From contig CP136066.1 in NCBI GenBank assembly GCA_032622095.1, forward strand, positions 11,989,784 to 12,053,783: 64,000 bases of DNA, in the 5' to 3' direction. Each line of letters starts with the position of its first letter. The stretch's first letter is position 1. Under the pieces are notes generated by a model. The model saw only the letters and a list, made by a program, of their open reading frames with translations, did not search any database and was not told the origin of the DNA. Source of the stretch: Siphonodentalium dalli (lineage: Eukaryota; Mollusca; Scaphopoda; Gadilida; Siphonodentaliidae). Both the position numbers and the translations under genes were made by a program. This document shows, one piece after another, positions 1-64,000 of this stretch.

Positions 1-381
1 ATCCATAACAAATTTCACTGAGATTCATCAACAGAAAATGCGGTAAAAGGTTCTTGAAGTTCAATTGCACATAACTCTGGTATTTCTCAATGGATTTTCA
101 CAATTCTTTCAGTTTTGGAATCAGTGCGTTCATTCATCAATCTGCTCGGACGGACAATAAACAACATTGACAGATAAACAAAGATGAATAACTCTAGAAC
201 AGCAAATGCGGGATAAAAATGATTGAACACTCCATTGAATGCCTCATAGTAGTGAACATTCATCCCAAATTTCATTGAGATTCATCAACCAAAGGTGGAG
301 ATATCTGCTCAGACGGACAAAAAAACAACATTTCCAGATAAACAAAGATGAATAACTCTAGAACGGAAAATCTGGAAAAAA
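1..381. repeat. Dispersed repeat, degenerate copies, parent of the 39-bp satellite
   Basis: Contains partly repeated segments: tgagattcatcaac at about 20 and 276, and gatgaataactctag at about 183 and 347. The stretch at 241-262 (cctcatagtagtgaacattc) is a diverged version of the satellite unit that follows. The tail carries the GGACGGACAA type motif seen in other elements here. No gene. Confidence 0.7.
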
Positions 382-3300
382 CGATTGTTAAATGACCTCA
401 TAGTACTGAACATCCATAAACGATTGTTAAATGACCTCATAGTACTGAACATCCATAAACGATTGTTAAATGACCTCATAGTACTGAACATCCATAAACG
501 ATTGTTAAATGACCTCATAGTACTGAACATCCATAAACGATTGTTAAATGACCTCATAGTACTGAACATCCATAAACGATTGTTAAATGACCTCATAGTA
601 CTGAACATCCATAAACGATTGTTAAATGACCTCATAGTACTGAACATCCATAAACGATTGTTAAATGACCTCATAGTACTGAACATCCATAAACGATTGT
701 TAAATGACCTCATAGTACTGAACATCCATAAACGATTGTTAAATGACCTCATAGTACTGAACATCCATAAACGATTGTTAAATGACCTCATAGTACTGAA
801 CATCCGATTGTTAAATGACCTCATAGTGCTGAACATCCATAAACGATTGTTAAATGACCTCATAGTACTGAACATCCATAAACGATTGTTAAATGACCTC
901 ATAGTACTGAACATCCATAAACGATTGTTAAATGACCGCATAGTACTGAACATCCATAAACGATTGTTAAATGACCTCATAGTACTGAACATCCGATTGT
1001 TAAATGACCTCATAGTACTGAACATCCATAAACGATTGTTAAATGACCTCATAGTACTGAACATCCATAAACGATTGTTAAATGACCTCATAGTACTGAA
1101 CATCCGATTGTTAAATGACCTCATAGTACTGAACATCCATAAAACGATTGTTAAATGACCTCATAGTACTGAACATCCATAAACGATTGTTAAATGACCT
1201 CATAGTACTGAACATCCATAAACGATTGTTAAATGACCTCATAGTACTGAACATCCATAAACGATTGTTAAATGACCTCATAGTACTGAACATCCGATTG
1301 TTAAATGACCTCATAGTACTGAACATCCGATTGTTAAATGACCTCATAGTACTGAACATCCATAAACGATTGTTAAATGACCTCATAGTACTGAACATCC
1401 ATAAACGATTGTTAAATGACCTCATAGTACTGAACATCCATAAACGATTGTTAAATGACCTCATAGTACTGAACATCCATAAACGATTGTTAAATGACCT
1501 CATAGTACTGAACATCCATAAACGATTGTTAAATGACCTCATAGTACTGAACATCCATAAACGATTGTTAAATGACCTCATAGTACTGAACATCCATAAA
1601 CGATTGTTAAATGACCTCATAGTACTGAACATCCATAAACGATTGTTAAATGACCTCATAGTACTGAACATCCATAAACGATTGTTAAATGACCTCATAG
1701 TACTGAACATCCATAAACGATTGTTAAATGACCTCATAGTACTGAACATCCGATTGTTAAATGACCTCATAGTGCTGAACATCCATAAACGATTGTTAAA
1801 TGACCTCATAGTACTGAACATCCATAAACGATTGTTAAATGACCTCATAGTACTGAACATCCATAAACGATTGTTAAATGACCGCATAGTACTGAACATC
1901 CATAAACGATTGTTAAATGACCTCATAGTACTGAACATCCGATTGTTAAATGACCTCATAGTACTGAACATCCATAAACGATTGTTAAATGACCTCATAG
2001 TACTGAACATCCATAAACGATTGTTAAATGACCTCATAGTACTGAACATCCGATTGTTAAATGACCTCATAGTACTGAACATCCATAAACGATTGTTAAA
2101 TGACCTCATAGTGCTGAACATCCATAAACGATTGTTAAATGACCTCATAGTACTGAACATCCATAAACGATTGTTAAATGACCTCATAGTACTGAACATC
2201 CATAAACGATTGTTAAATGACCGCATAGTACTGAACATCCATAAACGATTGTTAAATGACCTCATAGTACTGAACATCCATAAACGATTGTTAAATGACC
2301 TCATAGTACTGAACATCCATAAACGATTGTTAAATGACCTCATAGTACTGAACATCCATAAACGATTGTTAAATGACCTCATAGTACTGAACATCCATAA
2401 ACGATTGTTAAATGACCTCATAGTACTGAACATCCATAAACGATTGTTAAATGACCTCATAGTACTGAACATCCATAAACGATTGTTAAATGACCTCATA
2501 GTACTGAACATCCATAAACGATTGTTAAATGACCTCATAGTACTGAACATCCATAAACGATTGTTAAATGACCTCATAGTACTGAACATCCATAAACGAT
2601 TGTTAAATGACCTCATAGTACTGAACATCCATAAACGATTGTTAAATGACCTCATAGTACTGAACATCCATAAACGATTGTTAAATGACCTCATAGTACT
2701 GAACATCCATAAACGATTGTTAAATGACCTCATAGTACTGAACATCCATAAACGATTGTTAAATGACCTCATAGTACTGAACATCCATAAACGATTGTTA
2801 AATGACCTCATAGTACTGAACATCCATAAACGATTGTTAAATGACCTCATAGTACTGAACATCCATAAACGATTGTTAAATGACCTCATAGTACTGAACA
2901 TCCATAAACGATTGTTAAATGACCTCATAGTACTGAACATCCATAAACGATTGTTAAATGACCTCATAGTACTGAACATCCATAAACGATTGTTAAATGA
3001 CCTCATAGTACTGAACATCCATAAACGATTGTTAAATGACCTCATAGTACTGAACATCCATAAAATATTGTTAAATGACCTCATAGTACTGAACATCCAT
3101 AAACGATTGTTAAATGACCTCATAGTACTGAACATCCATAAACGATTGTTAAATGACCTCATAGTACTGAACATCCATAAACGATTGTTAAATGACCTCA
3201 TAGTACTGAACATCCATAAACGATTGTTAAATGACCTCATAGTACTGAACATCCATAAACGATTGTTAAATGACCTCATAGTACTGAACATCCATAAACG

Positions 3301-3451
3301 ATTGTTAAATGACCTCATAGTACTGAACATCCATAAACGATTGTTAAATGACCTCATAGTACTGAACATCCATAAACGATTGTTAAATGACCTCATAGTA
3401 CTGAACATCCATAAACGATTGTTAAATGACCTCATAGTACTGAACATCCAT
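382..3451. repeat. 39-bp satellite, about 80 copies
   Basis: Unit begins cgattgttaaatgacctcat, length 39 bp. Eight copies lack six bases (ataaac) and are 33 bp. Copies are nearly identical. Both lengths are multiples of 3 and the unit has an open frame on each strand, so long repeat ORFs appear on both strands. A single extra A near 1143 shifts frame. Variant units (33-bp, agtgctg, gaccgcat) recur in the same order 946 bp apart, showing block duplication. Confidence 0.98.
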
Positions 3452-3563
3452 TCAGATCTGACAACTGGTGTTTGAGATACCTGCCCGGATGGACGGATGG
3501 AGGGAAAAATGGAGGGATAGATGTCCGGATGGGCAAGGGTAATCGGGTATACCCCCATTCTCT
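3452..3563. repeat. 3' tail of dispersed repeat with short hairpin
   Basis: Holds repeated gga/ggat motifs, then a small inverted repeat (tacccccattctct / agagtggggta). Tails of this type end several invertebrate non-autonomous elements. It probably closes the element whose internal part became the 39-bp satellite. Confidence 0.5.
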
Positions 3564-3939
3564 TTGAGAGTGGGGTATAATTAGGTTACTAAATGGATAT
3601 ACTTTTCTCTAAGGACAATATAATAGTTTGGTTTTAGCTGATGTACTCAAGTGTTCCAAATTGTTCTAGCATTCCACGTTTATTAATTTTATTGAAAATA
3701 TCCGCCTTGCATGTTACTTATTTGGGTCTGCACGTTTATTTTATTTGCTCCCTCCAGTGGAAACCTGAGTATGTGTTAACAAAAATCGCGGGGAGCTGTT
3801 TCGTATCTCTCTGTACATACTCACCCACAACTAACTATTGGACCCTATATGTGTGCTCCATTTCATGTACACAACACGCTACAGAACTGTTTTTTCTGAG
3901 GTTCATAATAGTAAGCAGGTCAGACACATCCTGAATTCA
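3564..3939. other. No gene recognised
   Basis: AT-rich intronic sequence. A 97-codon open frame on the plus strand (3641-3934) has no recognisable motif and no splice support. I see nothing else. Confidence 0.6.
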
Positions 3940-3947
3940 ACTATTAT

Positions 3948-4147
3948 CAAGCCTTGAAATAGTGTGTCTGTCAGGCTAGCATCACTAAATTCACCCTCTG
4001 GGAACCTCATTCTGCTGAGGTGTAAGCAGAATGAGGTCCCCAGAAGGTGAATTTGGTGATGCTAGCCTGCTATGCGGGGTAGCATCACTAAATTCACCCT
4101 CTGGTGACCTCATTCTGCAAATGACAGACACACTATTTCAAGGCTTG
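3948..4147. mobile_element. hAT-type palindromic MITE (family H), complete with 8-bp TSD
   Basis: Starts caagccttgaaatagtgt and ends in its inverse. Flanked by perfect 8-bp direct repeats actattat (3940-3947, 4148-4155), the target-duplication length of hAT elements. The interior repeats the arm aatgaggtccccagagggtg in both orientations and would fold into long hairpins. No coding capacity. It lies in the VPS39 intron after exon N. Confidence 0.92.
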
Positions 4148-4169
4148 ACTATTATAGTTGAATTTGATA

Positions 4170-4470
4170 ATGACAAATTCACCATTTCCCTGTTTTTGTG
4201 GAAATTATGGGAGTTTGTGGAAACTATGAAGTTTGGTGATGATTGGATGAGGAATGTGGCATATAGTGTGTGCTGAAGGATTTAGTCATGAAAAGAGTAA
4301 AATCCAAGATGGCTGCTAGCAAAACAAAATTCGGAACAATTTGATGGCTCCCATTTAGTGGTCAACTAGAAGATCAATATGAAGTATTGTGATGATCAGA
4401 TGAAGGATGTGGTCCTTAGGGTGTGTAAAAGGATAGAGTCATGCAAAGAGTAAAATCTGAATGTGCTTAC
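4170..4470. mobile_element. Old partial Helentron-like copy
   Basis: Contains the gtaaaatccaagatggctgc core motif and the tcatgcaaagagtaaaatc motif, diverged from the large arrays. No ends are preserved. It directly abuts the donor of VPS39 exon N. Confidence 0.7.
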
Positions 4471-4562
4471 CTGTTTCCTATTCGTTTGCGACAAACCAAA
4501 CAATTCTTTTCCTCGTTTATTATGACCTTGACCTTCTCATAGTACATTTTTTGCTCATTAAC
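4471..4562 (-). CDS. VPS39: VPS39 exon N (last exon in window; first zinc CxxC)
   Basis: 92 nt (residues 501-530 plus two bases). Acceptor tatctttcag, donor gtaagc. Encodes VNEQKMYYEKVKVIINEEKN followed by CLVCRKRIGN. Human VPS39 has 'VQEERILHQQVKCIITEEKV' then 'CMVCKKKIGN'. The CxxC is the first half of the C-terminal zinc-binding (RING-like) motif. The exon that should encode the remaining zinc ligands and the stop was not found between 1 and 4470, so it is probably outside the window. Confidence 0.95.
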
Positions 4563-5146
4563 CTGAAAGATACAATAATCCAATTGAGACACCCACAATG
4601 AAGTCAAACTGATTAGTGGGCACCACCAGATCATTGGACCGTTCATTGTTTTCAGCCACAAATAGAAGGTTTCACACTGTCAGGACCCAAGTTGACCAAA
4701 GGCCGGATTTTTTTGAAAGTTGCCAAAGAAAATTTCATTTAACTTGTCAAAACAATGATGATTAGAAACTAGAACAGTGTAATTTCTTAATCAAGTGACA
4801 AATTGACAATACTTCTTTGTCGTTTAAAAATAAGACAATACAGGCATATTTCCATTGTCACTTTTATCCAAATCGAAACATCTCAGTTATTTTTTGTGCA
4901 TGTGGTATATATTTTTGTGCATGTGGTATCTATTTTTGTGCGTGTGGTATCTCTTTTTGTGAATGTGGTATATTTTGTTTTTTTTAGTTTTGCATTTCTC
5001 AATGATCCCATATTTGTTTCTGAAAATTGGCCAAAAAATATGTTAAAAATAATTTTCTGGCCAAAGTGAGCCCTGATTTATTGAGGTGGTAAATATCTGT
5101 GGCAACTTTCAAAACAATTGACCACAAAATGTTGCAAAAAAATAAT
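4563..5146. other. Intron, mostly unique; short 24-bp tandem repeat
   Basis: Unremarkable AT-rich intron except for about four copies of a 24-bp unit (tttttgtgcatgtggtat...) at roughly 4890-4970. No gene seen. Confidence 0.6.
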
Positions 5147-6985
5147 TAATGAAAGTGTCAATGACACTGTAGCTCAACTTGGAAAGGGAATAATTTAATG
5201 TATTACAGTCAATGGAGCGATTAGGAATGTGGAAAGTTGAATTTCTAATACTATACATGAAGAGAAAAGTAAAATCCAAGATGGCTGCTGGCGGCCATGT
5301 TTTCGGCCGAATGACCCCAAAATGAGTCGTTCCCATCTACATGTCATTATTAACATCCATGACAAATTTTATGACGATCAGACTAAAGGTACGACCTGTA
5401 GCCTATGCTAAAGAATTTAGTCATACAAAGAGTAAAATCCAAGATGGCTGCTGGCGGCCATGTTTTTTGGCCGAATGACCCCAAAATTACTCGTTCCCAT
5501 CTACATGTCAATATTAACATCCATGACAAATTTCATGATGATGATCAGACGAATAGTACGACCTGTGGCCCGTGCTAATGGATTAAATTTTAAAATCCAA
5601 GATGGCCGCTGGCGGCCATGTTTTTTGTCCGAGTGCCCCCAAAATGACTCGTTCCCATCTACATTCCAATTTCAACAGCCATGACAAATTTTATGATGAT
5701 CAGACTAAAGGTACGACCTGTAGCCCGTGCTAAAGGATTTAGTCATACAAAGAGTAAAATTCAAGATGGCTGCTGGCGGCCATGTTTTTTGGCCGAATGA
5801 CCCCAAAATGACTCGTTCCCATCTACATGTCATTATTAACATTCTTGACAAATTTTATGATGATCAGAATAAAAATACGACCTGTAGCCCGTGCTAAAGA
5901 ATTTAGTCATACAAAGAGTAAAATCCAAGATGGCTGCTGGCGGCCATGTTTTTGGACCGAATGACCCCAAAATTACTCGTTCCCATCTGCATGTCATTGT
6001 TAATATCCATGACAAATTTTGTGATAATCAGACTGAAGGTACGACCTGCAGCCCGTGCTAAAGAATTTAGTCATACAAAGAGTAAAATCCAAGATGGCTG
6101 CTGGCGGCCATGATTTTTGGCCGAATGACCCCAAAATTACTCGTTCCCATCTACATGTCAATATTATCATCCATGACAAATTTCATGATGATCAGACGAA
6201 TAGTACGACCTGTGGCCCGTGCTAATGGATTAAATTTTGAAATCCAAGATGGCCGCTGGTGGCCATGTTTTTTGTCCGAGTGCCCCCAAAATGACTCGTT
6301 CCCATCTACATTCCAATTTCAACAGCCATGACAAATTTTATGATGATCAGACTAAAGGTACGACCTGTAGCCCGTGCTAAAGGATTTAGTCATACAAAGA
6401 GTAAAATTCAAGATGGCTGCTGGCGGCCATGTTTTTTGGCCGAATGACCCCAAAATGACTCGTTCCCATCTACATGTCATTATTAACATTCTTGACAAAT
6501 TTTATGATGATCAGAATAAAAATACGACCTGTAGCCCGTGCTAAAGAATTTAGTCATACAAAGAGTAAAATCCAAGATGGCTGCTGGCGGCCATGTTTTT
6601 GGACCGAATGACCCCAAAATTACTCGTTCCCATCTACATGTCAATATTAACATCCATGACAAATTTCATGATGATCAGACAAACAGTACGGCCTGTAGCC
6701 CGTGCTAATGGATTGAATTTTGAAATCAAAGATGGCTGCTGGCGGCCATATTTTTTTTCCGTATGACCCCAAAATTAATCATTCTGGTCTAAATGTTGAT
6801 GTCAACAGCTATGACAAATTTCATAATGATCCGACCAAAGGTACGACCTGTAGCCTGCATTGTTGACGCCTTACGTACACACGTACACACGCACACACAC
6901 ACACACGCGCACACGCACACACGTACACACGGACGACAAAGCCATGGCAATAGCTCAAACTTTACAAAGTAAAGTTGAGCTAATA
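5147..6985. mobile_element. Helentron/HINE-like element with ~164-bp tandem core (copy 1)
   Basis: The left end has the perfect inverted repeat agtgtcaatgacact followed by tagctcaactt. The core has about ten ~164-bp units with gatggctgctggcggccatg. An AC-rich microsatellite follows (6872-6930). The right end forms a hairpin tagctcaaactttac / gtaaagttgagcta and stops at taataa. The left tagctcaactt is the inverse of the right end, i.e. subterminal inverted repeats. Tandem core, microsatellite and terminal hairpin are the known architecture of bivalve 'pearl'/HINE non-autonomous rolling-circle elements. No Rep/Hel coding sequence. Confidence 0.8.
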
Positions 6986-7190
6986 AAAAAGGGGGATAAC
7001 TCCACTACAAAAGTTGGATGGTATTTATAATCACAAGTGCAGTTTCGCATGGTACTAAATATCTTTGCTAAGTTTAAAAATAAATTGACTGAAAAATGTA
7101 GGAATACAAGATCGGGCAAAATTGAGTCCACAGCTGGACGGACGGACAGACTTCATTAAGGAGGTTATAATGAAGAAGTAGGCTATTCCT
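6986..7190. repeat. Fragment of dispersed repeat with GGACGGACAGAC tail
   Basis: Contains agatcgggcaaaattgagtc and ggacggacggacagac, like the segment at 36840-36910. No ends recognised, no gene. Confidence 0.5.
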
Positions 7191-7221
7191 ATGTATACTT
7201 TTAGATATGAATGAGTGGAAT

Positions 7222-7557
7222 ATATTCCCTCACCTGTAGGTTTAATATACTCCCTCACCTGTAGGTTTAATATACTCCCTCACCTATAGGTTTAATATAC
7301 TCCCTCACATGTAGGTTTAATATACTCCTCACCTGTATGTTTAATATACTCCCTCACCTGTAGGTTTAATATACTCCCTCACCTGTAGGTTTAATATACT
7401 CCCTCACCTGTAGGTTTAATATACTCCCTCACCTGTAGGTTTAATATACTCCCTCATCTGTAGGTTTAATATACTCCCTCACCTGTAGGTTTAATATACT
7501 CCCTCACCTGTAGGTTTAATATACTCCCTCACCTGTAGGTTTTCAGCAAACAGCATA
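7222..7557. repeat. 25-bp minisatellite made of a VPS39 splice donor, 13 copies
   Basis: Unit on the plus strand is cctgtaggtttaatatactc plus cctca. On the gene strand each unit reads ACCTACAG|gtgaggg, so every copy contains the last ~8 nt of exon M and its GT donor. Thirteen occurrences are spaced 24-25 bp from 7233 to 7532; the last is the genuine exon end. One copy has a damaged last exonic base (cctgtatgt). Confidence 0.97.
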
Positions 7558-7667
7558 CTTTTTAGAATTTGGTTTTCCCGTTTGGTTGCAGCTTTCTGTT
7601 CCATCACGTTTTCAAGATAGGTGAGAATATCCTTAAGCTCTGTTTGACTTGGAAGCAACTCCAGTGC
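7533..7667 (-). CDS. VPS39: VPS39 exon M
   Basis: 135 nt, 45 codons (residues 456-500). Acceptor attttctag, donor gtgagg. Reads ALELLPSQTELKDILTYLEN and KRENQILKSMLFAENLQ, collinear with the human Vps39_2 domain ('ALNLLPANTQINDIRIFLEK', 'KRFNQVLKNLLHAEFL'). Its donor is the first of 13 near-identical donors in a 25-bp tandem array directly downstream. Confidence 0.95.
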
Positions 7668-7887
7668 CTAGAAAATCAATCAATTTATTATTCAATCAGA
7701 TAATAAGGAATGCATAGATAATTAATAATTATATTAATTGATATTTAATAATCATTAATAATTAATCAATCAGGAAAGCCTAATAATTAATAATAATCAA
7801 TAATTATTAATCATTAATAATTAATCAATCAGATAATAACGAATGCATAGATAATTAATAATAATTAATAATTAATTAATAATTAAT
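7668..7887. repeat. AT-rich irregular tandem repeat
   Basis: Imperfect ~110-bp units built on attaataattaatcaatcag and gaatgcatagataatt. It starts right at the acceptor of exon M. It continues after the inserted element at 8882-9085, so the element interrupted one repeat tract. Confidence 0.8.
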
Positions 7888-8887
7888 CATTTAGGGGATA
7901 ATGGGGTGGGGTTTTGTGATTTCGGAAAGGTACATGGCGAATATACTGTGGCAAATTTAGTTAATGGGCGACGGCGGAGCCGGAGCCCATTAACGGGTAT
8001 TTGCCAGAGTATATTCGCCATGTACCTTTCCAAAATCACAAAACACCACACTGTTGTCCCCATTCTAATGCTCTTCGAACTTAAAAACGTTATTTAGACA
8101 AACAAATGCCTCGTAATTATCAACGAAATGTGCGGCCATAGAAAACACTCAGCCAATTCACGACTTTTTATTTTAAATTTAATGCGCTAGATAAAATATA
8201 GTCCCTCAATTAGCATCGCTCTTATCGTTAAAAATGCTGATAAACATGAAAAATTGCCACCTCAAATAGAAATAAATATGCACAACAATTAGTTTCTGCA
8301 TGTAACTGATGTCTTTTTCAGATGTTTACTACTTACAAATTGGGGTTTTTATTTTACCGCGAACTTGAGGTTGAATTGAAACAATGGGAAATTGATTACT
8401 CAATTCGATGTATTTCACGCTGTGTCTGTCGCGGTTTCATGACAAGAAATTTGGTCAAATGATATCGAGACACTGACATTGATGGGATATAATGCCAATG
8501 GTGTGGTGTTTTGTATTTTCTGAAAGTACATGTATACAGGACGAATTAACTGACTGTCAATTTTCGACAAAAGCGACATCGCTGGTTTGTTTATATAGCA
8601 ACGAGCTAGTAACGGAAGTCAGTTGCAAGGGCGCCAACTCAATACATCTATTCCGTTACGTCGCCGGCATGTACTGCGTAAGGGTGACGCCATGGAGAGA
8701 AACAGAACACTGAGCGGGGCTGGATTGGGCATGGCCGAGATTAGGAATTCAGCTAACGGCAATATTGGCGCGTAGGAATATCTAACATTGAAGCAGTGAA
8801 CCGGACTATACATTGCGACAGGTTATTGATGAATAACCCCCCGCAAATATGTGGTGTTTCCAGTGGTATATTGGCCTAAGTGCATTA
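7888..8887. mobile_element. ~1-kb hairpin-containing element (family F), uninterrupted copy
   Basis: Begins ggggataatggggtgg, contains a long hairpin (arms ggtacatggcgaatatactg around 7930-8030), and ends near ggcctaagtgcattag. An inverted copy sits at 43553-45232. No transposase is visible; short open frames inside are not recognisable. The superfamily is unknown to me. Confidence 0.75.
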
Positions 8888-9085
8888 GAATAATAATTAA
8901 TCAATCAGAAAAATATGGAATGCATAGGTAATTAATAATTATATTAATCAGTATTTAATAATCATTATAATTAATAATTAATCAATCAGGAATGCCTAGA
9001 TAATTAATAACAATAATAATAATAATCAATAATAATTAATCATTAATAATTAATCAATCAGGAATGCCGAGATAATTAATCAATT
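8882..9085. repeat. AT-rich tandem repeat, second part
   Basis: Same units as 7668-7887 (ttaatcaatcaggaatgcc), on the other side of the inserted family F element. Confidence 0.8.
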
Positions 9086-9094
9086 GGATAATAA

Positions 9095-9290
9095 TAATAG
9101 TTCTTTATAGGTTCAGGCCAGCATTGATGTCAACCCCACTCCCCCTCCCCATGGAGCGTGGTTAGGGGGGTCAGACTACATACCCGGAGACCTTCCCACC
9201 GGTCCCCGAATTTCTTACCATAGAACTATTAATTTTGATGGCATGGTTCTTCATAAGATCCAGGCCAGCATTGATGCAACCTGCTCCCCT
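9095..9290 (-). pseudogene. Two broken copies of the 3' end of VPS39 exon L
   Basis: The segments at ~9215-9290 and ~9095-9140 repeat the exon end and donor: the first has tcttaccatagaactattaattttga then ggcatggttcttcataagat, as in the true exon (9362 onward). G-rich/C-rich filler separates them. They are tandem duplicates downstream of the exon, not functional exons. Confidence 0.85.
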
Positions 9291-9361
9291 CCCCTACATG
9301 CAGTTGGGGTGGGGGTCTGGAGAACTTCCCTCTGGTCCCTGAGTTATATATAATTTCTTAC

Positions 9362-9523
9362 CTTTGAAGTATTAATTTTGCCGGCATGGTTCTTCATAAG
9401 ATCCAGGGCAGCATTGATGTCGACCCGAGATCTCTGAGCCTGAGCCTGAGCTTCCGCGGACGATATACCCAACGACACCAAGCTCGGGGGCTGCAGGTAC
9501 ATCTTCAGTAAGTGAACGTACAC
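9362..9523 (-). CDS. VPS39: VPS39 exon L
   Basis: 162 nt, 54 codons (residues 402-455). Acceptor attccag, donor gtaaga. Starts VYVHLLKMYLQPPSL and ends INAALDLMKNHAGKINTSK, matching human 'VYLSLLRMYLSPPSI' and 'LQAALQVLELHHSKLDTTK'. The middle has a lineage-specific AQAQAQ run from a GCTCAG triplication. Partial copies of the 3' end (9095-9290) and of the 5' end (9551-9672, 10506-10590) surround it. Confidence 0.94.
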
Positions 9524-9550
9524 CTGGAATTATTGGAATTACATTGAATC

Positions 9551-9672
9551 TCCGCCGACAATATACCCAACTATGCCAAGCTCGGGGGCTGAAGGTACAT
9601 CAGCTGATGGATATAACCAATGACACCAAGCTCGGGGTGGAGGTAGGTCTTTAGTAAGTGAACATACATCTG
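9551..9672 (-). pseudogene. Two broken copies of the 5' end of VPS39 exon L
   Basis: 9551-9604 and 9605-9672 each repeat the acceptor-side half of exon L (tatacccaac, ccaagctcgggg, tttagtaagtgaacatacat). They differ by small indels that break the frame. A third copy is at 10506-10590, displaced by the element at 9679-10482. Confidence 0.87.
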
Positions 9673-9678
9673 CAAGTA

Positions 9679-10482
9679 CCGTACTGACCCGGCTCAAGGC
9701 CCATGCCCGTGTTTAAGCCCACCCATATCTTTTGACCAAATTCCATGCACAGGGGTATATTCGTGTTTAAGCCCACCCCATATTTTGTTAAATTTCAGCG
9801 GTGGTAAGTAATTATTTGCTAATGATACTTCCCAAATAAATAATTCCAATATATAAGTTATAACGGGAAGAATATTCACAAACGATCGGTGACGGCGAGA
9901 ATGCCACGAAAAATGGAAAGTTATACTTCGTAGGTAAGTGATAATAATATATAAAATAAAATAAAGTGAATCTTAAAATCTCATGGGTTCATTGTTATCC
10001 TAATCGGATTAAGTCGCTCTCTTATATGTTGCATAATATTTCCCTGTACAATTTTCTGACATTTTTTAATTATCTGAACATTGATATAAACTATAGATAA
10101 TAACTATAGATATAGACTATAGATAGTGGATTTACCCAACTGTCTGAAATGGCAGAAAAATCCGATGACGCATGATGCTTACAAACTGTCATTTATGGGA
10201 ATTTTGGGCAATAAAACAAGACAACAAGTAATATTTTAATATACACATAAAAATGAAACAAATAGTTTCTCAAAGTAACTTATACTTAACTTTATTTAAT
10301 CTGGAAGACGTGTATATTTCACCGAAACTCTGCTGGATCGACTTTATTTTTTCTTCAGTTTTACTGTCCCGATTTCTTGGGATTTTTGGTTTGCAAAGGG
10401 TCATATTCGGGTTTAAGCCCACTTGGATTTTTGAGCTCAAATAAAACAAAGGCCCCCTGGGCCTAAACGCGGGTCAGTACGG
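9679..10482. mobile_element. TA-flanked inverted-repeat element, 804 bp
   Basis: Ends ccgtactgacccg / cgggtcagtacgg are inverted and flanked by TA on both sides, as expected for Tc1/mariner-type MITEs. The interior has taagcccacccc motifs also present in the element at 33557. No transposase frame seen. It inserted into a duplicated copy of exon L sequence. Confidence 0.75.
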
Positions 10483-10505
10483 TATGAGAATTAATCATAA
10501 CTGAA

Positions 10506-10590
10506 TTTGAACATCTGCTGACGATATACCCAATGACACCAAGCTCAGGGTGGAGGTACGTCTTTAGTAAGTGAACGTACAACTGCATGA
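10506..10590 (-). pseudogene. Third broken copy of VPS39 exon L 5' end
   Basis: Repeats gctgacgatatacccaatga, caccaagctc and ctttagtaagtgaacgtac from exon L and its acceptor flank, with indels. Confidence 0.85.
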
Positions 10591-10771
10591 ATTAGAATTA
10601 TATGTAGACCACAATTATTTCAGTCAAGAATTCCGTCAATATTCTTAATAAATGCCAAACTTTATGCTAACAGTTGTGGAATAATTCAGTCATCATTTTA
10701 ACATACAATATCTTAACTATTAATATTTCAGTCTAGAACTCGGCCAATTCTCTCACAGATACCTAACTTAA

Positions 10772-11226
10772 CCCTTTCATGACGGGAGCTGCACTGTCGC
10801 AACATTAAAGACCCTGTGGAAATGCATTATCTCATATATGCAAGTCGACCATAGGTCGCCTCGCATATATAAGAGAATACATTGGCCTAACAATTATTTA
10901 TCATTTTTTATCTATTGTTCTTACATACTTTAACAATTTTTATCATTTTTTCTTATATTCTTTAACAATTTTATCATTTTTTCTTACATTCTTTAACAAT
11001 CATATCATTTTTTCGTAATTTTTTCTTACATTCTTTATCAGTTTTTATAAAAAAAATTATCATTATTTCTTACATTCTTGAACAATTTTTTTATAATTTG
11101 TTTTATTTTTCTTATATTTTTTAACAATTATAAACAATAATATAAAATTTGGTCAACTCATATATAAGAGAATGCATTGGCACATGGTTTTCGCAAAAAT
11201 TCAGGAAGCTCCAGTCATGAAAGGGT
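10772..11226. mobile_element. piggyBac-type MITE (family P), TTAA flanked
   Basis: Flanked by TTAA on both sides. Ends ccctttcatgacgggagct / gaagctccagtcatgaaaggg. TTAA targets and CCC...GGG ends are the piggyBac hallmark. Inside is one arm of the family's palindrome (cttatatatgcgag type, here damaged) and an AT-rich filler of ttcttacattctttaacaat repeats. Confidence 0.88.
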
Positions 11227-11327
11227 TAATGGCTGGATGTGATGCATCATTATGTTCATGTACAACAAAAAGTGTGAACATGTAAGCCTAATAATCATCC
11301 AGAAGCCGTTTGTGATCAAGTCTGAAT

Positions 11328-11410
11328 TAATGTGTCTGACATTTGCATAATGAGGTCCTGCTGTGCGGGATAGCATCACTAAATTCACCCTCTGGGGACC
11401 TCATTCTGCT
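11328..11410. mobile_element. Family H MITE fragment
   Basis: Carries tgtctgacatttgca, tagcatcactaaattcaccc and ctggggacctcattctgc but no full ends. Confidence 0.8.
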
Positions 11411-11465
11411 TGAGCCTCAACAATTTGTCATTACGAAAAAATAATAGGCAAGTTTGGTGCCGTAT

Positions 11466-11905
11466 GGTTTTAAGCCTCGAAATAACGTGCCTGACATTGG
11501 CAGAATAAGGTCCCCAGAGGGTCAATTTAGTGATGCTACACCGTACAGCGGGCTAGCATCACTACCCTCTCGGGACCTCATTCTGCTTAGGCCTCATCTT
11601 CTGGGAAGTATCTATAGTCTCAAATTAACATTGTTTTAGTTACTTTTTCCCTTCTGGGAAGTTTCTATATCCCTTAATTTGCAGAAGATAAAATGCATAA
11701 TCGAGGTGACTAATGGGTGAACATCACCATCTTCAACTGGGGAACTTCAATCTGATCCTAGGTCTCTCATAGCAGTTGATGCCTAAGCAGAATGAGGTCC
11801 CCAGAGGGTGAATTTGGTGATGCTAGCCCACCGTGCAGGATAGCATCACTAAATTCACCCTCTGGGGACCTCATTCTGCAAATGTCAGAAACACTAAATT
11901 CAGGT
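11466..11905. mobile_element. Family H MITE, long form with two hairpins
   Basis: Two copies of the family H palindrome (11500-11590 and 11790-11880) flank a ~200-bp spacer with gcataatcgaggtgac. The same long form occurs at 17288, 25966, 28275, 58409 and 63671. Ends are decayed, so no target duplication is evident. Confidence 0.85.
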
Positions 11906-12097
11906 TTGTTTGTGATAGTCGCATGCTCACACTTTGGAGGGACAATGTCTATCCTAAAGTGTGCAAGTCCAAAAAAATTGGCATACTGTTTTACAACTAG
12001 TCTTTCAATGTACATCGAACGAATATATATTTCACATATATCTTCGGAAAAGCTGCATTAACAATCATATTAATTAGCACAGGATAAAGTCCCATAA

Positions 12098-15000
12098 TGA
12101 GTGTGTACTGAGAGAGTAATGGCTTGGTTTAAACAATATTTATTCTACCCTTTGTTGTACATCAGACAAAACACTGAACATTATGATTTAGATATAACAT
12201 GATATAGTATCTTTATTGGTGATGCTAGCCCGCCGTGCGGTGAGTGTGTACTGAGAGAGTAATGGCTTGGTTTAAACAATATTTATTCTACCCTTTATTG
12301 TACATCAGACAAAACACTGAACATTATGATTTAGATATAACATGATATAGTATCTTTATTGGTGATGCTAGCCCGCCGTGCGGTGAGTGTGTACTGAGAG
12401 AGTAATGGCTTGGTTTAAACAATATTTATTCTACCCTTTATTGTACATCAGACAAAACACTGAACATTATGATTTAGATATAACATGATATAGTATTTGC
12501 TGATGCTAGCCCGCCGTGCGGTGAGTGTGTACTGAGAGAGTAATGGCTGGGTTTAAACAATATTTATTCTACCCTTTATTGTACATCAGATAAAACATTG
12601 AACATTATGATTTAGATATAACATGATATAATATTTGATGATGCTAGCCCGCCGTGCGGTGAGTGTGTACTGAGAGAGTAATGGCTTGGTTTAAACAATA
12701 TTTATTCTACCCTTTATTGTACATCAGATAAAACATTGAACATTATGATTTAGATATAACATGATATAGTATATTTATTGGTGATGCTAGCCCGCCGTGC
12801 GGTGAGTGTGTACTGAGAGAGTAATGGCTGGGTTGAAACAATATTTATTCTACCCTTTATTGTACATCAGACAAAACATTGAACATTATGATTTAGATAT
12901 AACATGATATAGTATCTTTATTGGTGATGCTAGCCCACCGCGCGGTGAGTGTGTACTGAGCGAGTAATGGCTGGGTTTAAACAATATTTATTCTACCCTT
13001 TATTGTACATCAGATAAAACACTGAACATTATGATTTAGATATAACATGATATAGTATTTGGTGATGCTAGCCCGCCGTGCGGTGAGTGTGTACTGAGAG
13101 AGTAATGGCTGGGTTTAAACAATATTTATTCTACCCTTTATTGTACATCAGACAAAACACTGAACATTATGATTTAGATATAACATGATATAGTATCTTT
13201 ATTGGTGATGCTAGCCCGCCGTGCGGTGAGTGTGTACTGAGAGAGTAATGGCTGGGTTTAAACAATATTTATTCTACCCTTTATTGTACATCAGACAAAA
13301 CATTGAACATTATGATTTAGATATAACATGATATAGTATCTTTATTGGTATCGGTGATGCTAGCCCACCGCACGGTGAGTGTGTACTGAGAGAGTAATGG
13401 CTTGGTTTAAACAATATTTATTCTACCCTTTATTGTACATCAGACAAAACACTGAACATTATGATTTAGATATAACATGATATAGTATCTTTATTGGTGA
13501 TGCTAGCCCGCCGTGCGGTGAGTGTGTACTGAGAGAGTAATGGCTTGGTTTAAACAATATTTATTCTACCCTTTATTGTACATCAGACAAAACACTGAAC
13601 ATTATGATTTAGATATAACATGATATAGTATCTTTATTGGTGATGCTAGCCCGCCGTGCGGTGAGTGTGTACTGAGAGAGTAATGGCTTGGTTTAAACAA
13701 TATTTATTCTACCCTTTATTGTACATCAGACAAAACACTGAACATTATGATTTAGATATAACATGATATAGTATTTGGTGATGCTAGCCCACCGCACGGT
13801 GAGTGTGTACTGAGAGAGTAATGGCTGGGTTTAAACAATATTTATTCTACCCTTTATTGTACATCAGACAAAACATTGAACATTATGATTTAGATATAAC
13901 ATGATATAGTATCTTTATTGGTATCGGTGATGCTAGCCCACCGCACGGTGAGTGTGTACTGAGAGAGTAATGGCTTGGTTTAAACAATATTTATTCTACC
14001 CTTTATTGTACATCAGACAAAACACTGAACATTATGATTTAGATATAACATGATATAGTATCTTTATTGGTGATGCTAGCCCGCCGTGCGGTGAGTGTGT
14101 ACTGAGAGAGTAATGGCTTGGTTTAAACAATATTTATTCTACCCTTTATTGTACATCAGACAAAACACTGAACATTATGATTTAGATATAACATGATATA
14201 GTATCTTTATTGGTGATGCTAGCCCGCCGTGCGGTGAGTGTGTACTGAGAGAGTAATGGCTTGGTTTAAACAATATTTATTCTACCCTTTATTGTACATC
14301 AGACAAAACACTGAACATTATGATTTAGATATAACATGATATAGTATTTGCTGATGCTAGCCCGCCGTGCGGTGAGTGTGTACTGAGAGAGTAATGGCTG
14401 GGTTTAAACAATATTTATTCTACCCTTTATTGTACATCAGATAAAACATTGAACATTATGATTTAGATATAACATGATATAATATTTGATGATGCTAGCC
14501 CGCCGTGCGGTGAGTGTGTACTGAGAGAGTAATGGCTTGGTTTAAACAATATTTATTCTACCCTTTATTGTACATCAGACAAAACACTGAACATTATGAT
14601 TTTGATATAACATGATATAGTATCTTTATTGGTGATGCTAGCCCGCCGCGCGGTGAGTGTGTACTGAGAGAGTAATGGCTGGGTTTAAACAATATTTATT
14701 CTACCCTTTATTGTACATCAGACAAAACACTGAACATTATGATTTAGATATAACATGATATATAGAGGATATCCACACTTTGGTGATGCTAGCCCGCCGT
14801 GCGGTGAGTGTGTACTGAGAGAGTAATGGCTTGGTTTAAACAATATTTATTCTACCCTTTATTGTACATCAGACAAAACACTGAACATTATGATTTAGAT
14901 ATAACATGATATAGTATCTTTATTGGTATCGGTGATGCTAGCCTGCCGCGCGGTGAGTGTGTACTGAGAGAGTAATGGCTGGGTTGAAACAATATTTATT

Positions 15001-16347
15001 CTACCCTTTATTGTACATCAGACAAAACACTGAAACATTATGATTTAGATATAACATGATATAGTATCTTTATTGGTGATGCTAGCCCGCCGTGCGGTGA
15101 GTGTGTACTGAGAGAGTAATGGCTTGGTTTAAACAATATTTATTCTACCCTTTATTGTACATCAGATAAAACATTGAACATTATGATTTAGATATAACAT
15201 GATATAGTATTTGGTGATGCTAGCCGCCGTGCGGTGAGTGTGTACTGAGAGAGTAATGGCTTGGTTTAAACAATATTTATTCTACCCTTTATTGTACATC
15301 AGACAAAACATTGAACATTATGATTTAGATATAACATGATATAGTATCTTTATTGGTGATGCTAGCCCGCCGTGCGGTGAGTGTGTACTGAGAGAGTAAT
15401 GGCTGGGTTTAAACAATATTTATTCTACCCTTTATTGTACATCAGATAAAACATTGAACATTATGATTTAGATATAACATGATATAGTATTTGGTGATGC
15501 TAGCCCGCCGCGCGGTGAGTGTGTACTGAGAGAGTAATGGCTGGGTTTAAACAATATTTATTCTACCCTTTATTGTACATCAGATAAAACATTGAACATT
15601 ATGATTTAGATATAACATGATATAGTATTTGGTGATGCTAGCCGCTGTGCGGTGAGTGTGTACTGAGAGAGTAATGGCTTGGTTTAAACAATATTTATTC
15701 TACCCTTTATTGTACATCAGATAAAACATTGAACATTATGATTTAGATATAACATGATATAGTATTTGGTGATGCTAGCCCGCCGTGCGGTGAGTGTGTA
15801 CTGAGAGAGTAATGGCTGGGTTTAAACAATATTTATTCTACCCTTTATTGTACATCAGACAAAACACTGAACATTATGATTTTGATATAACATGATATAG
15901 TATCTTTATTGGTGATGCTAGCCCGCCGTGCGGTGAGTGTGTACTGAGAGAGTAATGGCTGGGTTTAAACAATATTTATTCTACCCTTTATTGTACATCA
16001 GACAAAACATTGAACATTATGATTTAGATATAACATGATATAGTATCTTTATTGGTATCGGTGATGCTAGCCCACCGCACGGTGAGTGTGTACTGAGAGA
16101 GTAATGGCTTGGTTTAAACAATATTTATTCTACCCTTTATTGTACATCAGATAAAACACTGAACATTATGATTTAGATATGATATAGTATCTTTATTGGT
16201 GATGCTAGCCCGCCGTGCGGTGAGTGTGTACTGAGAGAGTAATGGCTTGGTTTAAACAATATTTATTCTACCCTTTATTGTACATCAGACAAAACACTGA
16301 ACATTATGATTTAGATATAACATGATATAGTATCTTTATCGGTATCA
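12098..16347. repeat. ~141-bp satellite, 30 copies, containing a MITE core
   Basis: Thirty units (135-152 bp) starting gtgtgtactgagagagtaat. Each ends with ggtgatgctagcccgccg and tgcgg, which is the loop region of the neighbouring family H MITE. Length differences come mostly from three alternative spacers before that core. Marker variants (tatttgctgatgc then tatttgatgatgc) recur 1852 bp apart, so blocks of units were duplicated together. No coding. Confidence 0.97.
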
Positions 16348-17287
16348 GTGCAGGATCCGTTCGGATGTATACGCTATAGTTTAGAAGAGGGTGAAGAGGC
16401 TCTAACAAGCAGGTCACCGTCAGAGCTGTTTGTTTCACAGATTGTCCATGAGACTCCTGCATTACCATCGCAAAAAAAATAAAATACGACCATGTACCAA
16501 TTTCTCCCGCATGTGGCCCCAATAAATTCATCTGATTTTCGTTGGCAAAATGGAGAGGTGCAGATGCGCTTTGATTGAAGGATGACAACCTTAATTGATT
16601 TTCACACTCTCCCAAAGCCATGATTGTGTCATGATGTGTGAAATGCTGTATAAACATGACAGAAGTGAAAAATGACAATGTAAACAATAGAAGGGGGAAA
16701 ACTCTATATTTCTATAGGATGTGATTATTTCCATGGCCGCTGTAGCATTCTACTGTGCATGTCTTATAGGTTATAAGCAACTAAATAATTGAAATTATGC
16801 CCCTTGGCATTTGTGTAGGGAAACTCGAGTCAGCATAAACAAAATACCGGCAGCTGAATGGTGTATAATATCTTCGGTTGTTTAAAGTGAAAGAAAAAAG
16901 AAATTCATAGGCTATGTTAAAAATCCTCGGCCATTTGTGTGGGATTGTTCGTCAAGCGTCTATGTTGGTCGCTAAATTTGGTAGGGGGTGGGGGTATTTT
17001 TCTATACTGAAATTTTCTGCACAAAAGGGGGTAGTTGTGGAAATGCCAATTTATTTCCAGGAATAAGTATGGTAAGGCACCATTTATTTTTTGACAAATT
17101 ATGTCCGACGTGGAGTTATACACACACAAAAATATTTAAAGTTTGGCTCAGTACGGTAATGAATCGAGGCCATGGCTTAACCCTAACACTGTCGCCTATG
17201 GGAAATATTTAGTTGATTGTAACCTATAAGCCACAGCCGGCAGGCTAAGCTGGCTACAGCCTACACGCTCAAATACGGTCACTATTT
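16348..17287. other. Intron, no gene recognised
   Basis: Low-copy-looking intron. A 127-codon minus-strand frame (16304-16687) overlaps the satellite edge. It has no recognisable domain and fills no gap in VPS39, because exons J, K and L join without it. I leave it uncalled. Confidence 0.6.
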
Positions 17288-17650
17288 CTCAGCCTCTGGG
17301 GACCTCATTCTGCTTAGGCCTAATTTTCTCTGCAAAGTTTCTTTATTATCAAATTTCTCTAGAAACTTCTTCACACAGATGCTATTTCTTTTTAGTTTAG
17401 TTTCTCTATTCCCCAAATTGGCAGACGACACATTGCATAATCGAGGTTCCCAATGGGTGCACATCACAATATTCACCATTTGGGAACTTCATTCTGAGTC
17501 TAAGTTGCCCATAGCAGAAGAGGCCATGCAGAACGAGGTCCACAGAGGGTAAATTTGGTGATGCTAGCCCACTATGTGGGCTGGCATCACTAAATTCACC
17601 CTCTGGGGACCTCATTCTACACATGGCAGACACACTATTTCCAGGCTCAT
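17288..17650. mobile_element. Family H MITE, long form, left end truncated
   Basis: Right end ggcagacacactatttccag and hairpin arms (gaggtccacagagggtaaat / attcaccctctggggacctc) are clear. The left end lacks the first arm. Its right edge is about 22 bp from the donor of exon K. Confidence 0.87.
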
Positions 17651-17671
17651 GTAATAATTTAGTCAACTTAC

Positions 17672-17717
17672 ATCTTTACTATTCTCTTTATGTCTGTTGT
17701 AAGTTGTTTTGCAGTAT
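17672..17717 (-). CDS. VPS39: VPS39 exon K (46-nt micro-exon)
   Basis: 46 nt: one base completing Thr386, then 15 codons YCKTTYNRHKENSKD. Acceptor tttttacag, donor gtaagt. Human has 'YCHKHYDRNKDGNKD' at this point. Phase fits on both sides (2 + 1, then 0). It is isolated between an 8.1-kb and an 8.8-kb intron. The right end of a MITE lies about 22 bp from the donor. Confidence 0.9.
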
Positions 17718-17776
17718 CTGTAAAAAATAGGTTGTTGATGATATCATAATAGTATATAATTAGTGATGATATAGAG

Positions 17777-17862
17777 GATATGAAACGAGTCTAAGAATTT
17801 TCAGTTTTCTCGAGCCTCCGGCGAGAGAAAACTGAAAATTCGTGACGAGTTTCATAAATATC
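17777..17862. repeat. Hairpin element core
   Basis: Arms gaattttcagttttctcgag / gagagaaaactgaaaattc, extended by gatatgaaacgagt / acgagtttcataaatatc. Around it (17690-18410) cgaattacatattctattta occurs at about 17876 and 18116, suggesting a larger decayed element. No gene in 17863-18623. Confidence 0.7.
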
Positions 17863-18627
17863 ATATGAGAGAAACACGAATTACATATTCTATTTATCAT
17901 ATGACACCTATAAATTGATTATGATGTCCAAAACGCACACAAATCACTAAATATCTATATGACATCGGCAGCAAAAGGTTAATGTGACGTCACTTTATTG
18001 CACCGGAAGCCCAATTACACCTGGTGAACTAGCAGAAATAATATGCACGCGAAGATATAGTGCGCTATTCTGTTCTCAGTTTGTGACATTATATCGTATG
18101 TTTATTAGATAAATACGAATTACATATTCTATTTATCATATAACAATGTCCAAAACTATATATTTCAAGATTATAATTGCGAGAATTTTGGCATCGCGTT
18201 GATTGACGCGCACGAATTTGACCTGCATTTAGTTAGAGATGCGGCTCGGCCCCGGCTGCCATTCAGCCAATCAGAACACACTTTTTGTCAACAAACCAAT
18301 CAAATTATCGGAAGGTGATATGAACTAGTAATTGATATGAAATTGATTTATGACATACTTTCCAACGTAAATAATGATTGAGTCATATGATATCATAATA
18401 TCTAATTTCTTGTTAGGCCAATATAAATAAATTGCTAGATTTACATCAAACTTATTTAGCAAAATGGGTGGGAGGGCGAATTTTATTATTTATATTTTAT
18501 TCTTCCTAACATAAATGGCCATGGACAGTTCTAGATATTAAAGCAGTATCCTATCTTATATATTACAAGGCGATTTAGATTGTCGAACTTGATCAAAATG
18601 GACTGAATAATAGATCATTGAAATTAA

Positions 18628-18872
18628 CCCTTCCATGACTGAAGCTTCCTGATATTTTACGAAAAACCCTGTGCCAATGCATTCTCTTTATATAAATGCC
18701 CATATGGTGCCTCACATATATAAGAGAATGCACTGACCTAACAATATTTACCTTGTAAGCCAGGCATTCTCATATGTATTTGAGGCTCTCTATGGGAGAC
18801 TCGCATAAATAAGTTAATGTACTGGCACAGGGTCTTTAATGCTGCACCCGAGCAGCTCCAATCGTGAAAGGG
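18628..18872. mobile_element. piggyBac-type MITE (family P), TTAA flanked, 245 bp
   Basis: TTAA on both sides; ends cccttccatgactgaagct / agctccaatcgtgaaaggg. Contains two palindromic blocks ending tataagagaatgcactg. Arms are partly mutated. Confidence 0.9.
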
Positions 18873-18917
18873 TTAAGGCATGAGAAAAAAATATGCATAA
18901 AAGATATGCAAATAAAA

Positions 18918-21900
18918 ATGAAAGTGTCAATGACACTGTAGCTCAACTTGGAAAGGGAATAATTTAATGTATTACAGTCAATGGAGCCATTAGGAATGTG
19001 GAAAGTTGAATATCTAATACATGTTTATAGACATGAAGAGAAAAGTAAAATCCAAGATGGCTGCTGGCGGCCATGTTTTCGGCCGAATGACCCCAAAATG
19101 AGTCGTTCCCATCTACATGTCATCGTTAACATCCATGACAAATTTTATGACGATCAGACTAAAGGTACGACCTGTAGCCCATGCTAAAGAATTTAGTCAT
19201 ACAAAGAGTAAAATCCAAGATGGCTGCTGGCAGCCATGTTTTTTGGCCGAATGATCCCAAAATGACTCGTTCCCATCTACATGTCATTATTAACATTCAT
19301 GACAAATTTTATGATGATCAGACTAAAGGTATGACATGTAGCCCGCGCTAAAGAATTTAGTCATACAAAGAGTAAAATCCAAAAAGGCTGCTGGCAGCCA
19401 TTTTTTGGGCCGAATGACCCCAAAATTACTCGTTCCCATCTACATTCCAATTTCAACAACCATGACAAATTTTATGATGATCAGACTAAAGGTACGACCT
19501 GTAGCCCATGCTAAAGGATTTAGTCATACAAAGAGTAAAATCCAAGATGGCTGCTGGCGGCCATGTTTTTCGGCCGAATGACCTCAAAATGACTCGTTCC
19601 CATCTACATGTCATTATTAACATTCATGAGAAATTTCATGATGATCAGACTAAAGGTACAACCTGTAGCCCGTACTAAAGGATTTAGTCATACAAAGAGT
19701 AAAATCCAAGATGGCTGCTGGCGACCAGGTTTTTTGGCCGAATGACCCCAAAATTACTCGTTCCCATCTACATGTCATTGTTAACATCCATGACACATTT
19801 TATGATGATCAGACTAAAGGTACGACCTGCAGCCCATGCTAAAGAATTTAGTCATACAAAGAGTAAAATCCAAGATGGCTGCTGGCGGCCATGTTTTTTG
19901 GCCAAATGACCCCAAAATTACTCGTTCCCATCTACATGTCAATATTATCATCCACGACAAATTTCATGGTGATCAGAAGAACAGTACGACCTGTGGCCCG
20001 TGCTAATGGATTAAATTTTTAAATCCAATATGGCCACTGGCGGCCATGTTTTTTGTCCGAATGACCCCAAAATGACTCGTTCCCATCCACATTCCAATTT
20101 CAACAAACATGACAAATTTTATGATGATCAGACTAAAGGTACGACCTGTAGCCCGTGCTAAAGGATTTAGTCATACAAAGAGTAAAATCCAAGATGGCTG
20201 CTGGCGGCCATGTTTTTTGGCCGAATGACCCCAAAATGACTAGTTCCCATCTACATGTCATTGTTAACATCCATGACACATTTTATGATGATCAGACTAA
20301 AGGTACGACCTGCAGCCCGTGCTAAAGAATTTAGTCATACAAAGAGTAAAATCCAAGATGGCTGCTGGCGGCCATGTTTTTTGGCCGAATGACCCCAAAA
20401 TTACTCGTTCCCATCTACATGTCATTGTTAACATCCATGACACATTTTATGATGATCAGACTAAAGGTACGACCTGCAGCCCGTGCTAAAGAATTTAGTC
20501 ATACAAAGAGTAAAATCCAAGATGGCTGCTGGCGGCCATGTTTTTTGGCCGAATGACCCCAAAATTACTCGTTCCCATCTACATGTCAATATTATCATCC
20601 ATGACAAATTTCATGATCATCAGACGAACAGTACGACCTGTGGCCCGTGCTAATGGATTAAATTTTTAAATCCAAGATGGCCGCTGGCGGTCATGTTTTT
20701 TGTCCGAATGTCCCCAAAATAACTCGTTCCCATCTACATTCCTATTTCAACAACCATGACAAATTTTATGATGATCAGACTAAAGGTACGACCTGTAGCC
20801 CATGCTAAAGGATTTAGTCATACAAAGAGTAAAATCCAAGATGGCTGCTGGCGGCCATGTTTTTCGGCCGAATGACCTCAAAATGACTCGTTCCCATCTA
20901 CATGTCATTATTAACATTCATGACAAATTTCATGATGATCAGACTAAAGGTACAACCTGTAGCCCGTGCTAAAAGATTTAGTCATACAAAGAGTAAAATC
21001 CAAGATGGCTGCTGGCGTCCAGGTTTTTTTGGCCGAATGACCCCAAAATTACTCGTTCCCATCTACATGTCATTGTTAACATCCATGACACATTTTATGA
21101 TGATCAGACTAAAGGTACGACCTGCAGCCCGTGCTAAAGAATTTAGTCATACAAAGAGTAAAATCCAAGATGGCTGCTGGCGGCCATGTTTTTGGGCCGA
21201 ATGACCCCAAAATTACTCGTTCCCATCTACATGTCAATATTATCATCCACGACAAATTTCATGATGATCAGAAGAACAGTACGACCTGTGGCCCGTGCTA
21301 ATGGATTAAATTTTTAAATCCAATATGGCCACTGGCGGCCATGTTTTTTGTCCGAATGACCCCAAAATGACTCGTTCCCATCCACATTCCAATTTCAACA
21401 AACATGACAAATTTTATGATGATCAGACTAAAGGTACGACCTGTAGCCCGTGCTAAAGGATTTAGTCATACAAAGAGTAAAATCCAAGATGGCTGCTGGC
21501 GGCCATGTTTTTTGGCCGAATGACCCCAAAATTACTCGTTCCCATCTACATGTCATTGTTAACATCCATGACACATTTTATGATGATCAGACTAAAGATA
21601 CGACCTGCAGCCCGTGCTAAAGAATTTAGTCATACAAAGAGTAAAATCCAAGATGGCTGCTGGCGGCCATGTTTTTTGGCCGAATGACCCCAAAATTACT
21701 CGTTCCCATCTACATGTCAATATTATCATCCATGACAAATTTCATGATCATCAGACGAACAGTACGACCTGTGGCCCGTGCTAATGGATTAAATTTTTAA
21801 ATCCAAGATGGCCGCTGGCGGTCATGTTTTTTGTCCGAATGACCCCAAAATAACTCGTTCCCATCTACATTCCAATTTCAACAACCATGACAAATTTTAT

Positions 21901-23160
21901 GATGATCAGACTAAAGGTACGACCTGTAGCCCATGCTAAAGGATTTAGTCATACAAAGAGTAAAATCCAAGATGGCTGCTGGTGGCCATGTTTTTCGGCC
22001 GAATGACCTCAAAATGACTCATTCCCATCTACATGTCATTATTAACATTCATGACAAATTTCATGATGATCAGACTAAAGGTACAACCTGTAGCCCGTGC
22101 TAAAGGATTTAGTCATACAAAGAGTAAAATCCAAGATGGCTGCTGACGTCCAGGTTTTTTGGCCGAATGACCCCAAAATTACTCGTTCCCATCTACATGT
22201 CATTGTTAACATCCATGACACATTTTATGATGATCAGACTAAAGGTACGACCTGTAGCCCGTGCTAAAGGATTTAGTCATACAAAGAATAAAATCCAAGA
22301 TGGCTGCTGGCGACCATGTTTTTTAGCCGAATGACCCCAAAATTACTCGTTCCCATCTACATGTCAATATTATCATCCATGAAAAATTTCATGGTGATCA
22401 GACGAACAGTACGACCTGTGGCCCGTGCTAATGGATTAAATTTTGAAATCCAAGATGGCTGCCTGCTGGCGGCCATGTTTTTTGTCCGAATGACCCCAAA
22501 ATGACTCGTTCCCATCTACATTCCAATTTCAACAGCCATGACAAATTTTATGATGATCAGACTAAAGGTACGACCTGTAGCCCGTGCTAAAGGATTTAGT
22601 CATACAAAGAGTAAAATACAGGATGGCTGCTGGCGGCCATGTTTTTTGGCCGAATGACCCCAAAATGACTCGTTCCCATCTACATGTCATTATTAACATT
22701 CTTGACAAAATTTATGATGATCAGACTAAAAGTACGACCTGTAGCCCGTGCTAAAGAATTTAGTCATACAAAGAGTAAAATCCAAGATGGCTGCTGGCGG
22801 CCATGTTTTTGGGCCGAATGACCCCAAAATTACTCGTTCCCATCTACATGTCAATATTAACATCCATGACAAATTTCATGAAGATCAGACAAACAGTACG
22901 GACTGTAGCCCGTGCTAATGGATTGAATTTTGAAATCCAATATGGCCACTGGCGGCCATGTTTTTTTTCCGAATGACCCCAAAATTAATTATTCTGGTCT
23001 AAATGTTGATGTCAACAGCTATGACAAATTTCATAATGATCCGACGAAAGGTACGACCTGTAGCCTGCATTGTTGACGCCTTACGTACACACGTACACAC
23101 GTACACACGGACGACAAAGCCATGGCAATAGCTCAAACTTTACAAAGTAAAGTTGAGCTA
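18918..23160. mobile_element. Helentron/HINE-like element, ~24-unit array (copy 2)
   Basis: Same left end as copy 1 (gaaagtgtcaatgacactg, tagctcaacttgg) and same right end (microsatellite 23085-23110, hairpin 23127-23160). About two dozen ~164-bp units alternate between a 'catacaaagagtaaaatcc' type and an 'attaaattttgaaatcc' type, forming multi-unit higher-order repeats. The open frames in it are repeat artefacts. Confidence 0.82.
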
Positions 23161-25440
23161 AAAATGACTCGTTCCCATCTCCATGTCATTGTTAACATCC
23201 ATGACAAATTTTATGATGATCTGACCAAAGGTACGACCTGTAGCCCGTGCTAAAGGATTTAGTCATGCAAAGAGTAAAATCCAAGACGGCTGCTGGCGGC
23301 CATGTTTTTTGGCCGAATAACCCCAAAATGACTCGTTCCCATCTACATGTCATTGTTAATATCCATGACAAATTTTATGATGATAAGACTAAAGGTACGA
23401 CCTGCAGCCCGTGCTAAAGGATTTAGTCATACAAAGAGTAAAATCCAAGATGGCTGCTGGCGGCCATGTTTTTGGGCCGAATGACCCCAAAATGACTCGT
23501 TCCCATCTACATGTCAATATTAACATCCATGACAAATTTCATGATGATCAGACGAACGATGCGACCTGTGGCCCGTGCTAATGGATTGAATTTTGAAAAC
23601 AAAGATGGCCACTGGTGGCCATGTTTTTTGTCCGAATGACCCCAAAATGACTCGTTCCCATCTACATTCCAATTTCAACAGCCATGACAAATTTCATGAT
23701 TATCAGACTAAAGGTACGACCTGTAGCCCGTGCTAAAGGATTTAGTCATACAAAGAGTAAAATCCAAGATGGCTGCTGGCGGCCATGTTTTGTGGCCGAA
23801 TGACCCCAAAAATGACTAGTTCCCATCTACATGTCATTGTTAACATCCATGACACATTTTATGATGATCAGACTAAAGGTACGACTGCAGCCCGTGCTAA
23901 AGAATTTAGTCATACAAAGAGTAAAATCCAAGATGGCTGCTGGCGGCCATGTTTTTTGGCCGAATGACCCCAAAATTACTCGTTCCCATCTACATGTCAA
24001 TATTATCATCCACGACAAATTTCATGATGATCAGAAGAACAGTACGACCTGTGGCCCGTGCTAATGGATTAAATTTTTAAATCCAATATGGCCACTGGCG
24101 GCCATGTTTTTTGTCCGAATGACCCCAAAATGACTCGTTCCCATCCACATTCCAATTTCAACAAACATGACAAATTTTATGAAGATCAGACTAAAGGTAC
24201 GACCTGTAGCCCGTGCTAAAGGATTTAGTCATACAAAGAGTAAAATCCAAGATGGCTGCTGGCGGCCATGTTTTGTGGCCGAATGACCCCAAAAATGACT
24301 AGTTCCCATCTACATGTCATTGTTAACATCCATGACACATTTTATGATGATCAGACTAAAGGTACGACCTGCAGCCCGTGCTAAAGAATTTAGTCATACA
24401 AAGAGTAAAATCCAAGATGGCTGCTGGCGGCCATGTTTTTTGGCCGAATGACCCCAAAATTACTCGTTCCCATCTACATGTCAATATTATCATCCATGAC
24501 AAATTTCATGATCATCAGACGAACAGTACGACATGTGGCCCGTGCTAATGGATTAAATTTTTAAATCCAAGATGGCCGCTGGCGGTCATGTTTTTTGTCC
24601 GAATGTCCCCAAAATAACTCGTTCCCATCTACATTCCAATTTCAACAGCCATGACAAATTTTATGATGATCAGACTAAAGGTACGACCTGTAGCCCGTGC
24701 TAAAGGATTTAGTCATACAAAAAGTAAAATACAGGATGGCTGCTGGCGGCCATGTTTTTGGGCCGAATGACCCCAAAATTACTCGTTCCCATCTACATGT
24801 CATTATTAACATTCATGACAAATTTCATGATGATCAGACTAAAGGTAAAACCTGTAGCCCGTGCTAAAGGATTTAGTCATACAAAGAGTAAAATCCAAGA
24901 TGGCTGCTGGCGGCCATGTTTTTTGTCCGAATGACCCCAAAATGACTCGTTCCCATCTACATTCCAATTTCAACAGCCATGACAAATTTTATGATGATCA
25001 GACTAAAGGTACGACCTGTAGCCCGTGCTAAAGGATTTAGTCATACAAAAAGTAAAATACAGGATGGCTGCTGGCGGCCATGTTTTTGGGCCGAATGACC
25101 CCAAAATTACTCGTTCCCATCTACATGTCAATATTAACATCCATGACAAATTTCATGAAGATCAGACAAACAGTACGGCCTGTAGCCCGTGCTAATGGAT
25201 TGAATTTTGAAATCCAATATGGCCACTGGCGGCCATGTTTTTTTTCCGAATGACCCCAAAATTAATTATTCTGGTCTAAATGTTGATGTCAACAGCTATG
25301 ACAAATTTCATAATGATCCGACGAAAGGTACGACCTGTAGCCTGCATTGTTGACGCCTTACGTACACACGCACACACGGACGACGGACGACAAAGCCATG
25401 GCAATAGCTCAAACTTTACAAAGTAAAGTTGAGCTAATAA
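23161..25440. mobile_element. Helentron/HINE-like array fused head-to-tail (copy 3, no left end)
   Basis: Begins inside a core unit (aaaatgactcgttcccatct) directly after the terminal hairpin of copy 2. It runs about 13 units and ends with its own microsatellite and hairpin (gtaaagttgagctaataa at 25423-25440). It has no left terminus of its own. Confidence 0.82.
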
Positions 25441-25725
25441 TTGAGGAGGGGACTAAAATTAGGGTCCGGAGGGGATATAAATAGGGTCGGGATGGGATGT
25501 AAATCTATCAATTGTCTTATATTGGCCTTATAGGAGAAGTACAAAATAGCTGGATCAAGAACTTAGAGACTCCATGCTCACCCAGGATTCACGTTGCCGC
25601 TTCAAAAATTCGGCCAATGGAAAAATTATTTTTCACATTTCGTATTTAGAAAATGGATGTTGAAACCGTCTATGTCACTAACACCCCATACCAAGTAATG
25701 GCTTCTGTTGATTAGGGGAAGTTAT
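25441..25725. other. No gene recognised
   Basis: Short intronic stretch with ggtccggaggggat / ggtcgggatgggat near-repeats. Nothing else seen. Confidence 0.5.
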
Positions 25726-25965
25726 CACCTTTCATGATGGGACTGCAGTGATAAAGCATTAAAGATCCTGTGTCAGTGCATTCCCTTATATATGCAAGTC
25801 TCCCATAGGGAGCCTCGAATATATAAGAAAATGCACTGGCTTACAAGGTGAGGGTAAATATTGTCAGGCTAATGTATTCTCTTATAAAAGCGAGGCTTCC
25901 TATGGGAGACTCGCATATATAAGAGAATACATTGGCACAGGGTTTTCGCAAAATTTCAGCAAACT
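25726..25965. mobile_element. Family P MITE, both termini decayed
   Basis: Interior matches the family (gcattaaagatcctgtgtca, two palindromic blocks with tatataagagaatacattgg). The TTAA flanks are not preserved and the right end is missing. Confidence 0.8.
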
Positions 25966-26460
25966 TCTCGTCAAACTAACATTTTTCTCTATATCCACAA
26001 ATTGGCAGATGACACAATGCATAATCGAGGTGCCCAATGGGCTAGCATCATTTGAAGAATGAGGTCCCCAGAGGGTGAATTTAGTGACGCTATCCCGCAT
26101 AGTGGGCTAGCATCACCAAATTCACCATCAGGGGACCTCATTCTGCAGGGCCTCATCTGTTATGGGAGACATAGACTGAAGTTCCCAAATGTTGAATATT
26201 GTGATTTACACCCATTTGAGAACCTCAATTATGTGTCGTCTGCCAATTTGGGGATATAGAGAAACTAAACTAAAAAAGAAATAGAGTCTAAGTGAAGAAG
26301 TTGCTATAGAAATTTGATAATAAATTTGATAATTATTCCAGAGAAGATGAGGCCTAAGCAGAATGAGGTCCCCAGAGGGTGAATTTAGTGATGCTAGCGC
26401 ACTATGCGGGATAGCGTCACTAAATTCACCCTCTGGGAACCTCATTCTGCAAATGTCCAT
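25966..26460. mobile_element. Family H MITE, long form
   Basis: Two hairpins (26060-26150, 26355-26450) with the gcataatcgagg / acctcaattatg spacer ends. Its right edge is about 35 bp from the exon J donor. It lies directly against the family P copy on its left. Confidence 0.83.
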
Positions 26461-26495
26461 GCCCATATTTTGAGGTCCTGTGCACCGTTTCTTAC

Positions 26496-26598
26496 GTCTC
26501 GGCCAATTTGGAATCTTTGAGGACATGAATATAGATTCCTAAAGCCTGCTCATGTCGTCCAAGTCGGCCAAGTAGAATCGCTCGTTCTTCATGGAACC
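26496..26598 (-). CDS. VPS39: VPS39 exon J
   Basis: 103 nt completing Gly352, encoding residues 353-385 and two bases of Thr386. Acceptor ctgttttcag, donor gtaaga. Reads HEERAILLGRLGRHEQAL and IYIHVLKDSKLAE, matching human 'LEERALLLGRMGKHEQAL' and 'IYVHILKDTRMAE'. A hAT-type MITE begins about 40 bp beyond the donor. Confidence 0.95.
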
Positions 26599-26947
26599 CT
26601 GAAAACAGTATAATTAGAGATGCTTCAATTCCAATTCTAAAATATCAATTCACATAATACTGTTAATATAGGTGTCGTATCTTTTATGTATCATCAGCCT
26701 TTAGTGGGTTAACCAGAATGTGTGTCAGTGTGTGTACACGAGATACTGTGATTGGCTTTAATTTCGTCGGCTTCAATTTTCGTGGTTTCATATAAAAAGG
26801 CTATTTCGTTTGGGTGTGAATTCGTGGATCAGGTATCATATTTATACACATCAACAGGTCATACAATAGCAAGTTTATGACATATTTCAGTAGACATTAA
26901 TGAGAAATCAAACCTCAGGTTTTCTGGCACCGAAATGGTATCATGCA
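26599..26947. other. Intron, no gene recognised
   Basis: Between the exon J acceptor and the next MITE. Some ttcgtggttt/tttcgtcggc motifs, nothing I can name. Confidence 0.5.
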
Positions 26948-27109
26948 CAAGCCTTGAAATAGTGTGTCTGTCATTTGCAGAATGAGGTCCCCAGAGGGTG
27001 AATTTAGTGATGCTACCCCACATAGTGGGCTAGCATCACCAAATTCAACCTCTGGGAACCTCATTCTGCTGAGGTGTAAGCAGAATGAGGTCCCCAGAGG
27101 GTGAATTTG
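26948..27109. mobile_element. Family H MITE, right end missing
   Basis: Intact left terminus caagccttgaaatagtgtgt and first hairpin. The second arm stops at gggtgaatttgtg. Confidence 0.87.
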
Positions 27110-27237
27110 TGTACTAATAATAGCTATCGGCTTCATTACAAAGTATTATAGCAGGGATCAGACAATGTTTTATATAAATAGTTATGAAAAGGCCATTAAC
27201 AAATGTGACCCACCATATCAAATCCAGTCGTAAGTCG

Positions 27238-27630
27238 GGATTTTTTTACCCTGTGCCAATGCATTCTCTTATATATGCGAGTTGACCATAGGTCGCCTCG
27301 CATATATAAAAGAATGCATTGGCCTAACAATTTTTTACAATTTTAATAATTTTTTCTTGTATTCTTTAACAATTTTATAATTTCACCCATACAGAGCCCC
27401 AGGCAAACATGAGCAGACGACACTCTTCTATATGCTTCTATATATGTGTGGGGCTCCCTGCAGGGTAATGGATGTTTTTTATTTTATGTCCTAAAAATTT
27501 TAAGAAACATTGATTTTTTTTAAATGATAAAAAATTGTTAGGCCAATGCATCCTCTTATATATGCGAGGTGACCTATGGTCGACTCACATATATAAGAGA
27601 ATGCATTGGCACAGGGTAAAAAAATAGCGG
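27238..27630. mobile_element. Family P-related palindrome pair
   Basis: Two near-perfect palindromes (cttatatatgcgagttgacc and its inverse; 27255-27320 and 27540-27620) between inverted ends tttttaccctgtgccaatgc / gcacagggtaaaaa. It lacks the CCCTTT termini and TTAA of other family P copies, so it is a shorter subfamily or an eroded copy. A second inverted block (cagagccccaggc ... gtggggctccctgc) lies between. Confidence 0.7.
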
Positions 27631-27769
27631 CGAGATGCTACCTCCACAGCTGATTTACATTTTACGTAATTTCGTTTCATCTTGTCTTCCGCGTTTTGGT
27701 GGGTTTTGATTTTGTGGTTGGGTTGATCCACGAAATCAACGAATAATGAACCCCCACAAATAACAAGGA

Positions 27770-27930
27770 TTTTACAGTAATATGATTGACAGTATACCCA
27801 TTAATACACGACTGCCGTGATGAATGCATTAGTAAACTCATAGTAATATGATTGACAGTATACCCATTAATACACGACTGCTGTGATTATGTTCTAACGT
27901 CGTGATGAATGCATTAGCAAACTCATTTTA
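27770..27930. repeat. Two-copy tandem duplication (~65-85 bp)
   Basis: Repeats agtaatatgattgacagtat, acccattaatacacgactgc and gtgatgaatgcattag twice, about 150 bp upstream of the exon I donor. Not derived from exon sequence. Confidence 0.85.
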
Positions 27931-28085
27931 AAAATGTGTCAATGATACTTAATTGGGTGAAATAAATCATTTCTTTTCTTTGTCAGGTTGAAGTAAATAA
28001 TTATCCAAACTTGGCATACTGATATATTGCCTGATATAGAGGCTACTTGTGGCTCTTTAGACATAAACCATTAACAAGTACCTAC

Positions 28086-28211
28086 CATCTAATGGAAACC
28101 TTGGCAGCAGCCGATCGGGCTCATAGTATACGGAAGACGTCAGGAACATGATAAGTTTATGTCGGAACTCCACCACATCCGAGTCATCATTCATTTGATT
28201 CGTATTATGAC
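28086..28211 (-). CDS. VPS39: VPS39 exon I
   Basis: 126 nt completing Gly310 and encoding residues 311-351 plus one base. Acceptor tgttaccag, donor gtaggt. Contains EFRHKLIMFLTSSVYYEPDR and RFPLD, matching human 'EYRQKLLMFLEISSYYDPGR' and 'DFPFD'. Two decayed copies of its 5' half lie about 0.9 kb upstream (29070-29213). Confidence 0.95.
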
Positions 28212-28274
28212 CTGGTAACAAATAATAATAAATGTATGCCCAGATCAGGCCCAGATAATATGGTGCCCGGACAT

Positions 28275-29040
28275 TTGCAGAATGAGGTCCCCAGAGGGTG
28301 AATTTAGTGATGCTCCCAAACACAGCGGGCTAGCATCACTAATTCTCCCTCTGGGGACATCATTCTACATGGCATCAACTGCTATGGGAGACATCGAGTC
28401 ATAGACTCAGATTTAAGTTCCCAGATGGTGATGTGCACCCATTGGGTACCTCGGTTATGCAATGTGTTGTCTGAAATTTGAGAATATAGAGAAACTATAC
28501 TAAAAAAAAAAAAAAATGTAAAACATTTCTAAAGAAAATAAAAAAAAATTTTTACTTGGGGGCGAATCCTTTCATTATGATCGGGTACCACAAGTAATGA
28601 AATTACAATGGGCAATGAATGGAATGATTGAGCGTAAATTCAGCGTAAATACTCCGAGTACCCTGGCTACACCTATGGCTGAGGAGGTGTAATTTCTAGA
28701 GTATTGTAATGTGACATCACTTTCCACGAAAAGAATGGTTGTCAACTGAGAAATAACCTGGAAAATATTTATGTAATGGACTAAATGAATTTAATTTTTA
28801 ATAATTTGTCATAAATATGTAATATATAATTCAGAAATATATAATTCACTTTTACCCAGGGTAATTTACTCGTTGGAGCCGAGTGTAATGAAAGGAATCG
28901 CCCCTTGATACTTTCCAGAGAAGATGAGTCCTAATAGAAGGTTGTCCCCAGAGGGTGAATTTAGTGATGCTAGCCCACTGTGCGGGGTAACGTCACTAAA
29001 ATCACCCCCTGGGGACCTCATTCTGCAAATGTCCAGATCC
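28275..29040. mobile_element. Family H MITE, long form, interrupted by another MITE
   Basis: Left hairpin 28278-28370 and right hairpin 28945-29030 belong to one long-form MITE. Between them sits a second inverted-repeat element (28555-28905) with ends ggggcgaatcctttcatta / taatgaaaggaatcgcccc. Nested insertion, no coding. Confidence 0.8.
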
Positions 29041-29069
29041 ATATTCTCAGTCCTGGCCGAGATGTCAGT

Positions 29070-29213
29070 AAAATGATAAGTTTATAACAGAACTACACAA
29101 CGTTCAAGTCATCATTCATTTGATTCGTATTATTAACTGGTTAAAGTGATAAGTTTATAACAGAACTACACCACGTTAAAGTCATCATTCATTTTATTCG
29201 TATTATGAACAAG
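29070..29213 (-). pseudogene. Two decayed copies of VPS39 exon I (5' half)
   Basis: 29070-29145 and 29146-29213 repeat catcattcatttgattcgta and ataagtttata from exon I. Translated in the exon's frame the first gives NTNQMNDDLNVV, a stop, then KLIILLT, against NTNQMNDDSDVVEFRHKLIMFLT in the true exon, so it is a dead duplicate. The second was split by the MITE at 29210. Confidence 0.9.
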
Positions 29214-29360
29214 CCTTGAAATAGTGTGCCTGTCGTTTTCAGAATGAGGTTCCCAGAGGGTGAATTTAGTGATGCTATCCCGCATAGCGGGCTAGCATCA
29301 CCAAATTCACCCTCTGGGAACCTCATTCTGCAAATGACAGGCACACTATTTCAAGGCTTG
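29210..29360. mobile_element. Family H MITE, short form, inserted in a VPS39 pseudo-exon
   Basis: Complete ends caagccttgaaatagtgtgc / gcacactatttcaaggcttg. Flanks share ttatgaa (7-8 bp). The neighbouring pseudo-exon copy has the same target sequence without the insertion. Confidence 0.9.
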
Positions 29361-29389
29361 TTATGAACAGGTTAAAGATGTATAATCCG

Positions 29390-30066
29390 AATTAATGCTG
29401 CCAAATGACTTTGGGTTCGGGGGTAAAAAATATTTATTTTGAGTTGATGAACCTACCCATCAAAGCTCAGAGTGATCAGATATCGATTTTTGAAATTTGT
29501 TATTTCTCGAAATGTTTAATTATTTGTGGCCCAGAAATGAGTCACGGACAAAATTGTGGATGAAGATGGATAACTCTACAATGAAGTGGTAATATGGCCA
29601 AATTTCGAAAGTGATAATAAGGCCCTATTTCATTGAACAACATGTTGATAAATATCACGTTTTGGGAAATTTTATACCATAGTTGACAGCGGTTAGCATT
29701 ATTTTGTTGTAATTAATCGATTCTGATAACAAAAGCATATTTTGAAGAAATGTTGTTGTTGTAACTTGATGATATTGGCAAGCCTTGAAATAGGGTGTCT
29801 GTCATTTGCAGAATGAGGTCCCCAGAGGGTGAATTTAGTGATGCTACCCCGCATAGCGGGCTAGCATCACCAAATTCACCCTCTGGAGACCTCATTCTGC
29901 TTACACCTCAGCAGAATGATGTTCCCAGAGGGTGAATTTGGTGATGCTAGCCCGCTATGCGGGGTAGCATCACTAAATTCACCCTCTGGGAACCTCATTC
30001 TGCAAATGACAGACACCCTATTTCAAGACTTGGATATTGTGACAGTCTGATTGGATTGAGTACCTT
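29390..30066. mobile_element. TA-type MITE (family E) carrying a nested family H MITE
   Basis: Right end ggattgagtacctt/TA and the internal tcagatatcgatttttgaaa match the complete copy at 47317-47797. The left end is eroded. A family H MITE is inserted at 29779-30032. Confidence 0.75.
29779..30032. mobile_element. Family H MITE, double-hairpin form with TSD
   Basis: Ends caagccttgaaatagggtgt / gacaccctatttcaagacttg. Target duplication gatattgg / gatattgt (7 of 8). Two hairpins are joined by cttacacctcagcag. Confidence 0.92.
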
Positions 30067-31003
30067 TAAAATGATTTTTTTTAAATCCTAATTATTGGTA
30101 AATTGGTGATAATTAAACGTCAATATCCATGGTATTCTGTTAGTTTAAACGTCAATATCCATGGTATTCTATTAGTTTAAGAAGATCTGGTTTTGTGATA
30201 TGCTATACGCCTCTATCAGAGTTTCTTTGTCAATTCATGACAACTTGATAAATAGGCCGCATATAAAATTGCCACTCATTTTAGAATATTCTCATGTGCT
30301 GACATAACATGTTAGAGGTCTTCTAGTAGTGCTGAAACGGTTGACCTATTTCGGTTAACCGCGAGGAGTAACCGGATGATAACCGGATATCCGTTTTTTT
30401 CAACTGCGAACTGTTTCACTCATTGTGTACACTGTGAAATGTGCAAAGACCTTGCCATAATCTGGTCAAATAACTGTATGGCGAACTCAATGTTTACAGA
30501 GACAGAGCTTATATTAAAAGAATGTGAATCACAAAACGCGAACGATAATAAGCCAGAGGAGCCACGTGTTGACACGAAGTAGTTAACTAAAACTCGCAGT
30601 GTTATAAATAGACGTGTCACACTTGACCTGTTTGTATATTGTAGTCGCAACTCGCTAAACCTGACTTGTTCTCGTTCGCATTTGGTGATTAACAAACTCA
30701 CGCACGACCCAATTTCCGTGTTGTTCTAAGTGTATGCGCTTTATGTATACACATAGGACAATATGGAACTCAGGTCCTAAAGGGTATTATTTGAATACAA
30801 TGAAAGAATGGTTGATGAAAGTTAGACACACTTAATAAGTTTCTAACTTTTATGAACTTTAATACGTATAATGAAAATAAAAATCAGCAAAAATCAGTGT
30901 TTCTGTTCAACTGATGAACCATCAAGCGATGAGCACTTAGTCATAAACATTAACCACAACTCGATGCGATCAGTTCATTGGAACTTTACTATATCCATTG
31001 AGA

Positions 31004-31456
31004 TTAATTATTACTCAAACCAGACAAGGGCTGGTCGCTAGTAGCAGGGCTGGTCTGTTGGTAATGGGGTGAACACCCTGCACTCTTGGTAATATTGCCA
31101 TGTAATGGGGTCACTGGGATGGCCGAAGTACATGTATGTTCAGTGTCCGTCTCCAATGCAATTTCTAGATTAGCCGAAAGCTCAGAACTGGGAGCATGTT
31201 CAGCATTCTTGCGAAGGTACTCACGTATGAATATCAGTTCATCCACTGTGTCAGAATCTAAACTAGCTCGTTTCTTAGTAACAGTATTGCCCGCGACCGA
31301 AAAATACTCGCTTGGAAGGAACAGATGTTCCAGGTATTCCCAAGTATTGGCGAGCTTGGTTGCAATCCCCCTCATCGTAATACTCCCCCCAACAGAAAAG
31401 GGATATGCTGCTTCATGTTTGAAGTAGACCCCGAGTAAGTAAACCGTGTACCACAT
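31004..31456 (-). pseudogene. hAT transposase C-terminal dimerisation fragment
   Basis: The frame contains LPSEYFSVAGNTVTKKRASL followed by DTVDELIFIREYL. This is the hAT dimerisation motif (typically 'SER-FS-AG...KR..L....V..L.F...'). With the BED finger just upstream, it looks like a deletion that removed the RNase-H-like core. The rest of the frame after IREYLRKN is an acidic/Ser-Thr tail. Confidence 0.88.
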
Positions 31457-31543
31457 AGTTTACATTCGGCGAATTTCTTGTTGTTTTCATTGCGGAGAAT
31501 GAAATTCACCCAGACATCGGATTTTCGTCTTTCTTGAGTATCC
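31400..31543 (-). pseudogene. hAT transposase N-terminus: BED-type zinc finger
   Basis: Starts ATG at 31543; reads MDTQERRKSDVWVNFIL, then FAECKLCGTRF and STSNMKQHI. The W/F aromatic pair, CxxC and a downstream His fit the BED finger of hAT/ZBED transposases. The frame does not continue into a catalytic domain: it breaks around the SNMKQHIPF region, where the C-terminal fragment takes over in another frame. Confidence 0.85.
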
Positions 31544-32069
31544 ATGATATAGTATGGTACTGTTTAGTTGGTCTGACAATTGTCAAATGACCAGGCCGTA
31601 TTGCATTGAAAACAATTGCATTGATCTTTCCCCGACGACTCAGTGCACGTGTTCCCGACGCAGGGACATGAAATACGACATCATAAAGCTTTGATGTTAA
31701 GCCGACAAAGCCAGTCAAATTGAGTCAATGTAACTTTCAATTGATGGAGGACTTTTGATCTCGCACCCGATTCTTACTTCCAATACACATAATTTCGACT
31801 TTATACAGTAGAATACACGCTTGATTAATACAGTTACCGGTATACTGATGTTTAAAAGATACTACCGACACCCTCGCGTTGATTATGGGCATTTATATGT
31901 TAGTTGTTGTCATCGGCATCGCATGTGTGTATTATATAGCGGTTAACCGGTTAACCACACTTCAACCGGTTGGCGACAGTAGCCGGTTATCAACCGGATA
32001 ACCGGATATCCGTTTCAGCACTATCTTCTAGATTTACAAAGACCTCAACAATTACAAAAGAGCGGTTTG

Positions 32070-32321
32070 TCGCGATATAAAAAATGTCAAGTTATGTCCC
32101 TTCTTACCTTCAGGAAGTGCAGCTAGGTATTCTGTCTGTAGCGTTTGTATTTTCTCTTGATACAGAATGACTAGTTTATTGTGATACATTATAGAGTTAT
32201 GTCCCTTATTACCTTCATGAAGTGTAGCTAGGTATTCCATTTGTAAGGTTGGTACGTTCTCTCCATGGATACAGAATGACCAGTTTATTGTGATACATTG
32301 TAGAATTATGTCCCTTCTTAC
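32070..32321 (-). pseudogene. Two truncated tandem copies of VPS39 exon H
   Basis: Copies ending at donors 32212 and 32104 repeat tatcacaataaactggtcat, gaatacctagct and cacttc(c/a)tgaag|gtaa. The unit is about 110 bp and joins at gtaagaaggg/acataa, so it spans the exon 3' part plus the start of the intron. Copy 2 has a frameshift around ccatggagagaacgt. Copy 3 keeps the frame (NKLVILYQEKIQTLQTEYLA) but no copy has its own acceptor. Confidence 0.92.
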
Positions 32322-32439
32322 CTTCAGGAAGTGCAGCTAGGTATTCCTTCTGTAGCGATTGTATTTTCTCTCGATACAGAATGACTAGTTTATTGTGGAA
32401 TTCAGCAGTTTTATCATCTAAATTCAGAGTAATATGCTC
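32322..32439 (-). CDS. VPS39: VPS39 exon H
   Basis: 118 nt (residues 271-309 plus one base). Acceptor tttattttcag, donor gtaaga. Encodes EHITLNLDD then FHNKLVILYREKIQSLQKEY and LAALPE, parallel to human 'EHIIHVWEE', 'RFHNCLIQLYCEKVQGLMKEY'. Two truncated tandem copies of its 3' part, each with a donor, follow at 32212 and 32104. A piggyBac-type MITE sits 43 bp upstream of the acceptor. Confidence 0.94.
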
Positions 32440-32481
32440 CTGAAAATAAATATAGCATATGTAGCTAGTGTCATCGCTTAA

Positions 32482-32735
32482 CCCTTCCATGACTGGAGCT
32501 TCCTGAAAATTTACTAAAACCCTGTGCCAATGTATTCTCTTATATATGCGAGTCTCCCATATGGAGCCTCACATATATAAGAAAATACATTGGCCTAACA
32601 ATATTTACCTTGATATCGTAAGCCAGTGCATTCTCTTATATATGCGAGGCTCCCTATGAGAGACTCGCATATATAAGAGAATGCACTGGCACAGGATCTT
32701 AATGCTGCACCAGCGCAGCTCCCATCATGAAAGGG
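32482..32735. mobile_element. Family P piggyBac-type MITE, 254 bp
   Basis: TTAA on both sides; ends cccttccatgactggagct / agctcccatcatgaaaggg. Two palindromic blocks. Sits 43 bp from the exon H acceptor. Confidence 0.92.
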
Positions 32736-32939
32736 TTAAACTGTTTATGTGCGTGAGTGGGATTTGAGCATAGGCAAGACTTCGCAGAGTCCAATATATG
32801 CCAAAACCCCCAAGAGGGAAGTTTAAGCAACAGTATTTATATCTACATATTTTATTTATCCATCGGAAAAACTTGCTTTTTGTGGGGAAATTCTGTCATT
32901 TTCCTAAGTTACTTTCGATGACACCCTTACGTTTATCAG

Positions 32940-33349
32940 ATCAAGAAAATCTAATCAGTCTTCATGACATGAAATCTAATCAGTCTTCATGACATGAAAT
33001 CTAATCAGTCTTCATGACATGAAATCTAATCAGTCTTCATGACATGAAATCTAATCAGTCTTCATGACATGAAATCTAATCAGTCTTCATGACATGAAAT
33101 CTAATCAGTCTTCATGACATGAAATCTAATCAGTCTTCATGACATGAAATCTAATCAGTCTTCATGACATGAAATCTAATCAGTCTTCATGACATGAAAT
33201 CTAATCAGTCTTCATGACATGAAATCTAATCAGTCTTCATGACATGAAATCTAATCAGTCTTCATGACATGAAATCTAATCAGTCTTCATGACATGAAAT
33301 CTAATCAGTCTTCATGACAATGAAATCTAATCAGTCTTCATGACATGAG
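32940..33349. repeat. 25-bp minisatellite, about 16 copies
   Basis: Unit gaaatctaatcagtcttcat plus gacat, almost invariant (one extra A near 33320). High homogeneity implies recent expansion. Not recognisably exon-derived. Confidence 0.97.
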
Positions 33350-33556
33350 CAAACTCGAGAGCCACTTAGAGAAAAACAGTTTGTTTAGGTTTTTGATAGT
33401 TATTCTAAAATGGCCAAATTCTGATAGTTCTGCAGCGAAAATGCATATCCGTTTTACGTATCTTGTATCAATTAAGATGAATTATGGATGAAAAATGTCC
33501 CACAATCACATTATTTAGGCCAGCTGACAGCCCTAGTTACCTGCGCAATTTGCATA

Positions 33557-33983
33557 CTGTATACATCCGTCACTAAACCCATCCTCGAAGATAATTAGAT
33601 AAACCCAGTCTGGGTTTTTTACCCTAAATACAACATGGGGTCCTCGTAGATACATGTAAGCCCACCCCCATTTTTGAGCATTTGAAAGGTGAATATAATC
33701 ACATCTTTCGATGCTGTAGAATAGGAGAAGATATTCAAGCAGATAGGTGCTTTTATTAGTTTTTCCAGTTGTTTTTCTTTAAAAATAAAGATGTATAATA
33801 GTATACACTGGTTATTCAAATTGATCCCAAATGTATCACTCTTTCTGGTTATTATCATTTGATTGATTTTATCTTCTTAATAATATAAATAAAACACAGT
33901 ATTATCTTTATTCAATACAAAACATGATATTGGTATAAAATATGATGGTAGGTCAGCACCTGAAGGCTAACTTAATTTTTGCA

Positions 33984-34016
<33 letters not shown>

Positions 34017-34105
34017 ACCTCGTGAGTAAGCCCAGTACCCACTTTTTGAGTTTTTGAGCAAAGATGTGCACTAGCCCCCCTGGGCTTACTGACGGGTGTA
34101 TACAG
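33557..34105. mobile_element. TA-flanked inverted-repeat element with 31-G run
   Basis: Ends ctgtatacatccgtcactaa / ttactgacgggtgtatacag flanked by TA. Interior taagcccaccccc motifs relate it to the element at 9679. Contains an uninterrupted run of 31 G (33985-34015), whose exact length is doubtful in any assembly. Confidence 0.75.
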
Positions 34106-34107
34106 TA

Positions 34108-34438
34108 TATAATTACGCCACCTACCTAATAAAGCTACGTTGACCTAATAAAGGTAAATTGACATAATAAACAGGCTGGCTTTATGTAGACAATAGAGGT
34201 AGTGAGCGGTGGATAAATAAAAGTAAAATGCTTTATTTTAAATCTTATCTGACAGTAATTTAATTCAACATTCAGACTATATGTTCATGCAATAGCAATT
34301 CGAAATTTCAAAGTTCACAGCCTTTATTCAACATCATTTTTAATTGTGTATAAAATAACACATTTGGATCGAGAAGTGCTACATGAACGATTCTATTTTG
34401 TTTGATACCTCACTGGACAAAACAAGTGTTTGATACCC
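34108..34438. other. No gene recognised
   Basis: AT-rich; small two-copy repeat tttgataccccactggacaa at 34410-34455. Nothing else seen. Confidence 0.5.
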
Positions 34439-34724
34439 CACTGGACAAAACAAGTGGCCGATTTTTGGCAACATCTCCCGGGCTCCCGATCGGGAGATGG
34501 AATCTCCCGATATCACGCACCCCCGTAAATCAAAATGAGAGTGCTTACGATTTTATGACCTATCGCTGACACAAAGTGCAGGAAGTTATCTGCTTGTTAT
34601 AATCTCCGATTGCAATTAGCCCTGAGTCAATTAAACAGGTCTTCATTGTCAAAGCATGCCTATCATTCGACCACCGTAATTACGGCGATGCATAGTAAAC
34701 AAAGGCACCATTGTTTACTGGCCG

Positions 34725-35483
34725 TTGCTTCGTATTTCTGTACTGGCTTCAACAGCGGATTACCAAATGACTGGCGACTCAGGGACGACCAAAGTTATAA
34801 ACAAAGTAGTTCCGTACGACGTCAGGGAGAATCAATTAGCCAATGATATTATCGCGATCGGATTTGTGGCACGTGACTACATCGATTACAACGAAGGGTG
34901 CGATGGAGTACTTTCCAAATTCTACCGAGATGTGCGGGCTTTCTACTCTGCGTTTGTCGGCAAACTGATAAAGAAGTTCCCCTTTAGCGAGAAAGTGTTA
35001 CCGGATCTCAAACTCATCAATCCGAAACGAGAATTATGCGAGGAGATCGACATTAAATCGGTTGTGCGCTTGGCGCTGGCGAAGCGGTTCAATTTAGATA
35101 TAAACTTTGACGATCTGTGCGATGAATGGAACGATTATGTCACTGCAGTGAATCTTCCAGACAGGTGTGATGAATACTGGATGTTGATTACAGGACTGAA
35201 AACCCTAGGTGGACAATGACGGTTCCCAAATTTGAGGACTCTCATGGTATGTGTGTTGTGTATACCAAACAGCAATGCCGATAGCGAGAGAGTGTTCTCG
35301 ATTTGCAAAAAAGTGCACACATGCTTTCGTTCGGAATTGGACAATGATACCATTTGCGCATTGCTATCATGCAAACTAAACACAGACAGTTCATGTTACG
35401 ACTTTGTTCCAAACAATGAAATGTTGAAAGATGCCAAATCTGCTACAATGTCAAATAACAGGGAGCATTCTTCCAAGAAGTAA
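34725..35483 (+). pseudogene. hAT transposase C-terminal half with one in-frame stop
   Basis: Two frames in the same register, 34725-35219 and 35232-35483, are separated only by TGA at 35217-35219. The first is a ~150-residue alpha-helical C-terminal region. The second has IPNSNADSERVFSICKKVHT and LSCKLNTD, the diagnostic dimerisation motif of a hAT subgroup. The N-terminal catalytic part is absent upstream. Flanks carry ctccc-rich motifs (34480-34510, 35590-35625) that may mark element ends, but I could not define inverted repeats. Plus strand, so opposite to VPS39. Confidence 0.88.
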
Positions 35484-35685
35484 TTTGTTAATGTTAATAT
35501 TGTTGATAATTATGTTGGAATAAAATTAATAAATTTAAAAAAGTTTTATTTTCATGTTATGATGGAGGGATAATGCGATGAAAAAAAATCTCCCTATTTC
35601 TCCCTAAATCTCCCTATATTGGAAGACTGATCTCACTATTTCATATAATACCAGGTTGACATGTCTGTTCGCATACCAATTAAAT

Positions 35686-35775
35686 ATTCTCACTAAATAT
35701 GGAATGGCTTCACAAACCAATTGAATATTGTCACTAAATATGGAATGGCTTCACAAACCAATGGAAGATACTCAC
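35686..35775 (-). repeat. Duplicated exon G donor, two extra copies
   Basis: cactaaatatggaatggctt occurs at about 35691 and 35732, just below the true donor at 35771-35775. On the gene strand each reads AGCCATTCCATATTTA|gtgag or gtgac. The second copy keeps a GT. Confidence 0.93.
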
Positions 35776-35874
35776 TAAATATGGGATGGCTAAATCAGCT
35801 GAGATCCGTATTAAATACTCGAGGACGCTATCACGTGGTAACAATTCTACCTCCGGCAGATCTTCAGTGAATAT
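35776..35874 (-). CDS. VPS39: VPS39 exon G
   Basis: 99 nt, 33 codons (residues 238-270). Acceptor ggtattttcag, donor gtgagt. Reads IFTEDLPEVELLPRD and ends in LAIPYL, matching human 'IFTEDLPEVESLPRD' and 'LAIPYL'. The exon's last 16 nt plus donor recur twice more immediately downstream (35686-35775), so up to three donor-like sites lie within about 90 bp. Confidence 0.95.
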
Positions 35875-36193
35875 CTGAAAATACCAACATAATTTACTTC
35901 ATATTAGACTTAAAAATTCAATAACTTAACATGAACATATTTATTTCCAATTCTATGCATATTTGATAAAATTCATCAAAAAAGCAATAATCAATATATA
36001 GGAATGAGCAGGATCTGTCTATCTGTCTGTCTCTGTTCAAGTTTTTCAATAAGGAGTTCAATCTAAAATAAATTCAAAAATTCAAAAAAATATGTTTTGT
36101 TTTTAAATCCAACCTATTAAATGATCAAAACGTGCAGGAAAATTGAATCAATAAAAAAAAAATGAATTCTAAGCGGAAAATAGATCATAACCC
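35875..36193. other. Intron, no gene recognised
   Basis: AT-rich, with a short tctgtctatctgtctgtctc microsatellite near 36017. Nothing else seen. Confidence 0.5.
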
Positions 36194-36197
36194 TTAA

Positions 36198-36590
36198 CCC
36201 TTTACCCAACAGAAGTGCCCTATGCCAATGCATTCTCTTATATATGCGAGTCGACCATAGGTCGCCTCGCATATATAAGAGAATGCATTGGCTTAACACA
36301 TTAAAAATTATAAAATTGTTAAAGAATGTAAGAAAAAATGGTAAAAAGTGTTAAAAAAAGATTTTTTTTTAGGCCAATGCATTCTCTTATATATGCGAGG
36401 CGACCTATGGTCGACTCGCATATATAAGAGAATGCATTGGCACAGTGAATAACTATAACCATCACAATGTGGTCAATGAGCCGGTTCCAATGATATCCAT
36501 ATTTGTATGGTTTTATTGAGACAGACCCAAGATATTTTAGGCTGTTGAAGCTTTATTTGGCCGGTTTTGGCCGGTTTGTTGGGTAAAGGG
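36198..36590. mobile_element. Family P MITE, long subfamily, 393 bp
   Basis: TTAA flanks; ends ccctttacccaacagaagtg / ggtttgttgggtaaaggg. Two near-perfect palindromes (cttatatatgcgagtcgacc and inverse) flank an AT-rich spacer, then a unique segment gtcaatgagccggttccaat. Almost identical in sequence and length to 62697-63088. Confidence 0.93.
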
Positions 36591-36599
36591 TTAAATCAT

Positions 36600-36930
36600 C
36601 AAACTATTACCAAATCTGAACAGGGCCTGGGTGTTCTCAAATATAAACTACATAGCAAATCTGAACAGGGCCTGGGTGTTCTCAAATATAAACTACATAG
36701 CAAATCTGAACAGGGCCTGGGTGTTCTCAAATATAAACTACATAGCAAATCTGAACAGGGCCTGGGTGTTCTCAAATATATATAACAGGGCCTGGGTGTT
36801 CTCAAATATAAACTACATAGCAAATCCCATGGAATTCTGATTAATATTATCAAAGTTATGATCGGGACATCCAGATGCACAGATGGCAAGGCAGACAGAC
36901 GGACAGACATGCTAATTATAATAGTCATCC
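36600..36930. repeat. 45-bp tandem repeat inside a dispersed element
   Basis: About four and a half copies of a 45-bp unit (caaatctgaacagggcctgg ...), one internally deleted at 36780. Followed by a tail with gacagacggacagac. A single diverged unit occurs at 56195-56245, so the unit pre-existed as part of a dispersed repeat. Confidence 0.9.
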
Positions 36931-36968
36931 AAAAATATTCCAGGGGATAATAGAATATAAAGCTTTAC

Positions 36969-37042
36969 CTTAAGTCCATCTTCAGGGTGTTTCTTGAGAA
37001 CCCATTCTGCATACTCAAATATTAACAGTAGGTTGTTAACAC
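36969..37042 (-). CDS. VPS39: VPS39 exon F
   Basis: 74 nt completing Gly213 and encoding residues 214-237 (VNNLLLIFEYAEWVLKKHPE then DGLK). Acceptor ctgttttcag, donor gtaaag. Human VPS39 has the equivalent 'LIFSYSVWVLRDFPEDGLK'. It belongs to the clathrin heavy-chain-repeat-like solenoid. The 9.5-kb intron on its 5' side carries the large inverted-repeat element at 37216. I see no junction duplication at this exon. Confidence 0.94.
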
Positions 37043-37393
37043 CTGAAAACAGTAATACATATCAGGCCTGGTAAAGTCGTTTATAAAGTTTTCATTTTAA
37101 TATCAATAAAATTTATCCTTATAAAATATTATTTTTAAAAGTATAATACATTTTTCCTTACAGAAAGTCTGAACACTGAACTATATCGATATATGTCCTG
37201 CTTTGTAAACCACACTAGGAAAGGGTTAACTTTTTGGTCGCCTCCCGACGCCCATTGTCTTGCTCAGATTAGTCACGCATGAACTGTCCCCATATAAACC
37301 GCGGTACACGACGGGACACTTTAGTTTTATTTCCGACTCAATCAGGAGATTGGCGAGTTGCGGGGTTGGGAATGGCACCGCCATGGGAGAGCC

Positions 37394-37492
37394 CTATGAT
37401 AGTTCAGTGTTCAGGCTTTCTTTAAGGAAAAATGTATTATACTTTTAAAAATAATATTTTTCCGCTAAAGGAAGCCTTCACACTGAACTATA
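37394..37492. mobile_element. Small palindromic MITE (tagttcagtgt ends)
   Basis: Arms tagttcagtgttcaggcttt / gaagccttcacactgaacta with aaggaaaaa / tttttccgctaaagg continuing inward. Half copies lie at 37085-37190 and 42700-42765. Confidence 0.75.
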
Positions 37493-38205
37493 TGGATTAG
37501 AATGCAAGCCCAGGAGGAGGCACGAGCAATAAAGTTAATAGCCAAATTTAGAGGGAATGTACTCTTCTAAAGCAGATTGTACATAAATATGAACTCTTAA
37601 TGAATCTGTTATGAGTATAGTTACGTGAAATAACTCATATAGTTAGAGTGCTATATTGCTCAAACGTGTACCCCCCCCCCTTGTTTTGGAAGAAACATCA
37701 CAGGAGGTGCCATCCAATTCATAGTTGCGAGTGAACCGAGCAAGTATAACTGAAGGAGATACTCTTCATTCTTCTCTTTGTTGTCTTCTTCGTTCTTCAT
37801 CTGTCAGTTCTAAGGTCCCACCCGCCATGGGATGCAAGGAGACTAACTCACTCTCCGCCTTAGCGACAGAACGACCTGCACAGGAGGAGGCCCACTCCGA
37901 AGATGGCGAGACAACCAACATTAAGAGTTAACTAACTGCTGTTCGCCAAAGCAAAAGGCAGATAACCTGATGCCCAATTTGTGGCACAGGGATCAAATTG
38001 AGAACCCATTAGGCCAAATGGGTTGTACAACGATAATGGAGTCAAGCCATCGGATCAGAGGGAGCCCCCACCACCGCATGCTGCAAGGTGGTCATGCCCA
38101 AGCCAATATCCTGGCCAAGCTGGAGGGTGGGGAGAGGTCATTGTTCTCCGAGCCCCAAGACGGTTGAGTGGCAAGCAAGGCCTTGTCTGAGATGAGAGCG
38201 AGGCC

Positions 38206-38300
38206 AGGGGGTCTCGACTTGCTACCGTAGTGGTAGGGCCACTGCCCTGCGCTTAAGCTGCCGAAGGCCCTTCGGCCGGTGTCGATTCGTGCGCAAGCGA
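38206..38300 (+). other. Possible tRNA-derived (SINE-head-like) sequence
   Basis: Has tagtggtaggg followed ~45 nt later by ggtgtcgattcgtgcg, resembling polymerase III A and B boxes, in a GC-rich block. I cannot fold it into a clean cloverleaf, so this is only a resemblance. No A-rich tail seen. Confidence 0.25.
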
Positions 38301-39514
38301 GTTGGCAACTTTAGCGCCCAGAACCGCTGGCGTTTGGTGGGGGACAAATGTCCTGGAGGTCCCAAGTACCCTGTCTACTCCACCAGACGCATCCCCACTA
38401 GCTGGTTGAACCGTTGAGACGTAACTGGAGGAGCGTGAACTGGTCCTGCCTTCCTTCTTAGAATAGTGATCACATGTCTCTGAGGTACCTATGTATCACA
38501 AGATATCATTGCAGAAACCATGTGATACAAATCTTTCGCGTATATAGATATATAAAATGATATACATGTAATAGATATATCAGGGTGATATATAAGTCAG
38601 CGTGAGATCATGTCAGAAGGCCCTACCAAAGCTGCGCCCATCAATCCAATGATCGGAGCCAGAGCACAGATCCCTGGCATGATCCAATGTATCACTAAAT
38701 ATATATACATGTATATAGCCCCTCAGAGAACATGACTAACAGCCATAAGCACATGGAGCTCATGGCCGAATACCGCAGGTGACCAGAGCAGCCACTGGGA
38801 AAGCAAACTACTACTCTCAGGTGCCAAACAATAGTGTCGGTACGAGTATTAATTTTGGAGAAAATTCCCAACGATCACTATTATTTGGAATGGAGACATA
38901 GAGCGAAATTGCAATCACTACTATTATGTTCAGCCTAAATCCACACACATCACTATTATTAGGCCCTCACAACCATTAGGCACCTGAGAGCAGCCCACGT
39001 TCCCAGTGGAATACCCACCGCGATCTGATTTCAAGAAATGAAGGCGCACAGATCATGTCTATATAATGTACGTAATTAAACGACCGTAGTGAAATATTCA
39101 GACAGTTGACAACCGAAATCAGTACAAATGATGTACAATGCAGTCAGATGATAAACACGGGTAAATTGTCACGGTCACCATACGTAATATTCAGGTCTGA
39201 GCCTCGGCACAGAACATCATGTAACTTTCCCCCAAACATGCAGCAGAATGACCTAGGTGTGTGATAGGTAGGTTAGTATGAAGCATGCAGCAAACTAGGG
39301 GAAGACCCGCTCTAAATATGGCTCCCCTATGAAGGAAACAAATGAAATTATCATCCTCCTAGTAAAGGACACTCATCCCTTATAATGGTGCGTTTTTACT
39401 TATTGAATTTAATAGCCATATGATAGAGAGGTACTCCCCCTACCTACATAATTTGTAAGTGGTCCTGTTTAAGGCATGTTTATAACTTTAAGGAAAAGAG
39501 GACAAATATAGCAT

Positions 39515-40384
39515 CAGGGTTCCTGCAAGCAAGGACTGATCAAATTTAAGGCTATTCAAGGCCGTTTCGCGACATTTTTCAGCTATTTTCAAGGCCCTTT
39601 GATACCCAAATTCAAGGATTTTCAAGGCTTTAAAATAAATTAATCAGTATTCTAACACACATTGCCATGTTGTAATTATTAACATTACTCAGGTTGGGTA
39701 CTATAATACCATGTACTTTTCCCAGATTATTATACTCACACAATTCAATGCAGATAATCATTTTTAGGTCCGACTACGAATGGAAATGGTAGCGTCTTTT
39801 TTTTGTTCTTCAAAACTTTAAGATGTTTGTCAGATTTCACATGGGAATCCAACGCGGCTTTTCCCATGTTCGCCACGCTAAATGTTTTCAGGCAAAGTTT
39901 GCATTTTGCAGAATACCTGTCGCCCAGAACGATCATTAACCAGTCTTTGTAACTTTCGGAAGTTAAACAACAATCTTGGAATGTGCATTTCCCCATTTTT
40001 TATTGGTAATTATCGAAAACAATCATCGAAAAACAGTACACACACACGACAACATTTTAGCAGACTGACACGACAGTCACATGCGATAATACGTCGCGCT
40101 TTGCGATTGGCCAACGTCACTGCAACTATCCAATGAGAATGCTCGATACATCGCTGCTCTATTATAATATAACTGCGCTATTTATATCTCGCTCTATGCG
40201 GTCATTTACCGTAAACCCGGAAATGTAAGAGGTGATTAATTACGGATCATCGGCGTGTTGTTGTATCGCGAATATTCAAGGCTTTTCAAGGCCCATTGCC
40301 CATATTCCAGGATTTCAAGGCCTTGAACCACACCTTGTCAAATTCAAGGCCGTTCCTTGAATCCAAGGCCCCGCGGGAACCCTG
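39515..40384 (-). mobile_element. hAT-like element with cagggttcc ends, 870 bp
   Basis: Ends cagggttcctgc / gcgggaaccctg. Flanks share only agcat, so the target duplication is not clean. Subterminal regions are packed with ttcaaggc/gccttgaa motifs, typical of some hAT families. Encodes an N-terminal zinc-finger fragment on the minus strand. Nested in the 5.1-kb element. Confidence 0.78.
39745..39996 (-). pseudogene. hAT-type N-terminal zinc-finger fragment
   Basis: 84-codon frame starting MGKCTFQD; contains YKDWL, CKLCLKTFSV, ALDSHVKSDKHLK. The CxxC plus H-x5-H spacing is a BED-like finger at the usual place for a transposase N-terminus. The frame ends after ~83 residues without a catalytic domain. 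The start is the first ATG of the open frame. Confidence 0.75.
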
Positions 40385-40567
40385 AGCATAGACCGAAGCG
40401 CGCAGAGTTGGCAGCATGGTTTCAGGCCATTATGAACCGTCATCTGGTGCCATGGGGTTGGGATCCACTCATACGGGGTGGTCCCCTGCCTGCGGGGAAA
40501 GGTCTGTAATGCTGGTCAAATAGCTTCCTCGAAAGCTAAGCTGGACAGCGCAAACGTCCTGCCTTTT

Positions 40568-41162
40568 TTATTTTCTATGTGCCAGATAATCAAATTGATA
40601 TGGGCAATAGAAGTATGAAGAGCCATGTGATGGACTCGTTTTGGAAAGGCTATTGGCAGTGGTCGTGGGGCATGTGACAATATAAATGCTTTCCATGTAA
40701 ATGTGCTTCATTCTTGTGTGAAGTCTATTCGCCATATCAACGGTACGAAAGGTAGTAATAGAATGCGAAGAGTCAAGGTCTGGATATGTTAAATTCATGT
40801 AGACTCCTTGCTGGTCAATGAATACATTCAAAATGCCTACCAGGCCCTTTATGAAGAATGCTCCCTGCATGGTATGCACAGCATGTTCGTGTACCGAACT
40901 CACATTTGATAAGGTTACTTGCCATTTAAGATCCCCCCTTCTTGGAATACCACTGCTGTTATATCTCATTGGGGGCCTTCATCCAGGCATCTCAAATTTT
41001 GGCCACGGTCTCAAGAAATGCTGCGAGAAACGTGGCGGCCACATGAGGAATCAAACATGCCACAGCAGCAATTTACTGTTGGCCAGTGAACTGGAGGGGT
41101 CAAGTCACCACGATTCTAAATCTTGTCAGTCTGAGATCATGAAGAATTTGAGTCAACGATAG
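40568..41162. other. Overlapping open frames, function not recognised
   Basis: A 133-codon minus frame (40568-40969) and a 114-codon plus frame (40818-41162) overlap within the GC-richer interior of the 5.1-kb element. Neither shows a motif I recognise. They may be remnants of the element's own gene or chance. Confidence 0.3.
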
Positions 41163-42942
41163 ACAATGTGTAGACCGGTATGCTTTAGTCGGGATCTCCA
41201 CAGATCACTATTATTAGGCCATCACAATTATCATGCACCTGAGAGCAATACAAGCCCACCGGTTCAGACCGGCTTGCGTAGAATCGCAGCTATTGTTCAT
41301 TAGAGCAGAAGCAACGATATAGATATTAAATCGACCCACATGGCTGAGATTGATCATTAGCTATGATGTCCGGGGGACAATGGCATGTCATGTGTGCAAT
41401 CATCAAATGATAGCAGTTCTAAATTCTACAGTGAAGTGGATGCTCTGTTAAGAGAATCGAACTATGAGCAGAATTCTGACACTAGTCAGATATCAATCCC
41501 TGTCTGAAATTAATAATGACACTACCGATTCGTAGTACTACAACTGTCATATTAAGTAACAAATTAACAATTATTATTATACATGAAACGGTTCCATTCT
41601 GATATTGATAAACTGTATATGCAGTCAACGTCAAGGTCAAGCGACGACTAACACATCGGGATCATGGATACATGTGTGACAGTATTGAAACATAAAACAA
41701 CAATGTATTATGTGAATGCACGTTGTTCATAACATTATGATAGATATTAGCGTCAGTAGCGAGGGAATTATTAAAAGAAAATTCCGCGAGTTGAAACACC
41801 AAATATAATAAAATCGCACGAAATTAGGAAACTTTGTTTTAGCGAACCACGTGGCAATTTCGATCGGACCAAATCTATCATACCTTATAGGTTCTATAAT
41901 AATTCCATAGATGTATTTCTCACAATAATCTATGCGTGTCATACGGCAATGAAACGATGGCCGGTCTATGACGAAATTATCAATTTGCAGACGCGATGGT
42001 TAGCTTGATTCCGATATCGACCAGTTCGAAAACACGAAATAATTGTATGTTTTAAGCGAAACGGTCCATGAATTCGAAACCGATAAATATAAAATGAACG
42101 AGGAGGCAACCAAAAGATTAATGTATCGACAAATTGAATTGGTTGAGGTGTGTTAAACACAAATTCAAAAAGATACTGTCCTTTGGATCAAGTTGGTTTC
42201 GCAGTAGGAATAAAACTAAAGTATCCTGTCGTGTACAGCGGTTTATATGGGGACAATTCATGCGTGACTAATCTGAGCAAGACAATGGGCGTCGGGAGGC
42301 GACCAAAAAGTTAACCCTTTCCTACTGTGATAAGACAAAGGCAGAAAATGCACTCTAGTCTAGACTATTGAGACCAAAAGGCGTAAGCGTCTGTAGTAGA
42401 TAAATCCCATGCTTTTCCCGTTTCTGACGGAAATGCGTGTTACTTACAATCACAATTTAGGATCTGGATGATTCGGATTTGGTACTTTAGTACTACCGGC
42501 TACCGGCTACAAAACCGGCTACCGGCTACTAGCAACACTATATAAAGGATACTATTTGTTTGCTCATCACACTTCCAAACAGAATCTCGCTGACGAGTTG
42601 CATTTAGCAACGAAACCAGTCCGAATAATTTATTCATATATACTCGTTCTCCACGTTCTTGAGTTCCTTCTACTTTATAATTTACTTTCCTACTGTGGTT
42701 TACAAAGCAGGACATATATCCATATAGTTCAGTGTGAAGGCTTCCTTTAGCGGAAAAATAAGAGAACAATGAACTGATGACTGTTGTCTGCTTGGGTCCA
42801 TGTGAGGCGCCATACGGGAGTACTATATAATTAACCCTTTATGGAGCCCCATATAGAGCCCCATATAGAGAGAACAATGCACTGATGACTGTCGTCTGCT
42901 TGGGTCCATGTGAGGCTCCATACAGGAGTGCTATATAATTAA

Positions 42943-43130
42943 CCCTTTCATGACGGAGCTGAGCTGGTGCAGCATTAAAGATCCTGTGACAGTGCATTCT
43001 CTTATATATGGGAGTTTCCCATAGGGAGCCTCACATATATAAGAGAATGCTCTGGCTTACAAGGTCATAGTAAATATTGTTAGGTCGATGCATTCTCTTA
43101 TATATCTATGGGAGATTCGCATATACACAG
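42943..43130. mobile_element. Family P MITE, right half lost
   Basis: TTAA then ccctttcatgacggagctga, one palindrome and part of the second; no right terminus. Preceded by two copies of a segment with tgatgactgttgtctgcttg and tccatgtgaggc (42775-42935). Confidence 0.85.
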
Positions 43131-43310
43131 TAATGCTCAGCGATCAGCGGACAATCCAGAATCTGATGCCCGAGATCCGAAATGAAAAGAATTACATTAC
43201 GGTTACGGTCAAAACATTACAGTCACGGTCAGCGGATAATCAAGAATCTGATGCCCGAGATCTGAAGTGAAAAGAACTACATTACGGTTACGGTCAGGCT
43301 CAGCTTACCC
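43131..43310. repeat. Two-copy tandem duplication
   Basis: gaatctgatgcccgagatc and acattacggttacggtca occur twice (about 43155-43210 and 43240-43295) between two family P MITEs. Confidence 0.85.
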
Positions 43311-43317
43311 TTCCATG

Positions 43318-43530
43318 ACGGAAGCTCCACTGGTGCAGCATTAAAGATCCTGTGACAGTGCATTCTCTTATATATGGGAGTTTCCCATAGGGAGCCTCAC
43401 ATATATAAGAGAATGCTCTGGCTTACAAGGTCACAGTAAATATTGTTAGTCCAATGTATTCTCTTATATATGCAAGGATCCCTATGGGAGACTAGCATAT
43501 ATAAGAGAATGCATTTGCACAGGGTTTTCG
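43318..43530. mobile_element. Family P MITE, right terminus lost
   Basis: Starts cccttccatgacggaagctc, two palindromes, ends at cagggttttcgcaaaatg without the inverted end. Confidence 0.87.
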
Positions 43531-43552
43531 CAAAATGTGTTAAAACCTGAAT

Positions 43553-45232
43553 TCTAATGCACATATGTCAATATACCCCCTGAAACATTACATATTTGCG
43601 GGGGGGTTAATTATCGATAAACTGTCACAAAGTGTAGTCTGGTTCACCGCTTCAATGTTAGATATTCCTAAATGCCAATATTGAATTCAGATGAATTCCT
43701 AATCTCATAAATGGCCAATCCAGCTACGCTCACTGTTCCGTTTCACTCCATGATGTCCCCCTTACATAGTACATGCCGAGGACGTTACAGAGTAGATGCA
43801 TAGAGTTGGCGTCCGGTCTACTGACTTCCGTTACTAGCTCGTTGCTATATAAACAAACCAGCAGCATCACTTTTGTCAATATTTGACAGTCAGTACATTC
43901 CCCCTGTACTTTCAGAAATCACAAAACACCACACCGTTATATCCAATCAATATCATTGTCTCGATATCATTTGTAGGCTTGCCACGATTATACCATGCCT
44001 GGAAGTAAAAGTTAACAGCTTCCTTTGATAACGCAGCCGACGTTTGGCGGTCATATTCAAAGAGTTCGGTGTGGCATTGATGTCGTGTTACAGGCTTGCC
44101 ATTGTTTATATATTATATTTAACTGTAAACGTATCTTCCTATGGATCTGTAATTAGCGATCATCATATCCAAAATGGACGACATGCATGGGACTACATCT
44201 ATATTTCTTTTTTTTTCAAATTTGATACTGTAAAATGTTCACAATTATTGATATCACTTATTAGTGCTAAATACATTACATTCTCCAACTTGGTAACGTA
44301 TATACCCCACCCCGCTGCACGATGTGTTGCGCACACTTTGAATACCGGTAACAAAACTAAAAGTATAGCAACAGGCAGCGCCCGCACACATCGAAACCCG
44401 CGAAATAAAGATTAAGTGCTATAATATGTCAGGTGACGCGATCGGTACATAATGGAGTTTTTCTGCAAAACTAACTATAGTCCGTTTTCAATAAGTATGC
44501 GACAATTCTTCATGCACTCATTTGGCACCATGACCGTGGTGCATGTTCACAGGAACATTGATTGACTAGACAGGTATGTTTTAAATTTCTCGTCTGCGGG
44601 AATAGCGATGAGGAAGGCATTTACCTGCTGCGTAAATTTTGAGTTTAGGTGGCCGATGACAGGCGGGAGCATCAGAATGACAAGCCGGCTGACTGACAGT
44701 TTATAACTGTGTTCAGACTGGATGTAATGTAGTCATTGTAATTTCGATTTGATCACATCTTTACCTGGGTTCAATATAGGCCACATATATAAACGATTAA
44801 TCGACTAACCGTCGACTATAGCGGTTGATTATTCGATTATGAAAACTAATAGTCGTGGCAACCCTAATCATTTGACCAAATTTCTTGACATGAAACCGTG
44901 ACAGATACGGCGTGAAATACATCTCAATGAGTAAACAATTTTCCATTGTTTCAATTCAACTTCAAGTCGTGAATTGCCTGAGTGTTTTCATGCATATTTC
45001 ATCAATAATTACAAGGAATGTGTGTGTCGAAATAACGTTTTAAGTTCGAAGAGAATTAGAATGGGGATAACAGTGTGGTGTTTTGTGATTCTGGAAAGAT
45101 ATAGGGCGAATATACTGTGGCAAATACCCGTTAATGGGTTCAGGCTCCGCCGTCGCCCATTAACTAAATTTGCCACAGTATATTCGCCCTGTACCTTTCC
45201 GAAATCACAAAACACCACACCATTATCCCCTA
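43553..45232. mobile_element. Family F hairpin element, inverted copy split by a hAT insertion
   Basis: Inverse of 7888-8887: the right edge ends ttatcccc(ta), the hairpin is at 45090-45200, and the left edge starts ctaatgcacatatgtcaata. Interrupted by 43974-44866. When that insert is removed, the order of motifs matches the uninterrupted copy. Confidence 0.85.
43974..44866. mobile_element. hAT-type element (taggnttgccacga ends), perfect TSD, 893 bp
   Basis: Ends taggcttgccacgattat / atagtcgtggcaaccc(ta) with 8-bp direct repeats atcatttg (43966-43973, 44867-44874). No transposase recognised in the interior frames. A related element is at 56744. Confidence 0.92.
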
Positions 45233-45256
45233 AATCAAAAACATATATATATAGCT

Positions 45257-45435
45257 GGCAAAGGGTTACAATCTTTAAAATTGTTAAAGAATACAAGAAC
45301 AAATTATTAAAATTGTAAAAAATTGTTAGGCCAATGCATTCTCTTATATATGCGAGGCGACCTATGGTCGACTCGCATATATAAGAGAATGCATTGACAC
45401 AGGGTAAAAAAAATCCCTACAAAGGGTTACAATCT
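45257..45435. mobile_element. Family P-related palindrome between 15-bp direct repeats
   Basis: One palindrome (cttatatatgcgaggcgacc and inverse) plus AT-rich filler. aaagggttacaatct occurs directly at both edges (45258 and 45422). A longer-than-usual direct repeat, or the product of an internal rearrangement. Confidence 0.65.
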
Positions 45436-45524
45436 GCTTTTCAGTAAAACTTCAAATAATGTTTACACCAAATATTCAGTCCTGTGGTTAGAAGGAAGAT
45501 TTGTAAAGAAATATTTATGATTGA

Positions 45525-46012
45525 CCAGATCAGAAGTAACCATGCATTTAATAAACATGGACAGATCAGAAGTAACCATGGTAACCATGTATTTAATAAA
45601 CATGGACAGATCAGAAGTAACCATGGTAACCATGCATTTAATAAACATGGACAGATCAGAAGTAACCATGGTAACCATGTATTTAATAAACAAGGACAGA
45701 TCAGAAGTAACAATGGTAACCATGCATTTAATAAACATGGACAGATCAGAAGTAACCATGGTAACCATGTATTTAATAAACATGGACAGATCAGAAGTAA
45801 CAATGGTAACAATGTATTTAATAAACATGGACAGATCAGAAGTAACAATGGTAACAATGTATTTAATAAACATGGACAGATCAGAAGTAACCATGGTAAC
45901 CATGTATTTAATAAACATGGAGAGATCAGAAGTAACAATGGTAACAATGTATTTAATAAACATGGACAGATCAGAAGTAACCATGGTAACCATGTATTTA
46001 ATAAACATGCAT
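45525..46012. repeat. 45-bp minisatellite, about 11 copies
   Basis: Unit gacagatcagaagtaaccat, ggtaaccatgtatttaataa, acatg. The length is a multiple of 3, so open frames run through on both strands. Paired differences (ccatggtaaccatg versus caatggtaacaatg) change together at symmetric positions, which keeps the ccatgg palindromic character in some units. Confidence 0.95.
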
Positions 46013-46510
46013 GTTTTAGTCATGGTTTATCATCCTTCCAGAAAGATATTATAAAATTTGGGGTCCATCGTCACTAAGTGGTATTTAACAGTATCGACAC
46101 TGGTATCGACAAACACTTTCTGTTTCTATTGTATCAATATTTCAGATTTTTAGAAAATTCAGAACCTGTGCATTTACCGTAAAAAGTTTGCAGTCTGACC
46201 ATCCTATGATTTCAGCATTTATTCTCGTTCAAATAGTTATGAAAAGGCAAAAAATTTAAAGTTTTCCGTTAATTATTTTTATTTAATTCTCCCTACGGAA
46301 CCTAAAATTATTCACAGTGCGTATGGCAAACCAGAGACATAGAGCGACTTCCGTAAAAACGTGCTCATCGATATTAACGATACTTCCTCACTATGTATCA
46401 TATAAATTCAGAGTGGTCTGTGATATGACAACTATAGGCCTCCTAAGATACAGACAGAAAGAACATCACAAGTCAATAACATGGGCTCTTGTGATAACAT
46501 TTCACCTTTT
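46013..46510. other. Intron, no gene recognised
   Basis: A 78-codon plus-strand frame (46317-46553) overlaps the decayed exon E copy on the opposite strand and is a shadow. Nothing else seen. Confidence 0.55.
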
Positions 46511-46554
46511 ACTAGATGTCGGAGATACTGCACTGTCCGATAATGAACTTTGAC
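46511..46554 (-). pseudogene. Decayed copy of the 3' end of VPS39 exon E
   Basis: tagatgtcggagatactgca plus ctgtccgat repeats the exon end (ctaaatgttggagatattgc). On the gene strand it still reads CGG ACA GTG CAG TAT CTC (RTVQYL), but the donor GT has become TA. Confidence 0.92.
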
Positions 46555-46560
46555 CCTTAC

Positions 46561-46647
46561 CTAAATGTTGGAGATATTGCACTGTCCGATCGTGACCTCT
46601 GATCGTAGATTCTGGACGGGCGGCCTGTTGCATCAGGAGATTCAAGG
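46561..46647 (-). CDS. VPS39: VPS39 exon E
   Basis: 87 nt: two bases completing Ala184, codons 185-212, and one base of Gly213. Acceptor acttcag, donor gtaagg. The end reads RGHDRTVQYLQHL, matching human 'KGHERTVQYLQHL'. A decayed copy of the last ~40 nt, with its donor GT lost, lies just 3' at 46511-46554. The exon is too short to stand out as an ORF and was found by searching for this motif. Confidence 0.94.
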
Positions 46648-46794
46648 CTGAAGTAAAAATATTGAGATTTCATGGAATAATGCTGAGATACTGATTTATC
46701 CCACCCTTACACATGTTAGCATAGACAACCCATGTGAGATAGCTGAGGGAAATATTCCTTTATCCCACCCCTATACATTTTAACGCATACAAAA

Positions 46795-47020
46795 ATCATT
46801 TTTTAACACTTTTAACCATTTTTTCTTACATTCTTTAACAATTTTATCATTTTTTCTTACATTTTTTAACAATTTTTTTAATATTTTTCTACATTCTTTG
46901 ACAATTTTATCATTTTTAATATGTGTTAAGCCAATGCATTCTCTTGTATATGCGAGGCGACCTATGGTCGACTCGCATAAGAGAATGCATTGGCACAGGG
47001 CCGTTCTGTTGGGTAAAGGG
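46795..47020. mobile_element. Family P MITE, left end missing
   Basis: Right end ctgttgggtaaaggg/TTAA and one palindrome (cttgtatatgcgaggcgacc). The left part dissolves into ttcttacattctttaacaa repeats. Followed by a two-copy repeat (ttatctgaacatttcct, 47035-47135). Confidence 0.83.
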
Positions 47021-47316
47021 TTAATGGTAAAGAACTTATTATCTGAACATTTCCTATGGTAACTACTCATCATTGAGTATTTAATGGTATAGAACTCATT
47101 ATCTGAACATTTCTTGAGGTAACTACTCATCAATGAGTATTTACTATTGAAAGGCTAAAAGAAAGGGACATTTTTGGGAAAGTGATTTCAATGTTTGGAA
47201 TATGTTTTGATATGAATGTTATATGAATGTTATAAATTATGGAGGTTCTGGTGAATTCACTTTTTTTATGTAGTGCTTTTTGTTGTATAGAATAATACAT
47301 TCACCATCTTTATTAA

Positions 47317-47797
47317 AGGTACTCAATCCGATCAGAGGGTCCCCATCTCAACAGATTCCAACAACAACAATCCGATCAGAGGGTCCTATATTACTATTTC
47401 TTTGGCTTTGGGCTGCTTTGGGGTTAAAAAATATTTGATTCGAGTCGAGGAACCCATCAAACAAAGCTCAGAGTTATTAGATATTGATTTTTGAAATTTG
47501 TTATTTTCTCGAGATGAGTACTAATAATTGCCCTTAGCTTCGTAATCTGCTCGAGATGTGTACACCAAAACACTATTCAAACAGACAAGGATGGGTAACT
47601 CTAAAATCAAGTGGTAATAATAACGCAATTTTGACCGTGTTCTGGGACAGAAAGAATAGAAATAACAAAACTTCAAATATCGATATCTGATCACCCTGTG
47701 CTTTGATTGGTAGGTTCCTCGACTCGAATCAATTATTTTTTACCCCCAAAGCCAAAGAAATAGTAATATAGGACCCTCTGATCGGATTGAGTACCTT
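47317..47797. mobile_element. Family E MITE, complete, TA flanked, 481 bp
   Basis: Ends aaggtactcaatcc / ggattgagtacctt flanked by TA. Long inverted arms (ctatattactatttctttgg, tcgagtcgaggaaccc and inverses). A short internal duplication lies near the left end. It inserted into the 26-bp repeat beside exon D. Confidence 0.87.
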
Positions 47798-47879
47798 TAA
47801 ATGCTTGAAGGTCGGAGGTTTATTAAATGCTTGAAGGTCGGCGGTTTATTAAATGCTTGAAGGTCGGAGGTTTATTCAC
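47798..47879 (-). repeat. 26-bp triplication at the exon D donor
   Basis: tttattaaatgcttgaaggt plus cgg(a/c)gg occurs three times; the last copy runs into the donor (gtgaat) of exon D. Confidence 0.93.
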
Positions 47880-48021
47880 CTTTTTGATGGAGTCCCTTTC
47901 GCTCGTATAGAATTATCAGTTCGCTATACTTCTCCCTCCTCTTTAGAACCCTCTCGCTCTCCTCCACATGACAACAGTTATCCTTCAGTCGTAACAGTGG
48001 GGCCACCAGCGCATCATTCGT
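47880..48021 (-). CDS. VPS39: VPS39 exon D
   Basis: 142 nt (residues 137-183 plus one base). Acceptor ttttttccag, donor gtgaat. Begins TNDALVAPLLRLKDN and continues through EESERVLK to KYSELIILYERKGLHQK, collinear with human Vps39_1 ('TNVALVAPLLRLENN', 'KYSELIILYEKKGLHEK'). This exon is the apparent parent of the 99-bp satellite that fills the intron on its 5' side. Its donor side also carries a 26-bp intronic triplication (47797-47879). Confidence 0.95.
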
Positions 48022-48640
48022 CTGGAAAAAAATATTAACTGTACAAAAATATCACATAAAATAGGCGCTACCAGCACATTATTCATCTGGAAAAAAATAT
48101 CACATAAAATAGGTGCTACCAACACACACATCATTCATCTGGAGAAAAAATATCACGTAAAATAAGTATGAAAGCCGAAGGTTGTTGCTAATTGCTAGTT
48201 GCTTGTTGCTTGTTGCAGACTGTACAATAACCAATGACATTCAACTTCACAAAACGCGATTTGGCACATGTATTCCCTACTATTGGTTTACATTTCAAAT
48301 GAATGTCTGACTGAAATTGGTTTTAACATTACTGATAAGTGACGGAATGCTGGATTTTTTCAAGGTGCCTTTGATCAACCCGAATAATTAATCGACGACG
48401 CATGTAGGGGGGGGGGGGGGGGTCTTGTGATTTGTTTATAACTAACATTCAGTCTGTGATGCCGGATTACATTGGTCATTATCCCAACTAGCAACAAACA
48501 ACTAGCAATTGGCAACTAGCAACAAGCATGTGCCCTTCGGCTTTTCATAAATATGAGCTGCCAGAGCAACATTCATCTGATCAAAAATATCACATTACAA
48601 TAGGCGCTACCAGCACATCATAGATCTGAAAAACATCAAA
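48022..48640 (-). repeat. Short diverged copies of the exon D acceptor region, with a MITE insert
   Basis: Two ~50-bp units at 48063-48160 and more at 48550-48640 repeat gctaccagcacattattcat, ctggaaaaaaatatcacata. This is the first ~20 nt of exon D plus its acceptor and pyrimidine tract. They are interrupted at 48169-48547 by another element. These older, variable copies bridge exon D and the homogeneous 99-bp satellite. Confidence 0.9.
48169..48547. mobile_element. TA-type MITE with 16-G run
   Basis: Inverted arms tgaaagccgaagg / ccttcggcttttca and gctagttgcttgttgc / gcaactagcaacaagc, with TA at each edge. Contains a run of 16 G (48407-48422). Inserted within exon-derived repeats. Confidence 0.78.
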
Positions 48641-51600
48641 TAATAGGTGCTACCAGCACATCATTCCTCTTAAAAACAACATGACATACCAATAGGTGCT
48701 CTGAAAATATCATACAAAAATAGTTATCCTTCTGTGATAACAGAGTCACCACAAGTGAGTCATTCCTCTTAAAAACAACATGACATACCAATAGGTGCTC
48801 TGAAAATATCATACAAAAATAGTTATCCTTCTGTGATAACACAGGCACCACAAGTGAGTCATTCCTCTTAAAAACAACATGACATACCAATAGGTGCTCT
48901 GAAAATATCATACAAAAATAGTTATCCTTCTGTGATAACACAGGCACCACAAGTGAGTCATTCCTCTTAAAAACAACATGACATAACAATAGGTGCTCTG
49001 AAAATATCATACAAAAATAGTTATCCTTCTGTGATAACACAGGCACCACAAGTGAGTCATTCCTCTTAAAAACAACATGACATACCAATAGGTGCTATGA
49101 AAATATCATACAAAAATAGTTATCCTTCTGTGATAACAGAGGCACCACAAGTGAGTCATTCCTCTTAAAAACAACATGACATACCAATAGGTGCTCTGAA
49201 AATATCATACAAAAATAGTTATCCTTCTGTGATAACAGAGGCACCACAAGTGAGTCATTCATCTGAAAAACAACATCACATACCAATAGGTGCTCTGAAA
49301 ATATCATACACAAATAGTTATCCTTCTGTGATAACAGAGGCACCACAAGTGAGTCATTCCCCTTAAAAACAACATGACATATCAACAGGTGCTCTGAAAA
49401 TATCATACAAAAATAGTTATCCTTCTGTGATAACACAGGCACCACAAGTGAGTCATTCCTCTTAAAAACAACATGACATAACAATAGGTGCTCTGAAAAT
49501 ATCATACAAAAATAGTTATCCTTCTGTGATAACAGAGGCACCACAAGTGAGTCATTCATCTTAAAAACAACATGACATAACAATAGGTGCTCTGAAAATA
49601 TCATACAAAAATAGTTATCCTTCTGTGATAACACAGGCACCACAAGTGAGTAATTCCTCTTAAAAACAACATGACATAACAATAGGTGCTCTGAAAATAT
49701 CATACAAAAATAGTTATCCTTCTGTGATAACAGAGGCACCACAAGTGAGTCATTCCCCTTAAAAACAACATGACATACCAATAGGTGCTCTGAAAATATC
49801 ATACAAAAATAGTTATCCTTCTGTGATAACAGAGGCACCACAAGTGAGTCATTCCTCTTAAAAACAACATGACATAACAATAGGTGCTCTGAAAATATCA
49901 TACAAAAATAGTTATCCTTCTGTGATAACACAGGCACCACAAGTGAGCCATTCCTCTTAAAAACAACATGACATACCAATAGGTACTCTGAAAATATCAT
50001 ACAAAAATAGTTATCCTTCTGTGATAACAGAGGCACCACAAGTGAGTCATTCCTCTTAAAAACAACATGACATACCAACAGGTGCTCTGAAAATATCATA
50101 CAAAAATAGTTATCCTTCTGTGATAACAGAGGCACCACAAGTGAGTCATTCCTCTTAAAAACAACATGACATACCAATAGGTGCTCTGAAAATATCATAC
50201 AAAAATAGTTATCCTTCTGTGATAACAGAGGCACCACAAGTGAGTCATTCCTCTTAAAAACAACATGACATAACAATAGGTGCTCTGAAAATATCATACA
50301 AAAATAGTTATCCTTCTGTGATAACACAGGCACCACAAGTGAGCCATTCCTCTTAAAAACAACATGACATAACAATAGGTGCTCTGAAAATATCATACAA
50401 AAATAGTTATCCTTCTGTGATAACACAGGCACCACAAGTGAGCCATTCCTCTTAAAAACAACATGACATAACAATAGGTGCTCTGAAAATATCATACAAA
50501 AATAGTTATCCTTCTGTGATAACACAGGCACCACAAGTGAGCCATTCCTCTTAAAAACAACATGACATACCAATAGGTACTCTGAAAATATCATACAAAA
50601 ATAGTTATCCTTCTGTGATAACAGAGGCACCACAAGTGAGTCATTCCTCTTAAAAACAACATGACATACCAACAGGTGCTCTGAAAATATCATACAAAAA
50701 TAGTTATCCTTCTGTGATAACAGAGGCACCACAAGTGAGTCATTCCTCTTAAAAACAACATGACATACCAACAGGTGCTCTGAAAATATCATACAAAAAT
50801 AGTTATCCTTCTGTGATAACAGAGGCACCACAAGTGAGTCATTCATCTGAAAAACAACATCACATACCAATAGGTGCTCTGAAAATATCATACAAAAATA
50901 GTTATCCTTCTGTGATAACAGAGGCACCACAAGTGAGTCATTCCTCTTAAAAACAACATGACATACCAATAGGTGCTCTGAAAATATCATACAAAAATAG
51001 TTATCCTTCTGTGATAACAGAGGCACCACAAGTGAGTCATTCCTCTTAAAAACAACATGACATACCAATAGGTGCTCTGAAAATATCATACAAAAATAGT
51101 TATCCTTCTGTGATAACAGAGGCACCACAAGTGAGTCATTCCTCTTAAAAACAACATGACATACCAACAGGTGCTCTGAAAATATCATACAAAAATAGTT
51201 ATCCTTCTGTGATAACAGAGGCACCACAAGTGAGTCATTCCTCTTAAAAACAACATGACATACCAACAGGTGCTCTGAAAATATCATACAAAAATAGTTA
51301 TCCTTCTGTGATAACAGAGGCACCACAAGTGAGTCATTCATCTGAAAAACAACATCACATACCAATAGGTGCTCTGAAAATATCATACAAAAATAGTTAT
51401 CCTTCTGTGATAACAGAGGCACCACAAGTGAGTCATTCCTCTTAAAAACAACATGACATACCAATAGGTGCTCTGAAAATATCATACAAAAATAGTTATC
51501 CTTCTGTGATAACAGAGGCACCACAAGTGAGTCATTCCTCTTAAAAACAACATGACATACCAATAGGTGCTCTGAAAATATCATACAAAAATAGTTATCC

Positions 51601-53840
51601 TTCTGTGATAACAGAGGCACCACAAGTGAGTCATTCCTCTTAAAAACGACATGACATACCAATAGGTGCTCTGAAAATATCATACAAAAATAGTTATCCT
51701 TCTGTGATAACACAGGCACCACAAGTGAGTCATTCCTCTTAAAAACAACATGACATACCAATAGGTGCTCTGAAAATATCATACAAAAATAGTTATCCTT
51801 CTGTGATAACAGAGGCACCACAAGTGAGTCATTCCTCTTAAAAACAACATGACATACCAATAGGTGCTCTGAAAATATCATACAAAAATAGTTATCCTTC
51901 TGTGATAACACAGGCACCACAAGTGAGTCATTCCTCTTAAAAACAACATGACATACCAATAGGTGCTCTGAAAATATCATACAAAAATAGTTATCCTTCT
52001 GTGATAACAGAGGCACCACAAGTGAGTCATTCCTCTTAAAAACAACATGACATACCAATAGGTGCTATGAAAATATCATACAAAAATAGTTATCCTTCTG
52101 TGATAACACAGGCACCACAAGTGAGTCATTCCTCTTAAAAACAACATGACATACCAATAGGTGCTCTGAAAATATCATACAACAATAGTTATCCTTCTGT
52201 GATAATAGAGGCACCACAAGTGAGTCATTCATCTGAAAAACAACATGACATACCAATAGGTGCTCTGAAAATATCATACAAAAATAGTTATCCTTCTGTG
52301 ATAACACAGGCACCACAAGTGAGTCATTCCTCTTAAAAACAACATGACATACCAATAGGTGCTCTGAAAATATCATACAAAAATAGTTATCCTTCTGTGA
52401 TAACACAGGCACCACAAGTGAGTCATTCCTCTTAAAAACAACATGACATACCAACAGGTGCTCTGAAAATATCATACAAAAATAGTTATCCTTCTGTGAT
52501 AACAGAGGCACCACAAGTGAGTCATTCCTCTTAAAAACAACATGACATAACAATAGGCGCTCTGAAAATATCATACAAAAATAGTTATCCTTCTGTGATA
52601 ACACAGGCACCACAAGTGAGTCATTCCTCTTAAAAACAACATGACATACCAATAGGTGCTCTGAAAATATCATACAAAAATAGTTATCCTTCTGTGATAA
52701 CAGAGGCACCACAAGTGAGTCATTCCTCTTAAAAACAACATGACATACCAACAGGTGCTCTGAAAATATCATACAAAAATAGTTATCCTTCTGTGATAAC
52801 ACAGGCACCACAAGTGAGTCATTCATCTGAAAAACAACATGACATACCAATAGGTGCTCTGAAAATATCATACAAAAATAGTTATCCTTCTGTGATAACA
52901 CAGGCACCACAAGTGAGTCATTCCTCTTAAAAACAACATGACATACCAATAGGTGCTCTGAAAATATCATACAAAAATAGTTATCCTTCTGTGATAACAC
53001 AGGCACCACAAGTGAGTCATTCCTCTTAAAAACAACATGACATACCAACAGGTGCTCTGAAAATATCATACAAAAATAGTTATCCTTCTGTGATAACAGA
53101 GGCACCACAAGTGAGTCATTCCTCTTAAAAACAACATGACATAACAATAGGCGCTCTGAAAATATCATACAAAAATAGTTATCCTTCTGTGATAACACAG
53201 GCACCACAAGTGAGTCATTCCTCTTAAAAACAACATGACATACCAACAGGTGCTCTGAAAATATCATACAAAAATAGTTATCCTTCTGTGATAACAGAGG
53301 CACCACAAGTGAGTCATTCCTCTTAAAAACAACATGACATAACAATAGGCGCTCTGAAAATATCATACAAAAATAGTTATCCTTCTGTGATAACACAGGC
53401 ACCACAAGTGAGTCATTCCTCTTAAAAACAACATGACATACCAACAGGTGCTCTGAAAATATCATACAAAAATAGTTATCCTTCTGTGATAACAGAGGCA
53501 CCACAAGTGAGTCATTCCTCTTAAAAACAACATGACATACCAACAGGTGCTCTGAAAATATCATACAAAAATAGTTATCCTTCTGTGATAACACAGGCAC
53601 CACAAGTGAGTCATTCCTCTTAAAAACAACATGACATACCAATAGGTGCTCTGAAAATATCATACAAAAATAGTTATCCTTCTGTGATAACAGAGGCACC
53701 ACAAGTGAGTCATTCCTCTTAAAAACAACATGACATACCAATAGGTGCTCTGAAAATATCATACAAAAATAGTTATCCTTCTGTGATAACAGAGGCACCA
53801 CAAGTGAGTCATTCCTCTTAAAAACAACATGACATAACAA
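48641..53840 (-). repeat. 99-bp satellite derived from VPS39 exon D and its acceptor, ~52 copies
   Basis: The unit on the gene strand contains gttgtttttaag then AGGAATGACTCACTTGTG, GTGCCTCTGTTATCACAG, AAGGATAACTAT. Translation RNDSLVVPLLSQKDNY parallels exon D TNDALVAPLLRLKDNC in the same frame (about 36 of 48 nt identical). Some units (near 49257, 50843, 51340, 52230, 52827) retain a consensus acceptor tgtttttcag|ATGAATGAC. The unit length is invariably 99 bp, so the frame stays open for 5.2 kb apart from two stops (near 49094 and 52064), each from the same change in the TTTTCAGAG motif. Higher-order spacing is exact (aggcgctc at 52555, 53149, 53347: 6 and 2 units). Confidence 0.95.
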
Positions 53841-53967
53841 TAACTATTATATTTTCATCAACTTTTTACATTAAAATATAAATTGTTTCCTCACTCCCAA
53901 AAGACAGAACATGTTATTCCAATCTAAAAATGTTTTTCCTACTCTCAGCACTACGGCATGACGTCAT

Positions 53968-54980
53968 ATTGTTTTGCGTTATTCGGTATACTTCCATGTT
54001 ATTTTTTGCGTTATTCGGTATACTTCCATGTTATTTTTTGCGTTATTCGGTATACTTGCATGTTATTTTTTGCGTTATTCGGTATACTTCCATGTTATTT
54101 TTGCGTTATTCGGTATACTTGCATGTTATTTTTTGCGTTATTCGGTATACTTCCATCTTATTTTTTGCGTTATTCGGTATACTTCCATGTTATTTTTGCG
54201 TTATTCGGTATACTTGCATGTTATTTTTTGCGTTATTCGGTATACTTCCATCTTATTTTTTGCGTTATTCGGTATACTTCCATGTTATTTTTGCGTTATT
54301 CGGTATACTTCCATGTATTTTTGCGTTATTCGGTATACTTCCATGTTATTTTTGCGTTATTCGGTATACTTCCATGTTATTTTTGCATTATTCGGTATAC
54401 TTGAATGTTATTTTTGCGTTATTCGGTATACTTCCATGTTATTTTTGCGTTATTCGGTATACTTACATGTTATTTTTGCATTACTCGGTATACTTGCATG
54501 TTATTTTTGCGTTATTCGGTATACTTCCATGTTATTTTTGCGTTATTCGGTATACTTCCATGTTATTTTTGCGTTATTCGGTATACTTACATGTTATTTT
54601 TGCGTTACTCGGTATACTTCCATGTTATTTTTGCGTTATTCGGTATACTTCCATGTTATTTTTGCGTTATTCGGTATACTTCCATGTTATTTTTGCGTTA
54701 TTCGGTATACTTCCATGTTATTTTTGCGTTATTCGGTATACTTCCATGTTATTTTTGCGTTATTCGGTATACTTCCATGTTATTTTTGCGTTATTCGGTA
54801 TACTTCCATGTTATTTTTTGCGTTATTCGGTATACTTGCATGTAATTTTTTGCGTTATTCGGTATACTTGCACGTTATTTTTTGCGTTATTCGGTATACT
54901 TGCACGTTATTTTTTGCGTTATTCGGTATACTTGCACGTTATTTTTTGCGTTATTCGGTATACATGCGCGTTATTTTAAC
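53968..54980. repeat. 31-32-bp minisatellite, about 32 copies
   Basis: Unit tgcgttattcggtatacttc, catgttattt(t/tt). The 31/32-bp alternation moves the frame, yet all three plus frames stay mostly open because the unit has few stops. Apparent long proteins here are artefacts. Single-base variants (ttcat, ttgcat, ttacat) are scattered. Confidence 0.96.
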
Positions 54981-55030
54981 AGAAAAGGGTGATGGTGTTG
55001 TAGCTTTAAGAACATGTTAGGTCTAACCAT

Positions 55031-55177
55031 GAATCCTTGAAATAGTGTCTGTCATTTGCAGAATGAGGTCCCCAGAGGGTGAATTTAATGATGCTACCCC
55101 GCATAGCGGGCTAGATTCACCAAATTCACCCTCTGGGGACCTCATTCTGCAAATGACAGACACTATTTCAAGGCTTG
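55031..55177. mobile_element. Family H MITE, short form with TSD
   Basis: Starts gaatccttgaaatagtgtct, ends agacactatttcaaggcttg. Target duplication ctaaccat / ctaaccgt (7 of 8). Single hairpin. Confidence 0.92.
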
Positions 55178-55240
55178 CTAACCGTGTGTTCCATTATGGT
55201 CTGGGTCGTAAAAAACTGATATAGAAAATATAATAAACAC

Positions 55241-55385
55241 AACAGTTAACTGTTCTGAGTAGCGTACAGGGTTTCTCCTTGAGTGAGATGCGAGGATTAT
55301 TTTCACTGGACTAGCGCCTCATAAAAATAATCCTCCGCATCTCACTAGAGGAGAAAATCTGCAGCTACTCAGAAAAGTTAACTAT
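55241..55385. mobile_element. Palindromic MITE
   Basis: Arms aacagttaactgttctgagt / actcagaaaagttaact, with inner arms gagatgcgaggattatttt / aaaataatcctccgcatctc. Flanks not resolved. Confidence 0.75.
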
Positions 55386-55429
55386 TGTCTATTTATCAAT
55401 TAGTCATAATGTCTATGATTTTGCCAGAG

Positions 55430-55559
55430 CTAGCTATGACAGCAGATTAAATAATTTACATGTAGGTAACATTTGAGGAGCGGTGTCTGTGATAGTTATG
55501 ATGGCAGCATTATATAATTTACCTGTAGGTAACTATGATGGCAGCATTATATAATTTAC
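55430..55559 (-). repeat. Duplicated exon C 3' end and donor, two extra copies
   Basis: aatttacctgtaggtaac with atgatggcagcattatat recurs around 55495-55559. An older copy at 55460-55497 includes ~36 nt of exon C (gene strand ATCACAGACACCGCTCCT..., against ATAGACACCACTCTCCTG). Donor-like TACCTACA(G/T)|gtaaat is present in each. Confidence 0.92.
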
Positions 55560-55691
55560 CTGTAGGTAGCATTTCAGGAGAGTGGTGTCTATGATTTGCC
55601 GGAGTTGTTTCTTGGGAGTTTTCGCAATACTGCTCTCAACAATCGGTGTATTTATCATCTCGCGATTAGAATCTTTGAGAGAATGTCGAAT
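55560..55691 (-). CDS. VPS39: VPS39 exon C
   Basis: 132 nt, exactly 44 codons (residues 93-136). Acceptor acattttag, donor gtaaat. The C-terminal half reads KKQLRQIIDTTLLKCYLQ, matching the start of the Vps39_1 domain (human 'KKKLLQIIDTTLLKCYLH'). The N-terminal half is a variable linker, as in other animals. The donor region is repeated twice more just downstream (55460-55559). Confidence 0.95.
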
Positions 55692-56262
55692 CTAAAATGA
55701 AACATAAAAGGTCACTGGCCACACATCCCTCAACATGAGGTGGTTATTAGGTCACTGACCACACATCCCCCAACAAGAGGTGGTTATTTTGGGGCATTGT
55801 TTTTTTTTTAGAACAAAAAAGTCAAATTCTGGCAAAAATTTGATTCCAGCTTGACAATGACCTGCGTGTTTACAAAGGTGAACTGAATCACACACAACAA
55901 ATATCAAGAGATTCTTCGAAGATTGCTCAAGTTATCTTTTAGATATCAGAAAAACTAGGATTTCTAAGTAAAAAAAATATGCATAATTCCATTAAAAAAT
56001 CATTATGTCAATGATCGAATTCGACCTTCACTTGTATTTTCTGTAAGCCATTTACCAAATATTTAGAAATTCTGTTATGGTAACCATTGTTCAAGTTATC
56101 ATCCGAACACTCCAAAAAATTATTATTTACTCAAAAAATTTATTATTTCTAAGTGAAAAAAAGAGGCATAAAAAATCATCCGACTGTGACCAAATCCGAA
56201 CTGGCCTGTGTGTTCTCAAATATCAACTACATAGCAAATCCCATGGCTTATATTGTTAAATA
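55692..56262. other. Intron with dispersed repeat fragment
   Basis: Short two-copy repeat ggtcactggccacacatccc (55708-55785). 56190-56250 carries one diverged unit of the 45-bp repeat seen at 36600. No gene. Confidence 0.6.
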
Positions 56263-56436
56263 CAGTAATTCCCTAAATAATTGACTCCTTAACCACAGCA
56301 GAATTATGGGTAACTTTTCAGGATTTAGTCGGAAATATGACTTGTTGCTATTCATCGGAAAGCTCTGTGACTAAATCCTGAAAAATTACCCATAATTCTG
56401 CTGTGGTTAAGGAGTCGATTATTTAGGGCATTACTG
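56263..56436. mobile_element. TA-flanked palindromic MITE, 174 bp
   Basis: Ends cagtaattccctaaataatt / aattatttagggcattactg type, flanked by TA. ~70-bp arms with gactccttaaccacagcaga and inverse. Tc1/mariner-type. Confidence 0.88.
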
Positions 56437-56743
56437 TACATGTAAGAGTAAGTGTTTCATAACAGGGGTGTTTTTCAAAAATAGTTAGTTAAAAGTGTTA
56501 TCTATATAATGTTATACAGACATAATATGATGAGGATGCTGGCCCCTATGACAGTTAAATCGAAACAGATTACCATTGTTCACATAGAAGAAAGTAAGTA
56601 GCCCTCAATCAAATGGTTTCATACATTACAATGTATTACAAGTAGCTTGGACACTAAAATCCATAACCTTCAATTTAATCATCTAAGAGCTCTGTGGCCC
56701 CTAAAGTTCAATCGACCATGACAATATGAACAAATGGGAAAAT

Positions 56744-57662
56744 TGGAGGTGCCACGGTTATTGATTTTGATAAATCGATAATCGGTTGTCAATAATCGAC
56801 TATAATCGATTAATCAGACCTAATATTAATAACATCAGTGGAAGTATTCCGTAATATGGCCTATTGGCTGGGTGCGGATTAACTGATGTCGTTGGTTGTT
56901 TCAGACATCGGCTGATGTAATTGTTATGTTAATAAAGTGGATCATAAACCACCGGTAATAACTAATGAGCATAATGTATTCAATACCAGCACAGTTCTCG
57001 GCAATGTCATGATTATAATATTTCTGAGTTCATTAGAATGAATGTAGCAATTAATTTCAGTGTTATGAATAGCCAAACATACAAACAATATGAAAGCAGG
57101 AATGCACGACAGACCGAAAAGAAGGAATCTAATGTTACGGAAACTATATAAGTTTCAGCAGCTGGAATAACAATCACAAAGGTGGACACCCACCTGCAAA
57201 TTTCAGGACTCAGAACAAGTTAAGTAGTTGATAATAGTCAGTTTCATTCACCATCACAACTCCAATCAAGAGTGAGTGCATTCAGTTCATTGAACACAAT
57301 GACGGTCGGCATATTTCAAAGATGTAGTGCCGCCTTTCATGTAGAAATATACAATGATGTCGCCATAAGTACAAAGCTGCAGCGCCGCCAATTTCTAGAT
57401 TATACAACGACCCGAAAAGTAACCATGTCGCATCATCAAATGAACTGCCGACTGTTTGCAACATATTGTTGGAATCTCTTTGATATGCGTTCAAAGGTTG
57501 TTAACCCCTCAGTTGTAGATTAAACTGTATAAACAAACACAGTATTCAATATTACCAGACATTTTCCAACATCCGAAAATACACAGATTAAATGATGATG
57601 TAAATGGTATTATTGGGTTTATCAACGGTCATCGATTATACCATTAATTGTGGCAGCCCCTA
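56744..57662. mobile_element. hAT-type element with perfect TSD, 919 bp
   Basis: 8-bp direct repeats gggaaaat at 56736-56743 and 57663-57670. Ends tggaggtgccacgg / ttgtggcagccccta relate it to 43974-44866. Subterminal aatcgat motifs (gataatcggttgtcaataat) as in that element. Interior frames of 70-83 codons show no recognisable transposase. Confidence 0.88.
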
Positions 57663-57758
57663 GGGAAAATAAGGTTCCTGGAAAAAAGCTGCACCAAGTA
57701 TTAACAATATCTGCCATCAACAACACTTTCTACAATTTCTCGATTTTCAAGAAAAACT

Positions 57759-57838
57759 TTCTGATCTGAATTAAGTAGTCGATGAGGAAAAGTATTCCTT
57801 TCTCTATGAGAGACAGGATGCCTTCCTCTAGTTCTCAC
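57759..57838 (-). pseudogene. Broken tandem copy of VPS39 exon B 3' end
   Basis: Gene strand: GAACTAGAGGAAGGCATCC, TGTCTCTCATAGA, an insertion, then GACTACTTAATTCAG. It begins within 5 nt of the true donor and repeats the last ~45 nt of exon B with ~25 extra nt inside. Confidence 0.92.
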
Positions 57839-57978
57839 CTGAGTTAAGTAGTCTATGAGAGACAGGATGCCTTTCTCGAGTTCTCCGCCTTCGAGGTCTG
57901 GGAGCTCCGGGTATTCTAGTTGGTTTCTGTAATCTTGAGGTAAGAGATTTGGGTAAAGCCCTATCACGTGTGATGGAT
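57839..57978 (-). CDS. VPS39: VPS39 exon B
   Basis: 140 nt, acceptor tttcgtacag, donor gtgaga. Encodes residues 46-92, including PSHVIGLYPNLLPQDYRNQL and the end SLIDYLTQ. This is the most conserved VPS39 signature in the window (human 'DPTHVMGLYPDLLPTDYRKQL' and 'ALIDYLTQ'). Immediately 3' of the donor (57759-57838) lies a broken second copy of the last ~45 nt of this exon, carrying an internal insertion. The exon begins in phase 1 after exon A and ends on a codon boundary. Confidence 0.95.
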
Positions 57979-58408
57979 CTGTACGAAACAATATATACAA
58001 TTAACTTGATAATCAATCATTCAAAAATGTCTGATGATCACATGTTTTATGAAAGTAATAAGTCCAGGTCTTTAAACTCCCATGAATTCAAGTCAGTAAA
58101 TGTTTTGTCTAAAATATGGATATGCACCCAATATAAACAGGAGAATTCATTTTCTGTCATTGCATGTTTATATATTACTGAGAAACACTGAAATAATACC
58201 ACATTTATATCTATGAAATATTATCTGAGAACACATAATTTTCTGTATTTGCATGTTTATATATATGTGAGAAACACTGAAATTCGTTTGTGGAGATATT
58301 AAGAAAATAACTTTAACACGTTTAGGTATGTGATTGAATAGAAGTTACCAGTCAATGTGTTAACGAACAGCCTTTGACGGACATTTAACTAAACAGAGAT
58401 TTCCGTTC
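57979..58408. other. Intron, no gene recognised
   Basis: AT-rich; two copies of gcatgtttatatatta...gagaaacactgaaat near 58165 and 58250. Nothing else seen. Confidence 0.5.
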
Positions 58409-60097
58409 CAAGCCTTGAAATAGTGTCTGTCATTTGCAGAATGAGGTCCCCAGAGGGTGAATTTAGTGACGCTATCCTACATGGCAGGCATCACCAGATT
58501 CATCCTCTGAGAACATTAGGGGATATAGAAACTGAACAGAAGGGAAAAAGTAATGAAAAACAATGTTAATTCGAGACTATGAGAAGATGAGCCCTAAGCA
58601 GAATGAGGTCCCCAGATAGTGAATTTATTGATGCTATCCCACTGTTAGTCCAAGTCTTCTCGTACTAAAACCGGCTAAGATATTGGGATGGAAGTGCCGG
58701 TCTTTAGTCCAAGCCCGCTTCTATACCAATCCTATCACACGAGTTACGCCCACGATCTGTGGCGGGAATCTGCGGTGTATTTTACTCGATTTACCTAATG
58801 AATCAATACATGATGCTATATACATCGGAAAGAGAGACATCTTATGGTCATAATGGTGTATAATAATCTAACTTTCATGTTAAATTACGCATAGAATATT
58901 CCGGTTGATTGTCACCAACATCGCTGTTTTTTCTGTTTGTTTACTTAACTGAAAGCCGAACTCAGGTTCCGAAGAACTTCGGCATTGACCGGTGTTTGTT
59001 CTGAGTATTCTAGTTTCCATTTCTATATATAGAGCGGGGTTTTCCGAACAAGATGGTGAAAACCGATCGCCGCAAAGTCCAGTTTCCAATGTGCTTTGAG
59101 AACAATTCCCGCACTAAAAACTTAATGACATAATGGAGGATCAGAAAGGTAGTTTTGTTGACAATTTTCGCAAGCAACTTGTCAAAATTGGAGCAAATTA
59201 GAACTCTTGTGTCTGACTTGCCATGCGTGTGATTTTCATCCATGTGCATTTTGCCTTTTGTGTTGATAAAATAATCGGAGAACCGAATCACACAGTTTCG
59301 AAATATAGTTCTTCCGTTTTAGTGGGACTTTTCAAACTTACCGTAAGGTTAAAAATTTATACAAATTTTGTTTGATTTTTTGTGTGCTTAACAAGAGCAG
59401 TATATTGCTCTGTTCGCTTAGTATATATCTTAATTTCGCTGAAGTCCACCAAATGTGGGAAATGTAGCACCATATTATTTATTCTAATGGTCGTTGTGTT
59501 TACACTGTTTTAAACTTTGAGAGGGTTGTAATTCCCCGTAATTTATTTAATGTATTACATTTATATCTTCAATGTTTAATTAATCTATTTATTTTTTATT
59601 TATTGACACACATAATTACGATTACAATGGAGAATTCATCGTAATTTGCGTTGTCAGTCGAAAATCTACGGAATATTTTCAACGGAAAATGCCGAACACA
59701 GTTCGCGAGGTCAACTGAGTTCGCATACTTTTAAAAATTTGTAAACATTGCGGTAAATGTCTCTTTTCGCATTAAATTACCGCTTTCAATTCACAACTGA
59801 TGTGGGTTTCAGATCAAATAGCATGTCTTCTGCGGAAAATATCCGTTTATTGTCGCAATTGTGATATTTTATTTCATATAATTGTGGTTTTATTTGAGCG
59901 GGTCACTAACGCTTAAGTCGTGTCATAAGAATGCATGGGCCTGGAACTCGGACTAAAGACCGGCACCTCCATCCCAATATCTTAGCCGGTTTTAGTACGA
60001 GAAGACTTGGACTAGCCCACTGTGTGCAATAGCATTGTTAAATTCACCCTCTGGGGACCTCATTCTGCAAATGACAGGCATACTAGTTCAAGGCATG
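58409..60097. mobile_element. Family H MITE, long form, split by a 1.37-kb element
   Basis: Left part 58409-58645 (caagccttgaaatagtgtct, two half hairpins) and right part 60016-60097 (acctcattctgcaaatgaca, ttcaaggcatg) are one MITE. The middle is the element at 58646-60015. Confidence 0.9.
58646..60015. mobile_element. Mutator-like inverted-repeat element, 1370 bp, nested
   Basis: Terminal inverted repeats of about 65 bp with one difference (tagtccaagtcttctcgtac, taaaaccggctaagatattg ...). Flanked by 9-bp repeats tcccactgt / gcccactgt (8 of 9). Long inverted repeats plus 9-bp duplication suggest the Mutator superfamily. Interior minus frames of 69 and 93 codons are not recognisable, so non-autonomous. 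Near-identical arms imply a young insertion. Confidence 0.85.
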
Positions 60098-60129
60098 GAC
60101 AGTTCCTAAAATTACTACAAATGAATGTG

Positions 60130-60679
60130 TAGGGTTCGCGCTGCCACTTGCCAAATTTGCCAATGGGAAAAATAATTCACATTTGGCAAAAAATATTTTC
60201 ATTTGGCAAATGTTTTGGCGAGTCACTTTTTAATTCCTCAAGCAATATGAAGAAAAAAATATTGGTCAATCATTACCATTCATTTCAGGAAACTCTTACA
60301 ACATAGTTATATTAGTGGTGTTTTATAAGGTTTGGGGAAAATAAACACCTGTTTTGAGATGCAGTTAATCTCATAGCATTAGTACTGATGGTTGGAGAGA
60401 TTACTAATCCTCCTGTGGTGTGCCCATCTGATGAAGCAACCCTTCTACCATTGTATTGTTCGGTGATTGGCTTATTGTTGTATGATAAACCACAATAGAG
60501 ATGCGAGTGTAATGAATACTTAACCAACTGCTGTTCTACCGATATCAAAAGTCATTCAACCCGCCAGTGTCGAAACATAATAATTAAGTTTGCAGAAAAC
60601 GATACTATAATTTGGCAAAAAATATTTTCATTTGGCAAATTATTTGGCAAAAGTAAATTTCGGTCCAACGCGGACCCTG
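60130..60679. mobile_element. hAT-type element with perfect TSD, 550 bp
   Basis: 8-bp repeats tgaatgtg at 60122-60129 and 60680-60687. Ends tagggttcgcg / cgcggaccctg. The subterminal segment atttggcaaaaaatattttc occurs in direct orientation near both ends. No transposase. Inserted at the left tip of the Helentron-like copy that follows. Confidence 0.88.
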
Positions 60680-60683
60680 TGAA

Positions 60684-61508
60684 TGTGTCAATGAAACCAC
60701 AGCTCAACATGGAAAGGGGATAATGTCATACATCAAAGTCAACGAAGTGATAATGAATGCGGAAAGTTGAATTGTTCAAGTCATACTAGAGGTCATCACG
60801 AAGCCATATAAAGTCTGGGATCAATCAGATGAAAAATGTTGGCTGTAGGGCATGCCGTAGGATTTAGTCATGCAAAGAGCAAAATCTAAGATGGTTGCCA
60901 GTGGCCATATTTTTATTGATAATCAATAAAATTTGATAGCTCCCATCTAGAAGTTATTCTAAAAATGCCTCTCAATTTTATAAAAGTTTCTTTTAGAAAT
61001 TTAAGCTTGCCAGGCATGCAGATGGATTCAATGTAAAATCCAAGATGGCCACTAACGGCTATGTTTTTCGACAAAATTCAGATCAATTTGATGGATCCCG
61101 TCCAGAGGTCACCTCGAAGATCCATATTAAGTTTGGGATGAATCTGATGAAAAGTGATGGCTGTATGGCATGCCAAATTATTTCGTCATGTAAAGAATAA
61201 AATCAAAGATGGCTCCCAGCAGCCATGTTTTTCATCGAAAATTGATCAAATTTGAAAGCTTCCATCTAAAGGTCACCCCAAAGATCTATGTAAAGTTTGG
61301 AATTAATCGGATATAAAATGTTGGCTGTAGGTGTGCCGAAGTTTTATACATTGTCATGTAAAGTGTAAAATCCAAAATGGCTGCCAGCAGCCATGTTTTT
61401 TATTGACAATCATTCAAATTTGATAGTTCCCATTTAAAGGTGATCCTAATTATTAAAATATTACTTTAATGAATGTTGGTTGCAGATGAATTAAAGTTGA
61501 GCTAATAA
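60684..61508. mobile_element. Helentron/HINE-like element, diverged copy 4
   Basis: Left aatgtgtcaatg and cagctcaacatgg, right aaagttgagctaataa. The core has four or five diverged ~150-bp units (caaagatggctcccagcagc, aaaatccaaaatggctgcca). No AC microsatellite. The right end is 22 bp from the exon A donor. Confidence 0.8.
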
Positions 61509-61530
61509 CTAAAACATAAAATCTATCTAC

Positions 61531-61666
61531 CGGTTTCGAGTTCAGCGAAGAGTTTAAGTGATTCCTCAAACTTGTGTTGACAGAACAAGTGAAATGCAAA
61601 TTTATTCCTGATGCCTGTGATCAGCTTCTGTTTCTCCGACGTCGGGTCGTCTGTGCTACTCATCTC
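61531..61666 (-). CDS. VPS39: VPS39 exon A (first exon in window)
   Basis: 136 nt encoding residues 1-45 of the visible protein plus one base. Acceptor ctctctgcag, donor gtagat. The translation contains FAFHLFCQHKFEESLKLFAE, which parallels the human VPS39 stretch after the CNH domain (the 'LYAFNLFCQKRFDES' region). It is the start of the alpha-solenoid. The intron on its 5' side is a tandem repeat (61690-62390) that begins about 25 bp from the acceptor. The exon feeding into it was not found before 64000. The last base, G, joins the first two bases of exon B to make Asp. Confidence 0.93.
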
Positions 61667-62432
61667 CTGCAGAGAGAAACTCGATTATTTCTCATACCAA
61701 GTAGAGTAATTAAAACAAAAGATCGCAGACCCCACGTCCCCGGAATCGAGGTGGATTATTACTCATACCAAGCAGAGTAATTAAAACAAAAGGTCACAGA
61801 CCCACATCACTCGAATTGAAGTGGATTATTTCTCATACCAAGCAGAGTAATTAAATCAAAAGATCGCAGACCCCACGTCCCCCGAATCGAGGTGGATTAT
61901 TTCTCATACCAAGCAGTGTAATTAAAATAAAAGGTCGCAGACCCCACGTCCCGGAATCGAGGTGGATTATTTCTAATACCAAGCAGAGTAATTAAAACAA
62001 AAGGTCGCAGACCCCACGTCCCGGAATCGAGGTGGATTATTTCTAATACCAAGCAGAGTAATTAAAACAAAAGGTCGCAGACCACACGTCCCGGAATCGA
62101 GGTGGATTATTTCTAATACCAAGCAGAGTAATTAAAACAAAAGATCGCAGACCCCATGTCCCCGGAATCGAGGTGGATTATTTCTAATACCAAGCAGAGT
62201 AATTAAAACAAAAGATCGCAGACCCCATGTCCCCGGAATCGAGGTGGATTATTTCTCATACCAAGCAGAGTAATTAAAACAAAAGATCGCAGACCCCATG
62301 TCCCCGGAATCGAGGTGGATTATTTCTCATACCAAGCAGAGTAATTAAAACAAAAGATCGCAGACCCCACGTCCCCCGAATTGAGGTGGCACATATCTTG
62401 CAGAGAGAAACTTGATTATTTCTCATACCAGA
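61667..62432. repeat. ~73-bp minisatellite at the exon A acceptor, about 10 copies
   Basis: Unit taccaagcagagtaattaaa, acaaaagatcgcagacccca, cgtccc(c)ggaatcgagg, tggattatttctca, 68-73 bp. The first unit starts about 25 bp from the acceptor. At 62392-62432 a copy of the acceptor itself (gcagagagaaacttgattat) closes the array. A stray unit fragment lies at 62520-62570. Confidence 0.93.
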
Positions 62433-62648
62433 AATTAAATCAGTTGAAAATGAGAAAAACAGTTTAATTCCGGTTATCATTATATTATATGTTTCTTCTA
62501 ATCTATTGCCTTCTTACAGACCCCATGTTCCCGGAATCGAGGTGGATTATTACTAATACCAAGCAGAGTAATCTATTGCCTTCTTACATCGGTTACAGTC
62601 ACTCAAATGTTATTATGGTTTAATTTGTGTCATATAATGAAGCTATTA

Positions 62649-63675
62649 CAGTAAAATCTCTCCAAAAGTAACATCTATAAACCAAATCCTTCTTAACCCT
62701 TTACCCAACAGAAGGGCCCTGTGCCAATGCATTCTCTTATATATGCGAGTCGACCATAGGTCACCTCACATATATAAGAGAATACATTGGCTTAACACAT
62801 TAAAAATTATAAAATTGTTATAAAGTGTAAGAAAAAATGGTAAAAAGTGTTAAAAACAGATTTTTTTTAGGCCAATGTATTCTCTTATATATGCGAGGCG
62901 ACCTATGGTCGACTCGCATATATAAGAGAATGCATTGGCACAGGGCATAACTGTAACTATCACAATGTGGTCAATGAGCCGGTTCCAATGATATCCATAT
63001 TTGTATGGTTTTATTGAGACAGACCGAAGATATTTTAGGCTGTTGCAGCTTTATTTGGCCGGTTTTGGCCGGTTTGTTGGGTAAAGGGTTAATACAGAAC
63101 AAATTGTCCGGTCTAGAATTTACCCAAGTGCATTCTCACTAAAATTGACCTTTGTAAACCGGAACCTCTGTATTCCAAACATCGGACAGTTTTGTAAGTC
63201 ACATGTATTGTTACTCCCGGAAACCAAACACGTGTGCACACATGTAAAGTAGTTCCATACTGATTTAATTAGCAGTCTTTTGTTTGATGAATGCTTTGAA
63301 CTGGATTATAACAACAGGTGTCTGATTATTTCACACATTGGATGAACAATGGTGAATTCACAGAGAATTAGAGCATATAAGTATATGATGGTGATGCATT
63401 GTCACCACAACAGACTGAATCGATCTTCCACAATGAATGAGTCATCATGAAAATAAATGACAGTGTACATAGTTGAATTTAGACCAGAAAGTTAAAATTA
63501 TTAAAGATCTCCAGTCTACACCTAAGTTGACCTACAAAGAGCTGAGCACAAAAAGTATGGCATCGGTAAATCAACTATCAGCGACATATTCAAAAACCGC
63601 GACAAGAAAAAGCAACTTCACGATGATAACAGCACGAGCAACCGATCGCGAAAACAAGCTACAACCAATCAGAAG
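62649..63675 (+). mobile_element. pogo/Tigger-type element remnant, with nested MITEs
   Basis: Starts after TA with cagtaaaatctctcc and later has tgtaaaccggaacctctgta, resembling Tigger terminal sequence. Interrupted by a family P MITE (62697-63088) and cut by a family H MITE at ~63671. Its transposase start is at 63470. The right part is beyond, or replaced before, the window end. Confidence 0.75.
62697..63088. mobile_element. Family P MITE, long subfamily, 392 bp
   Basis: TTAA at both edges; ends ccctttacccaacagaaggg / ggtttgttgggtaaaggg. Two palindromes, spacer and right unique block as in 36198-36590, differing at only scattered bases. Confidence 0.93.
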
Positions 63676-63682
63676 AGGTGAA
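63470..63682 (+). pseudogene. pogo/Tigger transposase N-terminus (CENP-B-type HTH), frameshifted
   Basis: Reads LDQKVKIIKDLQSTPKLTYK, then after a frameshift in the AAAAA run near 63550, YGIGKSTISDIFKNRDKKK. This is the psq/CENP-B N-terminal helix-turn-helix of pogo-family transposases. It ends about 70 residues in, where the MITE begins, so only the DNA-binding start remains. Confidence 0.87.
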
Positions 63683-64000
63683 ATAGTGTGTCTGTCATTA
63701 GCAGGATGAGGTCCCCAGAGGGTTAATTTATTGATGCTACCCCTCACAGCAGGCCTGCATTAGCAAATTCACCCTCGGGGGACCTCATTCTGCTTAGGCC
63801 TCATCTTCTGGGAAGTATCTATAGTCTCATATTAATATTTTTTTTAGTTACATTTTCCCCTTCTGTTCAGTTTCTATATCCCTAATTTCAGAAGATAAAA
63901 TGCATAATCGAGGTGAGTAATGGGTGAACATCACCAACTTCAACTAGAGAACTTCAATCTGATCCCAGGTCTCCCACACCAGTTGAGGCTTAAGTAGAAT
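63671..64000. mobile_element. Family H MITE, long form, cut by window end
   Basis: tgaaatagtgtgtctgtcat, first hairpin 63705-63795, then the spacer with cttctgggaagtatctatag and gcataatcgaggtgag, identical in order to 11466-11905. The second hairpin is beyond 64000. Confidence 0.88.

Follow-up and report, generated by a model that had tools for sequence, protein, structure and literature searches.

Mirage minisatellites have been described in the amphioxus genes Adh3 and TnC and in the globin genes BflGb6 and BflGb9, with PGBD5 as a similar case (PMC3087553, PMC3902484). In these cases, both 5' and 3' exon boundaries are affected while the authentic exon is intact, and mRNA splicing is reported to be undisturbed by the Adh, TnC, and globin mirages. 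RT-PCR on amphioxus mirages is reported in PMC3087553, which also puts them forward as a route by which new introns may arise. Limited term combinations in the open-licence literature returned no description of mirages in molluscs; PMC8210747 concerns a fish satellite with no bearing on the array studied here.

Here, we describe probable mirages in a mollusc, the scaphopod Siphonodentalium dalli, where they occur in VPS39 and several other sampled genes and reach 52 copies. All coordinates refer to the window, that is, the whole 64,000-nucleotide stretch of DNA analysed. Its largest junction-spanning array shares three features with mirages: the unit spans an exon-intron boundary, the array lies beside the intact boundary, and the splice dinucleotide has been kept. 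Each mirage is an unplanned experiment on how the spliceosome settles on a site when many nearly identical ones are on offer, as well as on how introns grow or arise.

A 99-bp array beside VPS39 exon D

The exon next to the array, exon D (47880 to 48021, minus strand; 142 nt, TNDALVAPLLRLKDNCCHVEESERVLKRREKYSELIILYERKGLHQK), was defined by a GT-AG gene model, a Pfam Vps39_1 match (E = 3.7e-12), and an alignment of 50 residues to Haliotis VPS39 at 84% identity. It is intact, with an open frame and GT-AG borders; its acceptor ends in ...TTTTTTTCCAG, and its donor reads GTGAAT. When scored with a leave-one-out matrix from 41 acceptors, the authentic 3' splice site region (48022 to 48041, minus strand; CAGTTAATATTTTTTTCCAG) reached 13.4, compared to a median of 9.2 for real acceptors.

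Tandem Repeats Finder delimited the array at 48661 to 53842 (minus strand), with a period of 99, 52.3 copies, 97% matches, and 0% indels. Unit comparison gave 52 complete head-to-tail units of exactly 99 bp each (5.2 kb), 23 of them distinct, with a mean pairwise identity of 97.5%. The earlier note on this DNA had counted about 52 copies of constant length, which agrees with these data. Length instability between alleles is compatible with the homogeneity of the units in this one assembly. Read on the minus strand, each unit carries ~13 nt of intron end, the 3' splice site, and ~48 to 50 nt from the beginning of exon D, and its full layout can be read as acceptor 1, exon head (1 to 50), intron tail, a second acceptor-like site, an exon-head remnant, and intron tail. 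The second half aligned weakly with the 48-bp copies described below (score of 28; 2000 shuffles reached 33). The AG of the junction is present in all 52 units (TTTTTAAG in 47 and TTTTTCAG in 5); the earlier note was thus right that the acceptor is kept and wrong in granting it to several units only. At the internal site 2 (TATGATATTTTCAG), AG is retained in 50 of 52 units, and the full 20-nt consensus precedes the AG in 48 (46 plus 2).

The homology between units and exon D extends from about -13 to +49, across the acceptor, at 71 to 76% identity (in blastn against the 64-kb window, the best E value was 1.4e-7), as had been claimed for the intron tail, the acceptor, and the first ~48 nt of the exon. 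The alignment of unit and exon D, proposed earlier as a check, gave a local score of 46, whereas 1000 shuffles of the unit reached at most 30 and window pieces outside 47000 to 54000 at most 26. We rejected chance similarity on the strength of the shuffles and the blastn alignment. In a search of the 2.23-Gb genome, in which very common words were skipped and counts are lower bounds, the unit gave 52 matches, all at the VPS39 locus, and no dispersed copies were found. The earlier note had named occurrence of the unit genome-wide, far from VPS39, as evidence against its origin from this gene; in this genome, it was found at this locus only. Dispersed satellites occupy many loci or megabase arrays, and transposable elements leave dispersed copies; with a single place of 5.2 kb, we rejected both identities. 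The alignment, the 48-bp junction copies, and the conservation of exon D together support the earlier proposal that exon D of VPS39, along with its acceptor, gave rise to the array. Since exon D is conserved as a VPS39 exon, the exon rather than the array is the source.

Shorter copies between the exon and the array

Shorter copies had also been noted between the exon and the array, and we located them on both sides of another element. Putative first-generation copies of ~48 bp (~24 nt of intron tail, the acceptor, and ~24 nt of exon head) occupy 48045 to 48164 (minus strand), with ~24 nt separating them from the acceptor of exon D. They are followed by an apparently inserted element (48165 to 48550, no strand assigned) with 35-nt subterminal inverted repeats that are 86% complementary. 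Further copies of the ~48-bp type (48550 to 48660, minus strand) merge into the 99-bp array, which comes last, and the boundary unit combines both types. These copies contain the best-scoring acceptor of the intron, at 48625 (score of 16.3). As the element apparently interrupts the 48-bp copies, the latter would be older.

Junction-spanning copies at other exons

In a stricter scan, junction-spanning copies were found beside 14 of 44 modelled VPS39 exon edges, at 9 of 22 donor edges and 5 of 22 acceptor edges. This apparent donor excess was not significant (P = 0.33) and was rejected. AG is kept in 36 of 38 acceptor copies and GT in 34 of 37 donor copies, mostly from three arrays. All the following copies lie on the minus strand. 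The 3' end of the upstream exon C (55560 to 55691) is duplicated with its donor at +37 (55497 to 55568) and again at 55493 to 55428. A 25-bp array of 13 units at 7219 to 7542, made of exon tail and donor (CTACAG/GTGAGG), lies at the end of exon 7667-7533 and beyond it, and a donor-spanning 41-bp array of 3 units (35668 to 35791) lies at the end of exon 35874-35776. At 32092 to 32397, 2.9 copies of 109 bp comprise exon 32439-32322 from nt 43 to its end plus the donor. Single copies of exon tails, both with donor copies lacking GT, occur at 57759 to 57804 (exon 57978-57839) and at 46513 to 46554 (exon 46647-46561). Exon 9523-9362 has tail copies at 9097 to 9276, the nearer one with a donor, and three head copies within 9551 to 10603, of which those at 10603-10508 and 9678-9610 span the acceptor and the third lies at 9601-9551. 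For exon 28211-28086, the head is present twice in tandem at 29060 to 29208, and one of these copies includes the acceptor junction. A 71-bp array at 61683 to 62430 includes intron tail (-39 to -16) of exon 61666-61531 and has one acceptor copy at its outer end, with the AG lost.

The number of VPS39 exons with copies, out of 22, was 13 at scores of 28 to 32, 11 at our exon-level threshold of 36, 10 at 40, and 9 at 50. For this one gene, selected since it stood out, the 14 of 44 edges exceed the copy-weighted 14% of its own intron points (P = 0.002), as do the 9 of 22 donors the intron background (P = 0.0018). In other genes, 5 of 36 sampled exons had junction-spanning copies, and every positive outside VPS39 scored above 50. 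The sample comprised 36 of the 43 VCP-query matches outside the VCP gene (left out were six similar ones at C2:163.6-164.2 Mb and C3:114726542), with edges approximated by alignment ends; one locus, L044, was dropped because its match falls in read-through intron, lowering the count from 6/36 to 5/36. VCP and beta-catenin had no such copies at 23 exons and 42 edges, a count that includes 3 of 11 VCP introns that were poorly modelled. Exons with copies thus number 11 of 22 in VPS39 versus 5 of 59 elsewhere. Around the 36 other exons, copy-weighted local duplication at intron points was 6.5% (900 points) versus 5 of 72 edges, as near-neutrality predicts.

A looser scan of 13 exons gave copies at 12 of 26 edges and local copies at 83 of 150 random intron points at a score of 36; exon edges looked ordinary there because long arrays were counted many times over. 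That scan counted exon D's own donor (26-bp repeat at 47797-47876), which the stricter scan left out. This donor-side repeat starts inside the intron. The offsets of the nine nearest donor copies in VPS39 include no multiple of 3 (P = 0.026, post hoc), a pattern that fails outside VPS39, where offsets of 42 (L059) and 87 (L063) occur. Junction-spanning copies are therefore not unique to exon D or to VPS39 in this genome.

Splice signals and coding potential of the array

Among the AG sites of the array, 103 of 304 reach the 10th percentile of the 41 real acceptors. At the same cutoff, the remainder of this intron has 7 of 109 such sites, and another VPS39 intron, of 9518 bp, has 11 of 440. The decoy potential suggested in the earlier note is larger than that note had recognised. 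Three sites outscore the authentic exon D acceptor: 48625, between the exon and the array, and 52826 and 52232. The TTTTTAAG version scores about 8 and the CAG version 13 to 14. By placing roughly a hundred acceptor-like sites in a single intron, the array puts the choice of splice site under a natural stress test and makes it directly testable by long-read RNA.

The sense frame of the array is interrupted by two stops only (52067 and 49097), in line with the earlier description. That the units are still in frame holds in this sense, but the openness looks passive. Across codon positions 1, 2, and 3, exon and unit differ at 2, 5, and 5 sites, and polymorphic sites among units number 9, 4, and 4, with no third-position excess. 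When ten translated units were compared with a database of 5.8 billion sequences, none of the 8000 candidates that were scored matched at an E value of 0.01. A coding function of the open frame was rejected on both grounds. We judge, without computation, that a stop-free unit is not rare when its period is divisible by 3 and 16 of its codons are inherited from an exon.

Origin of the array and alternative explanations

We consider it likely, at roughly 80%, that the array is a mirage-type minisatellite born from the exon D junction, a neutral by-product that is spliced out with its intron. A tandem duplication would have crossed the junction between the intron and exon D, yielding in a first round the ~48-bp units of 24 nt of intron tail and 24 nt of exon head. 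Another duplication, this time taking in more of the exon (~50 nt), may then have joined with a leftover of the earlier type to form the 99-bp unit. Slippage or unequal exchange would have amplified this unit to 52 copies, which were homogenised. The copies would leave with the intron during splicing, because the authentic acceptor, which is strong and nearest to exon D, is presumably the one used. On this view, tandem duplication is frequent in the region, and the array would remain as its nearly neutral by-product, with the frame surviving passively. Among the three outcomes raised in the earlier note (decoy or alternative acceptors for exon D, transcription in every pre-mRNA, or a neutral by-product), the last seems the most likely. 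Neutrality alone would leave unexplained how splicing could stay accurate, and the splice signals of the array are undecayed.

The abundance of acceptor-like sites in the real range, three of them outscoring the exon D acceptor, would suit a functional decoy field, in which array acceptors compete with that of exon D, and the length of the array acts as a dial for the splicing or transcript level of VPS39. We find this improbable, as the authentic acceptor is strong and closest to the exon, the low-scoring TTTTTAAG is present in 47 of 52 units, and amphioxus mirages are reported to be harmless to splicing (PMC3087553, PMC3902484). Somewhat more doubtful still is a reservoir of cassette exons. 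In 38 of 52 units, an acceptor AG, a stop-free 78-nt segment of 26 codons (the first 16 derived from the exon D head), and an intact GTATGT donor form a complete in-phase pseudo-exon; the donor scores 7.8 versus a real median of 8.6, and exons C and D join in phase 0, so single units could be spliced in between them. If so, VPS39 variants with an extra segment would arise, and their number and choice would differ between alleles of different length. However, neighbouring units used as exons would leave an intron of 21 nt, no coding constraint on the units was found, and the translated units matched no protein in the search above.

Some bivalve transposons contain internal tandem repeats, and other large arrays occur in the window, which would fit an unrelated satellite or transposon-borne repeat resembling exon D by chance. 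We give this hardly any credence, as the alignment beats all shuffles, the junction is in register with the real splice site, the 48-bp copies adjoin the exon, and the unit has a single genomic place. A different kind of alternative concerns the cause and is compatible with the mirage reading: VPS39 exon-intron borders may attract tandem duplication, e.g., through a transcription-linked DNA structure. The excess of VPS39 edges and donors over its own intron rate and the 11 of 22 exons versus 5 of 59 elsewhere point this way. The edge excess and the absence of copies from VCP and beta-catenin speak against a purely neutral reading. We nevertheless consider border targeting unlikely, though the least so of these alternatives, since the edge rate around the 36 other exons equals their intron rate, donors and acceptors do not differ significantly, and the excess comes from one conspicuous gene.

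Comparison with known systems

The 38 units that formally have an acceptor, an in-phase open segment, and a donor resemble arrays of mutually exclusive exons of the Dscam type; they differ in that the units here are part-exons without sign of coding constraint.

In the intron gain of potato RdRp (PMC4974935), a duplication likewise crosses an intron-exon boundary and carries the acceptor; there, a single duplication made a new intron, whereas here the copies enlarge an existing one. Human minisatellites in segmental duplications are also variable tandem repeats, some at exon-intron boundaries, that affect intron structure (PMC2812944). Their expansions average 30-bp units and 4 copies in recent primate paralogues, and the relevant passages of that paper describe no units of exon end plus splice site, unlike here.

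The closest match is the BflGb6 mirage, which has the same layout of intron 3' end and exon 5' part. The two BflGb6 haplotypes have 3 and 6 units of 150 to 160 bp, compared to 52 units in 5.2 kb here. The array differs from the amphioxus mirages further in its molluscan host, in its composite-looking unit, and in the involvement of 14 of 44 edges of one gene. It belongs to a known but little-studied kind of repeat, of which it is an extreme case, with the real splice site among many look-alikes.

Results

In an assembly of 2.23 Gb in 9 contigs, the window covers part of a minus-strand VPS39 gene on contig C6, and all 17 genome matches of a Haliotis VPS39 query fell at this locus. With GT-AG borders, we modelled 22 coding exons and, of the last exon, the acceptor; exon modelling did not recover the first exon or a part near Haliotis residues 73 to 84. 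Among the best 120 of 896 hits, the protein is nearest to that of Haliotis cracherodii (66%), followed by a chiton (64%). Exon D (47880-48021, minus strand) lies inside Pfam Vps39_1 and shows 84% identity to Haliotis. The gene also has a 46-nt micro-exon (YCKTTYNRHKENSKD; 17672-17717), flanked by introns of 8.8 and 8.1 kb.

The intron between exon D and the upstream exon C (55560-55691) carries a tandem array (48661-53842) of 52 complete units that are all exactly 99 bp long, in agreement with the copy number and invariant length claimed by the earlier note. There are 23 distinct units, with a mean pairwise identity of 97.5%. On the coding strand, every unit starts with a duplicate of the acceptor of exon D, which reads TTTTTAAG in 47 units and TTTTTCAG in 5; the acceptor had been credited to several units, which is too low a count. 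About 50 nt of exon D follow (aligned from -13 to +49, 71 to 76% identity), confirming the proposed match to intron tail, acceptor, and exon head. Next come an intron-tail-like stretch, another acceptor-like site (TATGATATTTTCAG), and a remnant, whose alignment to shorter copies near exon D scored 28, weak by itself (2000 shuffles gave a highest score of 33 and a tenth-highest of 26).

These shorter copies, several of about 48 bp, do lie between the exon and the uniform array, as had been noted, and comprise about 24 nt of intron tail, the acceptor, and 24 nt of exon head. The innermost end of the array grades into this type. An element with inverted repeats (48165-48550) splits the 48-bp copies; if its family is datable, it could serve for relative dating. 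The unit differs from exon D at about a quarter of positions, compared with 2.5% among units, which suggests an old birth of the array and a recent last homogenization. The likeliest history is a duplication of 24 plus 24 nt across the exon D acceptor, then a second one taking about 50 nt of the exon, after which the two duplicate types would have fused into one unit and been amplified.

Using 137 nt of the array as a query, we obtained at least 52 genome matches, all at the VPS39 locus, and a search with ten translated units yielded no relative at an E value of 0.01 among 8000 candidates scored. The array is therefore a single-locus minisatellite. A satellite born from a VPS39 exon had been proposed; copies far from VPS39 would speak against it, and the matches are confined to this locus (counts being lower bounds). 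A dispersed satellite was rejected on the same matches.

Acceptors were scored with a small matrix (41 acceptors from three genes of this genome), whose scores reflect predicted strength rather than use. The exon D acceptor scored 13.4 (median of real sites, 9.2). Of 304 AG sites in the array, 103 scored no lower than the 10th percentile of real acceptors; the corresponding counts were 7 of 109 elsewhere in the intron and 11 of 440 for a comparison intron of 9.5 kb. Predicted acceptors at 48625 (within the 48-bp copies), 52826, and 52232 exceeded exon D's own. The unit donor TTG/GTATGT scored 7.8 (real median, 8.6) and is intact in 40 of 52 units. In 38 of 52 units, an acceptor AG is combined with a stop-free segment of 78 nt and a GTATGT donor, in the phase of exons C and D, although serial inclusion is disfavored because the intron between neighboring units would be only 21 nt. 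The array is still in frame, as claimed, insofar as it is open except for two stops; the frame stays open because the unit length is divisible by three and no stops other than these two have arisen. There was no sign of coding selection by codon position, either in exon/unit differences (2/5/5) or in unit polymorphic sites (9/4/4).

Exon D is not special among VPS39 exons, as other edges (donor or acceptor borders) also carry copies. Counting ungapped copies that reached 6 nt to either side of the junction, with a score of 32, in the adjoining intron within 2 kb, we found them at 9 of 22 donors and 5 of 22 acceptors (14/44 edges). Tandem repeat and window comparison placed donor-end arrays at the end of exon 7667-7533 (25 bp x 13) and at exons 35874-35776 (41 bp x 3) and 32439-32322 (109 bp x 2.9). 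Exon 78787-78693, outside the window, is followed by another 14 donor copies, of which the closest is at +31. With a 6-kb reach for exon D, GT was kept in 34 of 37 copies and AG in 36 of 38, three arrays supplying most of them.

VPS39 introns are very repetitive, with local copies at 48% of 400 random points. Weighted by copy number, this background was 14% (400 points), 13% (300 points, 93 kb), or 12% (600 points, 1-kb reach), and the edges exceeded it (P = 0.002 at 14%). In VCP (11 modelled introns, three of them poor models) and beta-catenin (10 introns), junction copies were found at 0 of 42 edges, and the weighted background was about 5%. Tandem arrays (period, ≥10) cover 32% of the VPS39 region, 9% around VCP, and 3% around beta-catenin. 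The 10-kb flanks of the VPS39 region also have 17% and 27%, so the duplication hotspot may be regional. Among 36 other-gene exons (of 43 VCP-query matches), six had a copy, and five remained (L046, L059, L063, L064, and L065) after removal of L044, a false positive. L064 has an acceptor copy. The L046 array (G000:C8:150238000-150240390) spans the acceptor with several copies of a 71-bp period, including 62 nt of the exon head of an AAA-type gene, with a GPPGTGKT-like (Walker A) stretch. At L063 (G000:C5:65808390-65810760), a short-period donor-spanning array (CATTAGTATCAAGGTA...) of many copies, some of which, by eye, have lost GT, lies directly 3' of the VCP-matched exon. Around these 36 exons, the weighted intron rate (6.5%; 900 points) was close to that of their edges (5/72), which implies junction-spanning duplication in several genes at roughly the general rate of intron duplication. 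VPS39 is a hotspot of such duplication (11 of 22 exons versus 5 of 59 in other genes; P = 0.0001), the excess not being an unbiased estimate since the gene was chosen for standing out.

Other repeats were also seen. Unlike the 99-bp unit with its single locus, a 164-bp family (AAAATCCAAGATGGC...) is present as distinct arrays in three VPS39 introns (5268-6855, 19044-25342, and the more diverged 61034-61441). Large arrays at 12098-16343 (143 bp x 30) and 379-3451 (39 bp x 80) had no exon homology when exons with 40 nt on either side were compared with the window. By eye, a hairpin-like sequence (CAGAATGAGGTCCCCAGAGGGTGAATTTAGTGATGCTA...) recurs close to exons that are unrelated to each other, at 29808-30003 and in the flanks of the L046, L059, and L065 exons, and is perhaps a dispersed short inverted-repeat element.

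Discussion

A tandem duplication across an acceptor would leave the authentic acceptor adjoining the intact exon, and after one across a donor the authentic donor would still come first. Provided that splicing keeps to the authentic site, the message would be unchanged and the duplicate removed as intron, and the duplicate could then grow with nothing opposing it. Most likely, then, the duplicate is a nearly neutral by-product spliced out via the authentic site. The precedent is the amphioxus mirages, minisatellites whose unit spans an exon-intron boundary of the host gene and which are reported to leave its mRNA unchanged (PMC3087553 and PMC3902484).

Three structural features of mirages were tested and all were present here: a boundary-spanning unit, an array beside an intact boundary, and a retained splice dinucleotide. 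We found no report of mirages in molluscs in the open-licence literature searched. Neighboring cases are a tandem duplication across an intron-exon boundary of potato RdRp (PMC4974935) and human minisatellites that modify gene structure (PMC2812944). Compared with the amphioxus mirages, those described here add a different phylum (mollusc), 52 copies of a composite-looking unit, and a single gene with 14 of its 44 edges affected, besides several other genes with such copies.
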